Position numbers and translations under genes: made by a program. The notes under the pieces were generated by a model. The model was not told the DNA's origin. It made no database searches and saw only the letters and a program-made list of their open reading frames with translations. From NCBI RefSeq assembly GCF_003426945.1, contig NZ_QURO01000004.1, positions 1,723,501 to 1,787,500 on the forward strand: DNA of 64,000 bases, in the 5' to 3' direction. The DNA is from Thermus sediminis (lineage in GTDB: Bacteria > Deinococcota > Deinococci > Deinococcales > Thermaceae). Shown piece by piece: positions 1 to 64,000 of this stretch. The first letter of the stretch is position 1. Each line of letters opens with the position of its first letter.

Positions 1-1
1 C

Positions 2-1111
2 GAGTACCGCCTCTACAACTTTGGCCCAGGCCACCCCTTCACCCCCGCCCGCCTGGAGATGCTCACCTCCCTGCTCCAGGCCCTGGGGGTCTGGCGGGAA
101 CCCCTGGCCCCCCCCGAGGCCAGCCGGGAGGAGGTGCTCTCCGTCCACTCCGAGAGGCTGGTGAGGCGGGTGGAGGCGGCAAGCTGCGGCGAGGGGGTGC
201 CGGATTTGGAGCACTACGGCCTGGGCACGGGGGACACCCCGGTCTTTCCGGGGATGGACCGGGCGGCCCGGGTCCTGGTGGGGGGGACCCTTGAGGGGGC
301 GAGGCGGATCCTAGTTGGGGAGCGGCGGGTTCTGCAGCTGGGGGGCGGCCTCCACCACGCCCAGTACGACCGGGCCTCGGGCTTTTGCGTCTACAACGAC
401 CTCTCCGTGGCCATCCGCCACTTGGTGCGGGCGGGCCTAAGGGTGGCCTATCTGGACATCGACGTCCACCACGGGGACGGGGTGCAGTGGATCCACTACG
501 AGGAGAAGGAGGTCCTCACCCTAAGCCTCCACGAGTCGGGGCGCTACCTCTTTCCCGGCACGGGCCACGTCCACGAGATAGGCCGGGGGGCAGGCCTGGG
601 GCGGAAGCTGAATCTCCCCCTGGAGCCCTTCACGGAGGACGGGAGCTACCTGGAGGTCTTTGAGGCCCTCCTGCCCTGGGCCCTTGGGGCCTTCCGCCCC
701 GATGTCCTGGTGGTCCAGGCGGGGGCTGATGCCCACTTCTTGGACCCCCTGGCCGACCTCCTCCTCACCACCCGGGCCTACGAGCGCCTCTTCCGCCTCA
801 TCCTGGAGTACGCGGAGGCCTACGCCGGAGGCCGGGTCCTCTTCACCTTGGGGGGCGGGTACAGCCTGGACGCTACGGTCCGGGTCTGGACCCTCCTCTA
901 CCACGTCTTCCACGGCCTTCCCCTGCCTGAGAGGCTTCCCGAGGCCTGGCTCCGCCTCTGGGAGGCCCGTCTGGGGAAGCCCCTCACCCCCACCCTCCAC
1001 GACCCCGAGGGGGCCTACCCGGAGATCCCCAGGAAGCCGGAGATCGAGGGGCGCAACCGCCTTACCCTGAGAAGGCTCACGGAGCTGGCAGAGCCCTACC
1101 TGCTACACTAG
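2..1111 (+). CDS. acuC: Histone-deacetylase-family protein, AcuC-like (5' end outside window)
   Basis: Zinc-dependent deacylase fold of the histone deacetylase/AcuC family; AcuC is known to deacetylate acetyl-CoA synthetase. The reading frame is open from base 2, before any start codon, and begins with the AcuC-typical YNFGPGHPFTPARL stretch, so only a few N-terminal residues are missing. Visible active-site motifs are GGGLHHA (tandem His), DIDVHHGDGVQ (Asp/His zinc ligands), QAGADAH (Asp ligand) and GGGYS (catalytic Tyr). It ends 4 nt before ttuB. The family is certain from sequence; the substrate is inferred from the family. Confidence 0.9.
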   Translation, partial: EYRLYNFGPGHPFTPARLEMLTSLLQALGVWREPLAPPEASREEVLSVHSERLVRRVEAASCGEGVPDLEHYGLGTGDTPVFPGMDRAARVLVGGTLEGARRILVGERRVLQLGGGLHHAQYDRASGFCVYNDLSVAIRHLVRAGLRVAYLDIDVHHGDGVQWIHYEEKEVLTLSLHESGRYLFPGTGHVHEIGRGAGLGRKLNLPLEPFTEDGSYLEVFEALLPWALGAFRPDVLVVQAGADAHFLDPLADLLLTTRAYERLFRLILEYAEAYAGGRVLFTLGGGYSLDATVRVWTLLYHVFHGLPLPERLPEAWLRLWEARLGKPLTPTLHDPEGAYPEIPRKPEIEGRNRLTLRRLTELAEPYLLH

Positions 1112-1115
1112 CGGG

Positions 1116-1313
1116 GTGAGGGTGATCCTGCGCCTGCCCGAGCGGAAGGAGGTGGAGGTGCGGGGGGATAGGCCCCTCAGGGAGGTCCTGGAGGAGCTGG
1201 GCCTGAACCCCGAGACCGTGGTGGCCGTGCGGGGGGAGGAGCTCCTTACCCTGGACGAGAGGGTGGAGGAGGGGGACACCCTGGAGGTCCTCTCCGCCAT
1301 CTCCGGAGGCTAG
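1116..1313 (+). CDS. ttuB: Ubiquitin-like sulfur carrier protein TtuB
   Basis: A 65-residue MoaD/ThiS-like beta-grasp protein ending in Gly-Gly, the C-terminus that is activated to a thiocarboxylate. In T. thermophilus TtuB donates sulfur to TtuA for 2-thiolation of ribothymidine 54 in tRNA and can be conjugated to proteins. It starts with GTG 4 nt after acuC and its TAG is followed immediately by the ATG of ttuA, so the two are translated together. Length and the SAISGG tail match the Thermus family. Confidence 0.93.
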   Translation: MRVILRLPERKEVEVRGDRPLREVLEELGLNPETVVAVRGEELLTLDERVEEGDTLEVLSAISGG

Positions 1314-2276
1314 ATGGTTTGCAAGGTATGCCGGGCCAAGGCCCAGGTGGAGGTGAAGAGCCGGGGCTTCGCCCTTTGCAAGGAGCACTACCTGGAGTGG
1401 TTTGTTAAGGAGACCGAGAGGGCCATCCGCCGCCACCGGATGCTGCGGCCTGGGGAAAGGGTCCTGGTGGCCGTCTCCGGGGGGAAGGACTCCCTGGCCC
1501 TTTGGGACGTCCTCCACCGCCTGGGCTACGAGGCCGTGGGGCTCCACCTGGAGCTCGGCATCGGGGAGTACTCCAAAAGGAGCCTCGAGGTCACCCAGGC
1601 CTTCGCTAGGGAGCGGGGGCTTCCCCTTCTCGTGGTGGACCTCAAGGAGGCCTACGGCTTCGGCGTGCCGGAGCTGGCGGCGCTTTCCGGGCGGGTGGCC
1701 TGCTCCGCCTGCGGGCTTTCCAAGCGCTACCTCATCAACCAGGTGGCCCTGGAGGAGGGCTTCAGGGTGGTGGCCACGGGCCACAACCTGGACGACGAGG
1801 CCGCCGTGCTCTTGGGCAACCTCCTGAACCCCCAGGAGGATGCCCTCGCCCGCCAGGGGCCCGTCCTCCCCGAGAGGCCGGGCCTCGCCGCCCGGGTCAA
1901 GCCCTTCTACCGCTTCAGCGAACGGGAGGTCCTCGCCTACACCCTCCTTCGGGGTATCCGCTACCTCCACGAGGAGTGCCCCAACGCCCAAGGGGCCAAG
2001 AGCCTCCTCTACAAGGAGGCGCTGAACCGGGTGGAAAAGGAGATGCCTGGGGCCAAGCTCCGCTTCCTGGAAGGTTTCCTGGATAAAATCCAACCTCACT
2101 TGAAGCCCGAGGGGGAGGTACCCCTTCGGGAGTGCCAGCGGTGCGGCTACCCCACCACGGGAGCGGCCTGCGCCTTCTGCCGCATGTGGGAGGCCGTCTA
2201 CAAAAGGGCCAAGAGGCACCGCCTCCTCCCCGAGGAAGCCCAGTTCTCCCCCAAGGCCCAGGCCGTCCGCGGCTAA
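1314..2276 (+). CDS. ttuA: tRNA-5-methyluridine(54) 2-sulfurtransferase TtuA
   Basis: PP-loop ATPase (SGGKDS at residues 55-60) that adenylates U54 of tRNA and inserts sulfur from TtuB thiocarboxylate, giving the thermostabilising 5-methyl-2-thiouridine. The N-terminal zinc finger has C3, C6, C22 and H25; a second lies near the C-terminus (CQRCG ... CAFC). The iron-sulfur/catalytic cysteines are C130, C133 and C222, the same numbering as the T. thermophilus enzyme. It directly abuts ttuB. Its end overlaps by 4 nt the end of the convergent treS. Confidence 0.95.
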   Translation: MVCKVCRAKAQVEVKSRGFALCKEHYLEWFVKETERAIRRHRMLRPGERVLVAVSGGKDSLALWDVLHRLGYEAVGLHLELGIGEYSKRSLEVTQAFARERGLPLLVVDLKEAYGFGVPELAALSGRVACSACGLSKRYLINQVALEEGFRVVATGHNLDDEAAVLLGNLLNPQEDALARQGPVLPERPGLAARVKPFYRFSEREVLAYTLLRGIRYLHEECPNAQGAKSLLYKEALNRVEKEMPGAKLRFLEGFLDKIQPHLKPEGEVPLRECQRCGYPTTGAACAFCRMWEAVYKRAKRHRLLPEEAQFSPKAQAVRG

Positions 2277-5167
2277 GTCTCCTGGGCCTTCCTCCGCCAG
2301 CGCTCGTGGATGCGCTGGCGCGCGGGGTGGTCCTCCCGGAGGAGCTGGGCCTCGGACCAGCGGAGCATGGCGGCGGTCCAGGCCTCCTTTTCGGGCGGGG
2401 GGGCCTGGGCGGCGCTCTGCCAGGCCGAAAGGAGGGCCTCCTCCAGAAACTCCCCCACCTCGCTCCGGAGTTCCCAGGGGGTTTCCTCCGAGCCTTCCCA
2501 GGCTAGGGCCACCGCCCGCTCCAGGTCGTAGGCTAGCCGGGCCAGGTCCTCTAAGGGGTGGCCACGTCCCCTGGATCCCAGGGCCAAGAGGTAGACCTCT
2601 CCCGCCACCTCCAGGAAGGCCCCCAGCCCCCGGCCCAGGAGGGGCTGCCCTCCCTCCTCCCCCTCCGCTTCCGCCAGCGCCTGGTGGAGGAGGGCGAGGC
2701 GCACGCCCAGGAGGCGGGCCAAGGCCTCCAGCTCCCGCAGGGCCTCGGCCAGGAGCCCCCGGCTTTCCACGGGCAAGGGGTGTCCCTGGAGCCGGGAAAG
2801 CCCCTCGGCGGCCATGGCCTGGGCCAAGGCGAAGGCTTCCCGAGGCTGGCCTGGGGGCAGGGAGCCCGTGAGGGCCAGGACGCGCCGCTGGCCGCCTCGC
2901 TCCCAGAGGAGCCTGCCTTTGGGGGAGAGGATCCAAGGAAAGGGGAGCTGGGGCAGGACCTCCAGGGTGCGCTCCAAGCCGCCGTCCTGCACCAGGCCCG
3001 ACTGGAGCCAAACCCCCTCCCCGGCGGCTAGCCCCGGGTGGAGGAGGTCCAAACCCTTTGGGACCGGCCCCGGGTGGTGGCCCCGGTAGTAGGCCTTGAG
3101 GCTTCGGCCCTCAAAGCCCCTCGCCAACCTTTCCAGGAGGAGGCTGTAGAATCCTGCGTCCTGGGATAGCTCGTAAAGGTAGCCCTCCTTGGGCCAGGTG
3201 CGGGCGAAAAGCCCCGGGGCCTGGACCATGGTGGGCTGGAAGCGGATGGGGAGGAAGACGTCTTGCACCCCCTGGCCCTCGAGGCGGAGGAGGGTCAGGT
3301 AAAGGGGAGGGTCCTTTTGCAGGCGCAGGGCGTCCAGGAGCTCCGCCCGCTCGGGCTTCAAAGCGAGCCAGCTCCGGCCTCTCAGGCTCTGGGTCAAGGC
3401 GTCTAGGAAGGCCTTGCGGGAGCCCTCCTCCGCCAGGGTTTCCACGAAGAGGATCTCGGGGCCCTCCTTTAAGGGCACTTCGGGGACGCTTTCGGGGACG
3501 GCCTCCTCCTTCCAGTCGGGGGTCTGGACCCGGAGGGGCTCCTCGGGGGTGAGGGCGAAGAAGGCGAACCCGTGGGGACCCAGGGTGAGGCGGTAGGGGC
3601 CCTCCACCGGGGGAAAGGGGTTTTGGGAGAAGAGCTCCACGGGCACCAGGCCCCTGTGGGCCTCGAGGGGGAGGTCAAAGGCCTGGGTGTAGCGGGAGAG
3701 GTTGGCCACCACCAGGATCCTCTCCCCTTGGTACTCCCGCACATAGGCCAGGATCCGGCGGTTTTCCACGGGCAGGAGGGCCAGGCTCCCCCGGCCAAAG
3801 GTCTGGGCGTGCCGGTTTCTCAGGGCCAGGAAGCGGCGGACGAAGTTCAGCAAGGAGTGGGGGTTTTCCTGCTGGGCCTCCACGTTGACGAAGTGGTAGC
3901 TGTAGGGTCCCTCGCTGATGGGAGGGAGAAAGAGGCGGTGATGGGGGGCGCGGGAGAAGCCGGCGTTGCGGTCGGAGGACCACTGCATGGGGGTGCGGAC
4001 CCCGTTGCGGTCCCCCAGGAAGGGGTTATCCCCCATGCCGATCTCGTCCCCGTAGTAGATGATGGGGGTTCCCTTCAGGGTGAAAAGCAGGGCGTGCAAG
4101 AGCTCATACCGCCTGCGGTCCCCGCCCAGCAGGGGCATGAGGCGCCGCCGGATGCCCAGGTTGATCCGGTACTGGGGGTCCGGGGCGTAGACCTCCCACA
4201 GGAACTCCCGCTCCTCCTCCGTGACCTTCTCCAGGGTGAGCTCGTCGTGGTTGCGCAGGAAGAGGGCCCACTGGGCCGCTTCGGGGATCCCCTCCGTCTC
4301 CTTGAGCATGGCCTCGATGGGCCCGCGGTCCTCCCGGCGGAGGGCCATGAAGATCCTGGGCATCAGGGGGAAGTTGTAGGCCATGTGCACCCCGTCCCCC
4401 TCGCCGAAGTAGGGGAGGGTCTCCTCCGGCCACATATTGGCCTCGGCCAGGAGGATTTTCCCCGGCCCGTAGCGTTCCTCCAGGGCCTTGCGCAGGCGTT
4501 TGACCGCGGCGATGGTCTCGGGGAGGTTTTCGCAGCTCGTGCCCTCCCGCTCGTAAAGGTAGGGGACGGCGTCCAGGCGGAAGCCGTCCACGCCCAGGTC
4601 GCCCCAGAAGAACATCACCTCGTGGATGGCCCGCTCCACCTCGGGGTTGTCCCAGTTCAGGTCGGGCTGGTGGTGGTAGAAGCGGTGCCAGTAGTAGGCC
4701 TGGGCCACGGGGTCCCAGGTCCAGTTGGAGGGTTCAAAGTCCTGGAAGATGACCCGGACCCCCTTGTACCTCTCTGGGGTATCGCTCCAGACGTACCAGT
4801 CCCGCATGGGGCTGCCGGGCTTCCGGGCCTCCTGAAACCAGGGGTGGTCTATGGAGGTGTGGTTCAGGACCAACTCTATGAGGACCCGGATCCCCCGTGC
4901 GTGGGCCTCGTCCAAAAAGGCTTTGAAGTCCTCCAGACTGCCGTGGACGGGGAGGATCTGGTAGTAGTTGGAGATGTCGTACCCGTCGTCCCGCAGGGGG
5001 GACTGGAAGAAGGGCATGAGCCAGAGGGTGTTCACCCCCAGGGCCTCCAGGTAAGGGAGCTTCTCCTTGAGGCCGGCGAAGTCCCCGTAGCCGTCGTGGT
5101 TAGCGTCAAAGAAGGAGCGCACGTGGAGCTGGTAGATGACCGCATCCTTGTACCAAAGGGGGTCCAC
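2273..5167 (-). CDS. treS: Trehalose synthase (maltose alpha-glucosyltransferase)
   Basis: GH13 enzyme that interconverts maltose and trehalose. Conserved sites are LNHTS near 101, GFRLDAV with the nucleophile D199, LAEANMWPE with acid/base E242, and RNHDE with transition-state D308. The 964-residue length is typical of Thermus TreS: the catalytic half plus a C-terminal region of roughly 400 residues that most other TreS proteins lack. It is the last gene of otsA-otsB-treS, 17 nt after otsB, so the cell holds both a UDP/ADP-glucose route and a maltose route to trehalose. Confidence 0.95.
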   Translation of the reverse strand: MDPLWYKDAVIYQLHVRSFFDANHDGYGDFAGLKEKLPYLEALGVNTLWLMPFFQSPLRDDGYDISNYYQILPVHGSLEDFKAFLDEAHARGIRVLIELVLNHTSIDHPWFQEARKPGSPMRDWYVWSDTPERYKGVRVIFQDFEPSNWTWDPVAQAYYWHRFYHHQPDLNWDNPEVERAIHEVMFFWGDLGVDGFRLDAVPYLYEREGTSCENLPETIAAVKRLRKALEERYGPGKILLAEANMWPEETLPYFGEGDGVHMAYNFPLMPRIFMALRREDRGPIEAMLKETEGIPEAAQWALFLRNHDELTLEKVTEEEREFLWEVYAPDPQYRINLGIRRRLMPLLGGDRRRYELLHALLFTLKGTPIIYYGDEIGMGDNPFLGDRNGVRTPMQWSSDRNAGFSRAPHHRLFLPPISEGPYSYHFVNVEAQQENPHSLLNFVRRFLALRNRHAQTFGRGSLALLPVENRRILAYVREYQGERILVVANLSRYTQAFDLPLEAHRGLVPVELFSQNPFPPVEGPYRLTLGPHGFAFFALTPEEPLRVQTPDWKEEAVPESVPEVPLKEGPEILFVETLAEEGSRKAFLDALTQSLRGRSWLALKPERAELLDALRLQKDPPLYLTLLRLEGQGVQDVFLPIRFQPTMVQAPGLFARTWPKEGYLYELSQDAGFYSLLLERLARGFEGRSLKAYYRGHHPGPVPKGLDLLHPGLAAGEGVWLQSGLVQDGGLERTLEVLPQLPFPWILSPKGRLLWERGGQRRVLALTGSLPPGQPREAFALAQAMAAEGLSRLQGHPLPVESRGLLAEALRELEALARLLGVRLALLHQALAEAEGEEGGQPLLGRGLGAFLEVAGEVYLLALGSRGRGHPLEDLARLAYDLERAVALAWEGSEETPWELRSEVGEFLEEALLSAWQSAAQAPPPEKEAWTAAMLRWSEAQLLREDHPARQRIHERWRRKAQET

Positions 5168-5184
5168 GCCCCCAAGTTAGGGGA

Positions 5185-5874
5185 CTAGAGGTAGGTTTTC
5201 AAGTAGGCCAACACCGCCTCCACATCCCTAAGCCGCCCCTGGGCCGCCGTGGGCCCGGGCCCCACCTTGAGGGTGAGGCCCCGGCCCTCCAGGGCCCGGA
5301 AGGCGGTCTCGTCCGTGGTGTCGTCCCCGATGTAGACCGGGGTCCTCCCGGGGTGGCGCGCCAGGAGCCGGAGCACCGCCTCCCCCTTGTTCACGCCCTG
5401 GGGCTTGATCTCCAGGACCTTCTTCCCCGGGAGGACCTCGAGGCCCAAGGCCCGCAAAAGCCCCTCCACCTCCCCGAGCCAGGCCTGCAGGCAGGCCAGG
5501 GCCTGGGCCTCATCCTCCGCCTCCCGGTAGTGCAGGGCCAGGGCAAAGCCCTTGTCCTCCACCCGGACCCCGGGGCACCGGGGCAGGCGCGCCCGCAAGG
5601 GGGTTAGGTCCACGGGGAAGAGGGACCGCTTCTCCCCACCCAAAACCCCCTCCTCCAGGCCGTGCCCGCCCACCACGGGGAGGCCCGGCAGGGGTAGAAG
5701 GCGTTCCAGGTCCTCCACCCGCCTTCCCGTCACCACGTACACCGGGTGGCGTTGGCGGAGGGCCTCCAGGACCCTTGGGGTCTCCGGATGGGGGAAGGCC
5801 TCCTCGGGCCTCGGGGCCACGGGGGCCAGGGTTCCGTCGTAGTCCAGGAGGAAAACCGGGTTTTCCGCCTTCAC
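5185..5874 (-). CDS. otsB: Trehalose-6-phosphate phosphatase
   Basis: HAD-superfamily phosphatase releasing trehalose from trehalose-6-phosphate. The N-terminus carries the DYDGT motif (nucleophile D11, D13) and the C-terminal part carries GDDTTDE, the OtsB-type magnesium-binding motif. I take the GTG at 5874: it overlaps the TGA of otsA as GTGA and gives 229 residues starting VKAENPVFLLDYDGT. A longer in-frame ATG at 5910 lies inside otsA and is unnecessary. It is translationally coupled to otsA; treS follows. Confidence 0.93.
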   Translation of the reverse strand: MKAENPVFLLDYDGTLAPVAPRPEEAFPHPETPRVLEALRQRHPVYVVTGRRVEDLERLLPLPGLPVVGGHGLEEGVLGGEKRSLFPVDLTPLRARLPRCPGVRVEDKGFALALHYREAEDEAQALACLQAWLGEVEGLLRALGLEVLPGKKVLEIKPQGVNKGEAVLRLLARHPGRTPVYIGDDTTDETAFRALEGRGLTLKVGPGPTAAQGRLRDVEAVLAYLKTYL

Positions 5875-7226
5875 GCCGCCTCCAAGGAGGCCAGGAAGCG
5901 CTCCGCCCAACTCTTGGCGTCCAGGGCCTGGATGCGCCGCTTGAGCCTCGCGAGCCGCTCCCGCCTTTCCCCTTCCGGGGTCCGCAAGGCCCGGTCCAGG
6001 GTCCGGGCTACCCCGTCCAGGTCGTAGGGGTTGACCAGAAAGGCCTCCTTCAGGTGCTCCGCCGCCCCCGCCAGGTTGGAGAGGACCAGGGCCCCACTAT
6101 CCGAGGTGTAGGCGTACTCCAGGGCCACCAGGTTCATCCCGTCCCGCAGGGGGGTGATGAGGGCCACGTCCGCCGCCCGGTAGAAGGTGGCCAGCTCCTC
6201 CTGGGTGTAGGTCTGGTAGAAGTAGCGGAGGGGTACCCAGTCCTCCCGGAGGAAGTTCCCCAGGATCCGCCCCACCACCTCGTCCACCAGGCGCTTGAGC
6301 TCCCGATAGGCGCCCACGCCCGTGCGGCTGGGGGTGGCGATCTGGAAAAGGCTCACCCGCCCCCGCCACTGGGGGTAGGACTGGAGGAAGCGCTCGTAGG
6401 CCAGAAGCCGCTCCAGGATCCCCTTGGTGTAGTCCAGCCGGTCCACCCCTAGGATGAGGCGGTCGGCCCCCGCCAGGTGCTTCAGGCCCCGGGCCTGGAG
6501 GCCGATGTGGGGGTCCTGGGCCAGCTCCCCAAAGCGGCCCGTGTCGATGCCCAGGGGGTGGACCTCCACCCTCGCCCAGCGGTCCCCAACCCGGACCCGG
6601 CCTTCCTCTACGGGGAACCCGTAGTGGGCCGCGGTCCTGAGGAAGTTCTCCGCGTACTCCTGGGTGTGGAAGCCGATGAGGTCGGCCCCCAGGAGGCCTT
6701 CCACCAGGGCCCGGCCCCAGGGGAGGATGCGGAAGACGCCGCTAGAGGGCCAGGGGATGTGGTAGAAGAACCCGATCCTCATCCTCCCCGGCGCCCGTTC
6801 CCGGAGAAACCTGGGCAGGAGGAGGAGGTGGTAGTCCTGGACGAAGACCGCGTCCCCCTCCCGCCACACCTGCAGCACCTTCTCGGCGAAGCGCCGGTTG
6901 GCCCGCAGGTAGTCCTGGTAGAACTCCCGCTTCAGCTCCGTCCGCTCCAGAAAATAGTGGCAGAGGGGCCAGAGCACCCGGTTGGAAAAGCCCCCGTAGT
7001 AGCCCTGCCATTCCCTTTCCGGGATGGGGACCTGCTCCAGGCGGACCGGGCCCTTTAGGGTGGCCGGGGCCTTTCCTCCTTCCTTCCACTCCCCTGCGGC
7101 CACCCAGACGCCTTCCTTGGCCTCGAGGACGGGGAGGAGGGCGGTGGCGAGCCCGCCCACGGCGGGCACCAGCCCCTCGGGGGTGAGGCGGAAGGGGGCC
7201 CGGTTGGCCACGATGATGAGCCCCAT
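5871..7226 (-). CDS. otsA: Trehalose-6-phosphate synthase
   Basis: GT20 retaining glycosyltransferase making trehalose-6-phosphate from a nucleotide-glucose and glucose-6-phosphate. The start MGLIIVANRAPF at 7226 is the family's N-terminus; VDRLDYTKGI is the conserved donor-site motif. The protein has 451 residues. The open frame continues upstream to 7655 but that stretch lies under the divergent GH13 gene and is a shadow. A TATCCT box ends 7 nt before the ATG. Linked otsA-otsB-treS is known from T. thermophilus RQ-1, and the genes are patchily distributed in the genus. Confidence 0.93.
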   Translation of the reverse strand: MGLIIVANRAPFRLTPEGLVPAVGGLATALLPVLEAKEGVWVAAGEWKEGGKAPATLKGPVRLEQVPIPEREWQGYYGGFSNRVLWPLCHYFLERTELKREFYQDYLRANRRFAEKVLQVWREGDAVFVQDYHLLLLPRFLRERAPGRMRIGFFYHIPWPSSGVFRILPWGRALVEGLLGADLIGFHTQEYAENFLRTAAHYGFPVEEGRVRVGDRWARVEVHPLGIDTGRFGELAQDPHIGLQARGLKHLAGADRLILGVDRLDYTKGILERLLAYERFLQSYPQWRGRVSLFQIATPSRTGVGAYRELKRLVDEVVGRILGNFLREDWVPLRYFYQTYTQEELATFYRAADVALITPLRDGMNLVALEYAYTSDSGALVLSNLAGAAEHLKEAFLVNPYDLDGVARTLDRALRTPEGERRERLARLKRRIQALDAKSWAERFLASLEAA

Positions 7227-7233
7227 AGGGCCC

Positions 7234-7239
7234 AGGATA
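7234..7239 (-). promoter_or_regulatory. -10 element of the otsA-otsB-treS operon
   Basis: TATCCT on the minus strand, 7 nt upstream of the otsA ATG, a spacing that predicts a leaderless mRNA. No clear -35 box is seen. Confidence 0.45.
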
Positions 7240-7325
7240 CCTCCTCCCAGGCTCCCGGGGCCAAGGGCCGGAGGGCCCTGCCAAAGGGGGGTCGGCCCCG
7301 GGGCTGCTCCCCCGGGCCAGGAGCG

Positions 7326-7331
7326 TAGACT
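7326..7331 (+). promoter_or_regulatory. -10 element of the GH13 alpha-glucosidase gene
   Basis: TAGACT, 6 nt upstream of the ATG at 7338, in the 111-bp region shared with the divergent otsA promoter. There is no Shine-Dalgarno, consistent with leaderless transcription. Confidence 0.45.
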
Positions 7332-7337
7332 GGGGCC

Positions 7338-8927
7338 ATGGCCTGGTGGAAGGAGGCGGTCATCTACCAGATCTACCCCCGAAGCTTCCAGGACGCGAAC
7401 GGGGACGGCGTTGGGGACCTGGTGGGCGTGGGGCAGAGGCTTCCCTACCTCAAGGCCTTGGGGGTGGACGCCGTCTGGCTTTCCCCCTTCTACAAAAGCC
7501 CCATGAGGGACTTCGGCTACGACGTGGCCGACTACACCGACGTGGACCCCGTCTTCGGCACCCTGGAGGACTTCAAGGCCCTCCTGGAGGGGGCCCACGC
7601 CCTGGGGCTCAGGGTCTTGATAGACCTCGTTCCCAACCACACCTCCAACGAGCACCCCTGGTTCTTGGCCTCACGCGCCTCCCGGGAAAATCCCAGGCGG
7701 GACTGGTACATCTGGAAGGACCCGGGGCCCGGCGGGGGCCCCCCCAACAACTGGCAGAGCTTCTTCGGCGGCCCCGCCTGGACCCTGGACGAGAGGACGG
7801 GCCAGTACTACCTCCACCTCTTCCTCCCCGAGCAGCCCGACCTCAACTGGCGCAATCCCGAGGTGCGGGAGGCGATCCTCGAGGCCATGCGCTTTTGGCT
7901 CCGCCTTGGGGTGGACGGCTTCCGGGTGGACACCCTCTGGCTTTTGGGCAAGGACCCCCTTTTCCGCGACGAGCCGGGAAGCCCCGCCTTCCGTCCAGGC
8001 CTGCCCGACCGGGCCCGGCACGAGCACCTCTACACCGAGGACCAGCCGGAAACCTACGCCTACGTGCGGGAGATGCGCTTTGTGCTGGACGAGTTCTCCG
8101 AGCCGGGGCGGGAAAGGGTCATGGTGGGGGAGATCTACCTGCCCCTCTTTCGCCTGGTGCGCTACTACGCCGCGGGGTGCCACCTCCCCTTCAACTTCAG
8201 CCTGGTCACCCAGGGGCTTCCCGACTGGCGGCCCGAAAACCTCTCCCGGATCGTGGAGATGTACGAGGGCCTCCTCACCCCCTGGGACTGGCCCAACTGG
8301 GTCCTGGGCAACCACGACCAGCCCCGGCTCGCCTCCCGCCTGGGGGAGGCCCAGGCCCGGGTAGCGGCCACGCTCCTCTTCACCCTAAGGGGCACCCCCA
8401 CCTGGTACTACGGGGACGAGATCGGCATGGTCAATGGGGAGATCCCTTGGGAAAGGGTCCAGGACCCCGCCGCCCTCCGCCAGAAGGGCCGCCTGGGGGA
8501 GCACGGCCTCCCTCCGGGCCGCGACCCCTGCCGCACCCCCATGCAGTGGGACGCCTCCCCCTACGCGGGGTTTTCCACGGTGGAGCCCTGGCTTCCCGTG
8601 AACCCCGACTACCCCAGGAGGAACGTGGCCCTCCAGGAGGAGGACCCCCGATCCATGCTCCAGTTGGTGAGGCGCCTCATCGCCCTGAGGAAGGACCCCG
8701 GGCTCCTCTACGGGGCCTACCGCACCTACCGGGCCCAGGGGGGGGTCTACGCCTACTTCCGGGGGGAGGGCTGGCTCGTGGCCTTGAACCTCACCGAGAA
8801 GGAGCGGGCTCTGGGGCTTCCCAGTGGAGGGCGGGTGGTCCTCTCCACCCACCTGGACCGGGAGGAGGGGGTAGGGGAGAGGCTCCTCCTGCGCCCCGAT
8901 GAGGGCGCGGTCCTCCGGCTAGACTAG
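7338..8927 (+). CDS. aglH: Alpha-glucosidase (GH13, oligo-1,6-glucosidase type)
   Basis: Cytoplasmic exo-acting GH13 hydrolase of 529 residues with no signal peptide. Seen motifs: DLVPNHTS at 96-103, GFRVDT with nucleophile D198, GEIYLP with acid/base E265, and GNHDQPR with the third carboxylate; MQWD in the C-terminal half is typical of oligo-1,6/alpha-glucosidases. Thermus relatives hydrolyse maltose, isomaltose or trehalose-type disaccharides. Its position diverging from otsA-otsB-treS matches the aglH locus reported for T. thermophilus RQ-1. The exact linkage preference cannot be read from sequence. Confidence 0.88.
   Translation: MAWWKEAVIYQIYPRSFQDANGDGVGDLVGVGQRLPYLKALGVDAVWLSPFYKSPMRDFGYDVADYTDVDPVFGTLEDFKALLEGAHALGLRVLIDLVPNHTSNEHPWFLASRASRENPRRDWYIWKDPGPGGGPPNNWQSFFGGPAWTLDERTGQYYLHLFLPEQPDLNWRNPEVREAILEAMRFWLRLGVDGFRVDTLWLLGKDPLFRDEPGSPAFRPGLPDRARHEHLYTEDQPETYAYVREMRFVLDEFSEPGRERVMVGEIYLPLFRLVRYYAAGCHLPFNFSLVTQGLPDWRPENLSRIVEMYEGLLTPWDWPNWVLGNHDQPRLASRLGEAQARVAATLLFTLRGTPTWYYGDEIGMVNGEIPWERVQDPAALRQKGRLGEHGLPPGRDPCRTPMQWDASPYAGFSTVEPWLPVNPDYPRRNVALQEEDPRSMLQLVRRLIALRKDPGLLYGAYRTYRAQGGVYAYFRGEGWLVALNLTEKERALGLPSGGRVVLSTHLDREEGVGERLLLRPDEGAVLRLD
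8920..8925 (+). promoter_or_regulatory. -10-like element before the methyltransferase gene
   Basis: TAGACT overlapping the aglH stop codon, 6 nt before the GTG at 8932. Confidence 0.35.
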
Positions 8928-8931
8928 GGGC

Positions 8932-9570
8932 GTGGACCCCTTCGCCCCCATCGCCGAGGCCTACGAGGCCTGGTACGAGACCCCCTTGGGGGCCTATGCG
9001 ATCGCTGAGGAGGAAGGGGCCCTCCTCCGCCTCCTCCCCCCGGGGGAAAGCCTCCTGGAGGTGGGGGCGGGCACGGGGTACTGGCTTAGGCGCCTCCCCT
9101 ACCCGAGGAAGGTGGGCCTCGAGCCCTCGGAGGCCATGCGCCGCCTAGGGGAGGCCCGGGCGCCCGAGGCCCTTTGGTTAGCGGGCCGGGGGGAGGCCCT
9201 GCCCTTTCCCGAGGGGAGCTTTGACCTGGTCCTCCTCTTCACCGTGCTGGAGTTCGTGGAGGACGTGGAGAAGACCCTCGCCGAGGCCAGAAGGGTCCTG
9301 AAGCCAGGAGGGGCCCTCCTCGTGGGGATCCTCGAGGCCCTCTCCCCCTGGGCCGCCCTCTACCGGAGGCTTGGGGAGAGGGGCGCGCTCCCCTGGGCCC
9401 AGGCCCGCTTCCTCTCCCGGGAGGACCTCCTCGCCCTCCTGGGCCCCCCGGAGGCGGAGGCGGGGGCGGTCTATCTGGCCCCGGAGGCCGCCCCGCCCTT
9501 CCCCGAGGCCGAGGCCGCGGGGAGGCGGGCCGGGAACCGCCCCGCCCTATACTTGGGAAGATGGCGGTGA
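8932..9570 (+). CDS. Class I SAM-dependent methyltransferase
   Basis: A 212-residue protein with the Rossmann-type SAM-binding motif LLEVGAGTGYW near 41-51, a Glu ending the next strand (GLEPSEAM), and the motif IV/post-motif FDLVLLFTVLEFVED. It resembles UbiE/small-molecule methyltransferases, and no substrate can be assigned. It starts with GTG 4 nt after the stop of the alpha-glucosidase and overlaps the next gene by 10 nt. The second gene has its own methyltransferase domain, so the two may be paralogues of shared origin: both contain LPFPEGSFDL. Confidence 0.8.
   Translation: MDPFAPIAEAYEAWYETPLGAYAIAEEEGALLRLLPPGESLLEVGAGTGYWLRRLPYPRKVGLEPSEAMRRLGEARAPEALWLAGRGEALPFPEGSFDLVLLFTVLEFVEDVEKTLAEARRVLKPGGALLVGILEALSPWAALYRRLGERGALPWAQARFLSREDLLALLGPPEAEAGAVYLAPEAAPPFPEAEAAGRRAGNRPALYLGRWR
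9548..9553 (+). promoter_or_regulatory. -10-like element before the fused methyltransferase gene
   Basis: TATACT inside the end of the upstream coding region, 7 nt before the ATG at 9561. Confidence 0.35.
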
Positions 9571-10310
9571 AGGCCCTCTTCGCCCTTTACCCCCTCCTCC
9601 AGGGGGATTACAAGGCGGTGGAGAAGGCCCTTCTGGTTCTGGAAGGGAGCGGTCTGGAATACCGGGTCTTTCCCACCCACTCGGAGCTCTCCGGCGAAGA
9701 GGAGGGGGTTTTCCAGGCCCTGAAGGAGGCCTTCCTTGCCGCCTCGGAGGAAGGGGGCCTCGTCATGTGGGCCCTCCTCACCAACGCCTGCGAGGCCAAA
9801 GACCCCTTCCGCAAACCGGACCGCCTCCTGCGCTTTCCCCCATCCCGGATCGCCAAGGAGGCCCTCGAGGGCCTGGAGGCCAGAAGCGCCCTGGACATCG
9901 GTACCGGGACCGGGGTCTTCGCCGAGGCCTTCGCCGAGCTCGGGCTTTTCACCGTGGGGGTGGACCCCCGGGCGGACCGCCTGGAGGTGGCCCGGGCCAA
10001 GGTGAAGGGGGCCCGCTTCGTGGAGGCCAGGGCGGAAAGCCTCCCCTTCCCTGAGGGGAGCTTTGACCTGGCCTTCTTCGGCCTCTCCCTCCACCACCTG
10101 GAGGCGGAAAAGGCCCTGAAGGAGGCCGCCCGGGTGGCCCGGCGGGTGGCCGTCTTGGAGTGGCCCTACAAGGAGGAGGAGGTGGGCCCGCCCCTCGCCA
10201 GGAGGTTTTCCCCGGAAAGCCTCAAGGCCCTCTTCCTGGGGGCCTTGGGAAGCCCGCCCCGCCTCCTCTTGGGGGAGGGCTACGTCCTGGCCCTCTGGGA
10301 CAAAGCCTAG
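9561..10310 (+). CDS. Fusion of a thiamine-binding (YkoF/MTH1187-type) domain and a SAM methyltransferase
   Basis: Residues 1-80 resemble the small MTH1187/YkoF ferredoxin-like family: ALYPL near the start, GLEYRVFPTHSELSGE in the middle and an amphipathic helix ending near LLTNACE. Some members of that family bind thiamine or its pyrimidine. Residues about 95-249 form a class I methyltransferase (ALDIGTGTGVFAE, VGVDPRADRLE, LPFPEGSFDLAFFGLSLHHL). The unit is 249 residues with no frameshift. I know of no defined function for this architecture; a methyltransferase acting on, or sensing, a thiamine-like ligand is only a guess. Confidence 0.75.
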   Translation: MAVKALFALYPLLQGDYKAVEKALLVLEGSGLEYRVFPTHSELSGEEEGVFQALKEAFLAASEEGGLVMWALLTNACEAKDPFRKPDRLLRFPPSRIAKEALEGLEARSALDIGTGTGVFAEAFAELGLFTVGVDPRADRLEVARAKVKGARFVEARAESLPFPEGSFDLAFFGLSLHHLEAEKALKEAARVARRVAVLEWPYKEEEVGPPLARRFSPESLKALFLGALGSPPRLLLGEGYVLALWDKA

Positions 10311-10330
10311 GCCCCCCGGAGGGGGCCCTT

Positions 10331-10417
10331 TGGTGCCGGGGGCGGGACTCGAACCCGCACGCCCTTGCGGGCAGCAGATTTTGAGTCTGCCGCGTCTACC
10401 GATTCCGCCACCCCGGC
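10331..10417 (-). tRNA. tRNA-Leu(CAA)
   Basis: Class II tRNA with encoded CCA. The acceptor stem GCCGGGG/CCCCGGC is perfect, the T arm contains GGTTCGAGTCC, a long variable arm is present, and the anticodon loop CTCAAAA lies between GCAGA and TCTGC, so the anticodon is CAA (codon UUG). The discriminator is A. Its first 22 nt overlap the 3' end of lnt on the same strand. Confidence 0.97.
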
Positions 10418-11727
10418 GGACGCACCCTAAGGATAAGGCCCAGGAGGAAGGAGGTCAACGCCACCCCCAAGGGCCAGTCCCCAAGGCGTACATAAGGGGT
10501 TTCCCCGGTCCTCAGGGCGTAGGGGGCCAGGAGGAAGCCTTCCTTTTGGGGGGGGATGGCGGCCACCACCCGCCCATAGGGGTCAATGCTGGCGGTAATG
10601 CCATCGTTCCCCGCCCGAAGGAGCCAGCGCCCCGTCTCCACCGCCCGCAAGCGGCCTAGGGCGAAGTGCTGCCTTCCCCCGTAGGAGGGGCCGAACCAGG
10701 CGTCGTTGGTGAGGAGGACCAGGGCCTCCGCCCCCGCCCGCACCAGCCCCCGGGCGGCGCTGGGGAAGGCGGACTCGTAGCAGATGAGGGCCCCGTAGGG
10801 CCTCAAGGGCCTTAGCCCTTCCCCCGGGGTGCGGTCCCCCAACTCCCCCAGGCCCATGGCCCGGAAGAAAAAGGCGTAGACCCCCCCCAGGACCTCCCGG
10901 AAGGGGAAGCGCTCCCCGAAGGGCACCAGGCGGGTCTTGTCGTAGTGGGCGAGGACCTTCCCCTCCCGGTATAGGACCGCCCGGTTGGGGCCCGGGAGGT
11001 TGAGCCCGGTGAGGAGGGGGCGGCCCTTTAGGACCTCGTCTATCCCCTCGGGGATCTGCCAGACCGCGGTCTCGGGCCAGACCACCAGGCCCGCCTCGGG
11101 GTGGGCCCTTAGCCCCTCTTCCGTGAGCCGCAGGTAGACCGCCTCGTCCAGCTCCCCCTGGAACTTGCGCAAGGGGTTGATGTTCCCCTGGACCAGGAGG
11201 GCCTGGGCCTCGCCCCTGGCCTCGGGGAGGGGGAGGAGCCAGAGGAGGCCCCAGGGGAGGAGGAGGTACCAGCGCCCCCTGGAGAGCCCCCAGGCGAAGA
11301 GGAGGACCAGGAGGGAGAGGAGGTAGACCCCGCCCAGGGCGGCCAGGACCCGGCCCGGGGCCTCGAGGAGGGCGTAGCCCAGGAAGCCCCAGGGGAAGGC
11401 CAGCTCCCCCTGCTCCGTGAGCCATTCCAGGAGGACCCACCCCCCCACCCGGGAGAGGGGTGTGGGGGTGAGGGCGAAGAGGAGGCCGAAGCTGAGGGCC
11501 TTGAGGAGGACCAGGGGCAGGAAGGGCACCGCCCCCCAGGGGCCGAAGTTCTGGGCAAAGCTCTGGGGGAGCCAGAGGAGGTGGAGGCTCCAAAACCCCA
11601 GGCCCATGAGGAAGCCTGCCCGGAAGCCCCCTCTGAGGAGGGGGACCAGGACCAGGGGGGCCAGGGGGCCAAAGGGGAAGGGGGGAAGGGTGAGGGCCAG
11701 GAGGAGGCCCAGGAGGAGGGGCCGCAC
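10396..11727 (-). CDS. lnt: Apolipoprotein N-acyltransferase
   Basis: Inner-membrane enzyme adding the third acyl chain to lipoproteins. An N-terminal half of several hydrophobic helices (residues about 1-170) is followed by a nitrilase domain with the catalytic triad E219 (VVWPETAVWQ), K264 (HYDKTRLVPFGE) and C316 (ALICYESAFP). I choose GTG 11727, giving 443 residues, because it directly begins the first membrane helix and a TATGGT box lies 6 nt upstream; an ATG at 11775 would precede that box. The TAG stop lies in the D-loop of tRNA-Leu. Confidence 0.9.
   Translation of the reverse strand: MRPLLLGLLLALTLPPFPFGPLAPLVLVPLLRGGFRAGFLMGLGFWSLHLLWLPQSFAQNFGPWGAVPFLPLVLLKALSFGLLFALTPTPLSRVGGWVLLEWLTEQGELAFPWGFLGYALLEAPGRVLAALGGVYLLSLLVLLFAWGLSRGRWYLLLPWGLLWLLPLPEARGEAQALLVQGNINPLRKFQGELDEAVYLRLTEEGLRAHPEAGLVVWPETAVWQIPEGIDEVLKGRPLLTGLNLPGPNRAVLYREGKVLAHYDKTRLVPFGERFPFREVLGGVYAFFFRAMGLGELGDRTPGEGLRPLRPYGALICYESAFPSAARGLVRAGAEALVLLTNDAWFGPSYGGRQHFALGRLRAVETGRWLLRAGNDGITASIDPYGRVVAAIPPQKEGFLLAPYALRTGETPYVRLGDWPLGVALTSFLLGLILRVRPPGWRNR
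10430..10458 (-). promoter_or_regulatory. Promoter of tRNA-Leu inside the lnt coding end
   Basis: On the minus strand TTGACC, a 17-bp spacer and TATCCT, ending 12 nt before the mature tRNA 5' end. Both hexamers are near consensus at ideal spacing, so the tRNA can be transcribed independently of lnt. Confidence 0.65.
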
Positions 11728-11733
11728 CCTTCC

Positions 11734-11739
11734 ACCATA
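11734..11739 (-). promoter_or_regulatory. -10 element of lnt
   Basis: TATGGT on the minus strand, 6 nt before the GTG at 11727; it decides the start choice. The divergent phosphoesterase gene has a weaker GAGAAT 6 nt before its GTG. Confidence 0.4.
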
Positions 11740-11796
11740 CGGGCTTCGCGGGAGGATTTCACCGGGTTTTCGCAAGCGGGGTGGGAGAATAGGGGC

Positions 11797-12501
11797 GTGC
11801 GCCTAGGGGTGATCTCCGACATCCACGCCAACCTCCCCGCCCTGGAGGCGGCCCTCGAGGCCCTTCGCAGGGAGGGGGTGGACGAGGCCCTGGTCCTGGG
11901 GGACCTGGTGGGGTACGGGCCCCACCCCAAGCAGGTGATCCAGAGGGTTTGGAAGGAGGGGCTTCCCGCCATCGCCGGGGCCTGGGACCTCAGGGTGGCC
12001 TACCCCCTCCCCGGCACCCTCCCCGAGGGGGTGGGGAGGGCCACCCTGGCGTGGACCCGGGCCCAGCTTTCTGAGGAGGAACTGGACTACCTCCGCTCCT
12101 TGCGCCTTTCCCACCGCAGGGCCTACGGGGGGAGGCGGCTTGTGGCCTTCCACGGCAAGCCGGGAAGCCCCGAGGAGCAGCCCGACCTCCTGGGCCCCGC
12201 CAAGGATTTTTTGGAGCTTCTTTCCCGTTACGGGGCGGGGATCCTCCTCCTCGGGGGGCGGCACCTGCCCCTGGCCCGAAGGGTGGGGGCGGGGCTTCTC
12301 GCCGACCCGGGGAGCGTGGGCCTAAGCCTCTCCGGGGAGCCCGGGGCCGACGCCCTCATCCTGGACACGGAGTCCCTCGAGGCCCGCTTCCTCAAGGTCC
12401 CCTACGACCTGGGCCCCCTCCTCTTTGACCTAAAGGCCTGGGGGCTTCCCCCCGTTCTGGAGAAGGTCTACCGCACCGGGCGCTTCCCCAAGGAGGGCTA
12501 G
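11797..12501 (+). CDS. Metallophosphoesterase-family protein with substituted metal motifs
   Basis: Calcineurin-like phosphoesterase fold of the YfcE/DIHANLPALEA subgroup, 234 residues from GTG 11797. Motifs I and II are intact (SDIHAN, GDLVGYGPHP) and an AFHGKP histidine is present. The usual GNH[DE] motif reads GAWD and the usual GHTH near the C-terminus reads GGRH, so a bridging-metal Asn, the catalytic His and one metal His appear lost. It may bind nucleotides or metal weakly, or be a non-catalytic homologue. Its end overlaps convergent queG by 72 nt. Confidence 0.75.
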   Translation: MRLGVISDIHANLPALEAALEALRREGVDEALVLGDLVGYGPHPKQVIQRVWKEGLPAIAGAWDLRVAYPLPGTLPEGVGRATLAWTRAQLSEEELDYLRSLRLSHRRAYGGRRLVAFHGKPGSPEEQPDLLGPAKDFLELLSRYGAGILLLGGRHLPLARRVGAGLLADPGSVGLSLSGEPGADALILDTESLEARFLKVPYDLGPLLFDLKAWGLPPVLEKVYRTGRFPKEG

Positions 12502-13551
12502 GGCCTCGGCCCGGATCTGGGGGTCGGGGTCCTTCAGGAAGCCCTCCAGGGGCTTTCCTGCCCGGTGGAGGGCGTGGAGGGCGGTGCGCCGCACCAGGGG
12601 GCTGGGGTCCCAGGCCGCCTCCGCCATGAGGGCCTCCCCCAGGCCCAGGTTGCTTAAGGCGATGAGGGCGTTCCGGGCCATGCGGGCCCGCCCAGGGCGT
12701 AAGAAGGCGGTGCCCGCGTACTTCCTCCTGAAGGCCCGCCCCGAGAGGCGGAAGAAGTCCAGGAGGTCCGGGTGGGCGAGCCCGGGCTCGGGCCGGAAGC
12801 CCCGCCAGGCCTTGCCAAAACGCTCCCAGGGGCAGGCCTCCCCGCAGAGGTCGCACCCCAAGAGCCAAGCCCCCATCCCCCGCCAGAGGCCCGGGGGGAT
12901 GAAGCCCTTCTCCTCAATGGTCAGGTAGCTGATGCAGATTCGGGCGTCCAGGGTGCCATCCCCCAGGAGGGCCCCCGTGGGGCAGGCGGGGAGGCAGCGG
13001 GCGCAGCGGCCGCAGCGGGAGGGGTGGAGGGGAGGGGGCTCCACCTCTAGGGAGGTGAGGAGGACCCCTATAAAGGCGTGGACCCCGAAGCGCTGCGAGA
13101 GGAACATCCCGCTTCTCCCCACCCAGCCCGCCCCGGAGAGGACCGCTAGGGCGCGCTCGGGAAGGGGGCCGTGGTCCACGTAGCCCTTGGCCTCCACCCC
13201 AAGGCCCTTCGCCAGGGCCTCGAGGGCCCTAAGCTCCTCCCCTAGGAGGAGGTGGTAGTCCCGGGTCCAGGCGTAGCGGGCCACGAGGCCCACCCGGAGG
13301 CCCCCTGGGGGCTTCCCCGGGTCCTCGTAGGCGTAGGGGGCGAAGAGGAGGAGGGCGCTCCTCGCCCAGGGAAAGCGCCGCCAGGGGCGGAAGCGCTCCT
13401 CCTTGGCCCTTTCCAGGTAGGCCATTCCCCCGTGCCTTCCCGCCCCCAGCCAGGCCAGGAAGGGGCCCTCGGCCCCGGGGAGGGGGTCCAAGGGGGCCCA
13501 GGCGGTGAGGAGGCCCCTTGCCCTGGCGGCTTCCTCCAGGAGGTCCCTCAT
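12430..13551 (-). CDS. queG: Epoxyqueuosine reductase
   Basis: Cobalamin- and iron-sulfur-dependent enzyme that reduces epoxyqueuosine to queuosine in the wobble position of GUN-decoding tRNAs. Two [4Fe-4S] motifs are visible (CGRCARCLPACP and CDLCGEACPW), preceded by the family motif VDHGPLPERALA and followed by C-terminal HEAT-like helices. The start MRDLLEEAARARG at 13551 has TAAACT 7 nt upstream; the 12-residue longer form runs through that box. Together with ttuAB and tilS-tadA it makes this window rich in tRNA modification genes. Confidence 0.92.
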   Translation of the reverse strand: MRDLLEEAARARGLLTAWAPLDPLPGAEGPFLAWLGAGRHGGMAYLERAKEERFRPWRRFPWARSALLLFAPYAYEDPGKPPGGLRVGLVARYAWTRDYHLLLGEELRALEALAKGLGVEAKGYVDHGPLPERALAVLSGAGWVGRSGMFLSQRFGVHAFIGVLLTSLEVEPPPLHPSRCGRCARCLPACPTGALLGDGTLDARICISYLTIEEKGFIPPGLWRGMGAWLLGCDLCGEACPWERFGKAWRGFRPEPGLAHPDLLDFFRLSGRAFRRKYAGTAFLRPGRARMARNALIALSNLGLGEALMAEAAWDPSPLVRRTALHALHRAGKPLEGFLKDPDPQIRAEALALLGEAPGAVDLLQNGGKPPGL

Positions 13552-13558
13552 TTCCCCT

Positions 13559-13578
13559 AGTTTAGGGGCCGATATAAT
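13559..13578. promoter_or_regulatory. Divergent -10 elements of queG (-) and hom (+)
   Basis: On the plus strand a perfect TATAAT (13573-13578) ends 7 nt before the hom ATG. On the minus strand TAAACT (13559-13564 reversed) ends 7 nt before the queG ATG. The two promoters are only about 10 bp apart and probably interfere; neither mRNA would have a leader. Confidence 0.6.
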
Positions 13579-13585
13579 CCTCCCC

Positions 13586-14584
13586 ATGGAGCCCTTGAAG
13601 ATCGCCCTCCTGGGCGGGGGAACGGTGGGGAGCGCCTTTTACCGCCTGGTCCAGGAGCGCCAGGAGGACCTGGCCGCCCTGGGCTTTGCCCCCAGGTTCC
13701 TGGGGGTCCTGGTGCGGGAGAGGGGCAAGCCCCGGCCCCTCCCCGAGGAGCTCCTCCGCACGGAGCCCTTTGACCTCCTGGAGGCCGATGTGGTGGTGGA
13801 GGCCCTGGGGGGGGTGGAGGTGCCCCTGGGGCTCGTCCTTCCCGCCCTAAAGGCGGGGATTCCCCTCATCACCGCCAACAAGGCCCTCCTGGCCGAGGCC
13901 TGGGAGGGGCTCAGGCCCTTCGCCGAGGAGGGCCTTATCTACCACGAGGCCAGCGTCATGGCGGGCACCCCGGCCCTCTCCTTCCTGGAAACCCTTAGGG
14001 GTAGCGAGCTTGTGGAGCTCCACGGGATCCTGAACGGCACCACCCTCTACATCCTCCAGGAGATGGAGAAGGGCAGGATCTACGGGGAGGCTCTGGCCGA
14101 GGCCCAGCGCCTGGGCTACGCCGAGGCCGACCCCACCCTGGACGTGGCGGGGATAGACGCCGCCCACAAGCTCACCCTCCTCGCCCGTCTCCTCGTAGAC
14201 CCCGGCTTCCCCTTCGCCCAGGTAGAGACCAGGGGCATCCAAGGCCTCACCCCAAAGGCCCTGAAGGAGGCGGGGGCCAGGGGGGAAAGGGTGCGACTTT
14301 TGGCGAGCCTCTACGGGGAGGAGGGGCGCTGGCGGGCCCGGGTGGCCCCGGTGCGCCTTCCCCAGGAGCACCCCCTGGCCCGGGCCCAGGGAAACGCCCT
14401 CTGGGTCCGGAGCGTCCCCCTGGGAGAGGTCTTGGTCGCCGGGCCCGGGGCGGGGGGAGGGGCCACTGCGAGCGGCCTCTTCGCCGACCTCCTCCGCTTC
14501 CTCTCCGGGGCCCCCGGCCACCTGCCCGCCTCCGGCAAGAAGGCCCCGCCCTCGGAAGGCACCCCCTTTCCCGAGGTAGAGTGA
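13586..14584 (+). CDS. hom: Homoserine dehydrogenase
   Basis: NAD(P)-dependent reduction of aspartate semialdehyde to homoserine, the branch point to threonine and methionine. The dinucleotide-binding GGGTVGSAF is at the N-terminus, TANKALLA and the family signature region (GYAEADPTLDVAGIDAAHK) follow. The protein has 332 residues, the usual monofunctional length without an ACT domain. The ATG at 13586 is fixed by the TATAAT box 7 nt upstream; the open frame before it is non-coding. thrC lies downstream, separated by a decayed gene. Confidence 0.93.
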   Translation: MEPLKIALLGGGTVGSAFYRLVQERQEDLAALGFAPRFLGVLVRERGKPRPLPEELLRTEPFDLLEADVVVEALGGVEVPLGLVLPALKAGIPLITANKALLAEAWEGLRPFAEEGLIYHEASVMAGTPALSFLETLRGSELVELHGILNGTTLYILQEMEKGRIYGEALAEAQRLGYAEADPTLDVAGIDAAHKLTLLARLLVDPGFPFAQVETRGIQGLTPKALKEAGARGERVRLLASLYGEEGRWRARVAPVRLPQEHPLARAQGNALWVRSVPLGEVLVAGPGAGGGATASGLFADLLRFLSGAPGHLPASGKKAPPSEGTPFPEVE

Positions 14585-14588
14585 GGCC

Positions 14589-15044
14589 ATGCCCCTGCTG
14601 GGGGTCCGTTAAGGGCCTCCTGGCCCTCTCCCGGCGGAACCCCGGGCCCAAGCTAGAAAGGGTGAAGGCAGGCTTTGCGCGTCTCCCACGGGCGGGGAAG
14701 GGGGACGGGTGAGCGCCGAGGTTCTGGGCCGGTTTTCTCCCCGGATGCCGCCTAAGAAAGGAGCGCTGGCTCGCCCTCATCCCGGGGAAGGCTTCCCTCC
14801 CTTGGCTCCCGGCGTGGTCTTTGAGGTGGGCTCCAGGGGCGATGGCCCGGCGGAGCTTCGGGAGAAGACCAGGTTTTGCCTGAAGAATGGGACGCCCCTG
14901 GTGGTCTTGGTGGACCCCTACGGGCCCTGGGTGAGGCGCACCGCCCCTGAGGTGGGGAGCGCTTTGGAACCTCTGGAAGTCCCCCTGGACCCCGGGCCCC
15001 AAGGCTTCCGCCCCCGGGCTTCCCAGCTCTTCTCCACCCCTTGA
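14589..15044 (+). pseudogene. Decayed Uma2-family (DUF820, PDDEXK-fold) gene
   Basis: Fragments of an Uma2-like protein in different frames: near 14614-14710 a LSRRNPGPKLERV segment typical of the N-terminus, ending at a TGA, then from 14709 a 111-codon frame holding the core GVVFEVGSR ... EKTRFCLKNGTPLVVLVDP. The normal PD and EVLS catalytic region is altered and the C-terminus is missing. At least one frameshift is needed to join the pieces. An intact relative occurs at 35126-35695. This gene-poor 490-bp stretch between hom and thrC holds nothing else except the thrC promoter. Confidence 0.65.
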
Positions 15045-15069
15045 CCCTCAACCTTTTATCCCTGACCAT
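15041..15069 (+). promoter_or_regulatory. Possible thrC promoter
   Basis: TTGACC (15041-15046) with a 17-bp spacer to GACCAT, a weak -10, 6 nt before the thrC ATG. The -35 is good and the -10 poor. Confidence 0.3.
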
Positions 15070-15075
15070 ATCCCC

Positions 15076-16131
15076 ATGCGCCTGTCCCTCATGGAGCGCT
15101 ACCGCGCCTTCCTGCCCGTCTCCGAGGCCACCCCGGTGGTCTCCCTCCTCGAGGGCTCCACCCCCCTCATCCCCCTGAAGGGCCCAGAGGAGGCCAGGAG
15201 GAGGGGGATCCGGCTCTACGCCAAGTACGAGGGCCTGAACCCCACGGGGAGCTTCAAGGACCGGGGGATGACCCTGGCCGTGTCCAAGGCGGTGGAGGCC
15301 GGGGCCAAGGCCGTGGCCTGCGCCAGCACCGGGAATACCGCCGCCTCCGCCGCCGCCTACGCTGCCCGGGCAGGGATACTCTCCATCGTCATTCTGCCTG
15401 CGGGGTACGTGGCCCTGGGCAAGGTGGCCCAGAGCCTGGTGCACGGGGCCAGGATCGTCCAGATTGAGGGGAACTTTGACGAGGCCCTCCGCCTCACGCG
15501 GGAGATCACGGAGCGCTTTCCCGTGGCCCTGGTGAACTCGGTAAACCCCTACCGCCTCGAGGGCCAGAAGACCCTGGCCTTTGAGGTGGTGGACGAGCTG
15601 GGGGACGCCCCCCAGTACCACGCCCTCCCCGTGGGCAACGCTGGGAACATCACCGCCCACTGGATGGGCTACAAGGAGTACTTCGCCCTGGGGAAGGCCA
15701 AAAGCCTCCCCAGGATGCTAGGCTTCCAGGCGGCGGGGGCGGCTCCCCTGGTCCTGGGCCGCCCCGTGGAGAGGCCCGAGACCCTCGCCACCGCCATCCG
15801 CATCGGCAACCCGGCGAGCTGGGAAGGGGCCCTTCGGGCCAAGGAGGAGTCGGGGGGCTTGATTGAGGCCGTGACCGACGGGGAGATCCTGGCGGCCTAC
15901 CGCTACTTGGCCCGGGAGGAGGGGCTTTTCGTGGAGCCCGCTAGCGCCGCCAGTTTGGCGGGGGTGTGGCGGCTTCTCAGGGAGGGCCGCCTGGAGGAAG
16001 GGGCCACCCTGGTCCTTACCCTCACCGGCCACGGCCTCAAGGACCCCGCCACCGCGGAAAGGGTAGCTGAGCTTCCCAAGCCGGTTCCCGCCACCCTCGA
16101 GGCGGTGGCCCGGGCCTCGGGCCTCCTGTGA
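15076..16131 (+). CDS. thrC: Threonine synthase
   Basis: PLP enzyme converting O-phosphohomoserine to threonine. The PLP lysine is K61 in the NPTGSFKDRG motif; the phosphate-binding VGNAGN loop and SVNPYRLEGQK follow. Length is 351 residues, the short class seen in T. thermophilus. There is no Shine-Dalgarno, as with most first genes here. Its place after hom reflects the usual hom-thrC order, interrupted here by a Uma2 remnant. Confidence 0.95.
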   Translation: MRLSLMERYRAFLPVSEATPVVSLLEGSTPLIPLKGPEEARRRGIRLYAKYEGLNPTGSFKDRGMTLAVSKAVEAGAKAVACASTGNTAASAAAYAARAGILSIVILPAGYVALGKVAQSLVHGARIVQIEGNFDEALRLTREITERFPVALVNSVNPYRLEGQKTLAFEVVDELGDAPQYHALPVGNAGNITAHWMGYKEYFALGKAKSLPRMLGFQAAGAAPLVLGRPVERPETLATAIRIGNPASWEGALRAKEESGGLIEAVTDGEILAAYRYLAREEGLFVEPASAASLAGVWRLLREGRLEEGATLVLTLTGHGLKDPATAERVAELPKPVPATLEAVARASGLL

Positions 16132-16137
16132 TAAGCT
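16132..16137 (+). promoter_or_regulatory. -10 element of the small membrane protein genes
   Basis: TAAGCT directly after the thrC stop, 6 nt before the ATG at 16144; the same hexamer and spacing precede ddl. Confidence 0.35.
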
Positions 16138-16143
16138 TGGGCC

Positions 16144-16458
16144 ATGTCTGAGGCCAGAGACGCCCGTAAGAGGCGCAAAGAGCCTTTCCCCGGGGCCTAC
16201 TACCTGGCAGGGGCCATCACCATTGGCCTCATGCTCCTCTTCCTGGCCCTGGGGGCGAGCCTTCCTCCAGGGGTAGCGGGGTTTCTGGTGGCCTTCGTCC
16301 TGGGCCTTACCGTGAGCCCCAGGTACGTGCCCTTCTTCCTCCTTGCCGGGATCTTCTCTGCGGTCATGGGCTTTCTGGGCCGGGAGCCCCAGGTGGCCTG
16401 GGGGGGTGTGGCCCTCGTCCTCTCCCAGCTCCTCCTGCCCCGTCTGGTGAAGGACTGA
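16144..16458 (+). CDS. Small membrane protein, unknown function
   Basis: A 104-residue protein with a basic N-terminus (RKRRKE) followed by about three hydrophobic segments (roughly 20-38, 43-60, 63-80) and a fourth near the end. No motif was recognised. Its TGA shares its last base with the ATG of the next membrane protein (TGATG), so the two are probably co-translated and might act together. Confidence 0.6.
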   Translation: MSEARDARKRRKEPFPGAYYLAGAITIGLMLLFLALGASLPPGVAGFLVAFVLGLTVSPRYVPFFLLAGIFSAVMGFLGREPQVAWGGVALVLSQLLLPRLVKD

Positions 16459-16754
16459 TGGACCCGAACCGCCTCTCCCAGGCCCTCTCCCTCTTGGGCG
16501 TGGCCGCTTACGCTTACTTCCTCTGGTTCCGCCCCAGCCAGGAGGGCATCGCCCTGGCCCTGGGCCTGGCCCTCGGGGGGGCTTCCCTGGCCTATCGGGA
16601 AAGGCCCTTCCCCGTCCCCCTCTTTCTGGGGCTTTTCGCCCTCCTCCTCCTCTTGCAGACCCTGTTCGGCCACCCCCTCTACTATCTCCTGGGGGGGGCT
16701 TTGGGGGCAGGGCTTCCCTACCTGGTTTACCGTTTGCGGAGCCCCGCCAGGTAG
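16458..16754 (+). CDS. Small membrane protein, unknown function
   Basis: A 98-residue protein with three or four hydrophobic segments (about 10-24, 30-45, 52-66, 71-90) and little else. It overlaps the stop of the preceding gene by one base. Its 3' end overlaps by 28 nt the end of a convergent membrane-protein gene. Not recognised. Confidence 0.6.
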   Translation: MDPNRLSQALSLLGVAAYAYFLWFRPSQEGIALALGLALGGASLAYRERPFPVPLFLGLFALLLLLQTLFGHPLYYLLGGALGAGLPYLVYRLRSPAR

Positions 16755-17065
16755 AGGAGGGTTCCCAGGAGCATCCCCTCGCCCAAGGCGGGGAGGTAGA
16801 AGGTGAACTCGCGGAAGTCCAGCCGCAGGTAGAGGAAAAGGGGCCAGGGTGTGAGGGCCCAAACCATCAGGGGCTTGCCGTACCCCGCGGCCAAGAAGAG
16901 CCCCGATCCCAGGCCCCGCAGGTAGGCCAGCCAGCCCGAGCCCCACTCGTTCTGGTAGACGAACCAGAGGAGGTTGAGCCAGATCCCAAGGGCGGCCAAG
17001 GGGAGGCGCCCCTGCATGCGGAAGGCCAAGGCCAAGAGGAGGGGGAAGGCCAGGGCCTCAAGCAC
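16727..17065 (-). CDS. Small membrane protein, unknown function
   Basis: A 112-residue hydrophobic protein with about four predicted membrane segments and aromatic-rich loops. Its start overlaps by 8 nt the end of the 2-phosphoglycerate-kinase-like gene, so it is the second gene of that operon. No family assigned. Confidence 0.55.
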   Translation of the reverse strand: MLEALAFPLLLALAFRMQGRLPLAALGIWLNLLWFVYQNEWGSGWLAYLRGLGSGLFLAAGYGKPLMVWALTPWPLFLYLRLDFREFTFYLPALGEGMLLGTLLYLAGLRKR

Positions 17066-18482
17066 GGGCCGCCTCCTCGGCCTCCAGGTAGGCCACCAGG
17101 ACCTCCAGGGCCTTCTCCACCGCCTCGTCCAGGTCCTCCCCCGGGATGACGGGGATACCCTCTTCCTGAGCCCAGAGGAGGAGGCGTTCCTGGATGAGGC
17201 GGATCTCGGCGAAGTGGGTCAGGTACTTCTCCTGGGGCCGGGCGTGGCCCGTCTCCCAGTCCCTAAGGAGGAAGCGGTCCCGATGGAGCCCTTCGTCTTG
17301 AAGGGCCACCAGCATGGGCACGGTGGTGACCTTTTGCCGATGGGGGTGGTCCAGATAGCGGGGCACCACGTGGACTCCCTCCAGGACGATGGAGGTGCCC
17401 TCCAGGGCGCTCCGCTCTTGGATGGCCCTGAGGCCCACGGCCACCTTCATCACCTGGTCCAGGAAGCCCCGCAGGACCCGTTCCTCGTGGCCTTCCTCCT
17501 TGGAGATCTCGGGCGGAAGGGCCTTCCAGGCCTCAAAGGTGGACTGGTGCAGGGTGGGGAGGAGGTCCTTGGAAAGGGTGGCGCGGAAGACCTCGCGCAC
17601 CGCGTCCGAGGGGACGATGTGGGTGATCCCAAGCCGGTAGGCCAGGGCCGAGGCCAGGACGCTCTTCCCTACCCCCGTCACCCCCCCGATCAGGATGTGC
17701 ACGGGGCGGGCGCTCCTCCTCAGGTGCCTCAGGAAGAGGTAGCGGCGGGCCATTTCCTCCCCCGCTTCCTTGAGGAGGGCCTGGTGCACCCGTTCCCGTA
17801 GCTCGGTCCGGCGGACCACCCTTTTCCCCTCCTGGCGGAGCTGGGCCTCCAGCTCCCGGGCCAGGCGGTAGGCTCCTTCCGGGGAAAGGCCGATCCCCAT
17901 GAGGGACTGGGCCAGGATTCCCTTGGAAAAGGGCATCTGGGGTTCCCCGCTTTCCTCCGCCACGAAGAGCTCTCCCGCGAAGGTCCGGCGCTGGAGGTAG
18001 CGGCGCTTGGCGGCCTTGCCCTTGGTCCGCTCCAGCTCCTGGGCCACCAGGCCCTCGAGGCGGCGGGCAGGGATGGCCTTGACTCCCTCCTCGCGCAGGC
18101 GGCGCTCTATCCTCTTGGCCAGCTCGTGGGCCTCCTTTAGGGAGAGCCCCGCCTCCTCCAGACTTCTGGCCATGAGCCCCTTGGAGAAGGGCTGCCTCCG
18201 CCTGCCCTCCACCACCAGGATCTCCTCAAAGGGAAGGGTCTGGCGGGCCAGGCGCTCCGCCACCTCCTGGCCTAGGGCCCGGGCCACCTCCTCCAGGAAG
18301 ACCCGGCGCAGGGTCCGGGGGGAGACCTCCGTCTGCTTCGCCCCCCTGAGGCGTTCCTCCACGGTGTGGGCCGCGGCCTGGGCGGCCTCGAGGGGCACCT
18401 TTAGGGGCAGGAGGGCCTCCACCAGAAGCCCCTTGGAAAGGGGCCAACGGCCCCGCCGGAGGCGGACGAAAACCTCGCTCAT
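17058..18482 (-). CDS. 2-phosphoglycerate kinase-like protein with three ATP-cone-like repeats
   Basis: The C-terminal half (from about 260) is a P-loop kinase with GGVTGVGKS at 266-274, PSDAVREVFR and LEGVHVVP, resembling archaeal 2-phosphoglycerate kinase, which makes 2,3-bisphosphoglycerate. The first 255 residues consist of three repeats of about 85 residues, each opening with a [WQM]P[LF]SKG[LI] signature (near 13, 97 and 183), like the ATP-cone domain that precedes archaeal 2-PGK. Normally one is present; three is unusual. A glycerate 2-kinase whose product would be the substrate lies 3 kb away. Substrate is inferred. Confidence 0.75.
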   Translation of the reverse strand: MSEVFVRLRRGRWPLSKGLLVEALLPLKVPLEAAQAAAHTVEERLRGAKQTEVSPRTLRRVFLEEVARALGQEVAERLARQTLPFEEILVVEGRRRQPFSKGLMARSLEEAGLSLKEAHELAKRIERRLREEGVKAIPARRLEGLVAQELERTKGKAAKRRYLQRRTFAGELFVAEESGEPQMPFSKGILAQSLMGIGLSPEGAYRLARELEAQLRQEGKRVVRRTELRERVHQALLKEAGEEMARRYLFLRHLRRSARPVHILIGGVTGVGKSVLASALAYRLGITHIVPSDAVREVFRATLSKDLLPTLHQSTFEAWKALPPEISKEEGHEERVLRGFLDQVMKVAVGLRAIQERSALEGTSIVLEGVHVVPRYLDHPHRQKVTTVPMLVALQDEGLHRDRFLLRDWETGHARPQEKYLTHFAEIRLIQERLLLWAQEEGIPVIPGEDLDEAVEKALEVLVAYLEAEEAARA

Positions 18483-18490
18483 TGCCTGGC

Positions 18491-18496
18491 ATCATA
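18491..18496 (-). promoter_or_regulatory. -10 element of the 2-PGK-like gene
   Basis: TATGAT on the minus strand, 8 nt before the ATG at 18482, in the region shared with the divergent tRNA promoter. Confidence 0.4.
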
Positions 18497-18523
18497 GCAC
18501 TTTTGCCTTAGGAAGGGCTTTTC

Positions 18524-18553
18524 TTGACAGCCTTTGGCCTTGCGTGCTACCAT
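18524..18553 (+). promoter_or_regulatory. Promoter of the tRNA-Cys/tRNA-Val transcript
   Basis: Perfect TTGACA (18524-18529), an 18-bp spacer and TACCAT (18548-18553), 12 nt before the tRNA-Cys 5' end. Confidence 0.75.
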
Positions 18554-18565
18554 GCTTGTTGGCTT

Positions 18566-18640
18566 GGCGCCGTAGCCAAGGGGTAAGGCAGAGGTCTGCA
18601 AAACCTCCATTCGCCGGTTCGAATCCGGCCGGCGCCTCCA
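18566..18640 (+). tRNA. tRNA-Cys(GCA)
   Basis: The acceptor stem GGCGCCG/CGGCGCC is perfect, the discriminator is U73 as expected for Cys, and CCA is encoded. Anticodon loop CTGCAAA gives GCA; the T arm has GGTTCGAATCC. Confidence 0.97.
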
Positions 18641-18647
18641 AAAGCAT

Positions 18648-18724
18648 GGGCGCGTAGCTCAGGTGGCCAGAGCACTACCTTGACACGGTAGGGGTCGGTG
18701 GTTCAAGTCCACTCGCGCCCACCA
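18648..18724 (+). tRNA. tRNA-Val(GAC)
   Basis: Acceptor GGGCGCG/CGCGCCC, discriminator A and encoded CCA. Loop TTGACAC between CTACC and GGTAG gives anticodon GAC. It lies 7 nt after tRNA-Cys, in the same transcript. Confidence 0.97.
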
Positions 18725-18726
18725 AA

Positions 18727-18749
18727 AGGCCCCGGCAACCCCGGGGCCT
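18727..18749 (+). terminator. Hairpin after tRNA-Val
   Basis: AGGCCCCGG, loop CAACC, CCGGGGCCT: a perfect 9-bp stem starting 2 nt after the tRNA CCA. No T-run follows, so it is a likely but atypical terminator. Confidence 0.5.
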
Positions 18750-18757
18750 CGCCCTTG

Positions 18758-18763
18758 TATACT
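18758..18763 (+). promoter_or_regulatory. -10 element before the 18770 gene
   Basis: TATACT, 6 nt before the ATG at 18770. It sets the start downstream of the tRNA rather than at the longer open frame that overlaps tRNA-Val. Confidence 0.5.
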
Positions 18764-18769
18764 CGGGCC

Positions 18770-19159
18770 ATGGGCGCGTCCCACGAGCGCGAGCTCTACG
18801 AGGCCTGGGTGGAGCTATTGGGCTGGATGCGGGAGTACGCCGAGGAGAAGGGCGTGCGCTTTGAAAAGGAGGCCGACTTCCCCGACTTCATCTACCGCAT
18901 GGAGCGGCCCTACGACGTCCCCACCACCATCATGACCGCCTCCCTCTCCGACGCCCTGGGGGAGCCCTTCCTCCTCGCCGACGTCTCCCCCCGGCACGCC
19001 AGGCTCAAGCGCATCGGCCTCCGCCTGCCCCGGGCCCACATCCACCTCCACGCCCACTACGAGCCGGAAAAGGGCCTGGTGACGGGCAAAATCCCCCTCA
19101 CCAAGGAGCGCTTCTTCGCCCTGGCCGATCGGGCTCGGGCGGCCTTGGCCTTCACCTAG
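18770..19159 (+). CDS. Conserved-looking hypothetical protein (129 aa)
   Basis: A soluble acidic 129-residue protein, no signal peptide or membrane segment, with a His-rich strand (AHIHLHAHYEPEKG) in the C-terminal half. Family not recognised. The start at 18770 is chosen from the TATACT box; the frame open to 18698 overlaps the tRNA. Its last 4 nt overlap convergent hemW. Confidence 0.6.
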   Translation: MGASHERELYEAWVELLGWMREYAEEKGVRFEKEADFPDFIYRMERPYDVPTTIMTASLSDALGEPFLLADVSPRHARLKRIGLRLPRAHIHLHAHYEPEKGLVTGKIPLTKERFFALADRARAALAFT

Positions 19160-20262
19160 AGGGCTTCCCAGAGAGAGAGCAACACGGCGTGGAGGAGGGC
19201 GAGGCCCCGCGGGGTGGGCTTCAGGCGCTTCCCTTCAATGAGGAGGAGTCCCTCTTGGGCTAGGGTTTGGGCCTTGGCCTCTAGGGCGGGCCAAAGGAGG
19301 AGGCCGGCGCGGCCTTCCACCTGGCCCACATCCACCCCCTCCTTGAGCCTCAGCCCCAGCATCAGGGCCTCCTTGGCGTGCTCCAGGGGGGAGATGGCCT
19401 CCTCCCTCGGGGCCTCGCCCAAAAGCCAGCGGGGGAGGGGCGGATTCGTCCGCCGGAGGGCGTAGGCGGGGCCCTCCCCTGGGTAGTGCCCGGTGGCGGC
19501 GGGTCCCAGGGCCAGCCAGAACCCGGCCCGCCAGTAGACGAGGTTGTGCCGGGCCTCCTCCCCCTCCCGGGCGAAGTTGGAGACCTCGTAGCGTAGGAGT
19601 CCCGCTTCGCCCAAGACCTCCTCCGCCCGCTCCATGGCCCAGGCCTCCCGTTCGGGGTCTTCTTGGAGACCCATGAGGGCGAAGGGGGTCCCCTTCTCCA
19701 CCTGGAGGGTGTAGGCAGAGACGTGCCCCACGCCTAGAGAAGCCGCCTCCTCCAGGTCCTTTTCCACGTCCTGCATGGGAAGGCCCAGGATGAGGTCTAT
19801 GGATACCCTAAAGCCCCCTTCCAGGGCCATCTCCACCGCCCTTAGCGCCCCCTTCCTTCCGTGGGCCCGGCCTAGGAAGCGGAGGACCTCGTCCTGGAAG
19901 CTCTGGACCCCCAGGGAGAGGCGGTTCACCCCCAGGTCCTTAAGGAGGGCAAGCCTTGGCGGCGAGAGGGTTCCGGGGTTGGCCTCGAAGGTCACCTCCG
20001 CCCCCTCCTCGAGGCGCCACGGGAGGCTTCCAAAGAGGGCCACGAGCTCCCGGTCCCTCAGGTAGCTGGGCGTGCCCCCGCCCAGGTAGAGGGTGGAAAG
20101 GGGCCCGGGGTAGGCCTCGTGGAGGGCCCTGGTCTCTTCCCCTAGGCGCCTCAGGTAGGCCTCCACCCAGGCCCCGCCCCGGCGCACCACGTGGAAGTCG
20201 CAGTAAGGGCAGAGGGTGGGGCAGAAGGGGACGTGGACGTAGAGGCTAGCGGGGTTCGGCAT
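19156..20262 (-). CDS. hemW: Radical SAM heme chaperone HemW
   Basis: Radical SAM protein of the coproporphyrinogen-dehydrogenase-like HemW family, 368 residues. The cluster-binding motif is CPTLCPYC (C14, C18, C21), followed by TLYLGGGTPSYL and GVQSFQD. HemW proteins carry heme to target proteins and are distinguished from HemN by the lack of a fourth Cys after the motif: here CDF, as in HemW. It overlaps the end of the upstream HEPN gene by 17 nt and is probably expressed with it. Confidence 0.88.
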   Translation of the reverse strand: MPNPASLYVHVPFCPTLCPYCDFHVVRRGGAWVEAYLRRLGEETRALHEAYPGPLSTLYLGGGTPSYLRDRELVALFGSLPWRLEEGAEVTFEANPGTLSPPRLALLKDLGVNRLSLGVQSFQDEVLRFLGRAHGRKGALRAVEMALEGGFRVSIDLILGLPMQDVEKDLEEAASLGVGHVSAYTLQVEKGTPFALMGLQEDPEREAWAMERAEEVLGEAGLLRYEVSNFAREGEEARHNLVYWRAGFWLALGPAATGHYPGEGPAYALRRTNPPLPRWLLGEAPREEAISPLEHAKEALMLGLRLKEGVDVGQVEGRAGLLLWPALEAKAQTLAQEGLLLIEGKRLKPTPRGLALLHAVLLSLWEAL

Positions 20263-20647
20263 CGCCCAAAAGGCGCTCGGCCCAGAGGATGGCCCGCTCA
20301 GGCAGGCCCACGGCCTCCCGCCAGTCTTCCTCTGTGGCCTCCGGCAGCTCCCCGGGGTAGCGGTCCATGACGGCGAAGGGATTGAGGCGCGGCAGGTCTT
20401 CCAGTTCCGGGGGGACCGGGAGCTTGGGGCGCAGCAGGTCCAAGAGCCTGGCCAGATCGTGGGTTTTGGGGAAAGGGGTGTTTAGCGCCACAAGGAGGGC
20501 CTTGAGGGCTTTCTCTGCCGCTTGGTGGGCATCAAAACAGAGGTCCTCCCAGAAGATCTCTGGGGTTGGGCGGCCCAAACGCGCCCGGGCCAGGTTGCTC
20601 TTGGCCCGGACCAACCAGGTTCTAGGGTTTTGCGGGTTAGCTGGCAT
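20246..20647 (-). CDS. HEPN-domain protein (putative toxin/partner of MNT)
   Basis: A 133-residue all-helical protein with the HEPN-family pattern CFDAHQAAEKALKALL, FPKTHDL and DRYPGE. HEPN proteins are often RNases, the toxin half of HEPN/MNT modules. A canonical RxxxxH motif is not obvious here, so nuclease activity is uncertain. It follows the nucleotidyltransferase gene with an 11-nt overlap, the standard arrangement. Confidence 0.8.
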   Translation of the reverse strand: MPANPQNPRTWLVRAKSNLARARLGRPTPEIFWEDLCFDAHQAAEKALKALLVALNTPFPKTHDLARLLDLLRPKLPVPPELEDLPRLNPFAVMDRYPGELPEATEEDWREAVGLPERAILWAERLLGDAEPR

Positions 20648-20954
20648 AGAGGAGGTGACCCTCCCGGAGGACCGCAGGGTGTACGGTCATCCAGGCATCC
20701 CGATAGCACTCCAAGTCCTTTTCCGTGGCCAGGAGGAGGTCCAGGGCTAGGCCTGGCCGCGCCTGGGCCACGGCCTGGTACAGGCGCTTCCAGACCTCCG
20801 TGGTCTTGTGCTCCTGGGGTACCACCACCAAGAGGTCGTAGTCGCTTTCCGGGCGGGCATCCCCCCGGGCCCGGCTCCCGAAGAGGATGATCTTATGGGC
20901 CGGGACCACCTGCAGGATGGCCTCGAGGACCGGCCCAAGCTCCGGGTACTCCAC
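20637..20954 (-). CDS. Minimal nucleotidyltransferase (MNT) of a HEPN/MNT pair
   Basis: A 105-residue pol-beta-like nucleotidyltransferase. The GSRARGDARPESDYDLLV motif holds G26-S27 and the metal aspartates D38 and D40. In characterised pairs MNT proteins AMPylate or otherwise neutralise the HEPN toxin. It starts with GTG at 20954, 4 nt after the glycerate kinase stop, and a TAGACT box overlapping that stop lies 6 nt upstream, so it can be expressed separately. Confidence 0.85.
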   Translation of the reverse strand: MEYPELGPVLEAILQVVPAHKIILFGSRARGDARPESDYDLLVVVPQEHKTTEVWKRLYQAVAQARPGLALDLLLATEKDLECYRDAWMTVHPAVLREGHLLYAS

Positions 20955-20958
20955 CCCT

Positions 20959-22179
20959 TCAGTCTACGCAAAGGAGGCGGAAGTCGTTGAGGTTGGTGCC
21001 CGTGGGCCCTGTCCTGAGGAGGGTCCCTGCCTCCTGGAAGAAGGCCAGGCTGTCGTGGGCCTCGAGGTAGGGCCCTGGGTCCAGGCCCTTCTGCCAAACC
21101 TCGGGCGTGAGGAGGGCGCCAGCGGCCCCGCTGGGGCCATCCAGGCCGTCCGAGTCCGCGGCCAGGGCGTAGAGGGGGGCCTTCAGGTGGGCGTAGAGGG
21201 CCAGGAGGAACTCCAGGTTCCGCCCGCCCCTTCCCCCTCCCCGCACCCGCACCTGGGCCTCGCCCCCGGAGAGGAGGAAGAGGGGCTTTTTGAAGGGCAG
21301 GCCGTGGGCGCGGATGGTCTCCACCAGCTCGGCGTGGAAGCGGGCCAGCTCCCGGGCCTCCCCCCCGAAGCGGTCGGAGAGGATGACGGCCCTCTGGCCC
21401 CTTTCCCGCAAGAACCCCTGGGCCGCCTTCAGGAGGTCCAGGTTCCGCCCCACCACCCGCCAAGAGAGCCGCCTCAAGGCGGGGTCGCCGGGCTTCAGGG
21501 TCTCTGGCGCCTCTCCCCTTTGCCCCTGGAGGAGGACCTCCCGGGCCTCGGGGAAAGCTAGGCCGTAACGGTCCAGGACGGAAAGGGCCTCACCAAAGGT
21601 GCCGGGATCGGGGTGGAAGGGCCCGGAGGCGATGACGCTGGGGTCGTCCCCGGGCACGTCGGAGAGGAGGAGGGCGTGGACCCGGGCCCGGGTGGAGAGG
21701 AGGGCCCTGCCCGCCTTGATGCGGGAGAGGTGCTTGCGCACAGCGTTCATCTCCCCGATGCTCGCCCCGCTCCTCAGGAGGGCCTCGGTGAGGGCCCTTT
21801 TCTCCTCCAGGGAGACCCCAAAGGGGGCGCACCAGAGGGCGCTCCCACCCCCAGAGAGGAGGGCCAGGACCCGGGCCTTTGGGGGAAGGTCCTGGAGAAG
21901 GGCTAGGACCTCCTCTGCCGCCTTCAGGCTCCCCTCACTGGGCACGGGGTGGCTTGCGAAGCGGGCCCTGAGGCCCAGGGGGTCTTGGCCCTGGGGAAGG
22001 GTGAGGTGGTAGAGGACCTCCCCGTAGCGGTCCAGGGCCGCCTTGAGCATGGGGGCAGCCGCCTTGCCCACCGCCAGGATGAGGTCCGGCCGCCAAGGGG
22101 GAAGGGCCCTCTGGGTCAGGCGGTAGGGCTCCGTGGCCCTCAAGGCGTGAAGGAAGGCTTCCTTCAGGAGGGCTTCCAC
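20959..22179 (-). CDS. gckA: Glycerate 2-kinase (MOFRL/GckA type)
   Basis: Class II glycerate kinase, 406 residues, phosphorylating D-glycerate to 2-phosphoglycerate. Family features: LAVGKAA near the N-terminus, LLSGGGSALW, LSDVPGDDP and the C-terminal MOFRL segment GGEAQVRVRGGGRGGRNLEF with TDANDF-like GTNLNDFRLL at the end. It starts with GTG, overlapping vapC by 16 nt. Genes for glycolate oxidase lie just beyond vapBC, suggesting use of glycolate via glyoxylate and glycerate. Confidence 0.88.
   Translation of the reverse strand: MEALLKEAFLHALRATEPYRLTQRALPPWRPDLILAVGKAAAPMLKAALDRYGEVLYHLTLPQGQDPLGLRARFASHPVPSEGSLKAAEEVLALLQDLPPKARVLALLSGGGSALWCAPFGVSLEEKRALTEALLRSGASIGEMNAVRKHLSRIKAGRALLSTRARVHALLLSDVPGDDPSVIASGPFHPDPGTFGEALSVLDRYGLAFPEAREVLLQGQRGEAPETLKPGDPALRRLSWRVVGRNLDLLKAAQGFLRERGQRAVILSDRFGGEARELARFHAELVETIRAHGLPFKKPLFLLSGGEAQVRVRGGGRGGRNLEFLLALYAHLKAPLYALAADSDGLDGPSGAAGALLTPEVWQKGLDPGPYLEAHDSLAFFQEAGTLLRTGPTGTNLNDFRLLCVD
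20961..20966 (-). promoter_or_regulatory. -10 element of the MNT/HEPN/hemW genes
   Basis: TAGACT on the minus strand, 6 nt before the GTG at 20954, overlapping the end of the glycerate kinase gene. Confidence 0.4.
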
Positions 22180-22556
22180 GCCAGGTCCGTCCGGTCAAAG
22201 TCCTCGCCCTTGTAGAGGAGGGGCTCCCCCTCCACCCGGGCCAGGGCGTAGCTCAGGCAGTCGCCGAAGTTTAAGCCCCCGGGGTGCCGAGCCCGTCCGT
22301 AGCGTTGGTAGGCTCGGATGGCCTCTTTGGCGTGCTTCTCGGTGAAGGGGACCACTTCTACCTGCAGCTCTTCCAAAAGCTCTAGGAGAAGGGGTACCCG
22401 CTCAAAACCGAGCCGGGCCCCCAGGACGATCCCTGCTTCCACCAGGGTGGGGGCGGCGATCCTGTGGGGGCGGGTTTGCCTCAAGCGCTCCAGAAGGGCC
22501 TCGTGCCCTTCCTCCTGGAACAGGATGGCCATGAGGGCGGAGGTGTCCAGGACCAT
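22164..22556 (-). CDS. vapC: VapC-type PIN-domain ribonuclease toxin
   Basis: A 130-residue PIN domain. The magnesium-binding acidic residues are D4 (MVLDTSAL), E40 (TLVEAGIVL), D99 (NFGDCLSYA) and an acidic cluster near 118-121. VapC toxins cleave tRNA or rRNA and are held by VapB. Its ATG shares one base with the vapB stop. Its 3' end overlaps gckA, which places a toxin-antitoxin module at the head of the glycerate kinase operon. Confidence 0.9.
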   Translation of the reverse strand: MVLDTSALMAILFQEEGHEALLERLRQTRPHRIAAPTLVEAGIVLGARLGFERVPLLLELLEELQVEVVPFTEKHAKEAIRAYQRYGRARHPGGLNFGDCLSYALARVEGEPLLYKGEDFDRTDLAWKPS

Positions 22557-22816
22557 CAGTACCCCTCCGGCCCGTACCCGAGGATTTCCTCCAGCTCTTC
22601 TTTGCGGATTCCCTTTCCCCGGAGTTCGGGAGGAATCTGAGGCCAGACCTCCTCCTCCAAAAACCGGAGGACCCGGTCAAAGCGCCGCTTCCTCTCAAGC
22701 TCCTTGAGGCGCATCTCCAGGGCCTTCCGGATGGCCTCGGTTTTGGTCTCCCCCGCCAGGCGGGCCACCTCCTCCGCCAGGCGCTCCACCTCCTGGTTGC
22801 GGATGGTAAGGGCCAT
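22556..22816 (-). CDS. vapB: VapB-type antitoxin
   Basis: An 86-residue protein with the short N-terminal ribbon-helix-helix-like module (MALTIRN ... ETKTEAIRKALE) of the PSK/VapB transcription-factor family and an acidic, proline-rich C-terminal toxin-binding tail. It is the first gene of the transcript, with an ATG 6 nt after a -10 box. VapB proteins usually autoregulate from their own promoter. Confidence 0.87.
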   Translation of the reverse strand: MALTIRNQEVERLAEEVARLAGETKTEAIRKALEMRLKELERKRRFDRVLRFLEEEVWPQIPPELRGKGIRKEELEEILGYGPEGY

Positions 22817-22822
22817 GGGTTA

Positions 22823-22852
22823 AGCATATGCAGAAGAAAGTATGCATGTCAA
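22823..22852 (-). promoter_or_regulatory. vapBC promoter with candidate operator
   Basis: On the minus strand a perfect TTGACA, 18-bp spacer and TATGCT, ending 6 nt before the vapB ATG. Two direct TATGCA hexamers (22827-22832 and 22841-22846) and a GCATATGC palindrome overlap the promoter and are candidate VapBC binding sites. This AT-rich patch stands out against its surroundings. Confidence 0.7.
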
Positions 22853-22919
22853 GCAAGGGCAAGGGGAGGCCTAGCGCCCGCACGGGCGGTTTTGGCGCGT
22901 GGAGGTGCTCCTTGGGCGC

Positions 22920-24176
22920 CTAGGCCTGGGGCTCCTTCCCCTCGTAGAGGAGGGCCAGAAGCTCGGCGGTGTGGAGGACGGGGAGGTCCAGGTAGGCCCC
23001 TATCTGGGTGAGGCAGCCGATGTTGCCCGTGGCCACCAGGTCTGCCCCCGTGGCCTTCAGGTTTTCCGCCTTCCTCCGGCCCAGAGCCTCGGCGATCCCC
23101 GGCTGGAAGAGGTTATAGGTGCCGGCGCTTCCGCAGCAGAGCTCCCACTCCTTGGGCTCCAACACCTCCACCCCCGCCGCCCGGAGGAGCTTCCTTGGGG
23201 CCTCCCGCACCCCCTGGGCGTGGGCCAGGTGGCAGGCGTCGTGGTAGGCCACCCTGAGGGGCCTCTTGGGGGGAGGAGGGGGGAGGAAGCCCAGTTCATC
23301 CAGGATCACGGAGAGGTCCTTTACCTTGGCGGCTAGGCCCTGGGCCTCCTCCTCCTCGGGCTGGCCCAGGAAGAGGAGGGGGTACTCCTTCATCCCCGAG
23401 CCGCACCCAGCGGCGTTGGTGACCACGTAGTCCACGTCCCGGAAGGCCTTGAGGTTCCGCCTGGCCAGGGCCCTGGCCCCCTCCTCATCCCCGGCGTGGA
23501 GGTTTAGGGCCCCGCAGCAGGCCTGCTCCTCCAGGGCCAGGACCTCCACCCCGTTTTCCTGGAGGACCTTTAGGGTGGCCCGGTTGATGGAGGGCCTCAA
23601 GACCCTCTGGGCGCACCCCAGGAGGAGGCCCACCCGGGCTCGCCTCTCCCCCTTGGCGGGGTAGACCCCCCTGTGGGGCTCTTCCCTTTCCAGGCGGTCT
23701 GGGAGGAGGGCCAGGGGGGCCTTCAGGGCCTTGGGCAGGGGGAGGGGGTTTAGGAGGGGCTTGAGGCGCGCCCCCAGTTCCGCTAGGGGCCGGAAGCGGC
23801 CCGGGTAGGGGAGGGTGCGGAGGAGGGCCAGGCGGTAGGCCCTTTCCAGGGGGTAGCGGTGCCTCTTCTCCTCGCTCCAAAACCGGAAGGCGGCGAGGAG
23901 TTCCCCGTAGGGCACCCCGCTGGGGCAGGCGGTGACGCAGGCCTGGCACGCCAGGCAGCGGTCCAGGAAGGGGAGGGCCTCCTCCAGGGGGAGGCTTCCC
24001 TCCAGGACCTCCTTCATGAGGAAGATCCGCCCCCTGGGGGAGTCCATCTCCTCCTGGAGCACCACGTAGGTGGGGCAGGTGGGCAGGCAGAAGCCGCAGT
24101 GCACGCAGGCTTCTATGGCGTGGGCCATGACCCCGCCCTTGGGGCCAAGCTCTTTCACGGGGATCTTATGCTGCAT
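22920..24176 (-). CDS. glcF: Glycolate oxidase iron-sulfur subunit GlcF
   Basis: A 418-residue subunit with two N-terminal [4Fe-4S] motifs ([12 protein letters not shown] and [12 protein letters not shown]) and two C-terminal CCG-type domains ([21 protein letters not shown]). It passes electrons from the FAD subunits to the respiratory chain. It overlaps glcE by 11 nt as the third gene of glcDEF. About 100 bp without a gene separate it from the vapBC promoter. Confidence 0.92.
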
Positions 24177-25224
24177 GGCCCCACCCTAAGGGAAACCGGC
24201 CCAAGGGGTCCAGGGCCTTCTTCACATCTAGGAAGAAGCCGTGCTGGAGCCTGGGGAAGAGAGGCTCCTCCGCCCCCTTTAGGACCAGGTAGGGGACCCC
24301 TGCCGCCCTCAGGGCCCTTAGGCCCTCGGCCTCCAGGCCCGCGTAGAGGACCTCCCCCCCGTCCAGGTAGCGCCTAGGTCCTAAGGGAAGGCTCTCCAGG
24401 AGGGGAATCCGGTCAAGCCCCGCGGGCACCTTGGCCCAGATGGGGCTTCCCTCCAGGAAGCTTAGGTCCCGCACCCCCCGCCAGTGCCCCTCGTCCTCCT
24501 CCAGGACCTCCCCGCCCCCGAGGAGGCCTTTTAGCCTCTCCAATCGCTTCGCCACGCTCTCCGGGAAGCCCCCCAGGCGAAGCTCCAAGGTGGCGGGGGG
24601 GAGGAGGTCCAGGGCCAGGAGGTCTAGGGGCAGAAGCCGAATCTTTTCCAGGGCGCCAAGGGCCTCCTCTAGGCTCCCCATCTCCACCCTCAGGGTCCGG
24701 GTGGCCCGGGGCCTGGGGAAAACCTTGAAGGAGAGCTCCACCACCACCCCAAAGGCCCCCAAAGAGCCCACCATGAGGCGGTGGAAGGGGAAGCCCGCGG
24801 CGTTCTTCACCACCTTGCCCCCGCCCCGGACCACCCTTCCCTCCCCGTCCACGAAGCGCACCCCTAGGAGGAAGTCCCTAACCCCCCCAAAGCGGTGGCG
24901 CATGGGCCCGGAAAGCCCCGCGGCCACCGTCCCCCCCAAGGTGGCCCCCTGGCCCACCAACGGGGGGTCAAAGGGGAGGTACTGGCCGTGGACCCCAAGG
25001 GCCTCCTCTATTTCCCCAAGAGGGGTCCCGGCCAGGGCGGTGAAGACGAACTCCTCGGGCTGGTACTCCAGGAGGCCCCTCAGGCCAGAGAGGTCCAAAA
25101 CCGCTTCGCCCTCCTCCGGGGCGGAGAGGGCGGGCTTCGTTCCCCCGCCCCGCACCCGGAGGCGGGGGTGGGCCAGGACCGCCTCCTGGACCTCCTCGAG
25201 GGTGGTGGGCCTAAGCGGGGGCAT
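24166..25224 (-). CDS. glcE: Glycolate oxidase FAD-binding subunit GlcE
   Basis: A 352-residue FAD-binding type 4 (PCMH) protein: [28 protein letters not shown] and [22 protein letters not shown] are the GlcE hallmarks. It lacks the long C-terminal oxidase domain of GlcD. It starts with ATG overlapping glcD by 14 nt. GlcD, GlcE and GlcF together oxidise glycolate to glyoxylate. Confidence 0.9.
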
Positions 25225-26596
25225 GGGCCTCCTCCGGAAGGACCTTGCCCCGGTTGGCCAGGCCCTTCGGGTCCAAGGCAGCCTTCACCCTTTCCATGGC
25301 CAGGAGGTCCTCCCGGGCGAACATCTCCGGCATGTAGGCCTTCTTCTCCACCCCGATCCCGTGCTCCCCGGTGAGGGAGCCCCCAAGGCGGACGCAAAGC
25401 CTCAGGATCTCCCCGGCCAGCGCCTCGGCCCTCTCCAGCTCCCCGGGCCGCTTGCCGTCGTAGAGGACCAGGGGGTGGAGGTTCCCGTCCCCGGCGTGGA
25501 AGACGTTGGCCACCCGGAGGGCGTAGGCCTGGGCGAGGCGCTGGATCTCCCTTAGGGCCTCCCCCAGCTTGGAGCGGGGCACCACCCCGTCCTGGACCAG
25601 GTAGTCAGGGGAAAGCCTCCCCACGGCGCTGAAGGCGGCCTTCCTGCCCTTCCAGATGGCCTGGCGCTCCGCCTCGCTCCTGGCGATGCGCACCTCGGAG
25701 GCCCCGCTTTCCTGGATGACCCCGTGGAGGACCTCGGCCTCCGCCGCCACCTCCTCCTTGGGGCCCTCGAGCTCCACGATGAGGAGGGCCTCGGCCTCGG
25801 GGTAGCCCGCCCGCACCGCCTTCTCCGCGGCCTCAATGCTCAGGCGGTCCATGATCTCCATGGCCCCGGGAAGGAGCCCGGAGCGGATGACCCGGCTCAC
25901 CGCCTCCCCCGCCCCTTCCAGGCTGTCGTAGGCGGCGAGGAGGGTGTGGTAGGCCTCGGGCCTGGGGAGGAGCCTTAGGGTGATCTCCAGGGCCACCCCC
26001 AAAAGCCCCTCCGTGCCCACGAAGAAGCCGTGGAGGTCCGGCCCCACCCCCTCCAGTCCCTCCCCGCCCAGGCGCACCACCTCCCCCGTGGGGGTCACGA
26101 TCTCCAGGCCCAGGACGTGGTTGGCCGTCATCCCGTGCTTGAGGCAGTGGGCTCCCCCGGAGTTAAAGGCCACGTTGCCCCCGAGGGTAGATACGGGCTG
26201 GCTGGAGGGGTCGGGGGCGTAGAGGAGCCCAAAGGGGGCCGCCTTTTGGCTTACCTCCAGGTTCACCACCCCGGGCTCCACGATGGCGATGCGGGCCTTG
26301 GGGTCTAGCCTCAGGATCCGGTTCATGCGGTTTAGGGCCAGGACGATCCCCCCTTCCACGGGGAGGGACCCCCCGCTTAGGCTCGTGCCGCTTCCCCGGG
26401 CCACGAAGGGGACCCCGTGGCGGTGGCAGAGCCGCACCACCTCCACCACCTCCTCCTTCCTCTCCGGCAGGACCACGGCCAGGGGGCGCTTGCGGTAGGC
26501 GGTGAGGGCGTCGGACTCGTAGGGGGCGAGCTCCGCCTCCCTGGTGAGAACCCTGCCCCCCGGTAAAAGGGCCTTCAGCTCCTCCAGAAAACCCAC
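25211..26596 (-). CDS. glcD: Glycolate oxidase FAD-linked subunit GlcD
   Basis: A 461-residue FAD-linked oxidase: [13 protein letters not shown] for FAD pyrophosphate binding, [20 protein letters not shown], and the C-terminal [11 protein letters not shown] and GEHGIG motifs of the GlcD/lactate dehydrogenase family. It starts with GTG 26596, preceded by a strong Shine-Dalgarno GGAGGAGG, so it has a leader, unlike the neighbouring gene on the other strand. First gene of glcDEF. Confidence 0.93.
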
Positions 26597-26620
26597 GGGC
26601 TTACCTCCTCCCCTTCACTT

Positions 26621-26626
26621 TACAAT
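26621..26626 (+). promoter_or_regulatory. -10 element of the CopZ-like gene
   Basis: TACAAT, 6 nt before the ATG at 26633. A minus-strand TAAAGT overlaps it and could serve glcD. Confidence 0.5.
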
Positions 26627-26632
26627 GGGGGC

Positions 26633-27031
26633 ATGCTCTGCCCCCGAAACGGCAAGGAGGGCCTTCCCGTCCCCCTCAAGACGGTGAAGAACTTCCTTGC
26701 GGGCCAGGGCCTGGCCCGCCTGGACCCGAAAAGCCCCCACTCCCTCTGCCAAGACCCGGGCTGTCCCGTGGTCTACTACGGCCGGGAGGGGGTCTACACC
26801 CTGGGGGAGGTGCGCTTTCCCATCTACGACAAGGGGGCCTCCTGGGTCTGCTACTGCTTCGGGTGGACCCGGGAGGCCATCCGGGAGGCCCTGGCCCGGG
26901 GGGAGGACCCCGTAGCCCAGGTGGCGGAGGGGGTAAGGGAGGGGAGGTGCGCCTGCGACCTGCGGAACCCCCGGGGGAGGTGCTGCCTCCCCGCCCTGAG
27001 GGCGGAGGTGGAAAGGCTTGCCCGCCCTTGA
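26633..27031 (+). CDS. CopZ-N-domain-like (2Fe-2S/zinc) protein
   Basis: A 132-residue Cys-rich protein matching the N-terminal domain of archaeal CopZ metallochaperones: an N-terminal CP, then CQDPGCPVVYYG, VCYCFGWT and RCACDLRNPRGRCC. In CopZ this domain carries a [2Fe-2S] cluster and zinc and precedes a copper-binding HMA domain. The HMA domain is absent here, and no copper ATPase is nearby, so its role is unclear. It overlaps the tilS-tadA start by 14 nt. Confidence 0.75.
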   Translation: MLCPRNGKEGLPVPLKTVKNFLAGQGLARLDPKSPHSLCQDPGCPVVYYGREGVYTLGEVRFPIYDKGASWVCYCFGWTREAIREALARGEDPVAQVAEGVREGRCACDLRNPRGRCCLPALRAEVERLARP

Positions 27032-28547
27032 GGAGGCCTTCCGTGAGCGCCTGGCGAAGTTGGCCCCGGAGGACCCCTTGGTCCTCGCGGTCTCCGGGGG
27101 CGGGGACTCCGTGGCCCTGGCCCACCTGGTGAGGCGGGTGGGAAGGCAAGGGGTGGTGGCCCACCTGGACCACGTCCTGCGCCCGGATAGCGGCGAAGAC
27201 CTCCTCTTCGTGCGCCACCTGGCCCAGAGGCTTGGCTTTCCCTTCTACGGGGAGCGGGTGGAGGTGGGGCGGATCGCCGAGGAGCGGGGGGAGAACCTCG
27301 AGGCCCTGGCCCGGGAGGTGCGCTACGCCTTCCTCCACCGGGTGGCCAAGGAGGTGGGGGCGAGGGCCATCCTCACCGCCCACACCCTGGACGACCAGGC
27401 GGAGACCGTGCTCCTTAAGCTCCTCCAGGGCACGGCCCGGGGACTCGGCATCCGGGAGAAGGAGGGGATGGTGGCCCGGCCCCTCCTCCCCTTCACCCGG
27501 GAGGAGCTTAGGGCTTACCTCCGGTCCCTGGGGGAGGCCTGGCGGGAGGACCCCACCAACCAGGACCTTTCCCTGGACCGCAACTACCTGAGGCTCATGG
27601 TCTTTCCCCTCCTTCAGGAAAGGTTTCCCCGGGCCAAGGAGGCCCTTTCCCGCTTCGCCCAGGTGAGGGAAGGGGAGGAGGCCTTCTTGGAGGAGGCGGC
27701 CAAGGCCCGGCTCCTCCCTGACCCCCGCTTCTTCGTGCCCGCCTACCGGGCCTTGCCCCTCCTCAAGGCCCCGGAGGCGGTACGGAGGCGGGCTTTACGG
27801 CGGATTCTGGAGGCCTTGGACCTCCGCCCCGAGGCCCGGCACATCCTCTTCCTGGAGGAGGCCCTAGGGGGCAAGGCGGGGACGCTTCCCGAGGGGCATC
27901 TGGCCCGGCGGCACCTAGGGACCCTTTTCCTCATCCCCCCCAGGCCCAAGATTCCCCTCCCCAAGGGCTTCCGCAGGCCCTTGCCTGGGGACTACTTGGA
28001 AAGGCCCTTTGGCCGGAAGCGCCTGGTGGAGTTCCTGGCGGAAAAGGGGGTGCCCCGGGAGCTCAGGGCCCTCTGGCCCGTGCGAGGGGAGAGGGGCCGG
28101 GTGGAGGCGGTCCTGGGTCTCTTTCCCCCCTCGGAGGAGGAGGGCCTCATGGGCCTGGCCCTAGAGGAGGCCAGGAAGGCCTTCGCCCTGGGGGAGGTGC
28201 CCGTGGGGGCGGTCCTGGCCCTAGGGGGGGAGGTCCACGGGACGCACAACCAGGTGGAGGCCACGGAAGACCCCACGGCCCACGCGGAGATGCTCCTCCT
28301 AAGGAGGCTGGGGAAGGGGGCCCGGGGAGGGAGGCTTTACGTGACCCTGGAGCCCTGCCGCATGTGCCACCACGCTCTCCAGGAGGCGGGGGTGGAGGTG
28401 GTCTATGGGGTGGAGAACCTGAAGGAGGGGGCCCTCACCCGCTATGGCCAGGGAGGGGGGATGCGGGGTGGCCTTAGGGAGGGGGAGTGTGCTAAGCTCT
28501 TAAGGGACTTCTTCGCCCGGCTCAGGGAGGGGTGCCGGAGCGGTTGA
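27018..28547 (+). CDS. tilS-tadA: Fused tRNA(Ile)-lysidine synthase and tRNA-specific adenosine deaminase
   Basis: Residues 1 to about 370 are TilS: the PP-loop SGGGDS at 26-31, HLDHVLRPDS, AHTLDDQAET and the C-terminal KRLVEFLAEKGVP region; it converts C34 of tRNA-Ile(CAU) to lysidine. Residues about 375-505 are TadA: GEVPVGAVL, HAEM near 420 and PCRMC near 446, the zinc site that deaminates A34 of tRNA-Arg(ACG) to inosine. The frame is continuous over the joint. The start is a TTG at 27018 inside the previous gene. The TGA stop is inside tRNA-Ser. Confidence 0.9.
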   Translation: MPALEEAFRERLAKLAPEDPLVLAVSGGGDSVALAHLVRRVGRQGVVAHLDHVLRPDSGEDLLFVRHLAQRLGFPFYGERVEVGRIAEERGENLEALAREVRYAFLHRVAKEVGARAILTAHTLDDQAETVLLKLLQGTARGLGIREKEGMVARPLLPFTREELRAYLRSLGEAWREDPTNQDLSLDRNYLRLMVFPLLQERFPRAKEALSRFAQVREGEEAFLEEAAKARLLPDPRFFVPAYRALPLLKAPEAVRRRALRRILEALDLRPEARHILFLEEALGGKAGTLPEGHLARRHLGTLFLIPPRPKIPLPKGFRRPLPGDYLERPFGRKRLVEFLAEKGVPRELRALWPVRGERGRVEAVLGLFPPSEEEGLMGLALEEARKAFALGEVPVGAVLALGGEVHGTHNQVEATEDPTAHAEMLLLRRLGKGARGGRLYVTLEPCRMCHHALQEAGVEVVYGVENLKEGALTRYGQGGGMRGGLREGECAKLLRDFFARLREGCRSG

Positions 28548-28617
28548 ACGGGCCGGTCTCGAAAACCGGTAGGCTCCGCAAGGGGCCTCGCGGGTTCGAA
28601 TCCCGCCCCCTCCGCCA
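28526..28617 (+). tRNA. tRNA-Ser(CGA)
   Basis: Class II tRNA: acceptor GGAGGGG/CCCCTCC, discriminator G73 as expected for Ser, encoded CCA, long variable arm. Loop CTCGAAA between CCGGT and ACCGG gives CGA (codon UCG). Its first 22 nt are also the last codons of tilS-tadA; no convincing promoter was found between the TadA region and the tRNA. Confidence 0.97.
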
Positions 28618-28705
28618 AAGGCGGCCTCAGGGTCGCCCTTTATACCCTTTCTTCCTGTTTCCTTCGCTCTGTCGGCTCAGAAAAGCCCGCTGGGAACCTT
28701 CTGAC

Positions 28706-28743
28706 GGGGCCCCCATGCTGGCGCAAGCCAGAATGGGGTGGTA
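28706..28743 (-). repeat. Stop-codon-adjacent hairpin repeat, copy 1
   Basis: On the minus strand TACCACCCCATTCTGGC, TTGC loop, GCCAGCATGGGGGCCCC, starting directly after the TAA of the 28744-29349 gene. The stem is broken by one mismatch. It ends 88 bp after tRNA-Ser, so it may terminate transcription from both sides. The same element occurs near 31336 and 39967, with a diverged form at 63258. Confidence 0.8.
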
Positions 28744-29349
28744 TTACACTACCTGGTACCCCCACCTTCCCCCCAGGACCCCAAGCTCTTTAAGCAGGGC
28801 CTCCACCTCCTCCTTTTCCTGGGGAAGGCCCTTCAGGAGGAGATAAAGGAGGCTTGCCAACTCCCCGACAAGGGTGTAGCCGTAGCGCCTCCGCTCCTCT
28901 TCCCAAAGGGCTTCCATACGCAAGCGGGCCATGCGCCAGGGCACGGGGAGGAAGTGGCCCTTGGGTGGGTCCGCCTCGGGAGCGCAGAGCCTGGGGTCTC
29001 CCCGGGTGAGGAGGCCCCGGCAGGCCAGGGGGCGGTGGGGGTAGACCCCGCAGAGCCCCCCTTCCAGGAGGGGGCAGGGGATCTGGCTTTGGAAGAAGCG
29101 GCTAGGGAAGCGGGGGTCGTCCTTGCCCTCCTGGAGGAGGCGAAGGCGCCTGGGGCCTTCCTCCAGGAGGCGCTCCTTTTGGGCGGGGCTGAGGTGGGGA
29201 AGGAGGGCCAGGCCCTCGAGGCGGGAAAGGGTCACCAGGCCAAAGCAACAGGCGGAGCACCCCGCCTGGCAGGAGGGCTTCACCCCCTTCCTCGCCAGGT
29301 AGTCCGCCAGGTCCTCCTCTAGGACGCGCCAGGCCTCTTCTGGGGTCAT
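28744..29349 (-). CDS. YkgJ-family cysteine cluster protein
   Basis: A 201-residue protein with the CxxxCxxCC pattern (SCQAGCSACCFGL) near 27 and later Cys residues in IPCPLLEGGLCGVYPHRPLACRG, the UPF0153/YkgJ metal-binding signature. Function in the family is unknown, probably zinc or iron-sulfur binding. It overlaps the preceding 58-codon zinc-ribbon gene by ATGA. A hairpin repeat begins at its stop codon. Confidence 0.8.
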   Translation of the reverse strand: MTPEEAWRVLEEDLADYLARKGVKPSCQAGCSACCFGLVTLSRLEGLALLPHLSPAQKERLLEEGPRRLRLLQEGKDDPRFPSRFFQSQIPCPLLEGGLCGVYPHRPLACRGLLTRGDPRLCAPEADPPKGHFLPVPWRMARLRMEALWEEERRRYGYTLVGELASLLYLLLKGLPQEKEEVEALLKELGVLGGRWGYQVV

Positions 29350-29522
29350 CGCCGCAAGCGGTAGACGCCTTTCCTGGGGTCAAAGGGACAGGCCCGGAAG
29401 GCCACGTGGGGGCAGAAGCGCCGGTGGCGGCGCACCTCTTCCGCCAGGGGCCGGGGGAGGCCACAGACGGGGCAAGCTGCCCCACCCTTGGCCCTTTGTA
29501 GGAGGCGGAGGAGCGCCCTCAC
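29346..29522 (-). CDS. Small zinc-ribbon-like protein (58 aa)
   Basis: Short reading frame starting GTG at 29522 and ending in an ATGA overlap with the YkgJ gene. It carries CPVCG, then HRRFCPH, then a basic C-terminus (RKGVYRLRR), a zinc-binding pattern. A TACCCT box lies 7 nt upstream of the GTG. The operon overlap, promoter and Cys pairs together argue that it is real; function unknown. Confidence 0.6.
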   Translation of the reverse strand: MRALLRLLQRAKGGAACPVCGLPRPLAEEVRRHRRFCPHVAFRACPFDPRKGVYRLRR

Positions 29523-29529
29523 CCTAACC

Positions 29530-29539
29530 AGGGTACCAT
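29530..29539. promoter_or_regulatory. Divergent overlapping -10 elements around GGTACC
   Basis: Plus strand TACCAT (29534-29539), 6 nt before the DinB-family ATG; minus strand TACCCT (29530-29535 reversed), 7 nt before the zinc-ribbon GTG. Two bases are shared, so the promoters should be mutually exclusive. Confidence 0.5.
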
Positions 29540-29545
29540 GGGGGT

Positions 29546-30034
29546 ATGCCTGCGCCCTTTCTGGAACCCCTGGTGCCGGGGGTGCCCCCGGCGGTCTCGG
29601 CCTGGGTAAGGGGCCTCGAGGAGGTCCGGCTCCACCTGGAGCGCTGGGTCTTGGACCTCCCCGAGGAGGCCTTCTGGTGGCGGCCCAAGGAGGGGGCGAA
29701 CCCCATCGGCGGCCTGGTGCGCCACATCGCGGGAAGCTCCCTCCGCCTCGCCGCCTACGCCCTCGGCCTTCCCCTGCCCGAGTGGGCCCAAAGGGGCCGG
29801 GAGTGGGAGCTTTTGGGGGAGCCCGAGCCCAAAGAGGCCGTGGCGGCCCGCTTCCGGGAGGCCTGGGACCTCCTCCTGGAGGCCCTCGAGGGGGTGCGGG
29901 AGGAGGACCTGGCGGCCCCCGTCCCCGTGGGGGGCCAAGGGGTCATGGCCCCCCGGGCCCACGTCCTCCACCACCTGGTGGAGCACGCCCAGCACCACGC
30001 GGGCCAGGTCATCTACGCCAGGAAGCTCCTTTAG
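29546..30034 (+). CDS. DinB-family protein
   Basis: A 162-residue four-helix bundle of the DinB/YfiT type with histidines that form the metal site: VRHIAGSS in the first half and HHLVEHAQHHAGQ near the C-terminus. Members include thiol S-transferases and many proteins of unknown role. The ATG follows TACCAT by 6 nt, giving a leaderless message. Followed 10 nt later by a small gene with its own -10. Confidence 0.75.
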   Translation: MPAPFLEPLVPGVPPAVSAWVRGLEEVRLHLERWVLDLPEEAFWWRPKEGANPIGGLVRHIAGSSLRLAAYALGLPLPEWAQRGREWELLGEPEPKEAVAARFREAWDLLLEALEGVREEDLAAPVPVGGQGVMAPRAHVLHHLVEHAQHHAGQVIYARKLL

Positions 30035-30037
30035 GAT
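30032..30037 (+). promoter_or_regulatory. -10-like element before the 30044 gene
   Basis: TAGGAT, overlapping the DinB-family stop codon, 6 nt before the ATG at 30044. Confidence 0.35.
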
Positions 30038-30043
30038 GGAAGC

Positions 30044-30436
30044 ATGGAACGCATAGGCCTGCGCGGCGCCCCCAGGGTGACCCTCGAGGCCCTCAAGGAG
30101 GCCCTAAAGGGGATCCGCCTCCCCGAGGCCAAGGTCTACCTCATCACCGACTGGCAGGACCGGAGGGAGGAGGCCCGCTACGCCCTCCTCGTCCACGGGG
30201 GGAAGAGGGGCCTCCTCACCCCCGACGCCTTCGGCCCCGCCTTCCCCGGGGGGGAGGAGGCCCTGGCGGAGCTCGTGGCCCTCCTCCTGGAGCGGGGGGC
30301 CAGGAAGTTCTATGAGGCCGTGGTCTCCCCGGGGGAGATGGGCGCCCTTCTGGACCTTCCCCCAGGGGAGCTCCTCAGCCGGATCAACGCCATCGCCAAC
30401 CCCACGGACCCCCACATCTACCGGCGGGCGGCCTAG
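30044..30436 (+). CDS. Hypothetical protein (130 aa)
   Basis: A soluble 130-residue alpha/beta protein without recognisable motifs, Cys clusters or membrane segments. Codon use matches its neighbours. Its last 4 nt overlap the end of the convergent HMG-CoA lyase gene. Confidence 0.6.
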   Translation: MERIGLRGAPRVTLEALKEALKGIRLPEAKVYLITDWQDRREEARYALLVHGGKRGLLTPDAFGPAFPGGEEALAELVALLLERGARKFYEAVVSPGEMGALLDLPPGELLSRINAIANPTDPHIYRRAA

Positions 30437-31290
30437 GCGTAGAGGGCCTTGAGCCCCGCCGCCTCCTCCGCCAGGAGGGGAAGCTGGGCGAGGTCCACCC
30501 CGGTCCTAAAGCCCCGCCCCTCCAGGTGGGGGAGGACCACCTCCGTGGGGAGGTTGCCCACGAGCTCGTCCCCGGCGAAGGGGCACCCCCCCACCCCGGC
30601 CAGGGCCCCCTCCAGCCAGGTGAGGCCCGCTCCCAAGACCGCCTCCACCTTTTCCAAAACCCCCTGGGGCCGGGCGTGGAGGTGGGCCCCCAGGCCCTCG
30701 GGGCCAAAGCGCCCCGCGGCGGCCTCGAGGACCTCCCGGATGCGCCCCGCTTCCGCCACCCCGTAGGTGTCCGCCAGGGCGATCTCCTTGACCCCAAGCT
30801 CCCTTAGCCGGGCGATGGCCTCCAGGACCCCCTCCACCCCCCAGGGGTCCCCGTAGGGGTTGCCGAAGGCCATGGAGAGGTAGACCACGAGGCCAAGCCG
30901 CCCCTCCACCGCCCGCACCATCCCCGCCACCAGGGGCCAGGACTCCTCCAGGGAGCGGCCCGTGTTTTTCCTTTGGAAGGTGTCCGAGAGGGAGAGGGGG
31001 TAGCCCACGTGGGTGAGGTGGGGGACCTCCAGGGCCCGCTCCAGCCCCTTCTCGTTGGCCACGATGGCCAGGTAGGTGCGCCCCTCGGGCGGGGGGAGGG
31101 CCTTTAGCACCGCCTCGGCGTCCGCCATCTGGGGGACCCACTTGGGGGAGACGAAGCTCGTCAGGTCCAGGTGGCGGAAGCCCGCCTCCAGGAGCCTCTT
31201 CAGAAAGGCCACCTTCTCCTCGGTGGGGATGAAGCGGGAAAACCCCTGCCAGGCATCCCTCGGACACTCCACCCATCTGACCGTTGCCAC
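30433..31290 (-). CDS. Hydroxymethylglutaryl-CoA lyase
   Basis: DRE-TIM metallolyase cleaving HMG-CoA to acetoacetate and acetyl-CoA, the last step of leucine degradation. Conserved points: the N-terminal VECPRDAWQ (the substrate Arg/Asp), LTSFVSPKWVPQMAD, ADTYGVA, HLHARPQG and the GVGGCPFA loop with the catalytic Cys. 285 residues from GTG 31290, which has a GAGGAGGG Shine-Dalgarno about 6 nt upstream; the longer open frame runs into a repeat. The methylcrotonyl-CoA carboxylase beta gene lies upstream on the same strand. Confidence 0.88.
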   Translation of the reverse strand: MATVRWVECPRDAWQGFSRFIPTEEKVAFLKRLLEAGFRHLDLTSFVSPKWVPQMADAEAVLKALPPPEGRTYLAIVANEKGLERALEVPHLTHVGYPLSLSDTFQRKNTGRSLEESWPLVAGMVRAVEGRLGLVVYLSMAFGNPYGDPWGVEGVLEAIARLRELGVKEIALADTYGVAEAGRIREVLEAAAGRFGPEGLGAHLHARPQGVLEKVEAVLGAGLTWLEGALAGVGGCPFAGDELVGNLPTEVVLPHLEGRGFRTGVDLAQLPLLAEEAAGLKALYA

Positions 31291-31304
31291 CTTTTCCCTC
31301 CTCT

Positions 31305-31322
31305 GGGGCCCCCATGCTGGCT
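31305..31322 (-). repeat. Partial hairpin repeat next to copy 2
   Basis: Only one arm (on the minus strand AGCCAGCATGGGGGCCCC) is conserved; the other arm has diverged. It forms a near-tandem pair with the full copy at 31336. Confidence 0.6.
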
Positions 31323-31335
31323 TGGGCGTATCACC

Positions 31336-31373
31336 GGGGCCCCCATGCTGGCGCAAGCCAGCATGGGGTGGTA
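31336..31373 (-). repeat. Stop-codon-adjacent hairpin repeat, copy 2
   Basis: Minus strand TACCACCCCATGCTGGC, TTGC, GCCAGCATGGGGGCCCC: a perfect 12-bp stem with a 4-nt loop, starting directly after the TAG of the carboxyltransferase gene. It lies between two genes of one pathway and could act as a terminator or 3' stabiliser. Confidence 0.85.
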
Positions 31374-33047
31374 CTAGACCTGAAAGACCCCCACCCGGAG
31401 GGGCTCCCGCTCCGGGTTCAGGGCGCAGGCCTCGAGGCTCTTTATGATCCACCTCCGGGTCTCGTGGGGGAGAACGATCCCGTCCACCCAGAGCCGGGCG
31501 GCCGCGTACCGGGGGTCCAGGGTCTCCTCGTAGCGGCCCTTGATGCGCTCGTAGAGCTCCTTGAGCTCCTCGTCCGAGGGCTCCTGGCCCTGGCGCCTGA
31601 GCTTTTCCACCTCCAGCTCCAGGAGGGTCTTGGCCGCCTGGGCCCCGCCCATGACGGCGTACTTGGCGCTGGGCCAGGCGTAGATGAACCTGGGAGCGTA
31701 GGCCTTGCCCGCCAGGGCGTAGTTCCCCGCCCCGAAGGACCCCCCCAGGATCACGGTGATCTTGGGGACGGTGGCGTTGCTCACGGCGTTCACCAGCTTG
31801 GCCCCCCGCCTTATGATCCCCGCCTGCTCCGACTCCTTGCCCACCATGAAGCCGGTCACGTCCTGGAGGAAGAGGAGGGGGATGTTCATCTGGTTCACGT
31901 CCAGGATGAACCGGGCCGCCTTGTCCGCCGCCTCGGCGTAGATGACCCCGCCCACCTCAATCCGCCCCCTCTTCTTGAGGACGAGGCGCTGGTTCCCCAC
32001 GATGCCCACGGGGTACCCTCCGATGCGGGCGAAGCCGGTGACCAGGGTCTCCCCGTACCCCCCTTTGTACTCCAGGAACTCGGAGCCGTCCACCAGCCGG
32101 GCGATCACCTCCCTAAGGTCGTAGGGCTTGGAGCCCTCGGGGGAGACCAGGCCGTAGAGGTCCTCGGCGGGGTAGAGGGGCTCCTTGGGCTCCTTCCGGG
32201 CCTCGGCCCAAGGGGCCAGGCGGGGGGGCGGGTAGAGGGCGGCCAGTTTCCGGATCCTCTCTAGGGCGGCCTCGTCCGTGGGCTCGTAGAAGTCCACGGT
32301 GCCCGAGACCTCGGCGTGCATCCGGGCCCCCCCGAGCTCCTCGGAGGAGACCTCCTGGCCGATGGCTGCCTTAACCAGGGCGGGCCCCGCCAGGTAGAGC
32401 CCAGAGCCCTCGGTCATGAGGAGGACGTCGGTCATCACCGGCAGGTAAGCCCCCCCGGCCACGCAGTTCCCCATGATGGCGGAGATCTGGGGGATGCCCA
32501 AGGCGCTCATGCGGGCGTTCAGGTAGAAGATGCGGCCGAAGTCATCCTGGTCGGGGAAGACCTCGTCCTGAAGGGGAAGGAAGACCCCGGCGGAGTCCAC
32601 CAGGTAGACCGTGGGGATGCGGTTTTCCAGGGCTATGGTCTGGGCCCGGATCACCTTCTTGGCGGTGATGGGGAAGAAGGCCCCCGCCTTCACCGTGGCG
32701 TCGTTGGCGATGACCATCCAAAGCCTTCCCCCAATCCTCCCCAGGCCGGCGACAACCCCCCCTGCGGGGGCCCCGCCCCACTCCTCGTACATCCCCCACC
32801 CGGCGAAGGCCATGAGCTCGTAAAACTCCGTCCCCGGGTCCAAAAGCCTAACGATCCTTTCCCTTGCGGTGAGGCGGCCCTTTTGGTGCTGGCGCTCTAT
32901 GGCCTTGGGGCCGCCCCCCAGGCGCACCCTTTCCAGGCTCTCCTTGAAGTCCCGCACCAGGGCCACCCAGGCGTCCTTGTTGGCCTTAAAGGAGGGGCTT
33001 TCCCGGCTCAGCGAGGTCTCCAGCACGGGCCGGCCTCGAGGCTCCAT
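31374..33047 (-). CDS. mccB: Methylcrotonoyl-CoA carboxylase, carboxyltransferase (beta) subunit
   Basis: A 557-residue crotonase-fold carboxyltransferase of the acyl-CoA carboxylase family. Seen: ERQHQKGRLTARERI near the N-terminus, GRLWMVIANDATVKAG, VFPDQDDFGRIFYLNARMS, the oxyanion GNCVAGGAYLP, and the C-terminal GGSFGAGNYALAGKAY and WPSAKYAVMGGAQAA. These fit the methylcrotonyl-CoA branch better than propionyl-CoA, and an HMG-CoA lyase gene follows. The biotin carboxylase subunit is not in the window. TATACT lies 6 nt before the ATG. Confidence 0.88.
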   Translation of the reverse strand: MEPRGRPVLETSLSRESPSFKANKDAWVALVRDFKESLERVRLGGGPKAIERQHQKGRLTARERIVRLLDPGTEFYELMAFAGWGMYEEWGGAPAGGVVAGLGRIGGRLWMVIANDATVKAGAFFPITAKKVIRAQTIALENRIPTVYLVDSAGVFLPLQDEVFPDQDDFGRIFYLNARMSALGIPQISAIMGNCVAGGAYLPVMTDVLLMTEGSGLYLAGPALVKAAIGQEVSSEELGGARMHAEVSGTVDFYEPTDEAALERIRKLAALYPPPRLAPWAEARKEPKEPLYPAEDLYGLVSPEGSKPYDLREVIARLVDGSEFLEYKGGYGETLVTGFARIGGYPVGIVGNQRLVLKKRGRIEVGGVIYAEAADKAARFILDVNQMNIPLLFLQDVTGFMVGKESEQAGIIRRGAKLVNAVSNATVPKITVILGGSFGAGNYALAGKAYAPRFIYAWPSAKYAVMGGAQAAKTLLELEVEKLRRQGQEPSDEELKELYERIKGRYEETLDPRYAAARLWVDGIVLPHETRRWIIKSLEACALNPEREPLRVGVFQV

Positions 33048-33053
33048 GGCCCA

Positions 33054-33059
33054 AGTATA
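33054..33059 (-). promoter_or_regulatory. -10 element of mccB
   Basis: Minus-strand TATACT, 6 nt before the ATG at 33047. Confidence 0.45.
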
Positions 33060-33071
33060 TCGCTCTTTCGC

Positions 33072-33563
33072 TTAGGGCCAAAAAAGCGCGCCCCCTTTGG
33101 GGGGGTAGGGCACCGGGGGTTGGGCTTTGGCCTGGCGGCGGGCCTCCCGGTCCACCCTTTCGTTCTCGGGGTGGCCGCTATGCCCCTCTACCCAGTGGAA
33201 GCTCACCCGGTGCCCCTCCATGGCCCCTAGGAGGGCCTGCCAGAGGTCTTGGTTCTTCACGGGCCTCCCCTCGGCGGTCCGCCAGCCGTTCCTCCTCCAC
33301 CGCTCCACCCAGCCCTCGGCGAAGGCCCGCTTGAGGTACTGGCTATCCGTGTGGAGGTGGACCTCGCAGGGCGCTTTTAGGGCCAGGAGGCCCTCGAGGG
33401 CCGCCCTCAGTTCCATGCGGTTGTTGGTGGTGCAGGGCTCTCCCCCGGAGAGGAGCTTTTCCCGGTTTCCGTAGCGGAGGAGGGCCGCCCACCCCCCGGG
33501 GCCCGGGTTCCCCAGGCAGGCCCCATCCGTGAAGAGGTCCACGCGCTTGAGGGAAAGGCTCAC
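33072..33563 (-). CDS. rnhA: Ribonuclease HI
   Basis: Degrades the RNA strand of RNA-DNA hybrids. Catalytic residues are D13 ([14 protein letters not shown]), E51 ([12 protein letters not shown]), D73 (HTDSQYL) and the Asp of NERVD; the handle region [16 protein letters not shown] is present. 163 residues, close to the well-studied T. thermophilus enzyme. It starts with GTG, 6 nt after a TAAGAT box. Confidence 0.95.
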
Positions 33564-33569
33564 CCTCCC

Positions 33570-33575
33570 ATCTTA
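33570..33575 (-). promoter_or_regulatory. -10 element of rnhA
   Basis: Minus-strand TAAGAT, 6 nt before the GTG at 33563. Confidence 0.45.
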
Positions 33576-34430
33576 GCCCTGGGAAGGGGCCCCAAAGAGC
33601 CTGAGGAAGAGGCTTTCCAGGCTAGGGGTCCCCTGGGAGACCTCCTGCACCTCCCCGTCCAGGTAGGGGAGGTGGGCCCGCAGGGCCTCCCAGGGGCCCA
33701 GGAAGAAGAGGCGGTCGGGGGCCTCCACGAGCCAGCCCGGCCCCAGGGCCCCCGCCAGGGCCTCCGCCTGGGGCTCCAGGAGGCGCACCCTATACCCCTC
33801 CCCCGCCCACTCCTGGAGGAGGGCCCGGGTGGGCCCCTCCCGCAGGACCTCCCCCCGGTGGAGAAAGGCCACCCGGTCGCTCACCCGCTCCACTCCCTCC
33901 AGGTCGTGGGAGGTGAGGAGGATCCCCCACCCTTCCCCCTTAAGCTCCAGGAGGATCCCCTCAAACTCCCTCCGGCTCACCGGGTCCAGGCCCAGGGTGG
34001 GCTCGTCCAGGAGGAGGAAGCGGGGCTTGAGGGCGAGGGCGGCGGAGCCCATGGCCTCCCGCAGGCGGCCAAGCCGCCTCAGGGTGCGGGCCAGGGCCAG
34101 GGCGAGGCGGGCCTGGGCCCGGGGGTCCTCGGCGCGCCGAAGGGCCTCCTCCAGGGCCAGCGCACCCTCCCTTGGGGGCAGGGCCAGGCCCAGGTGGTAG
34201 AGGGTGAGGGGGGTCTGGGCCCTCCGGGCGGCCTCGAGGGCCAGGGCCCGGTAGGCCCCGAGGTTTCCCCGCCTCGCCTTCAAGAAGCCCAGGAGGGCCA
34301 GGCGCTCCGCCTCCAGGAGGCCTTCCTGGGGGGTGAAGAGGAGGGCTTCCGCTTCCCAGTCCTTCCCCCTTTCCAGGAGGGCGAGGGCCTGGGCCAGGGT
34401 ATCCCCCACGCTTCCCCCTAAAGGCCCCAT
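33573..34430 (-). CDS. Chimera: TPR-like N-terminus joined to the C-terminal half of an ABC ATPase
   Basis: Residues 1 to about 133 are helical, Leu/Ala/Arg-rich and TPR-like (LARTLRRLGRLREA). From 134 the sequence becomes the end of an ABC ATPase: Walker B KPRFLLLDEPT (135-145), D-loop GLDP, H-loop LTSHDLEGVERVSDRV with H175, and an ABC2-type C-terminal extension. Walker A, Q-loop and the LSGGQ signature are missing, so it cannot hydrolyse ATP alone. It looks like a deletion that fused two genes at a shared ALAL stretch. The ATG at 34430 lies inside the end of the VOC gene. Confidence 0.7.
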   Translation of the reverse strand: MGPLGGSVGDTLAQALALLERGKDWEAEALLFTPQEGLLEAERLALLGFLKARRGNLGAYRALALEAARRAQTPLTLYHLGLALPPREGALALEEALRRAEDPRAQARLALALARTLRRLGRLREAMGSAALALKPRFLLLDEPTLGLDPVSRREFEGILLELKGEGWGILLTSHDLEGVERVSDRVAFLHRGEVLREGPTRALLQEWAGEGYRVRLLEPQAEALAGALGPGWLVEAPDRLFFLGPWEALRAHLPYLDGEVQEVSQGTPSLESLFLRLFGAPSQG

Positions 34431-34795
34431 ATCCTTCCGGGGGCCAGCTCCACCAGGTTGCCCGCGGGGTCTTGGGTGTAGAGGCTCCTTCCCCCGGGCC
34501 ACTCTGCCCAAAAGACGGGGTAGCCCGCCCTCTTCAGGCGCTCCTCCCAGAGGGGAAGCTCCTCCTCCTCCACCCGGAAGGCCACGTGCACGCTCCCATG
34601 GGCCCCGTGGGGGGGCAGGGCCTCCTCCTTCTCCGTGAGCTTGGGGTTGAAGACCAGGAAGACCCCCCGGCCCGCGCGGAAGAAGGCGTGCCTGGGGGGT
34701 TTGAACTGGAAGCAGGGGAGGCCTAAGACCCCCTCGTAGAAGGCCCGGGCCTTCTCCAGGTCCTCCGCGTAGACCGAGGTCTCCAGGACCTCCAC
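34418..34795 (-). CDS. VOC-family (glyoxalase/dioxygenase superfamily) protein
   Basis: A 125-residue vicinal-oxygen-chelate protein: LETSVYAEDLEKARAFYEGVLGL at the start, SVHVAFRV in the middle and LYTQDPAGNLVELA at the end, with H and E at usual metal positions. Substrate unknown. It starts with GTG overlapping the GYD-domain gene stop by one base and overlaps the chimera gene by 13 nt. Confidence 0.82.
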   Translation of the reverse strand: MEVLETSVYAEDLEKARAFYEGVLGLPCFQFKPPRHAFFRAGRGVFLVFNPKLTEKEEALPPHGAHGSVHVAFRVEEEELPLWEERLKRAGYPVFWAEWPGGRSLYTQDPAGNLVELAPGRIWGL

Positions 34796-35082
34796 TACTT
34801 GAGCCGGGCGATGAGGTCGGCCACGGGGATGGCCTCCAGGGTGGTGGTCTTCACGCTCCCCCTCGAGGCCAGGTGGAGCATGGCCCGGGCCACGGCCAGG
34901 CTGTCCTCCGCTTCCACGATGTTCACAAAGTCATAGGGCCCCAAGACGGCGTACTGGGCCACCACCTTGACCCCGAAGTCCCGCTCCAGCTCCCCGTTCA
35001 CCTCCTTGATGCGCTCGGGGTTCTTCACCAGGGTCTCCGCGCCGTCGTCCGTCAGGGTGCTGAGCACGATAAAGGTGGGCAT
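34795..35082 (-). CDS. GYD-domain protein
   Basis: A 95-residue ferredoxin-like protein of the GYD family (MPTFIVLSTLTDDGAETL, LGPYDFVNIVEAED). Biochemical role unknown in the family. The ATG at 35082 is preceded by AAAGGAGG, a clear Shine-Dalgarno, which rules out the longer open frame beginning at 35151. Confidence 0.82.
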   Translation of the reverse strand: MPTFIVLSTLTDDGAETLVKNPERIKEVNGELERDFGVKVVAQYAVLGPYDFVNIVEAEDSLAVARAMLHLASRGSVKTTTLEAIPVADLIARLK

Positions 35083-35101
35083 ACTTTGGCCTCCTTTCCC
35101 C

Positions 35102-35137
35102 TTTAGCCTACGCCTCCTCTTTAGCCTACGCCTCCTC
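35102..35137. repeat. 18-bp tandem duplication
   Basis: Two exact adjacent copies of an 18-bp unit (35102-35119 and 35120-35137) that reads TTTAGCCTACGCCTCCTC on the plus strand. The second copy contains the last codons and stop of the Uma2 gene; the first repeats them outside the gene. Confidence 0.9.
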
Positions 35138-35695
35138 GGCCTCCAGTTCAACCCCCGCGTAGACCTCCTCCACGGCGAGGGTTCCCCCCAAGCAGGGAAG
35201 GGCCAGCCCGCCCGCCTCGAGGGCCTGGTGGACCACCTCCTCCCCCTCCTTGCGGCAGAGCTCCGCTAGGGGCCTTTGGGCGCTCACCAGGAGGTAGCCC
35301 CTTAAGGAGGGAAGGGCCAGGTAGCGCCCCAGCTTCTCCCGGCGGTCCACGGCCTCGGTGTTCTGGGAGAGGACCTCCACCACCAGGCAGGGGGCTTCCT
35401 CGTAGTAGGGGTTTTCCGGAGGTGGGGCGCAGACCACCATGAGATCGGGGTAGTAAAAGGTGGCCTCCCCCACCTTGAGCTTCATGTCCGCCACGTAGAG
35501 GCGGCATCCCTTCCTTCGGGCCAGGGGATAGAGGAGGTAGTGGAGGTTGCTCACGATGAGGTTATGGGCCCGGCCCGCCCCGGCCACGGCGTAGGGGATC
35601 CCCTCCAGAAGCTCGTGCTTCACCGGGGAGGAGGCCTCCAGCTCCAGGTAGGCCTCCGGCGAAAGCCGCTTTAGGACCCTAGCGGGTTCGCCCAT
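35126..35695 (-). CDS. Uma2-family (DUF820) PDDEXK-fold protein
   Basis: A 189-residue member of the widespread Uma2 family with the restriction-endonuclease-like core: YYPDLMVVC, LVVEVLSQNTEAVDRREKL (D, E and K of the active site). Function in the cell unknown. Its ATG overlaps the guaA TAA by one base (TAATG). The Uma2 remnant at 14589-15044 is a paralogue. Confidence 0.85.
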   Translation of the reverse strand: MGEPARVLKRLSPEAYLELEASSPVKHELLEGIPYAVAGAGRAHNLIVSNLHYLLYPLARRKGCRLYVADMKLKVGEATFYYPDLMVVCAPPPENPYYEEAPCLVVEVLSQNTEAVDRREKLGRYLALPSLRGYLLVSAQRPLAELCRKEGEEVVHQALEAGGLALPCLGGTLAVEEVYAGVELEAEEA

Positions 35696-37206
35696 TACTC
35701 CCATTCTATGGTGGCCGGGGGTTTGGAGGTGATGTCGTAGACCACCCGCCCGATCTCGGGTACCCGCCTGGTGATGCGCCTGGCCACCTCGTCCAGGAAC
35801 TCCAGGGGGAGCCTGGCCCAGTCCGCGGTCATGAAGTCCTCGGTGGTCACGGCCCTGAGGGCCAGGACGTACCCGTAGCGCCTCTCGTCCCCCGCCACCC
35901 CCACGCTCCTCAAGGGGGTGAGGACGGCCAGGGCCTGAGCCACCTGGCCATAGAGCCCCCACTCCTTGAGGAGGTTTACAAAGAGGTCGTCCGCCCGCCT
36001 CAGGATGTCCAGCCCCTCCTCCGTCACCTCCCCCAGGAGGCGCACGGCGAGGCCGGGGCCGGGGAAGGGGTGCCGGAGGCGGATGGGGTCGGGAAGCCCG
36101 AGGAGAAGCGCCAGCTCCCGCACCTCGTCCTTGAAGAGGAGGCGGAAGGGCTCAAGAAGGGCAAACTGTAGGTCCTCGGGGAGGCCCCCCACGTTGTGGT
36201 GGCTCTTGATCTTGGCCGCCCCGTGCCCCCCGGCGGACTCGATGACGTCGGGGTAGAGGGTCCCTTGCGCCAGGAAGCAGAAGGGCCCCTTCTCCCGGGC
36301 CACCTGGCCGAAGACCTCCACGAACTCCCGCCCGATGACCCTCCGCTTTTCCTCGGGGTCCTCCACCCCCTTTAGGGCCCTCAGGAAGCGGTCCTTGGCC
36401 TCCACCACGAGGAGGTTCACCCCCAGGGCCCTCAAGGCTCCTTCCACCTCCTCCCTCTCCCCCAGGCGCAAAAGCCCGTGGTCCACGAAGACCGCCAGGT
36501 GGTCCACCCCCGCCCGGGCCAGGAGGAGGGCCAGGGTGGAGGAGTCCACCCCGCCGGAGACCGCAAGGAGGACCCGGTCCTTCCCCACCTGTTCCCGCAC
36601 CTCCCTGAGGAGGCCCTCCAGGATGTGCTCCGGGGTCCAGTCCCGGGGCACCTGGGCCATCTCCAGGAAGTTTTCCAGGATCTGCATCCCCTTGGGGGTG
36701 TGGGCCACCTCGGGGTGGAACTGGACCCCATAGAGGGGGGCCCCTTCCGCCTCCATGGCGGCCACGGGGTTCTCCTCGGTCTCGGCGGCCACCCGCCACC
36801 CGGGGGGGAGTTCGGTGACGGCGTCGCTGTGGCTCATCCAGACCTGGACCTCCCCGGATACCCCCCGGAAGAGGGGCCCGGAATAGCGGGTGAGGAGGGC
36901 CTTGCCGTACTCCGCCCGCCCCGCCCGCTCCACCTTCCCCCCGAGGGCCTGGGCCATGAGCTGCATGCCGTAGCAGATGCCCAGGATGGGGAGGCCCTGG
37001 GCGAAGAGGCGGGGGTCGGGCCTGGGGGCGTCCTCCTCGAAGACGCTCCTCGGCCCCCCGGAGAGGATGAGGGCCTGGGGGTTGTGCTTTAGGACCTCTT
37101 CCAAGGGGGCCGTGCCCGGGAGGATCAGGGAAAAGGCCCGGAGTTCCCGGAGCCTCCTGGCGATGAGCCGGGTGTACTGGGAGCCGAAGTCCAGGACCAC
37201 CACCAT
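35695..37206 (-). CDS. guaA: GMP synthase (glutamine-hydrolysing)
   Basis: Converts XMP, glutamine and ATP to GMP. The class I glutamine amidotransferase domain (residues 1 to about 190) has GICYGMQL with the catalytic Cys and QFHPEV with the His/Glu. The ATP pyrophosphatase domain follows with AVSGGVDSS, then the dimerisation domain ending TIEWE. 503 residues from ATG 37206, which lies 7 nt after TAGACT. The longer frame crosses the divergent luxS promoter. Confidence 0.95.
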
Positions 37207-37213
37207 GGGGCCC

Positions 37214-37230
37214 AGTCTACCCCTTACCAT
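37214..37230. promoter_or_regulatory. Divergent -10 elements of guaA (-) and luxS (+)
   Basis: Minus-strand TAGACT (37214-37219 reversed), 7 nt before the guaA ATG; plus-strand TACCAT (37225-37230), 6 nt before the luxS ATG. The plus-strand TACCATGGGGGTATG is identical to that before the DinB-family gene. Confidence 0.5.
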
Positions 37231-37236
37231 GGGGGT

Positions 37237-37695
37237 ATGGCCGAGGTGGAGAGCTTCCGGCTGGACCACACCCAGGTCCAGGCCCCCTACGTGCGCCTGG
37301 CGGGAAGGAAGCCTTTGGGGGGCGGAGTGGTGGAGAAGTACGACCTAAGGCTGGCGCAGCCCAACCGGGAGGCCCTCCCCACGGGGGCCTTGCACACCCT
37401 GGAGCACCTCCTGGCGGGGTACCTCAGGGACCACCTGGAGGGGGTGATAGACCTCTCCCCCATGGGGTGCCGCACGGGGTTTTACCTGGTGGCCGAGGGG
37501 CCTTTGGGGGAAGAAGCGGTCCTGGTGGCCTTGGAAAGGGCCTTGAGGGACGTCCTCCTGCACCAGGGGCCCATCCCGGGGGCGAGCCTTAGGGAGTGCG
37601 GCAACTACCGGGACCACGACCTGGAAGGGGCCAGGGCCTGGGCGGAAAGGGTCTTAAAGGCGGGGCTCAAGGTCCAGCCCACCCTCCCCCTATGA
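37237..37695 (+). CDS. luxS: S-ribosylhomocysteine lyase
   Basis: Cleaves S-ribosylhomocysteine to homocysteine and DPD, the precursor of AI-2. The metal site is H53, H57 with E56 (ALHTLEHLL) and C121 (RECGNY); the catalytic C78 is in MGCRTGFY. 152 residues. It overlaps pfs by ATGA, so the two steps of SAH recycling form one operon; whether AI-2 is a signal in this organism cannot be told. Confidence 0.93.
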
Positions 37696-38369
37696 CCGCC
37701 TTCTTCGCCGCCGAGCCCGAGGAGGCGGAGGCCCTCAGGGAGGCCCTCGAGGCCACCACCCCCCTAGAGGCCCCCTTCCCCCTCCACCAGGGGGAGGGGG
37801 TCCTGGTGGCGGAGACGGGGGTGGGGAAGGTGGCCTGCGCCCTGGCCGTGGCCCACGTCCTCACCCGCTTCGCTCCCAAAGGGAGCTTCTTCCTGGGGGT
37901 GGCGGGGGCCCTGGACCCTGCCCTTAGGGCCTTGGACCTCCTCCTGGCCCAAAGGGCGGTGCAGTGGGACGTGGACCTCACCCCCTTTGGCCGGGCTCCC
38001 GGGGAGACCGCCTTGGGGGTGCGCTTCTTCCCCTCAGACCCAAGGCTCCTCGCCCGGGCAGAGGCCGCCGCCCGGGCCCTGGGCTTCCCCCATAGGCTTG
38101 GGGTGGTGGCCACGGGGGACCGCTTCCTCCAGGACCCGGAGGAGGCCAAGAGGCTTCGCGCCCTCCACGGGGCGGATGCCGTGGAGATGGAGGGGGCCGC
38201 CGCCCTCATGGTGGCCTACCGCTTCCGCCACCCCATGGCCCTGGTGCGCATCGTCACCGACGGGGCGGGGGAGGGGGCGGCTTTGGACTTCCAGGCCTTT
38301 TTGCGGGAGGCCTCGAGGCGCCTTGGCCGCCTGGCCCGGGCCCTCCTCCCCTATACTGAGGGGGGATAG
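37692..38369 (+). CDS. pfs: 5'-methylthioadenosine/S-adenosylhomocysteine nucleosidase-type protein
   Basis: A 225-residue purine nucleoside phosphorylase-fold protein; VEMEGAAALMVAY carries the ribose-binding Met/Glu, and VRIVTDGAG the purine-site Asp. Its ATGA overlap with luxS supports SAH hydrolysis to S-ribosylhomocysteine. It is more diverged from classical Pfs than luxS is from its family; futalosine hydrolase is an alternative, less favoured by context. Confidence 0.75.
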   Translation: MTAFFAAEPEEAEALREALEATTPLEAPFPLHQGEGVLVAETGVGKVACALAVAHVLTRFAPKGSFFLGVAGALDPALRALDLLLAQRAVQWDVDLTPFGRAPGETALGVRFFPSDPRLLARAEAAARALGFPHRLGVVATGDRFLQDPEEAKRLRALHGADAVEMEGAAALMVAYRFRHPMALVRIVTDGAGEGAALDFQAFLREASRRLGRLARALLPYTEGG

Positions 38370-38372
38370 GCC

Positions 38373-39296
38373 ATGGAAATCCGGCTCTTCACGGGGAACG
38401 CCCACCCCGACCTGGCCCGGCGGGTGGCGGAGGCCCTGGGGGCGCCCTTGGGCCAGGCCCTGGTGGACCGCTTCCCCGATGGGGAGGTCAGGGTGCGGCT
38501 TCTGGAAAGCGTCCGGGGGGACGACGTCTACCTGGTCCAGCCCACCTCCCCCCCGGTGAACGACCACCTCATGGAGCTCCTCCTCCTGGCCGATGCCGCA
38601 AGGAGGAGCTCCGCCGCCCGCATCAACGCCGTCATCCCCTACTTCGGCTACGCCCGCCAGGACAAGCAGACCGAAGGCCGCGAGCCCGTGAGCGCCAAGC
38701 TGGTGGCAAGCCTCCTGGAGCGGGTAGGGGTCCAGCGGGTCATCGCCATTGACCTCCACGCCCCCCAGATCCAGGGCTTCTTTGACATCCCCGTGGACCA
38801 CCTCTCGGCGGTGCGCCTCTTTGCCCGCTACCTCAAGGAGAAGGGGTACGCGGAGAACGCCGTGGTGGTCTCCCCGGACGCCGGCCGGGCCGAGGAGGCC
38901 AGGCGGCTTTCCGAGCGCCTAGGCCTCCCCTTCGCCATGCTGGCCAAGCGCCGCCACGGCCCCTGGGAGACCTCGGTGACCTACGTGATCGGGGACGTAG
39001 AGGGGAAGAGGCCCCTCCTCATAGACGACATCGTCTCCACCGGCGGCACCATCAGGCGGGGGGTGGAGGCCCTCTTGGAGGCGGGGGCCCTGCCGGAAAT
39101 CGTGGTCATGGCCACCCACGCGGTTCTGGTGGGCGGGGCCCGGGAGAACCTGGCCCACCCTGCCATAGCAGAGGTGGTCTTCACCGACACCATCCCCTTG
39201 AAGGGCGGGGGCTACACCGTCCTTTCCACCGCCGAGCTCCTGGCCCAGGCCATCCGCCGCGTGCACACCAACCAGTCCGTGAGCGCCCTCATCTAG
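38373..39296 (+). CDS. prs: Ribose-phosphate pyrophosphokinase
   Basis: Makes PRPP from ribose 5-phosphate and ATP. Seen: MEIRLFTGNAHPDLA, the flexible loop YFGYARQDKQTEGREP, the divalent-metal DLHAPQIQGFFD, KRRHG and the PRPP loop DDIVSTGGT. 307 residues, standard class I length. It begins 3 nt after pfs with a purine-rich GGGGGATAGG upstream. Confidence 0.95.
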   Translation: MEIRLFTGNAHPDLARRVAEALGAPLGQALVDRFPDGEVRVRLLESVRGDDVYLVQPTSPPVNDHLMELLLLADAARRSSAARINAVIPYFGYARQDKQTEGREPVSAKLVASLLERVGVQRVIAIDLHAPQIQGFFDIPVDHLSAVRLFARYLKEKGYAENAVVVSPDAGRAEEARRLSERLGLPFAMLAKRRHGPWETSVTYVIGDVEGKRPLLIDDIVSTGGTIRRGVEALLEAGALPEIVVMATHAVLVGGARENLAHPAIAEVVFTDTIPLKGGGYTVLSTAELLAQAIRRVHTNQSVSALI

Positions 39297-39304
39297 GGGC
39301 GTGG

Positions 39305-39310
39305 TACACT
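39305..39310 (+). promoter_or_regulatory. -10 element of rplY
   Basis: TACACT, 38 nt before the rplY ATG, leaving a short leader with a small GCCCC/GGGGC stem and a GGGAGGAG Shine-Dalgarno. Confidence 0.45.
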
Positions 39311-39348
39311 CTTCTCCGCGTGCCCCTTTGGGGGCTTAGGGAGGAGCC

Positions 39349-39966
39349 ATGGAGTACCGCTTGAAAGCCTATTACCGCGAAGGGGAGAAGCCGGGGGCCC
39401 TAAGGCGGGCCGGGAAGCTCCCCGGGGTCATGTACAACCGGAGCCTAAACCGCAAGGTCTACGTGGAGCTTGGGGAGTTCGACAGGGTCTTCCGCCAAGC
39501 CTCCATCCACAACGTCATCGTCCTGGAGCTTCCCGACGGGGAGGTCCCCACCCTGGTGCGCCAGGTAAACCTGGACAAGAGGCGCCGCCGCCCTGAACAC
39601 GTGGACTTCTTTGTCCTCTCCGACGAGCCAGTGGAGATGTACGTTCCCTTGCGCTTCGTGGGCACCCCCGTGGGCGTGCGCGAGGGTGGGGTGCTCCAGG
39701 AGGTCCGCCGGGACATCCTGGTGCGGGTCTCCCCCCGGAACATCCCCGAATACATCGAGGTGGACGTGTCTGGCCTCGGCATCGGGGATAGCCTCCACGC
39801 CGCCGACCTGAAGCTTCCCGAGGGGGTGAAGCTGGCCATCTCCCCTGAGGAGACCCTCGCCGCCATCGTGCCGCCCGAGGATGTGGAGCGGCTGGCCGCG
39901 GAGGCCGCCGAGGTCCCGCCCGAGCCCGAGGTCATCAAGAAGGGCAAGAAGGAGGAGGAGGCCTAG
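39349..39966 (+). CDS. rplY: 50S ribosomal protein L25 (CTC/TL5 family)
   Basis: 5S rRNA-binding protein; the 205-residue length with an N-terminal L25 domain (MEYRLKAYYR ... GVMYNRSLNRKVYVEL) and a second TL5-type domain matches T. thermophilus TL5. An acidic-basic tail (KKGKKEEEA) closes it. A hairpin repeat begins exactly at its TAG and an intrinsic terminator follows. Confidence 0.93.
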   Translation: MEYRLKAYYREGEKPGALRRAGKLPGVMYNRSLNRKVYVELGEFDRVFRQASIHNVIVLELPDGEVPTLVRQVNLDKRRRRPEHVDFFVLSDEPVEMYVPLRFVGTPVGVREGGVLQEVRRDILVRVSPRNIPEYIEVDVSGLGIGDSLHAADLKLPEGVKLAISPEETLAAIVPPEDVERLAAEAAEVPPEPEVIKKGKKEEEA

Positions 39967-40003
39967 TACCACCCCATCCTGGCCTGGGCCAGCATGGGGC
40001 CCC
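39967..40003 (+). repeat. Stop-codon-adjacent hairpin repeat, copy 3
   Basis: TACCACCCCATCCTGGCC, then TGGGCCAGCATGGGGCCCC, starting directly after the rplY TAG, in the same orientation relative to its upstream gene as the copies after mccB and the YkgJ gene. The stem has one mismatch. Confidence 0.8.
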
Positions 40004-40062
40004 AAAAGGCGCCAAGGCCATGCCCCCTATGGGTCTTGGCTAGGGGGGTTGGGTGGGGAAAA

Positions 40063-40097
40063 GGGGCGGCCGGGGGGTGGGGCCGCCCCCGCTTTTT
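40063..40097 (+). terminator. Intrinsic terminator after rplY
   Basis: GGGGCGGCC (40063-40071), 9-nt loop, GGCCGCCCC (40081-40089), then CGCTTTTT: a perfect 9-bp GC stem followed by a T-run, 15 nt before pth. Confidence 0.85.
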
Positions 40098-40111
40098 CCC
40101 GGAGAGAGCGT

Positions 40112-40660
40112 ATGTTCCTTGTGGTAGGGCAGGGAAACCCGGGGAAGGCCTACGCCAAGACCCGGCACAACGTGGGCTTCATGGTCCTGGACCGCCTGGG
40201 CCTCTCCTTCCGCAAGAAGGGGGAGGCCCTTTTGGCGGAGGCCAAAGGGGGTCTTTTCCTGAAGCCCCTCACCTACTACAACCTCACGGGGCGGGCGGTG
40301 GCCCCCCTGGCCCGCTTCTACAAGATTCCTCCAGAAAGAATCCTAGTGGTCCACGATGAGATGGACCTGCCCCTGGGCCGCCTGCGCCTTAGGGCGGGGG
40401 GGGCCGCCGCAGGGAACCGGGGGGTGGCCTCCATCGCCGAGGCCCTGGGCACCCTGGCCTTCCACCGCCTGCGGATCGGCATCGGCAAGCCCCCCGCCAA
40501 GGAGCTGGGGGCGGCCTACGTCCTCTCGCCCTTTTCCCAGGAGGAAGAGCCCCTTCTGGCCCGGGTCATGGAGGCCGCCAAGGAGGCGGTCTGGTGTTGG
40601 GTAGAGGAGGGGCTCCTCCCCTGCGCCGACCGCTTCAACGGGTTGGACCTAAGGGGCGGG

Positions 40661-40663
<3 letters not shown>
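40112..40663 (+). CDS. pth: Peptidyl-tRNA hydrolase
   Basis: Recycles peptidyl-tRNA dropped from ribosomes. Seen: VVGQGNPGKAYAKTRHNVGF with the catalytic His, KPLTYYNLTG, VVHDEMDLPLGRLRLR and GAAAGNRGVASI (usual GGxxGHNG, here with A and R substitutions). 183 residues from ATG 40112, right after the terminator; the open frame further upstream is spurious. rplY-pth is a common bacterial pair. Confidence 0.92.
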
Positions 40664-41638
<975 letters not shown>

Positions 41639-41641
41639 ACC

Positions 41642-44446
41642 CTAGGGGCTTTCCAGCCCCTCCCGCCTCAGCCCCACAGGGGTGTGGGAGGTCCAGCCCA
41701 CGGGTAGGGGAAGCGGTTCGGCGTACCGCAGCAACACCGTCGGCTCCACGGGATAGCAGCCCATACCCTCGCCGTAGATGGCCAGGCCGCCCCGGTGGAC
41801 GGCGTTCCAGGGCACCTCGAGGCGGAGAACCAGGTGGCCCTGCTCCGCCAAACGATTTCGGATGGCCAGGCCCTCGGGGGAGTCCATGCGGATCTGGGCC
41901 TGCCTTAGGTAACCGTACGACCCCCCTTCGCGGCCGCGCCAGTGGGAAAGGACCCCGCAGGCGTCGGCGGGATCATCGGGAAGCTCCCAAGTGGCCACGT
42001 GCACCCCGTTGACGGAGACCTCCACGGTGGTGGGAAACGCCTTGCCCCCGGACTGGGGGTAGTCCTGAGGGTGCGGCCGCCCAGGCCAGTCCACCTTCTC
42101 CCGCCCGGCTTTGGCGGCGACCTCGCAGAGAAAGGTGAGGGATTCTGCCCCTTCCAGGGTAACGCCTTCGGGTAAGCGGAGCCGGTACTCCACAAACCCG
42201 TGCCCCCGACCGTAGTGCTTGCCCTCGAGGGGGGTTGGAGGTGCGGAGGCCTCGCTGAAGCGGCTTTCCCAGAAGTCCTCGGGGGCGAAGCGCAGGGCCA
42301 GGGTGCTGGCGTCCACCACCTCCACCCTGGGCAGGCCCCCCGTTTCCCGCACCCACCACTGCGTGTAGTTGGTGTGTACCCGCCCGGCCTCAGCGCCCTC
42401 TACCCAGGCCACGAGGGTTGCCAAGGCGGGTTCCTGCGGCAGCGTGAGGGGGATGGTCCCCAAGGGTGTCAGCCGGTAGGGAGGAAAGCGCGGACACTCC
42501 CTGGACTCCACCCGGCTCTCGCGCCAGTTGCCGAAGCGGTCCAGCCACCGCATCTGCCACCGGAGGGTCAGCCCTTCCTCGTGGCGGCCGCTCATGTGGC
42601 TAAAGAGCACGGGCACGTCCACCCTCTCTCCCGGGCGGGCCTGTTTGATGGCGGGTACATCCAGGACCAGGAAGTCCTCGGCGAATACATCCCGCACCGT
42701 CATGCCCGGGGCCCAGAACTCGTACCCGAAGCGCTTGGGGGAGCGGTCGTAGTTGTAGACGCCGTTGTGTTCCCATTCCACGTCGGTTAGCTGGGTGTAG
42801 GTGTAGCCCACCAGGCCTTCGCAACTCCGCAGGGCGTTGGCGTAGGAGAGCACCCCCCAGGAGATGTCCTCGTCCCCGTCCTCCGCGCTTACGTAGCCGA
42901 ACTCGTTGTTCACGAAAGGTTCGCCCCGTTGCCGGTAGCCCGGAAGGTAGTTCCACTCCTCTCCGGGCCTGAGGTGCTCCGCGCTGGCCTGGCGGCAGAG
43001 CTGCCGGGGAACCTCCGCATCCCGCCCGTACCAGTGGAAGGAGTTCAGGTCGGTGTCCAGGTGGGACCAGCCCGAGTTGTCGTGGACCAGCCGCGTGGGG
43101 TCCAGCCGGCGGGCCAGGCTGACCATCTCCAGGGCCCAGCCGATGCGGTGCTCTTCCGGAGCCTTTTCCGGGCTGCCAAGGCCCCACTCCTCATTGAAGA
43201 CCGTCCAGCAGAAGAGGCTCGGGTGGTTGAAGTCCCGCTCTACGAGTGCGCGCAGGGTTTGCGCAAAGGCTTTGCGGGCGCGCTGGGCGTTCTCGGGGGT
43301 GTAGGGGGCCCCGGGGTGGGTGAGGAGCCAGGTGTTGGGCAGGTCCTGCTGGACCAAAAGGCCCAGGCGGTCGGCCCAGTAGAGGCGGCGGGGCTCGTCG
43401 GCCTTGACGTGGATGCGGAGCATGTTGAAGCCTGCGGCCTTGGCCAGCTCCAGGTCCCTTCGCAAAAAGGCCTCGCTGGGGGCGGTGTAGAGGCCTTCGG
43501 GGTTGAAGGACTGGTCCAAGACCCCGCGCAGGTAGATGGGTTTGCCGTTCAGCAGGACAAAGCTGTACTCCCCAGCGTACCCCCCAAAGGCGATGGTACG
43601 TATGCCGAAATAGGTGCGGACGCGGTCGTAAACCCTGGACTTTGCCCCTCTTCCGGCGCGGAGCAGGATCTCCGCAGGGTAGAGGTGGGGGGCCTCGAGG
43701 CTCCAGAGGATGGGCTCGGGGACCCTGATCTCCAGTTCCATCTCCTCCTGGTCCGGCGCTGCCCTAGCCTCCGCGGTGGGAAACCGCCCTTCAGGGGAGC
43801 GTACCTGCACCCAGACCTCCCCGCTCCCTTCCTCTCCCCGGTCCAGCCGGATGGCGAACCGCACCCTTCCCGTGGGAAGGTGGTCCCGTCCCGCCAGGGG
43901 AAGGATGCGGAATCCCCGGATGGCCACCGGCCCCGTGGCCTCCAGCCAGACGGTCTGCCAGATGCCGCTCGTGGGGGTGTACCAGCCCACCTGCTTGCCC
44001 GTGGGCAGCACCGGGTCGGTGAAGTCGGCTACCCGGACGGTGAGCTGGTTGGGCATGGAGAAGCTCGCCTGTTGGGAGACATCCAAGCGGAACTCGCTGT
44101 AGCCGCCCGCGTGCTCCCCCACCTTTTCCCCGTTGAGCCAGACCGTGGCGTGCCAGTCCACCGCGCCAAAGCAAAGCCAAAGCCGCCTGCCCCTCCAGGC
44201 CTCGGGGAGGGCGAGGGGGCGCCGGTACCAGGCGACGCCCCTATAGCCCGTGCGCCCAAGGCCGCTAAGCCGGCTTTCCCAAGGAAAGGGCACCCGGATG
44301 CGCAAGGGGAAGGTGGGGGGAGAGGTGAACCATCCTCCCTCCATCCCGATGTTCTCTGGATCAAAGGCGAACTCCCAGATGCCGTTGAGGGTCTGCCACG
44401 CCGGGCGCTCCAGGTCGGGGCGGGGGTGTTCGGGCCGGGGGATCAC
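41642..44446 (-). CDS. GH2-family glycoside hydrolase (beta-galactosidase/beta-glucuronidase group)
   Basis: A 934-residue GH2 enzyme: N-terminal sugar-binding jelly roll (WYRRPLALPEAWRGRRLWL ... VWLNGEKVGEH), immunoglobulin-like domain, TIM barrel from about 300 with acid/base E419 (TVFNEEWG) and nucleophile E515 (FVNNEFGY), then about 350 residues of further beta domains. No signal peptide, so it acts in the cytoplasm. It starts with GTG about 8 nt after a TAAACT box and diverges from the deacetylase operon. Exact substrate unknown. Wording in GC and codons is slightly less extreme than in neighbouring housekeeping genes. Confidence 0.82.
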   Translation of the reverse strand: MIPRPEHPRPDLERPAWQTLNGIWEFAFDPENIGMEGGWFTSPPTFPLRIRVPFPWESRLSGLGRTGYRGVAWYRRPLALPEAWRGRRLWLCFGAVDWHATVWLNGEKVGEHAGGYSEFRLDVSQQASFSMPNQLTVRVADFTDPVLPTGKQVGWYTPTSGIWQTVWLEATGPVAIRGFRILPLAGRDHLPTGRVRFAIRLDRGEEGSGEVWVQVRSPEGRFPTAEARAAPDQEEMELEIRVPEPILWSLEAPHLYPAEILLRAGRGAKSRVYDRVRTYFGIRTIAFGGYAGEYSFVLLNGKPIYLRGVLDQSFNPEGLYTAPSEAFLRRDLELAKAAGFNMLRIHVKADEPRRLYWADRLGLLVQQDLPNTWLLTHPGAPYTPENAQRARKAFAQTLRALVERDFNHPSLFCWTVFNEEWGLGSPEKAPEEHRIGWALEMVSLARRLDPTRLVHDNSGWSHLDTDLNSFHWYGRDAEVPRQLCRQASAEHLRPGEEWNYLPGYRQRGEPFVNNEFGYVSAEDGDEDISWGVLSYANALRSCEGLVGYTYTQLTDVEWEHNGVYNYDRSPKRFGYEFWAPGMTVRDVFAEDFLVLDVPAIKQARPGERVDVPVLFSHMSGRHEEGLTLRWQMRWLDRFGNWRESRVESRECPRFPPYRLTPLGTIPLTLPQEPALATLVAWVEGAEAGRVHTNYTQWWVRETGGLPRVEVVDASTLALRFAPEDFWESRFSEASAPPTPLEGKHYGRGHGFVEYRLRLPEGVTLEGAESLTFLCEVAAKAGREKVDWPGRPHPQDYPQSGGKAFPTTVEVSVNGVHVATWELPDDPADACGVLSHWRGREGGSYGYLRQAQIRMDSPEGLAIRNRLAEQGHLVLRLEVPWNAVHRGGLAIYGEGMGCYPVEPTVLLRYAEPLPLPVGWTSHTPVGLRREGLESP

Positions 44447-44518
44447 CAGCCCAAAGTTTACAATGGGTTTGACCCTTTAAGGGGAGGAAATGTAACCTTG
44501 GGGCAAAAGGGGGGTAGC

Positions 44519-45310
44519 ATGAGCCTTCTAGAGCGGTTGGGGCTTTCCGGCAGGCGGGTCCTCATCCTCCACCACGACGACCTGGGCCTGACCCACGCCC
44601 AAAACGGGGCCTATCTGGCCCTGGGCTTTCCCACGGGGAGCGTCATGGTCCCCGGGGCCTGGGCGGGCGGGGTGCGGGGCCGGGACCTGGGGGTCCACCT
44701 GGTCCTCACCAGCGAGTGGCCCGCTCCCCGGATGCGCCCCCTCACGGAGGGTGAAAGCCTGAAGGATGAGGCAGGGTTCTTCCCTTCCTCTTTGGAGGCC
44801 CTTTGGCGAAGGGCCCGGGCGGAGGAGGTGGAAAGGGAGCTCAGGGCCCAGATAGAGGCCGCCAGGAGGCTCTTTACCCCCACCCACCTGGACACCCACC
44901 AGGGGGCGGTCCTGAGGCCGGATTTGGCCGAGGTCTACCTGCGCTTGGCCCAGGAGTACCGCCTGCCCGCCCTGGTTCCGGAGAGCCTCGAGGGCCTGGG
45001 CATCCCTAAGGCCTTCCTCCCCGACCTCCTCCGCCTGATGGAAAGGGCCCCCTTCCCCCGGGTGCGCTTCCTGGACCCCTACGGCCTTCCCCCCGAGGAG
45101 CGGCTTGGCTTCTACCTGGACCTCTCCCGGCTTCCCCCGGGGCTTTACCACCTGGTCCACCATGGCGCCCTGCCCACCCCCGAGGGCCGGGCCCTACCGG
45201 ACTGGGCTACCCGGGAGGCGGACTACTTCGCCCTAAGCCACCCCGAGGTCCGCCGGGTCCTCTCCGAGTTCCACCCCCTCACTTGGGAAGAGGTCGGGGA
45301 GACCTTATGA
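44519..45310 (+). CDS. ChbG/YdjC-like carbohydrate deacetylase
   Basis: A 263-residue YdjC-family protein. Metal-binding HHDDLGLTHAQN near the N-terminus and HLDTHQG (DTHQG) in the middle are the family motifs; ChbG removes acetyl groups from chitooligosaccharides. The true start is ATG 44519 with AAAGGGGGG upstream; a much longer open frame before it is a shadow of the GH2 gene. It overlaps the GPH transporter by ATGA. In this operon it probably deacetylates an imported oligosaccharide. Confidence 0.82.
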   Translation: MSLLERLGLSGRRVLILHHDDLGLTHAQNGAYLALGFPTGSVMVPGAWAGGVRGRDLGVHLVLTSEWPAPRMRPLTEGESLKDEAGFFPSSLEALWRRARAEEVERELRAQIEAARRLFTPTHLDTHQGAVLRPDLAEVYLRLAQEYRLPALVPESLEGLGIPKAFLPDLLRLMERAPFPRVRFLDPYGLPPEERLGFYLDLSRLPPGLYHLVHHGALPTPEGRALPDWATREADYFALSHPEVRRVLSEFHPLTWEEVGETL

Positions 45311-46560
45311 AGGCTTGGCGCTACGCCTCGGGGCAAATGGGTCTCACCATCGTTTCGGAGAGTTTTGGCACCTATCTGGCCTTTTTCTATCTGGAAAAGC
45401 TCGGGTTATCCGCTGCCTTTTATGCCCTTGCGCGTAGCCTGTATGCAATCTGGGACGCGGTGAACGATCCCCTTTTCGGCCACCTCTCCGACCGCACCAG
45501 GACCCCTTTGGGCCGCAGGCGGCCCTGGCTTCTCCTGGGCATTCCCCTTTTCCTCCTCTTCTACCTCCTGGTCTTCTGGGTTCCGGACTGGGCCAAGAGC
45601 CCGGAGGTGCTCCCCTATTACTTTGCCCTGGCCATCGTGCTCTATGAAACCGCGGCCACCGTGATCTGGACCAACTACGGTGCCCTTTTCCCGGAGATGT
45701 TCCGAGGCCTTTCGCACAGGGCCCAGGCCGCGGCCTTACAGCGGGGCACGGAGCTCTTTGGTCTCATCCTAGGTATCGCCCTGGCCCCGCTGATCTACGC
45801 CCAGTTTGGCTTTGCTGGCATGGCCCTCTTCTTCGCGGGATTGGCCCTCTTCGCCTTCCTCTTCTTCCTTTCGGGCGTGGAGGAGGACCCCAGGGCGGAA
45901 AGCGGGCTTGGACTTTTGCCCTCCTTCCGCCTGGTCCTCGGCAACGGGGCCTTCTGGGTGGCGGCCGTGGTGGGGCTTCTCTTTGAGTTCGGGCGCACGG
46001 TGATCCAGACGGCCATGGCCTTCTACGCCAAGCATAGTCTAGGGTTGCCCGAGGCGGCCACCACCCTCCTTTTCGCCGCCGTCTTCCTGGTGGCCCTGCC
46101 CTCGGTCTTCCTCTGGGGATGGCTTTCCCGGGCCCTGGGGGGGAAGCGGGCCTGGCGGCTAGCCCACCTCCTCATGGGCCTGAGCGCCCTCCTCCTCTTC
46201 CTGCCCCAAAGCCTCCTTCCCGCTCTCCTGGTGGGAGCCCTGGTGGGGGTGGGCTTCGCCGGGGTCCGGGTCACGGGGGCGGTGGTCATGGCCAAGGTCA
46301 TAGACCTGGACGCGGAGAGGACGGGCACCCGTAGGGAAGGGGCCTACTATAGCCTGGTGGGCTTCTTGGGGCGGGTCTCCGGGGCCTTGGTGGGCGCGGC
46401 CTTCCTCCTTTTGGGGCCCCTCTTCGGCTACGTGAGCGGGGAGAACCCGGGGCCCAACCCCGGCCTGGCCTTCCGCTTCCTCATCTCCGTGGTGCCGGGG
46501 GTGGCCATCCTCCTGGCCTTCCTCCTCACCGCCCTCTTCCCCCACGAGGTGCGGGAATGA
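45307..46560 (+). CDS. GPH-family sugar:cation symporter
   Basis: A 417-residue membrane protein with about 12 hydrophobic segments and the GPH signature DAVNDPLFGHLSDRTRTPLG with GRRRPWLLLG after helix 2. It imports glycosides with sodium or protons; substrates of relatives include melibiose, lactose, xylosides and glucuronides. Start ATG 45307 inside the deacetylase stop. Its TGA overlaps the GH31 ATG. Confidence 0.88.
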   Translation: MKAWRYASGQMGLTIVSESFGTYLAFFYLEKLGLSAAFYALARSLYAIWDAVNDPLFGHLSDRTRTPLGRRRPWLLLGIPLFLLFYLLVFWVPDWAKSPEVLPYYFALAIVLYETAATVIWTNYGALFPEMFRGLSHRAQAAALQRGTELFGLILGIALAPLIYAQFGFAGMALFFAGLALFAFLFFLSGVEEDPRAESGLGLLPSFRLVLGNGAFWVAAVVGLLFEFGRTVIQTAMAFYAKHSLGLPEAATTLLFAAVFLVALPSVFLWGWLSRALGGKRAWRLAHLLMGLSALLLFLPQSLLPALLVGALVGVGFAGVRVTGAVVMAKVIDLDAERTGTRREGAYYSLVGFLGRVSGALVGAAFLLLGPLFGYVSGENPGPNPGLAFRFLISVVPGVAILLAFLLTALFPHEVRE

Positions 46561-48917
46561 AGCCGGGACTCCGCTTTTGGCAAAGGGCCCTCCAGGCCCT
46601 CCGCTTTCTGGGCCCGGAGGGGACCCGGCGGGCCCTCCTCTACGCCCTTCTCCGGGACTCCTGGAACCGTAAGGAGCCCGCGCCCAAGTCCCCTTGGCGC
46701 CCCGTGGGCCCGCCCCAGGCCGTGGCGGCCATCCCGGGGGGCGGCCGCTTCCTCTTCCCCGAGGGGGAGCTGGAGGCAGTTTTCCTGGAGGGGGGGCTCC
46801 GCCTCACCTGGACCCCGGGCCGCCTCCCGCCCCCTTACGCCATAGAGAAAGCCCCGGCCCTCCTGGAGCCCGAGCGGGAGGGGGAGGGGGGGCGCTTTGT
46901 GCTGAGGGCGGGGGGCCTTCGCCTCGAGGTGGGGCCGGAGGGCCTCCTCTTCCTGGACGAAAGGGGGCGGGTGTGGCGGCGGGAGGCCCTGCCCGAGCGC
47001 CAAGGGGAGGCCTGGCGGCACCGGGTGGACCTGGCCCCGGGGGAGCGGCTCCATGGCCTTGGGGGGGTGGCGGCCCCTCTGGACCGCCGGGGCCGGGCCT
47101 ACCGCCTCTGGAACCGGGACGTGGGGGGGAGTTACGGCCCGGAGGAGGGCCCCTTGTACCTCACCCTGCCTCTCCTCCTCTCCCGCAAGCCAGGGGGCGG
47201 GTACCTGGTCTTCTACGAGAACCCTTACGAGGCCTCCCTGGACCTCCGCGGCGAAGCGGCTCTGGTGGCCTTTGCGGGCGGGGCCCTGAGGTACTACCTC
47301 TTTCCCGGAAAGCCCCAGGAGGCCCTGGCCGCCTACACCGCCCTCACGGGCAGGCCCCCCCTCCCGCCCCGCTTCGCCCTGGGCCTCCACTTTGCCCGCT
47401 GGGGCCTTAGGACGGAGGAGGAGGTGCGGGAGGTGGTGGAGGGGTTTTTCGCCCACGACCTCCCCCTTTCTGCCCTCCACCTGGACATAGACTACATGGA
47501 CGGCCACCGGGTCTTCACCGTGGACCGGGGGCGGTTTCCCCACCTGGAGGGGCTGGTGCGGGACCTGGAGGGGCGGGGGGTGCGCACGGTCCTCATCCTG
47601 GACCCCGGGGTCAAGGCCGAGGCCGGCTTTCCCCCCTTTGAGTCGGGCCTTAGGGAAGGCGTCTTCTGCACCCTTCCGGGAGGGCGCCTCCTCAAGGCCC
47701 CGGTGTGGCCGGGGTGGTGCGCCTTCCCCGACTTCACCAGCCCCAAGGCCCGGGCCTGGTGGGGGGAGCGGTGCGGGGAGCTCCTCGCCCTGGGCGTCCA
47801 AGGCTTCTGGCTGGACATGAACGAGCCCGCGGCCTTCGCCGCCTGGGGGGACCCCACCCTGCCCAAGCCCACCCGGCACGCCCTCGAGGGCCAGGAGGGG
47901 GACCACCGTGAGGCCCACAACCTCTACGGCCTCCTCATGGCCCGGGCCACCCACGAGGCCCTGCGGGCGCGGGGCGTGGCCCGGCCCTTCCTCTTCTCCC
48001 GCTCCGGCTGGGCGGGCCTGGCCCGCTACGCCTGGAACTGGACGGGGGACGTGGAGAGCAGCTGGGAGGCCCTGCGGCGCACCGTGGGCATCGTCCTGGG
48101 GCTTGGGCTTTCCGGGGTACCCTACACAGGCTCGGACATCGGGGGCTTCAGCGGCCACCCCTCCCCCGAGCTCTTCCTGCGCTGGTTCCAGGCCGCGGCC
48201 TTCATGCCCTTCTTCCGCCTCCACTCCGCCATCTCCACCCCCAGGCGGGAGCCCTGGCGCTTCGGCGAGCCCGTGCTCTCCATCCTGCGGAACTTTGCGC
48301 GGCTTCGCCAGGCCCTCATCCCCTACCTCTACACCCTGGCCTGGGAGGCCCGGGAGAAGGGCTACCCCCTGGTCCGCCCCCTCTTCTTCCTGGACCCCGA
48401 GGGGGAGGCAGAGGACGCCTTTCTCCTGGGGGATGCCCTCCTCGTGGCCCCGGTGGTGGAGGAGGGGGTGCGCCACCGCCTGGTCCCCTTGCCCAGGGGC
48501 CTCTGGTATGACTTCTGGAGCCACCGCCTGGTGGAGGGGCCCGGGGAGGTCTTTGCCGAGGCGCCCTTGGAGCGCATCCCCCTCTTCGTGCGGGCGGGCG
48601 CCGCCTTGCCCCTGGCAGAGGGGGAGGGCCTGGTCCTCCACCTCTACCCGGGGCCGGAGGGCCGGGCCGAGGGGGTTCTCTACTGGGACGAGGGGGATGG
48701 GGAGGGGCCTTCCCGGCTGGACCGCTTCCTCCTGGAGGGGGGGCGGCTCCTGTGGCAGGGGGAGGGGGCTTACCCCTGGCCCTGGGAGGGGCTTGGGCTT
48801 CGCCTGCACGGGGCCAGGCTCAAGGGGGGAAGGGTGGGGGACGCGTTCTATCCTGTTCAGGACGGGCTTCTCCGCCTTCCCCCTTTTCTTGAAGCGTTTT
48901 TGGAGGTGGAGGGATGA
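46557..48917 (+). CDS. GH31-family alpha-glucosidase/alpha-xylosidase
   Basis: A 786-residue GH31 enzyme with nucleophile D420 (GFWLDMNEPAAF) and acid/base D498 (NWTGDVESSW); GLSGVPYTGSDIGGF and the DIDYMDG barrel motif are the usual GH31 elements. No signal peptide. The FLFSRSGWAG stretch fits alpha-glucosidases. It overlaps both neighbours by ATGA. Specificity between alpha-glucoside and alpha-xyloside is undecided. Confidence 0.88.
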   Translation: MKPGLRFWQRALQALRFLGPEGTRRALLYALLRDSWNRKEPAPKSPWRPVGPPQAVAAIPGGGRFLFPEGELEAVFLEGGLRLTWTPGRLPPPYAIEKAPALLEPEREGEGGRFVLRAGGLRLEVGPEGLLFLDERGRVWRREALPERQGEAWRHRVDLAPGERLHGLGGVAAPLDRRGRAYRLWNRDVGGSYGPEEGPLYLTLPLLLSRKPGGGYLVFYENPYEASLDLRGEAALVAFAGGALRYYLFPGKPQEALAAYTALTGRPPLPPRFALGLHFARWGLRTEEEVREVVEGFFAHDLPLSALHLDIDYMDGHRVFTVDRGRFPHLEGLVRDLEGRGVRTVLILDPGVKAEAGFPPFESGLREGVFCTLPGGRLLKAPVWPGWCAFPDFTSPKARAWWGERCGELLALGVQGFWLDMNEPAAFAAWGDPTLPKPTRHALEGQEGDHREAHNLYGLLMARATHEALRARGVARPFLFSRSGWAGLARYAWNWTGDVESSWEALRRTVGIVLGLGLSGVPYTGSDIGGFSGHPSPELFLRWFQAAAFMPFFRLHSAISTPRREPWRFGEPVLSILRNFARLRQALIPYLYTLAWEAREKGYPLVRPLFFLDPEGEAEDAFLLGDALLVAPVVEEGVRHRLVPLPRGLWYDFWSHRLVEGPGEVFAEAPLERIPLFVRAGAALPLAEGEGLVLHLYPGPEGRAEGVLYWDEGDGEGPSRLDRFLLEGGRLLWQGEGAYPWPWEGLGLRLHGARLKGGRVGDAFYPVQDGLLRLPPFLEAFLEVEG

Positions 48918-50962
48918 AGCTGGAAAGGGCGCTGTTTCTGTCCCATCCGGCCCAGGACCCCGGGGGGCTTCCCGGGGAGGGGTGGCGGGAGGTGGCCCTG
49001 CCCCACCAGTGGAGCCTCGAGGGCCTGGAGGCCGAGGTGGGCTGGTACCGCCTCCAGGTGCCCGAGGTGGGGCCAAGGCGCTTCCTGCGCCTTTGGGGGG
49101 ATTACTCCCAGGAGGCCTGGCTGGAGGGGGCCTACCTGGGGCGGCACGAGGGGTACTTCTTCCCCTGGCTCTTGGAGCTTCCCCCGGGGCGGGAGCTCCT
49201 CCTCCGGGTCTCGGCCCCCAAGGAGCCCCTGGGCCAGTGGCCCCGCTTCAAGCGGCAGATCAAGGGGGTCTTGGGCCAGCACGACTGCCGCCCCGGGGGG
49301 AACACGGAGAGGGGGCAGGAGCGGGGCACCGGGGGGCTTTGGGGCGGGGTGGAGCTTTGGGTCCGGGAGGAGGTGGCCCTCCTGGCCCTCACCCACCGCC
49401 TTCACCGGACCCCCAAGGGCTGGCGGCTCCTGGTCCAGTTCCTGGTGGACGCTCCCCGGGCCTTCCAGGAGGAGGTTGAGCTCCGCCTCCTTCCGGAAAA
49501 CTTCCCCGGGGAGGCCCTGGAGAAGGCGGCGCCCTTGCGGGGGGATGGGGGGCGGGCCTGGCTTGGGGTGGTTTGGGACCTGCCGGAGATGCCCCTTTGG
49601 GAGGTGTGGGAGCGGGGCTTCCCCCACCTTTTCCGCCTCGAGGCCCAGGTGGCCGGGGCTTCCCTTGCTGTCCCCTTGGGCTTTCGCACCGTAGAGGTGG
49701 ATGGGGAGGGTTGGCTCCTCCTGAACGGGAGCCGCCTCTTCCTCCGGGGCACCAACCTCATCCCCACCCAGTGGCTTGCGGCCTACGGCGAGGAGGCGGC
49801 CCAGAAGGACGCGGCCCTCCTCAAGGAGGCCCACCTGAACGCCGTGCGGGTCCACGCCCACGTGACCCACCCCGCCTTCTACCGGGCCTGCGACCGGGAG
49901 GGGATCCTGGTCTGGCAGGACTTCCCCCTGCAGTGGGGGTACGCCCCCGACGAGGCCTTCGCAAAGGAGGCCCTGCGCCAGGTCCGGGCCATGGTGGACC
50001 TTCTGGGGGCCCACCCCTCCATCTACCTCTGGTGCGCCCAGAACGAGCCCACCCACAACCGCCACACCCTGGGCCCCCTCCTCCTTGCGGCCCTGAAGGA
50101 GGCGGACCCCACCCGCCCCGCCAAGGAGGCCTCGGACTTCCGGGAGCACCCCTACCCTGGCTGGTACTATGGGCACCACCGGGACTTCCTGGCCCTCCCC
50201 GGGGCCCCCCTGCCCTCGGAGTTCGGGGCCCAGGCCCTGCCCCGGGCGGAGCTTCTGAGGCGGGTCCTGGGGGAGGCCGCCTGGCCGCCCAAGTGGGAGG
50301 TCTGGGCCTACCACAACTTCCAGCCCCACGAGACCTTCCGCGTGGCGGGGGTGGAGGTGGGGGAGAGCCTCGAGGCCTTCGTGGAAAGCTCCCAGGCCTA
50401 CCAGGCGAAGCTCTTGGAGTTCGCCATCCACGCCTACCGCCGGGCCAAGGGTAGGGTGGTGGGCTACTTCCAGTTCATGTTCGTGGAGCCCTGGGAGGGG
50501 ATCACCTGGGCGGTCTTGGACGTGGAGCGCGTCCCCAAGAGGGGGTACTTCGCCCTCAAGGAGGCCAGCAGCCCCGTCCTCCTCTCCCTGGTGCCCTTCC
50601 GGGAAAGGCTGGAGGTGGGCGGGCCGCCCCTCATGGAGGCCTGGCTGGTGAGCGACCTGCCCCGGCCCCTCACCCTGCGGGTGCTCCTCTGGCTGGAGGG
50701 GGAGGAAAGGCTCCCCTTGTGGGAAGGGGAGGTGGTCCTGGGGCCGGCTGAAGCGCGGCGCTTCTTCCACCTCATGGAGCTTTGGGAGGCCCCCCTAGAG
50801 GGGCAGGACTCCCTGGCTCCCTTGCGGGAGGCCCTGGGGAGGCTTTCCCCCGGGGCCTACCGCTTGGTGGGGGAGGCCTGGGAGGGGGAGAGGCGTTGGT
50901 CCCGGCACGAGGTGGCCCTCACCTACCTGCCCCCCCTTCTTCCTCTGGGGGTGGCCTGGTAG
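48914..50962 (+). CDS. GH2-family beta-mannosidase-like hydrolase
   Basis: A 682-residue GH2 protein, compact for the family (beta-mannosidases usually exceed 750). Acid/base E378 (WCAQNEPTHN) and nucleophile E436 (LPSEFGAQALP) are present, with the N-terminal jelly roll shortened. RGTNLIPTQW and ILVWQDFPLQWG resemble beta-mannosidases and exo-glucosaminidases. With a deacetylase gene in the same operon, an exo-beta-D-glucosaminidase activity is a real alternative. Last gene of the ATGA-coupled operon. Confidence 0.78.
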   Translation: MKLERALFLSHPAQDPGGLPGEGWREVALPHQWSLEGLEAEVGWYRLQVPEVGPRRFLRLWGDYSQEAWLEGAYLGRHEGYFFPWLLELPPGRELLLRVSAPKEPLGQWPRFKRQIKGVLGQHDCRPGGNTERGQERGTGGLWGGVELWVREEVALLALTHRLHRTPKGWRLLVQFLVDAPRAFQEEVELRLLPENFPGEALEKAAPLRGDGGRAWLGVVWDLPEMPLWEVWERGFPHLFRLEAQVAGASLAVPLGFRTVEVDGEGWLLLNGSRLFLRGTNLIPTQWLAAYGEEAAQKDAALLKEAHLNAVRVHAHVTHPAFYRACDREGILVWQDFPLQWGYAPDEAFAKEALRQVRAMVDLLGAHPSIYLWCAQNEPTHNRHTLGPLLLAALKEADPTRPAKEASDFREHPYPGWYYGHHRDFLALPGAPLPSEFGAQALPRAELLRRVLGEAAWPPKWEVWAYHNFQPHETFRVAGVEVGESLEAFVESSQAYQAKLLEFAIHAYRRAKGRVVGYFQFMFVEPWEGITWAVLDVERVPKRGYFALKEASSPVLLSLVPFRERLEVGGPPLMEAWLVSDLPRPLTLRVLLWLEGEERLPLWEGEVVLGPAEARRFFHLMELWEAPLEGQDSLAPLREALGRLSPGAYRLVGEAWEGERRWSRHEVALTYLPPLLPLGVAW

Positions 50963-50965
50963 CCT
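50960..50965 (+). promoter_or_regulatory. -10-like element before the M24 pseudogene
   Basis: TAGCCT overlapping the GH2 stop codon, 5 nt before the ATG at 50971. Confidence 0.3.
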
Positions 50966-50970
50966 AGGGC

Positions 50971-51975
50971 ATGGACCTAGAGGCCTGGAGCCGCTTGCGC
51001 CGCTTCATGGAGGCAAAGGGGTTGGGCCGCTTCCATGTGGCCCGGCCGGAGAACTTCGCCTGGCTTTTGGGCGGGGAGAACACCCTGGGGATGGGGGAGG
51101 GGGTGGCCTACCTGGAGGTGGGGGAGGAGGTGATTCTCCACACGAGCGCCATAGAGCACCCCCGTATGGTGGAGGAGGAGGCCCCGGGCCTTCCGGTTAA
51201 GGTCCATCCCTGGTACGCCTTCCCCTCGCCGGGAAGCCCCAACGACCTGGAGCACGACCTCACCCCCTTGCGTCTGGTCCTTTCCCCCAAGGCTCAGGGG
51301 GTCTTCCGCGAGCTAGGGCGGGAGGCGGCCTCCGCCTTCGGGGAGGCGGTGGGCCAGGCCCGGACGGATTGGAAGGAGTACCAGCTGGCTGGGGCCCTGG
51401 CGGAGACCCTCTAGGGGCGGGGCCTCCGCCCCCTCTTGCTTTTGGTGGCAGGGGAGGAAAGGCTCTTCCGCCACCGCCACCCCCTGCCCAAGGACCGCCC
51501 CTTGGGCCGGGCCTTCATGGCGGTGGCCTGTGCCTCCCGGGGGGGGTTGGTGGCCAACCTGACCCGGATGGTGGCCCTGGGCCGCCCCGAGGTGGAGGCC
51601 CGCTATCGCCGGGTTCTGGAGGTGGAGCGGGTGGCCCTAGAGGCTTCTCGTCCTGGGGCCACCCTAGGCGGGGTCCTGGCTGCCATCCAGGGGGCCTACG
51701 GGGAGGTGGGTTTCCCCGGGGCCTGGGAGGAGCACCACCAGGGGGGCGTGGGCGGGTACCGCTCCCGGGAGGTCTTGGCCACGCCGGGCCACCCGCTGGC
51801 CTTGGAGGTGGGCATGGCCGTGGCCTGGAACCCGAGCTTAGCGGGGGCTAAGGTGGAGGACACCTTTCTCCTCACGGAGGAGGGCCTCTTGAACCTCACG
51901 GAGGACCCTTTTTGGCCCCAGGTGGCGATCGGGAGTAGGAGGCGGCCTGACCTCCTACGCCACCTCCAGGGTTAG
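50971..51975 (+). pseudogene. M24-peptidase-like protein interrupted by one in-frame TAG
   Basis: The frame from ATG 50971 encodes an aminopeptidase P-like N-terminal domain, meets TAG at 51412-51414 after AETL, then continues in the same frame to 51975 with a pita-bread-like domain (EEHHQGGVGGY, AWNPSLAGAKVEDTFLL). Codon use is the same on both sides; a TGG to TAG change would restore about 334 residues. Several M24 metal ligands (the DxTR Asp reads N in ANLTR) are also altered, so even the intact form may be non-catalytic. It overlaps convergent deoR-type gene by 21 nt. Confidence 0.7.
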
Positions 51976-52728
51976 GCCAGCATTCTTCAGGGCCTCGAGG
52001 GCCTCGGGGCGCGCCTTTTTGTCGGTGATGAGCAGGGTGGCGGCCGAAAGGGGAGCGATCTTGGCGGCGGCTACCTGGAGGAGCTTAGAGTGGTCTGCCA
52101 GGAAGTAGACCTCCCGGGCGGCCCGCGCCATGGCCTTTTTGATCTCGGCCTCCTCCAGGTTGGTATTGGTGAAGCCTCGCTCGGGGTGGACTCCGTTGCA
52201 TCCCAAGAAGGCCTTGTCCGCGTTCAGTTCCTCCAGAAGGAGGGTGCCGAAGGGGTTCACCAGGGAGTGCTGGAGGGGCCTTAGCCTCCCTCCGGTGACG
52301 ATCACGGTGACGCCGGGGTGGTTTTCCAGGAGGAGGGCGATGTTGAGGGCGCTGGTGATGACCACCACGTCCTTGAGGCTTGGGGAGAGGGCCTTGGCCA
52401 CCTCGGTAGTGGTGCTGCCCACGTCCAGGATCACCACGTCCCCGTCCTTGACCAGGCCCGCCGCCCGCTTGCCGATGGCCTCCTTTTCCCGGGCGTGGAC
52501 CGCACGGGTGACCTCCAGGGGAAGCTCAAAACGGCGGGCCTCCCAGGGAACAGCCCCCCCCCTGAGACGCCTTAGGAGGCCCTGGCGTTCCAGGGCCTCG
52601 AGGTCGGCCCGCACCGTCACCTGGGAGACCCCAAAGGTCTTAGCCAGGTCAGCCACCTGCACCTGGCCGTTTTGCCGGAGGAGGGCAAGGATTTTCTCTC
52701 GCCGGGCTTGGGTTTCCAGGGTGGACAT
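51955..52728 (-). CDS. DeoR-family transcriptional regulator
   Basis: A 257-residue DeoR-type repressor: N-terminal helix-turn-helix (RREKILALLRQNGQVQVADL, SQVTVRADLEALE) and a DeoRC sugar-phosphate-binding domain (ILDVGSTTTEVAKAL, VIVTGGRL, LGCNGV, FLADHSK). It diverges from the ABC transporter-galactosidase operon, whose promoter carries an inverted repeat, so it probably represses that operon and itself until a phosphorylated sugar is made. Confidence 0.9.
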   Translation of the reverse strand: MSTLETQARREKILALLRQNGQVQVADLAKTFGVSQVTVRADLEALERQGLLRRLRGGAVPWEARRFELPLEVTRAVHAREKEAIGKRAAGLVKDGDVVILDVGSTTTEVAKALSPSLKDVVVITSALNIALLLENHPGVTVIVTGGRLRPLQHSLVNPFGTLLLEELNADKAFLGCNGVHPERGFTNTNLEEAEIKKAMARAAREVYFLADHSKLLQVAAAKIAPLSAATLLITDKKARPEALEALKNAGLTLEVA

Positions 52729-52746
52729 GCCCCTATTCTGCCATAC

Positions 52747-52814
52747 TTTCTTTTATCTTGCGGAAGCTTGTGAAAACGGCAGACTTGACAAGCAAAAGAA
52801 GGTAAGCGTAAAAT
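52747..52814 (+). promoter_or_regulatory. Promoter and candidate DeoR operator of the galactoside operon
   Basis: Perfect TTGACA (52785-52790), 18-bp spacer and TAAAAT (52809-52814), followed by AAAGGAGG and the ATG at 52848. An inverted repeat has arms TTTCTTTTATCTTG (52747-52760) and CAAGCAAAAGAAGG (52789-52802); the second arm covers the end of the -35 and the spacer, as expected for a repressor site. The region is far more AT-rich than average. Confidence 0.7.
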
Positions 52815-52847
52815 CGGCCTACCCCAAGGGGGTCAAAGGAGGACGGC

Positions 52848-54119
52848 ATGAAGGCGAGACTTTTGGCACTGGTGCCCCTTCTCGGTTTGGCTTGGGGGCA
52901 GAGCATGGCCTTAAGGGGCGAGATCACGGTCTGGAGCTGGGACATCGCTGCCAAGGCCCTCGAGGCGGTGGTCCCCAGCTTCAACAGGCTTTACCCCAAC
53001 GTCAGGGTTAGGGTGGTGGACCTGGGGAACCAGCAGGTCTTTGACCGAGGGCTAGCGGGATGCGCAGCTGGGGGAAGGAACCTCCCCGACGTCTACTCGG
53101 TGGAGAACAACGAAGCCGAGGTTTTCTGGAGCCGTTTCCCTAACTGCTTCACTGACCTGACCACCTTCGGGGCTAACCAGCTGCGGAACGACTTCCCCGA
53201 GTTCAAGTGGACTGAGCTTACCATGGGCAACAGGATTTTCGCCATCCCCTGGGACTCTGGTCCGGTGGTCGTCTTCTACCGGCGCGACCTGTACCAGAGG
53301 GCAGGAATTGACCCCAGCAGGATTGAAACCTGGGATGAATTCATTGAAGCTGGCAGGAGGATGCTCCAGGTCACTGGGGGCAGGGTGAGGATGGGTACCA
53401 TCGCCAATGGTCAGGACGATGAGTGGTTCCGCATGCTGGCCAACCAGAACGGCTGCTTCTACTTCAATAACCAGGGCACCGCCGTTACCGTAAACCAACC
53501 TGGCTGCGTGAGGGCCTTGGAGACCATCAAGAAGCTGGTGGATGCCGGCGTGGTGGCCTTTGGCGGCTGGAACGAGCAGATCCAGTACTTCAGGGCCGGC
53601 GCTGTGGCCAGCGCCATGTTCGGCGCCTGGTACGAGGGCACCATTCGCACCAACGCCCCAGACCAAGCGGGTAATTGGGGAGTCTTCCTCATGCCGGCTT
53701 CGCAGAGAGGGGGCGTGCGGGCGGCTAACCTCGGGGGCTCAGCCCTAGCCATTCCCGCCAGCAGCAGGAACAAGGAGGCGGCTTGGGCCTTTGTGAGGCA
53801 TGCCCTGGCCACCACCGAGGGGCAGATCACCATGCTCAGAGAGTACGGTCTGGTCCCCTCCTACCTGCCCGCCCTGAACGACCCCTATGTGAGGCAACCC
53901 CAACCCTATTGGGGAAACCAGCCCATCTGGCAGCTAGTCCTGGGCACCCTGGGCAGGATTCCGCCCGCCCGGGGCACCCAATACTTTCAGGAGGCTAGGC
54001 AGATCTTGACCGCCGTTCAGGTGGACTTCCTGGCGGGTAGGTATAGGACTGCCGAAGAAGCCCTGGACGCCGCAGCCAGACAAATCAGCCGGGCCACAGG
54101 ACTGCCCATCGCCAGGTAG
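52848..54119 (+). CDS. Sugar ABC transporter substrate-binding protein
   Basis: A 423-residue extracytoplasmic binding protein. The N-terminus is a signal peptide (MKARLLALVPLLGLAWG, cleavage near 17-21) without a lipobox Cys. ITVWSWDIAAKALEAVVPSFNRLYPNVRV and GNRIFAIPWDSGPVVVFYRRDLY are typical of carbohydrate uptake 1 family binding proteins. It has more AGG, ATT and GAA codons and lower GC than neighbours. First gene of the operon, with a strong Shine-Dalgarno; a stem-loop after it may raise its level over the permeases. Confidence 0.9.
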   Translation: MKARLLALVPLLGLAWGQSMALRGEITVWSWDIAAKALEAVVPSFNRLYPNVRVRVVDLGNQQVFDRGLAGCAAGGRNLPDVYSVENNEAEVFWSRFPNCFTDLTTFGANQLRNDFPEFKWTELTMGNRIFAIPWDSGPVVVFYRRDLYQRAGIDPSRIETWDEFIEAGRRMLQVTGGRVRMGTIANGQDDEWFRMLANQNGCFYFNNQGTAVTVNQPGCVRALETIKKLVDAGVVAFGGWNEQIQYFRAGAVASAMFGAWYEGTIRTNAPDQAGNWGVFLMPASQRGGVRAANLGGSALAIPASSRNKEAAWAFVRHALATTEGQITMLREYGLVPSYLPALNDPYVRQPQPYWGNQPIWQLVLGTLGRIPPARGTQYFQEARQILTAVQVDFLAGRYRTAEEALDAAARQISRATGLPIAR

Positions 54120-54126
54120 GTTCTTT

Positions 54127-54153
54127 GGGGCCGCGGGTCTGTACTGCGGCCCC
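54127..54153 (+). terminator. Stem-loop between binding protein and permease genes
   Basis: GGGGCCGC, 11-nt loop, GCGGCCCC: a perfect 8-bp stem with no T-run, 12 nt before the permease ATG. Likely a leaky terminator or RNA-stabilising hairpin, common after binding-protein genes. Confidence 0.6.
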
Positions 54154-54164
54154 GCCCTTCCCCC

Positions 54165-55013
54165 ATGCGCACCAAGGCCCCCCTCTTTTTCCTCGCCCCC
54201 TACCTCTTTCTCTTCGGCCTCTTTTGGGCGTGGCCCATCCTTTACTCCTTCTACCTCTCCTTCCTTAACACCCGGGTTTATCCTTGGCACCTTGATCCCG
54301 GGGTGAACTGGAGCCGTCTCCTCCAGGACCCCTTTTTCTTCGTGGCCCTCAAGAACACCCTCTTCATCCTGGTGGTCCAGGTGCCCCTGATGCTGGTCTT
54401 AGCCTTGTTGCTGGCCTTAGCCTTGAACTCCGCCCTTCTACGCCTGAAGGGGTTCTACCGTTTTGCCTTTTTCGCCCCAGTGGTGGTGGGGGCTGTGGCT
54501 TACTCCGCCATTTTCCGCCTCCTCTTCAACACCGAGTTTGGCGCGGTCAACGCCTTCCTCCAGGCCCTAGGCCACCCAGGGTACGACTGGCTTTACGCTC
54601 CTGGTCCTGCCATGGCGGTAATCGTTATCGCCCTTACCTGGCGCTGGACGGGCTACAACGCCATCATCCTCCTGGCGGGGCTTCAGAGCATTCCCCGGGA
54701 GCTTTACGAGGCCGCCTCCTTGGATGGGGCAAGTCCCTGGCAGCAGTTTTGGCATGTGACCCTTCCTGGCCTGCGCCCGGTACTTTTGTTTGCCCTGGTC
54801 TTATCCATTATTGGCACGCTGCAGCTTTTCACCGAACCCTTCCTCATCACCGGAGGAGGGCCGGGAAACGCCACCATGACTTTGGGACTTTACCTTTACC
54901 AACAGGGCTTTCGCGGCTTCAACTTCGGGTATGCCTCGGCCATCGCCTACACGGTGGCCCTGCTGGCGGCGGGGTTTTCCTTTATGCAGATGCGCCTTTG
55001 GAGGGAGCGGTGA
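54165..55013 (+). CDS. Sugar ABC transporter permease (MalF/LacF type)
   Basis: A 282-residue inner-membrane permease with six hydrophobic helices. The EAA loop that contacts the ATPase reads ELYEAASLDGASPWQQFWHV before TLPGL. Its TGA overlaps the GTG of the second permease. The ATPase is not encoded in the operon, so a shared MsiK/MalK-type ATPase elsewhere is expected. Confidence 0.92.
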   Translation: MRTKAPLFFLAPYLFLFGLFWAWPILYSFYLSFLNTRVYPWHLDPGVNWSRLLQDPFFFVALKNTLFILVVQVPLMLVLALLLALALNSALLRLKGFYRFAFFAPVVVGAVAYSAIFRLLFNTEFGAVNAFLQALGHPGYDWLYAPGPAMAVIVIALTWRWTGYNAIILLAGLQSIPRELYEAASLDGASPWQQFWHVTLPGLRPVLLFALVLSIIGTLQLFTEPFLITGGGPGNATMTLGLYLYQQGFRGFNFGYASAIAYTVALLAAGFSFMQMRLWRER

Positions 55014-55840
55014 AAAGGAAACGTTTTTGGCTTTCCATAGGTCTGCACGGGCTTCTGACCCCTCTTGCCCTGCTTTGGCTGGCTCCTCTCTGGCTTATGC
55101 TGGTCTTCTCCACCCTGCCTGAGCACGAGATCTTCCGGGTTCCCACGCCCCTCCTGCCTGGGGAAAGGTTTTTGGAGAACTTGGCAGGCCTGCAAGCCGA
55201 TACCAACTTTTTCCGGGCCATGGCGAATAGTGTGGTGGTTTCCCTTCTCTACACCCTGGGGGGGCTTCTCCTCAGCGCCTCGGCGGGGTACGCTCTAGCT
55301 GTCTACCGCTTCCGCCTACAGGCCCTTGTTTTCTCCTTAATCGTAGCCACCCTAACCATCCCCTACTTCGTGGTCCTCATCCCCCAGTACATCCTCGTGG
55401 CCCGGGAGCTGAACCTCGCCAACACCTACTGGGGGGTAGTCCTTCCCTTCCTGGCTAACGCCTTGGGGGTTTTCTACATGCGCCAGGTCTTCCTCTCCCT
55501 GCCTTCTTCCCTTTTAGATGCAGCGCGCGTGGATGGGGCCAGCGAGGGCCGGATCTTTTTCCAGATCGCCCTTCCCATGGTGACCCCATCCCTAGCCGCC
55601 TTAGCCTTGATCCTTTTCCTAACCGCCTGGAATGACTACCTCTGGCCCCTTTTGGTCCTTTCTGAGAGGGAGATGTACACCGCCCCCGTTGCCTTGGGCA
55701 CCCTGATCGGCCTCACCCGGGTTTCCTGGGGTGGGATCATGGTGGGCTCGGTGCTGATGACACTCCCTTTCCTCGTGCTCTTTTTATTCTTGCAGCGCTA
55801 CTTCGTGGCGGGCATCACCGCTGGCGCAGTGAAGGAGTGA
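55010..55840 (+). CDS. Sugar ABC transporter permease (MalG/LacG type)
   Basis: A 276-residue permease starting VKRKRFW from GTG 55010 (GTGA overlap). The EAA motif is LLDAARVDGASEGRIFF before QIALP; six membrane helices. It pairs with the preceding permease; the next gene starts 3 nt downstream. The open frame upstream to 54749 is not used. Confidence 0.92.
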   Translation: MKRKRFWLSIGLHGLLTPLALLWLAPLWLMLVFSTLPEHEIFRVPTPLLPGERFLENLAGLQADTNFFRAMANSVVVSLLYTLGGLLLSASAGYALAVYRFRLQALVFSLIVATLTIPYFVVLIPQYILVARELNLANTYWGVVLPFLANALGVFYMRQVFLSLPSSLLDAARVDGASEGRIFFQIALPMVTPSLAALALILFLTAWNDYLWPLLVLSEREMYTAPVALGTLIGLTRVSWGGIMVGSVLMTLPFLVLFLFLQRYFVAGITAGAVKE

Positions 55841-55843
55841 GGC

Positions 55844-57781
55844 ATGTTGGGAGTCTGCTATTATCCGGAGCACTGGCCCAAGGTGCACTGGAAGGAAGAC
55901 GCTAGACGGATGCGGGAACTCGGGCTAAGCTACGTGCGCCTTGGGGAGTTCGCCTGGGCCCTCCTCGAGCCTGAACCTGGGCATCTGGACTGGTCCTGGC
56001 TGGACGAGGCCCTGGCCACCCTGGCGGGAGAGGAGCTAAAGTTGGTGCTAGGTACCCCTACGGCCACGCCCCCCAAGTGGCTGGTGGACCGGTACCCAGA
56101 GATTCTCCCCGTGGACCGGGAGGGGAGGAGGCGGAGCTTCGGAGGCAGACGGCACTACTGCTTTTCTAGCCCCGCATACCGGGAGGAGGCCCAGCGGATC
56201 GTGACCCTCCTGGCGCAACGTTACGGGAGCCATCCGGCCGTGGTCGGCTTCCAGACGGACAATGAGTACGGCTGCCACGGCACCGTGCGTTGCTACTGCC
56301 CGCGCTGCCGTGCGGCTTTCCAAAGGTGGCTGGCGGACCGATACGGGGAGGTAGAGGCCCTGAACCGGGCTTGGGGGACAGCCTTTTGGAGCCAGCGCTA
56401 CCGGGGCTTCACCGAGGTGGAACTTCCCCACCTCACCGTGGCGGAGGCCAACCCCAGCCACCTCCTGGACTACTACCGCTTTGCCTCGGACCAGGTGAGG
56501 TCCTTCAATCGCCTGCAGGTGGAGATCTTGCGGGCCCACGCCCCGGGGAGGTTTGTCACCCACAACTTCATGGGCTTCTTCACCGACCTGGACCCCTTCG
56601 CCCTGGCCCAGGACCTGGACTTCGCCAGCTGGGACAGCTACCCCCTCGGTTTCACCGACCTGATGCCCCTGCCCCCAGAGGAGAAGCTCCGCTACGCCCG
56701 CACTGGCCACCCTGATGTGGCCGCCTTCCATCATGACCTCTATCGGGGGGTGGGGCGGGGACGGTTCTGGGTGATGGAGCAGCAGCCAGGTCCCGTGAAC
56801 TGGGCTCCACACAACCCGAGCCCTGCCCCTGGCATGGTGCGGCTTTGGACCTGGGAGGCCCTGGCCCATGGAGCAGAGGTGGTCGCCTACTTCCGCTGGC
56901 GGCAGGTGCCCTTTGCCCAAGAGCAGATGCACGCGGGGCTTAACCGTCCCGATTACGCCCCCGATCTGGCCTTTTTTGAGGCTAAGAAGGTAGCGGAGGA
57001 GCTAGAGGGCCTAGACCTCCCTTCCCTCAGGCAGTCCCCGGTGGCCTTGGTCTATGACCCGGAGGCGGCGTGGGTCTATGAGATCCAGCCCCAAGGGGCG
57101 GAGTGGAGTTATCTGGGCTTGGTCTACCTCTTCTACGGTGCCCTTAGGCGCTTGGGCTTGGACGTGGATTTTCTCCCCCCGGGGGCCTCGCTACAGGGCT
57201 ACCCCCTGGTGGTGGTGCCCAGCCTACCCCTTGTGGGTGGCGAGGCTCTTAAGGCCTTCAAGGGAGCGGATGGCCTGGTCCTCTTTGGTCCCAGGAGCGG
57301 GAGCAAGACCAAGACTTTTCAGATTCCCCCTGAGCTTCCCCCGGGATCGCTTCAAGAGTTCCTTCCCCTCAAGGTGGTGCGGGTGGAAAGCCTGCCCCTA
57401 GACCTCAGGGAGAGGGTGGAGGGATCCTTGGGGGTCTACGCCCTGGGGCTTTGGCGCGAGTGGGTGGAAAGCCCCTTGGAGCCCCTCCTACGGTTTTCGG
57501 ATGGCTGGGGGGCCCTGTTCCGCTCAGGGCGCTACCTTTACCTGGCAGCCTGGCCCTCAGCGGAGCTTCTGGGGGCGCTCCTTGCCCTTTTGGCGGGGGA
57601 GGTGGGGCTTCCCGTGAGGCTTTTGCCGGAAGGGCTTCGGCTGAGGCGACGGGGACCTTGGGTCTTCGCCTTCAACTACGGCCCCCAGGCGGTGGAGGCG
57701 CCTGCTCCTAGAGAGGCGCGGTTCCTCCTTGGGGAAAGGTGGATTCCGCCCTACGACCTTGCGGTATGGGAGGAGGGATGA
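55844..57781 (+). CDS. bgaT: Beta-galactosidase (GH42)
   Basis: A 645-residue GH42 enzyme very close to Thermus sp. A4 beta-galactosidase. Acid/base E141 (QTDNEYG) and nucleophile E312 (WVMEQQPG) have the A4 numbering, as do the zinc-site cysteines C106, C150, C152 and C155. The trimerisation and C-terminal beta domains follow the barrel. Cytoplasmic. Begins 3 nt after the permease and overlaps the alpha-galactosidase by ATGA. It removes terminal beta-galactose from imported galactosides. Confidence 0.94.
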
Positions 57782-59208
57782 GGGTAAGCCTGGGCAAGAT
57801 GGAGGTGGCCCTCGAGGCGGACTCCCTAGAACCCGGGGAAGGGGGTTTCCGCCTCTGGGGGAAGGAGGTGCGGATCTTCCCCCCCTTCCAGGCCCAGGCC
57901 TTCTTCCGCCACGGCTGGCAGAGCTGGAGCCTAGCGGCCTGGGTGGCCCTGGGGAAGGCCCCAAGGCCCCTCCTCCCGGAGGCGCGGCGGCCCCAGGCGG
58001 ACGATCCCTTCCTCCTGGAGTCCGGGGCCTGGTGGGGAAGCGGGGTGGGGGCCCTGAAAGGGCCAGAGGGCGGGGTCCTCCTCCTCGGCGCCCTGGACCT
58101 CGGAGCCCGGGTTCGGGGGGAGGAGGGCCTGCTTCTCGGGCGGTACGCCGAGGGCTCCGGTGCCTGGTTCTTGGCCTACGGAGAGGAGGAGGCCGTCTTC
58201 GCCGCCTACGCCAGGCACCTCCCCAGGCAGCTATCCGGGAAGCCACCAAGGGTCTGGTGCTCCTGGTATAGCCTCTACACGGGCATCAGCGAATCCCTTC
58301 TCCTGACCATCCTAGACGAGATCCGAGAGTATCCCTTTGAAGTTTTCCAAGTGGACGACGGCTGGCAGCGGGCTCTCGGGGACTGGGAGCCCAACGAGCG
58401 GTTCCCCCGGGGCATGGCCTTCTTGGCGGAGGCCATCCGGGAGAGGGGCCTGAGGCCTGGCCTCTGGCTCGCCCCCTTCCTGGTGACGGCGGATAGCCCC
58501 CTCTACCGGGAGCGGCCCGACTGGGTCCTCAGGGACGGGGAAGGCAGGCCCATCCCTGCGGGCTTCAACTGGGGGAAGCCCCTTTTTGCTCTAGATTCCG
58601 GTAAGGAAGAGGTGGTGGACTTCGCCGTGGGCCTGGTGCGGAAGGCCCTCGCCTGGGGGTACGGCTACCTCAAGCTGGACTTCCTCTACGCCGCTGCCCT
58701 CCCCGGGGCCGGGGGGGAGGGTCGGTACCGGGAGGCCATGGGGCGGATCCGCCAGGCGGCGGGGGAGGCCTACCTCCTCCTCTGCGGGGCCCCTGTCCTC
58801 GCCTCCCTGGGCCTTGCCGATGGGCTCCGGGTGGGGCCGGACGTGGCCCCCTACTGGGACAACGAGGACCGCTCCCTCTGGCTTTCCGACCCCACGGGGC
58901 CCGGGCTCAGGAACGCCCTGCGCACCAGCCTCCACCGGCTTTGGCTTTTGGATAACGTCCACGTGGACCCGGACGTGGCCTACTTCCGCACCCGCTTCAA
59001 CCTTTTGCGCCCGGAGGAGATGCGCCTGCAGGAGGGCCTGGCCCACCTCACGGCCTTTAAGGCCACCTCGGACCCGCCCTCCTGGCTCCTACCCGAGGAG
59101 AGGGCGCGCCTTCGGGCCTTTCTCTCCCAGGATCCTCCCGTGCGCCGCCTGGGCCCCTACCGCTTCCAGGTGGGGGAGGAGGTGTTGGACTATGCCCGCG
59201 TTCTATAA
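57778..59208 (+). CDS. agaT: Alpha-galactosidase (GH36)
   Basis: A 476-residue GH36 enzyme, the length of Thermus alpha-galactosidases AgaT and AgaA. Nucleophile D301 is in GYLKLDFLY, acid/base D355 in [18 protein letters not shown] and the WQSW substrate-subsite segment are present. Cytoplasmic. It hydrolyses terminal alpha-galactose (melibiose, raffinose or alpha-galactosylglycerols). Start ATG 57778 overlaps the GH42 stop; the longer open frame is inside GH42. It overlaps galT by 17 nt. Confidence 0.95.
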
Positions 59209-60238
59209 ACGCCACCACCGCAAGGCCGACGGGCGGGAGCTCATCCTCTACGGCCTCGCCCCCCTCGAGGACTCCCCCCTCCCCGAGCCCGCCGAGCCCT
59301 TCCGCGCGGCTCCCCACCTGCGTTACCACCCCTTAAGGCAGGAGTGGGTGGTCTACGCCGCCCACCGCCAGGAGCGCACCTTCCTTCCCCCAAAGGAGCA
59401 CTGCCCCCTCTGCCCAGGCCGGGAAGGTGGCTTCCCCACGGAGATCCCCTTCCCCAGCTTCCAGGTGGCCGTCTTTGAGAACCGCTTCCCCTCCCTAGTG
59501 CCAGACCCTCCCGCCCCGCCCGAGGGGCCTCCCGTGGCCGTGGGGGAGGCCTCTGGCCGGTGCGAGGTGGTGGTCTACACGGAGGCCCACGCTGGAAGCC
59601 TGGCCTCCCTCTCCGAGGAGGAGAGGCTCCTCCTCGCCTGGGTCTGGCGGGAGCGGTACCAGGCCCTCTACGCCCTAGAGGGGGTGCGCTTCGTCATGCC
59701 CTTTGAGAACCGGGGGGAGGCGGTGGGGGTCACCCTCCACCATCCCCACGGGCAGATCTACGCCTACCCCTTCGTGCCCCCAGTCCTGGAGCGGGAGGGC
59801 CAGGCCTTCCGGGAGCGGGGGGTCCTCCTGGAGCTTTTCCCCCACCTCGGGCCCTATGCGGTGGACGAGGAGGAGGGCTTTCTCGCCTTTGTTCCCCCCT
59901 TTGCCCGCTACCCCTTTGAGGTCTGGGTGGCTCCCAGGGAGCGCCACCCCGGCCCCTGGACCTTTAGCGAGGGGGAGATGGCTGCCTTCGCCCGCCTCCT
60001 GGGCCGGGTGGTGGCCCGGTACGATGCCCTCCATGGGGAACCCTTCCCTTACGTCATGGTCTTCCACGCTGCCCCCCTCGGGGAGGAGCGCACCTTCCAC
60101 TTCCACGTGGAGTTCTACCCACCAAGGCGCAATCGCGACAAGCTCAAGTTCCTGGCGGGCACGGAGCTGGGGGCGGGGACCTTTGTGGTAGACGCCTTGC
60201 CGGAGGAGACGGCGGGGCTTTTACGGGAGGCGTTATGA
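59192..60238 (+). CDS. galT: Galactose-1-phosphate uridylyltransferase
   Basis: Leloir pathway enzyme exchanging galactose-1-phosphate with UDP-glucose. Active-site [10 protein letters not shown] contains the UMP-binding His; zinc ligands are likely in EHCPLCPGR. 348 residues from ATG 59192. The galactokinase and epimerase genes needed beside it are not in the window. It overlaps glpK by ATGA. Confidence 0.94.
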
Positions 60239-61725
60239 GGTATCTTTTGGCCCTGGACCAGGGGACCACCTCCAGCCGGGCCCTTCTTTTCACCCTGGCG
60301 GGGGAGGTGGTGGGGATGGCCCGGCGGGAGTTTGGGCAGCACTACCCGGCCCCGGGCCTGGTGGAGCACGACCCCGAGGAGATCTGGGAGACCCAGGCAT
60401 GGGCGGCCCGGGAGGTTTTGCGCCAGGCGGGGGTGGACCCCGGGGCGGTGGTGGCCCTGGGGATCACCAACCAGCGGGAGACCACCCTGGTGTGGGACCG
60501 GGCCACGGGGAGGCCCTTCCACCGGGCCATCGTCTGGCAGGACCGGCGCACGGCCCCCTTGTGCGAGGCCCTGAGGGGGAGGGGCTTGGAGCCCCTTTTC
60601 CGGGAGCGCACGGGCCTCCTCCTGGACCCCTACTTCTCCGGCACCAAGCTCCTTTGGCTTCTGGAAAACGTCCCCGGGCTGCGGGCGAAGGGGGAGAGGG
60701 GGGAGGCCCTCTTCGGCACCGTGGACACCTGGCTCCTCTGGCGGCTCACCGGGGGCAGGGTGCACGCCACCGACCCCACGAACGCCAGCCGCACCCTGCT
60801 TTTCAACCTGCACACCCTCTCTTGGGACGGGGAGCTTCTGGACCTCCTGGGGATTCCCCGGGCCATGCTTCCCGAGGTGCGCCCTTCGGACGGGGAGTTT
60901 GGGGAAGCCCTTGGGGAGCTCTTTGGGGCCCCCATTCCCATCCGCGGGGTTCTTGGGGACCAGCAGGCGGCCCTCTTTGGCCAGGCGGCCCTCTTGGCGG
61001 GGGAGGGGAAGTGCACCTACGGCACGGGGGCCTTTCTCCTCCTGAACACGGGGGAAAAGCCCGTCCCTTCCCAGAGGGGCCTCCTCACCACCGTGGCCTG
61101 GCAGCTAGGGGGAAGGGCCACCTACGCCCTGGAGGGGAGCATCTTCGTGGCGGGGGCGGCTGTCCAGTGGCTGAAGGAGGTGGGCCTCCTGGGGGAGGAG
61201 GGGGAGGTGGAGGCCCTGGCGGGGGGTGTGGCGGACACGGGCGGCGTCTACCTGGTCCCCGCCTTCACCGGCCTGGGGGCCCCCTACTGGGACCCCTACG
61301 CCCGGGGGGCCATCCTGGGCCTGACCCGGGGGACCACCAAGGCCCACCTGGCCCGGGCGGCCCTGGAGGGGGTGGCCTTCCTGGTGGCCGAGGTGGCGGA
61401 GGCCATGGCGGGGGAGGCGGGTCTCCCCCTCCGGGAGCTCCGGGTGGACGGGGGCATGGCGGGGAACGACCTCTTCCTCCAGATCCAGGCCGACCTCCTG
61501 GGGAGGGGGGTGGCCCGGCCCCGGGTGACGGAGACCACGGCCCTGGGGGCGGCCCTCATGGCGGGGGTAGGGGCTGGGGTGCTGGACCTGGAGGGGGTGC
61601 GGGGGGCCTGGGGCCTGGGGGCCCGCTTCCTCCCCCGGATGCCCGAGGAGCGCCGCCAGGCCCTCTGGCGGGGGTGGCGGCGGGCGGTGGAGCGGGCCCT
61701 GGGCTTCGCCAGGGAGGGAGCGTGA
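60235..61725 (+). CDS. glpK: Glycerol kinase
   Basis: FGGY-family kinase making glycerol-3-phosphate, 496 residues. Glycerol kinase hallmarks are [14 protein letters not shown] at the N-terminus, [23 protein letters not shown] and [23 protein letters not shown] in the second domain. It is not a galactokinase: galactokinases belong to the unrelated GHMP family. It starts in the galT stop codon, which couples glycerol use to galactoside breakdown. Confidence 0.95.
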
Positions 61726-63257
61726 CGGACCGGGAAGCCCTCTTTGAAAGGCTAAGGGAACCCTGGGACCTCCTCGTCCTGGGGGGCGGGGCCACGGGGG
61801 CGGGGGTGTTGTGGGAGGCTACCCTGAGGGGCCTGAAGGCCGCCTTGGTGGAGGCGAAGGACTTCGCCTCGGGGACGAGCTCCCGCTCCACCAAGCTCCT
61901 CCACGGGGGGGTGCGGTACCTGGAGCTCGCGGTGCGGCGCCTGGACCCTCGCCAGCTCCGGTTGGTGCGGGAGGCCCTGGGGGAGAGGCGGGTGGTCCTG
62001 GGGCTCGCCCCCCACCTGGCCCGGCCCCTCACCCTGGTCACCCCCCTCTTCCGGCCCCTGGAGATCCCCTACTACTGGGCGGGCCTCAAGCTCTACGACC
62101 TCCTTTCGGGGAGGAGGTGGCTGGCCCCAAGCCGCTACCTCCCCCCGGGGGCGGTGCGGGCCCTCTTCCCCGACCTCCCGCCCACCCTGGGGGGCGTGGC
62201 CTACGCGGATGGGCAGTTTGAGGACTTCCGCCTGAACCTGGCCCTTATCCTCTCCGCCCTGGAGCGGGGGGGCGTGGCCCTGAACCACGCCCAGGCCAAG
62301 GCCCTCCTCCTGGAGGGGGGGAGGGTGCGGGGGGCGGTGGTGGAGGACCGCCTCACGGGGAGGGAGGTGGAGGTCTGGGCCAAGGCGGTGGTGAACGCCA
62401 CCGGCCCTTTGGCGGACGGGGTGCGCCGCCTCCTGGACCCCGACCTCCCTCCCCTCCTCACCCCCTCTAGCGGGGCCCACCTGGTCCTGGACTACCCCTT
62501 GGAGGCGGGCCTCCTCCTCCCCCGGACCCGAGACGGCCGGGTCCTCTTCCTCTTGCCCTACCGGGGGAGGGCCCTCCTGGGGACCACGGACCTCCCCGCC
62601 GGGCCCACCCCCTGCCCCCTCCCCCGGGAGGAGGAGGTGGCCTACCTCCTGGAGGAGGTCCGCCCCTACCTGGGGGACCTCTCGGGCCGGGTGCGGGCGG
62701 CCTGGTCGGGCCTGAGGCCCCTGGTGGGGAGGGGGGAGACCCGGTTCCTCGTGCGGGACCACCACATAGAGGCCCGGGGGGGCCTCTACACCCTGGTGGG
62801 GGGGAAGTGGACCACCTTCCGCCTCATGGCCCGGGACCTGGTGGAGCGGGTGGCCGGGGACCTGGGCCTCACCCTCCCCCCCTCCTCCTCCCACGCCACC
62901 CCCCTCCTGGGGGCGGGCCCCAGGCCTCCTTTGGACCTTCCGGAAGGGGTGGCGGAGCACCTCTACGCCACCTACGGCGTCCTGGCCCCTAAGGTGGCGG
63001 CCCTTGGGGATAGGCCCCTCCTTCCCGGGCTGCCCTACCTGGAGGGGGAGGTGGTGTGGGCCGTGGGGCGGGAGCTTGCCAGGAAGCCCCTGGACGTCCT
63101 GGCCCGGAGGATGGGCCTGGCCCTCCTGGACCGGGAGCAGGCCCTCCTGGCCTTGCCCCGGGTGGTGGAGCGCATGGCCCCCCTCCTGGGCTGGGACGAG
63201 GGGCGGAGGCGGGCGGAGCAGGAGGAGGCCAGGGAAGCCCTGCCGGGGCTCTGCTAG
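61722..63257 (+). CDS. glpD: Aerobic glycerol-3-phosphate dehydrogenase
   Basis: FAD-dependent membrane-associated oxidase giving dihydroxyacetone phosphate, 511 residues. [17 protein letters not shown] binds FAD; the GlpD signature continues [22 protein letters not shown], and [11 protein letters not shown] lies in the C-terminal part. GTG 61722 overlaps the glpK stop as GTGA. Last gene of the operon; a diverged form of the hairpin repeat begins at its stop codon. Confidence 0.94.
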
Positions 63258-63293
63258 CCACCCCACCGCGGCCTTCTCCGCGATGGGGGCCCC
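63258..63293 (+). repeat. Stop-codon-adjacent hairpin, diverged copy 4
   Basis: CCACCCCACCGCGG, CCTTCT loop, CCGCGATGGGGGCCCC, directly after the glpD TAG. The outer parts (CCACCCCA and TGGGGGCCCC) match the repeats after mccB and rplY while the inner stem differs. Probably the terminator of the galactoside operon. Confidence 0.65.
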
Positions 63294-63334
63294 TATCGGC
63301 TAGACGGCGCGGGGGGAAACCAAGGTGCGGACGC

Positions 63335-64000
63335 TCAACCCTCCTGGCTCCTCTGCACCGGGGCGGTTTCCTTCAGGATGGCCCGGACCCTTTCCCCGGG
63401 GATGGTCTCCTCCCTCAGGAGCTCCTCGGCGATCCGGTGCATGGCCTCGGTGTGCTCCAAGAGAACCTGGCGGGCCTTGGCGTAGGCCTCGTCCAGGATG
63501 GCCCGGATGTCCTGGTCAATGAGGCGGGCGGTCTCCTCGGAGTGGTCCTTCTTCTTGGCGATCTCCTCCCCCAGGAAGACGGGCCCCGAGTCCGAGCCCC
63601 AGGCGATGTTCTTGAAGTGCTCCCCCATGCCCCAGTCCAGGACCATGCGCTTGGCGAGCTGCGTGGCCCGCTTGAAGTCGTCCTGCGCCCCGGTGGTCAC
63701 GGTGCCGGTGAAGAGCTCCTCCGCCACTCGGCCGGCCATGAGGACGGCGAGTTCGTCCATGAGGTGGTCCTTGGAGACCAAAACCCGTTCTTCGGGCTTG
63801 CTCCAACGGGCCCCCAGGGCCATCCCCCGGGGAACGATGGAGACCTTTTCCGTTTTGTTCGCATGGGGAAGGACCTCCCCCACCACCGCGTGCCCCGCCT
63901 CGTGGTAGGCCACGGCCCGCCTCTCCTCCTCGGAGAGCTTCAGGGCGGGGCGCTCGAGGCCCAGGATGATCTTGTCCAGGGCCTTCAGGAAGTGGTCCTT
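63335..64000 (-). CDS. ftsH: ATP-dependent zinc metalloprotease FtsH, C-terminal part (continues beyond window)
   Basis: The visible 221 residues are the M41 protease domain: YHEAGHAVVGE zinc motif, LMAGRVAEELF with the third-ligand region, TTGAQDDFKRATQLAKRMV and the C-terminal helices. The AAA domain and membrane helices lie outside the window; the frame is open to base 64000. FtsH degrades membrane and regulatory proteins. It is convergent with glpD, with about 40 bp of featureless sequence after the repeat. Confidence 0.95.
   Translation of the reverse strand, partial: KDHFLKALDKIILGLERPALKLSEEERRAVAYHEAGHAVVGEVLPHANKTEKVSIVPRGMALGARWSKPEERVLVSKDHLMDELAVLMAGRVAEELFTGTVTTGAQDDFKRATQLAKRMVLDWGMGEHFKNIAWGSDSGPVFLGEEIAKKKDHSEETARLIDQDIRAILDEAYAKARQVLLEHTEAMHRIAEELLREETIPGERVRAILKETAPVQRSQEG

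Follow-up and report, generated by a model that had tools for sequence, protein, structure and literature searches.

A conserved Thermus operon predicted to serve the intracellular use of a small N-acetylated amino-sugar glycoside, within a galactose/galactofuranose glycan locus

A gene cluster of Thermus sediminis in which a putative carbohydrate deacetylase is joined to a sugar symporter and several glycosidases raises the question of which glycan it serves, and on which side of the membrane that glycan is taken apart. The window, that is, the whole stretch of DNA analyzed, covers 64,000 nucleotides (NZ_QURO01000004.1, positions 1,723,501 to 1,787,500) of a genome of 2.16 Mb. The cluster and its immediate neighbors comprise the following features:

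41642..44446, minus strand: GH2 group III enzyme, 934 aa, with E419 as acid/base, E515 as nucleophile and T551 replacing the loop-8 Trp (from PDB matches and motifs)
41690..42184, minus strand: C-terminal domain of this enzyme (approximately residues 755-919), common to ArsR-type regulators of other Deinococcota (tblastn and profile)
44519..45310, plus strand: YdjC/ChbG-family carbohydrate deacetylase, TTHB029-like, 263 aa (PF04794, NF052308)
45307..46560, plus strand: GPH-type (MelB-like) sugar:cation symporter, 417 aa (PF13347)
46557..48917, plus strand: GH31, alpha-glucosidase-like, 786 aa, with D420 and D498 motifs (PF01055)
48914..50962, plus strand: compact GH2, 682 aa, TaGH2/TbGH2 orthologue (GH2_15), with E378 as acid/base and E436 as nucleophile (PF02836 barrel)
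50971..51975, plus strand: M24-family peptidase gene, disrupted by an in-frame TAG at 51412-51414

The deacetylase, symporter, GH31 and compact GH2 genes occupy one strand from 44519 to 50962, and all three junctions between them are 4-base ATGA overlaps. The other GH2 gene diverges from them, with 72 bases between its start and that of the deacetylase. An earlier sequence-only reading of this DNA had described both the coupled genes and their divergent neighbor; the two descriptions hold, and HMM searches confirmed the families of the coupled genes. A consensus promoter scan of the intervening bases (44447-44518) returned no site, one strong consensus site lies at 52785-52814 ahead of the downstream ABC genes, and terminator-like sites were fewer than in shuffled sequence. 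The M24 frame is uninterrupted over 327-333 residues in three relatives. The gene order is found again in other Thermus species and in other genera, and the arrangement therefore goes beyond chance. This glycoside-use operon is real and conserved, and its enzymes are all of known kinds. No paper treating it as a unit was found in the open-access literature, a weak negative given that subscription journals lay mostly outside the scope of the search.

The deacetylase scores 107.4 bits against the YdjC family (PF04794, cut-off 29.7) and 430.8 bits against the carbohydrate deacetylase model NF052308 (cut-off 400), and it matches TTHB029 of T. thermophilus HB8 (PDB 2E67) over the full length (E 4e-149). 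A study of ChbG counts TTHB029, which it terms a hypothetical protein, among the homologues of that enzyme and reports that its metal and catalytic residues are kept and that its active site is narrower (PMC9402603). Residues D20, D21, H60, H127 and H214/H215 (H215 in the window protein), for whose equivalents in ChbG the same study names metal or catalytic roles (PMC9402603), are invariant in 18 of 18 aligned deacetylases. Family HMMs and residues together imply that the gene encodes a predicted carbohydrate deacetylase. The symporter scores 223 bits against MFS_2 (PF13347, cut-off 27) and 157.9 bits against TIGR00792, under that model's cut-off of 231.35.

Among 50 Thermaceae genomes, a full deacetylase is found in 21 and a full compact GH2 in 18, all of which fall within the 21. 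The resulting table of co-occurrence (18 with both, 3 with the deacetylase only, 0 with the compact GH2 only and 29 with neither) is descriptive only, as the genomes are related and not independent. Fragmentary deacetylases (genomes G002, G040, G042 and G043 of our set), fragmentary compact GH2 genes (G027 and G044) and distant GH2 matches of 30-37% were scored as absent. Every one of the 21 full deacetylase genes adjoins the symporter gene or, in one case (G036), its remnant. Gene content and order mark the deacetylase, the symporter and the compact GH2 as a conserved unit; the fragments in G027, G040, G042, G043 and G044 suggest that the operon was lost several times.

Twenty fetched stretches were compared to define the variants of the locus. 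At the site 3′ of ddl the trio occurs by itself, with GH31 inserted before the compact GH2 (the window and G035), or, in seven Thermus genomes, in the order deacetylase, symporter, group III GH2, GH31, compact GH2. In six of these seven a GH36 gene comes next, and in five an intact second symporter gene lies between; this symporter is fragmentary in G030 and broken in G048, where no GH36 gene is present within the fetched stretch. Genome G038 has the same genes in a different order, and two Calidithermus genomes have the run DeoR-ABC-GH42-deacetylase-GPH-GH36-galT. Since many species carry the core without GH31 or the group III GH2, these two genes are best regarded as accessories. Of ten further deacetylase loci found outside the family, that of Thermanaerothrix daxensis alone has the full trio, with the three genes adjacent (63, 59 and 44% identity, respectively); in the other nine, several of which are on short contigs, no relative of the compact GH2 or the symporter was found. 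A glpK relative is present at two of these nine loci and a GH36-like match at one.

We consider it probable that the operon serves the intracellular use of a small, imported N-acetylated amino-sugar glycoside. By simple hydropathy, a signal-like hydrophobic N-terminus is present on the solute-binding protein of the downstream ABC importer and on none of the cluster enzymes, which suggests that import comes first and cleavage takes place inside the cell. This agrees with the sequence-only reading, which had noted that no secreted polysaccharidase is present and had proposed import followed by intracellular deacetylation and cleavage. Its proposed substrate class, an acetylated amino-sugar oligosaccharide, is likewise plausible, as membership in the YdjC family points to a substrate with an N-acetylated amino sugar.

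A narrower version of the substrate, a GlcNAc disaccharide, would make the operon a deacetylate-then-cleave route like the archaeal Dac-GlmA or bacterial ChbG-ChbF systems. In the bacterial route ChbF acts after ChbG. The Dac-GlmA pathway has been described (PMC6566704), and the conservation of a deacetylase-symporter-beta-glycosidase trio across phyla would fit such a route. However, NagA and NagB each gave no match in this genome, in searches in which the controls matched, and the compact GH2 lacks the SD and Glu signature of GH2 glucosaminidases, so that we regard this alternative as rather unlikely. The missing NagA and NagB also count against the broader reading that we prefer, since the fate of the released amino sugar is left unexplained. 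The nine deacetylase loci outside the family in which neither a compact GH2 nor a symporter relative was found, and the many species whose core lacks GH31 and the group III GH2, weigh against it as well.

The specificity of the compact GH2 bears directly on this point. Its acid/base motif is NE at 377-378, and RVHAH is found at 312-316. His314 aligns with the Trp of the beta-mannosidases 5n6u and 2vjx, so the loop-2 Trp of GH2_13 is missing; motif inspection likewise found no GH2_16 exo-beta-glucosaminidase signature (SD acid/base and loop-2 Glu). The 2025 study that provides residue signatures for each subfamily reports SD and Glu for the glucosaminidase subfamily and places the characterized Thermus enzymes in GH2_15 (PMC12243196). 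The published tbgh2 primers match exactly at both ends of an orthologue in G029 (79% identical to the window gene) that sits in a deacetylase-symporter-compact GH2 operon, and for tagh2 the reverse primer finds its site at the 3′ end of the orthologous gene in several genomes. By these sequence matches, the window enzyme is an orthologue of the characterized Thermus GH2_15 members. For these orthologues, activity on model beta-glucosides and beta-galactosides has been published: TaGH2 and TbGH2 are reported to favor pNP-beta-glucoside over pNP-beta-galactoside and to leave the remaining nitrophenyl substrates of the test panel, among them mannoside and glucuronide, uncleaved (PMC4453472). In contrast to these two enzymes, pTsbg (690 aa) is described as inactive on beta-glucoside, as well as on lactose, with activity on ONPG and pNP-beta-fucoside (PMC7794327). 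Beta-N-acetylhexosaminidase is among the activities listed for GH2_15 (PMC12243196), so the compact GH2 may yet act on amino sugars. Judged by the residue signatures, the window enzyme belongs neither to the GH2_13 beta-mannosidases nor to the GH2_16 glucosaminidases. Beta-mannosides and beta-glucosaminides, the two substrates that had been suggested for it, are not favored by these signatures; the former is further opposed by the reported inactivity of the orthologues on pNP-beta-mannoside (PMC4453472). The sequence-only reading was right on the architecture and the intracellular route, but probably wrong on the specificity of this enzyme.

The GH31 protein scores 371.6 bits against PF01055 and contains WLDMNE with D420 (nucleophile) and WTGD with D498 (acid/base), which we take to be the catalytic Asp motifs of GH31. 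Its score against the MalA equivalog NF040948 is 431.8 bits, well under the cut-off of 800. By motifs and family HMM it is alpha-glucosidase-like.

The divergent GH2 enzyme is of a different kind. Its best PDB sequence matches are 9j6n/9j6m, a beta-D-galactofuranosidase (E 2e-73), and 7xyr is also among its best solved relatives. Both the beta-D-galactofuranosidase and 7xyr have been placed in group III of GH2 (GH2_18/GH2_19), whose reported signature is a Thr in place of the loop-8 Trp and whose known activities are on furanosides (PMC12243196). T551 of the window enzyme aligns with the Thr of 9j6n and is invariant in 8 of 8 sequences, placing the enzyme in group III; it is predicted to be of the beta-galactofuranosidase/alpha-L-arabinofuranosidase type. 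This assignment had been overlooked in the sequence-only reading, as had the larger galactose/glycerol locus described below. Group III relatives (E up to 1e-40) are found in 35 of 111 genomes of the phylum. In a tree of 21 rows, a branch with 100/99 support separates the divergent enzyme from the seven in-cluster group III enzymes of Thermus, and the divergent enzyme lies closer to group III proteins of other Deinococcota whose open frames are long; its own end branch is long (1.07), which makes its exact place in the tree unsure. In our reading, the locus acquired a group III GH2 on two separate occasions. A pairing of group III GH2 genes with the cell's own galactofuranose synthesis was considered and rejected, as glf is found in 5 of 8 Thermus genomes with such a gene and in 12 of 19 without. 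Predicted models of the two GH2 proteins (mean pLDDT 39 and 50, from alignments of 3 and 8 rows) were unusable.

The in-cluster group III enzymes may already include a cloned protein. T. scotoductus Tsbg, annotated as a beta-galactosidase and 574 residues long, is reported to be inactive on ONPG and lactose (PMC7794327). It is similar in size to the group III enzymes of the cluster, and this likeness in length, together with an accession number next but one to that of pTsbg, suggests that it is one of them. The lack of activity on ONPG and lactose would be expected if Tsbg is not a galactopyranosidase.

A new detail of the divergent enzyme is its C-terminal domain, which by sequence similarity also occurs in ArsR-type regulators encoded close to group III GH2 genes elsewhere. 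Residues ~755-919 have no match in Pfam, NCBIfam or PDB sequences. By tblastn the domain matches ArsR-type proteins (E 5e-12), and it resembles the C-terminal halves of HTH proteins of the ArsR type that are encoded within the fetched flanks of group III GH2 genes at six loci, two of which are from the same genus; Pfam confirmed the HTH in four of these proteins. A profile built on all six regulators matches the divergent enzyme at E 8e-11, while none of 2000 shuffles was reported at E<=10. It is possible that the domain senses or binds sugar.

The functional neighborhood reaches to 63257, and the operon belongs to a larger galactose/glycerol locus:

51955..52728, minus strand: DeoR-family regulator, AgaR-like (NF040755, 195 bits, under the cut-off of 260)
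52848..55840, plus strand: sugar ABC importer, solute-binding protein and two permeases (Pfam; binding protein and first permease scanned)
55844..57781, plus strand: GH42 beta-galactosidase (PF02449, 523 bits)
57778..59208, plus strand: GH36 alpha-galactosidase (PF02065, 70.6 bits; ATGA overlap with GH42)
59192..60238, plus strand: galT, galactose-1-phosphate uridylyltransferase (PF01087/PF02744)
60235..61725, plus strand: glpK, glycerol catabolism (ATGA overlap with galT)
61722..63257, plus strand: glpD, glycerol catabolism (GTGA overlap with glpK)

The GH36 and galT genes overlap by 17 bases, and in relatives the operon continues into GH36, galT, glpK and glpD as one run. The T. brockianus alpha-galactosidase locus is reportedly the subject of a paper. 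To judge from the nearby GH36, GH42, galT, glpK and glpD genes, galactose and glycerol may be released as well. The galactose genes could also indicate plain scavenging of plant or algal alpha/beta-galactosides and glucosides with an incidental deacetylase, as would the activity of the compact GH2 orthologues on beta-glucosides and beta-galactosides (PMC4453472). We judge this very unlikely, because the deacetylase is a constant partner, with each of its 21 full copies in 50 genomes beside the symporter gene or its remnant.

The glycerol genes, for their part, raise the possibility that the locus dismantles the headgroup of the Thermus neutral glycolipid NGL-C from dead Thermus cells. In T. 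thermophilus HB8 this headgroup is reported as Galf(b1-2)Galp(a1-6)GlcN-acyl(b1-2)Glc(a1-3)glycerol (PMC3398001), a structure that would employ each glycosidase of the locus once, with the exception of GH42. The group III GH2 would release Galf, GH36 the alpha-Gal and the YdjC enzyme would deacylate GlcN, after which the compact GH2 would act on GlcN-b-Glc and GH31 on Glc-a-glycerol, leaving galactose for GalT and glycerol for GlpK/GlpD. The single run of GH36, galT, glpK and glpD in relatives is consistent with this proposal, as are 99% identical glpK-glpD copies on another contig (C3), where a second GH31 gene and ABC genes adjoin them. However, the N-acyl chain is reported to be a C15/C17 fatty acid, which neither a GPH symporter nor a ChbG-like enzyme is likely to accept, and glf is not associated with the group III GH2. 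Moreover, galT is present in 49 of 50 Thermaceae genomes and galT-glpK adjacency is also found in genomes that have lost the deacetylase or keep only fragments of it, so that the glycerol genes may be resident neighbors; this weakens the idea that glpK-glpD depend on the deacetylase operon. Headgroup salvage is thus distinctly unlikely. The fuller proposal, that 41.6-63.3 kb serves such salvage, that a galactofuranosidase-type GH2 joined the locus in two independent events and that in the window it gained a ligand-binding domain known otherwise from ArsR-type regulators of group III GH2 loci, appears very doubtful.

Another source of galactofuranose could be biofilm polysaccharide. The T. aquaticus exopolysaccharide TA-1 contains, according to a review, galactofuranose, galactopyranose and N-acetylgalactosamine (PMC11433292), sugars with which the group III GH2, GH36/GH42 and a deacetylase are compatible, and an oligosaccharide of a polymer like it would also suit the AgaR-like regulator, for all that the score of the latter is under the cut-off. 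The cluster, however, lacks a polysaccharide depolymerase, and GH31 and the glycerol genes are left unexplained; we consider this substrate unlikely.

For the favored reading, a small glycoside within the galactose/galactofuranose glycan locus, the following route can be envisaged. The divergent GH2 would first take off a terminal beta-galactofuranosyl (or alpha-L-arabinofuranosyl) cap from a small N-acetylhexosamine-containing glycoside imported by the GPH symporter. In the cytoplasm, the YdjC-family enzyme would strip the acetyl group, and the compact GH2, a broad beta-glucosidase/beta-galactosidase, and GH31 would cut the beta- and alpha-linkages. If correct, this would give a physiological role to TTHB029, a crystallized deacetylase, and to Thermus GH2 enzymes that have already been cloned. 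Tsbg, set aside for its lack of beta-galactosidase activity, would merit retrial on galactofuranosides, and the locus would offer a source of heat-stable galactofuranosidases along with a directly testable list of substrates.

Precedents exist for the individual parts. The divergent enzyme resembles 9j6n/9j6m (GH2_18), presumably Streptomyces-type beta-D-galactofuranosidase 2, in a match over query residues 3-569, the NE motif, R-x-H-x-K and the Thr for the loop-8 Trp; unlike that enzyme, it has no signal-like N-terminus and carries an additional C-terminal domain. The window deacetylase is alike over its whole length to TTHB029 (2E67), which is known as a structure. TaGH2, TbGH2 and pTsbg (GH2_15) are orthologues of the compact GH2, and the available text of the published work covers each enzyme by itself, with no discussion of the operon or the deacetylase (PMC4453472, PMC7794327). 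The Dac-GlmA system of Thermococcus and ChbG-ChbF are alike by analogy, in that deacetylation precedes glycosidic cleavage, but they use enzyme families other than those of the operon; GlmA is reported to belong to GH35 (PMC6566704).

The C-terminus of the window's divergent group III GH2 enzyme contains a domain that is also present in ArsR-type regulators of other Deinococcota, where these regulators are situated near group III GH2 genes. This common domain has no matches in Pfam, NCBIfam or PDB.

41690-42184, minus strand: domain in the C-terminus of the group III GH2

ArsR-type regulators with the GH2 C-terminal domain (L, stretches from relatives' genomes):
L178 3976-4959
L175 1722-2714
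L159 8983-10062
L160 8040-9050
L172 3542-4549
L177 12612-13778

An inverted repeat of 12-15 bases lies 5′ of the deacetylase gene in L122, L125, L126, L127 and L130, its right arm being the ribosome-binding region and its loop containing a -10-like hexamer. The L122 pattern, CCTTTCC...GGAAAGG, has one match against 0.01 expected, and the repeat has no match in the window. It is possibly an operator.

The genome carrying the window (G000) harbors three glpK copies, 99-100% identical, at C4:1783735, C4:1293411 and C3:70427. The copy on contig C3 is adjoined by a glpD (99% identical), and this pair by a second GH31 and ABC genes. The same genome carries glf, a gene present in 17 of 27 Thermus genomes.

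G000:C4:804693-805295: glf, UDP-galactopyranose mutase

The window's M24-type peptidase gene is split by an in-frame TAG (51412-51414), and is uninterrupted in the relatives G025, G003 and G004.

50971-51975: M24-type peptidase gene, broken
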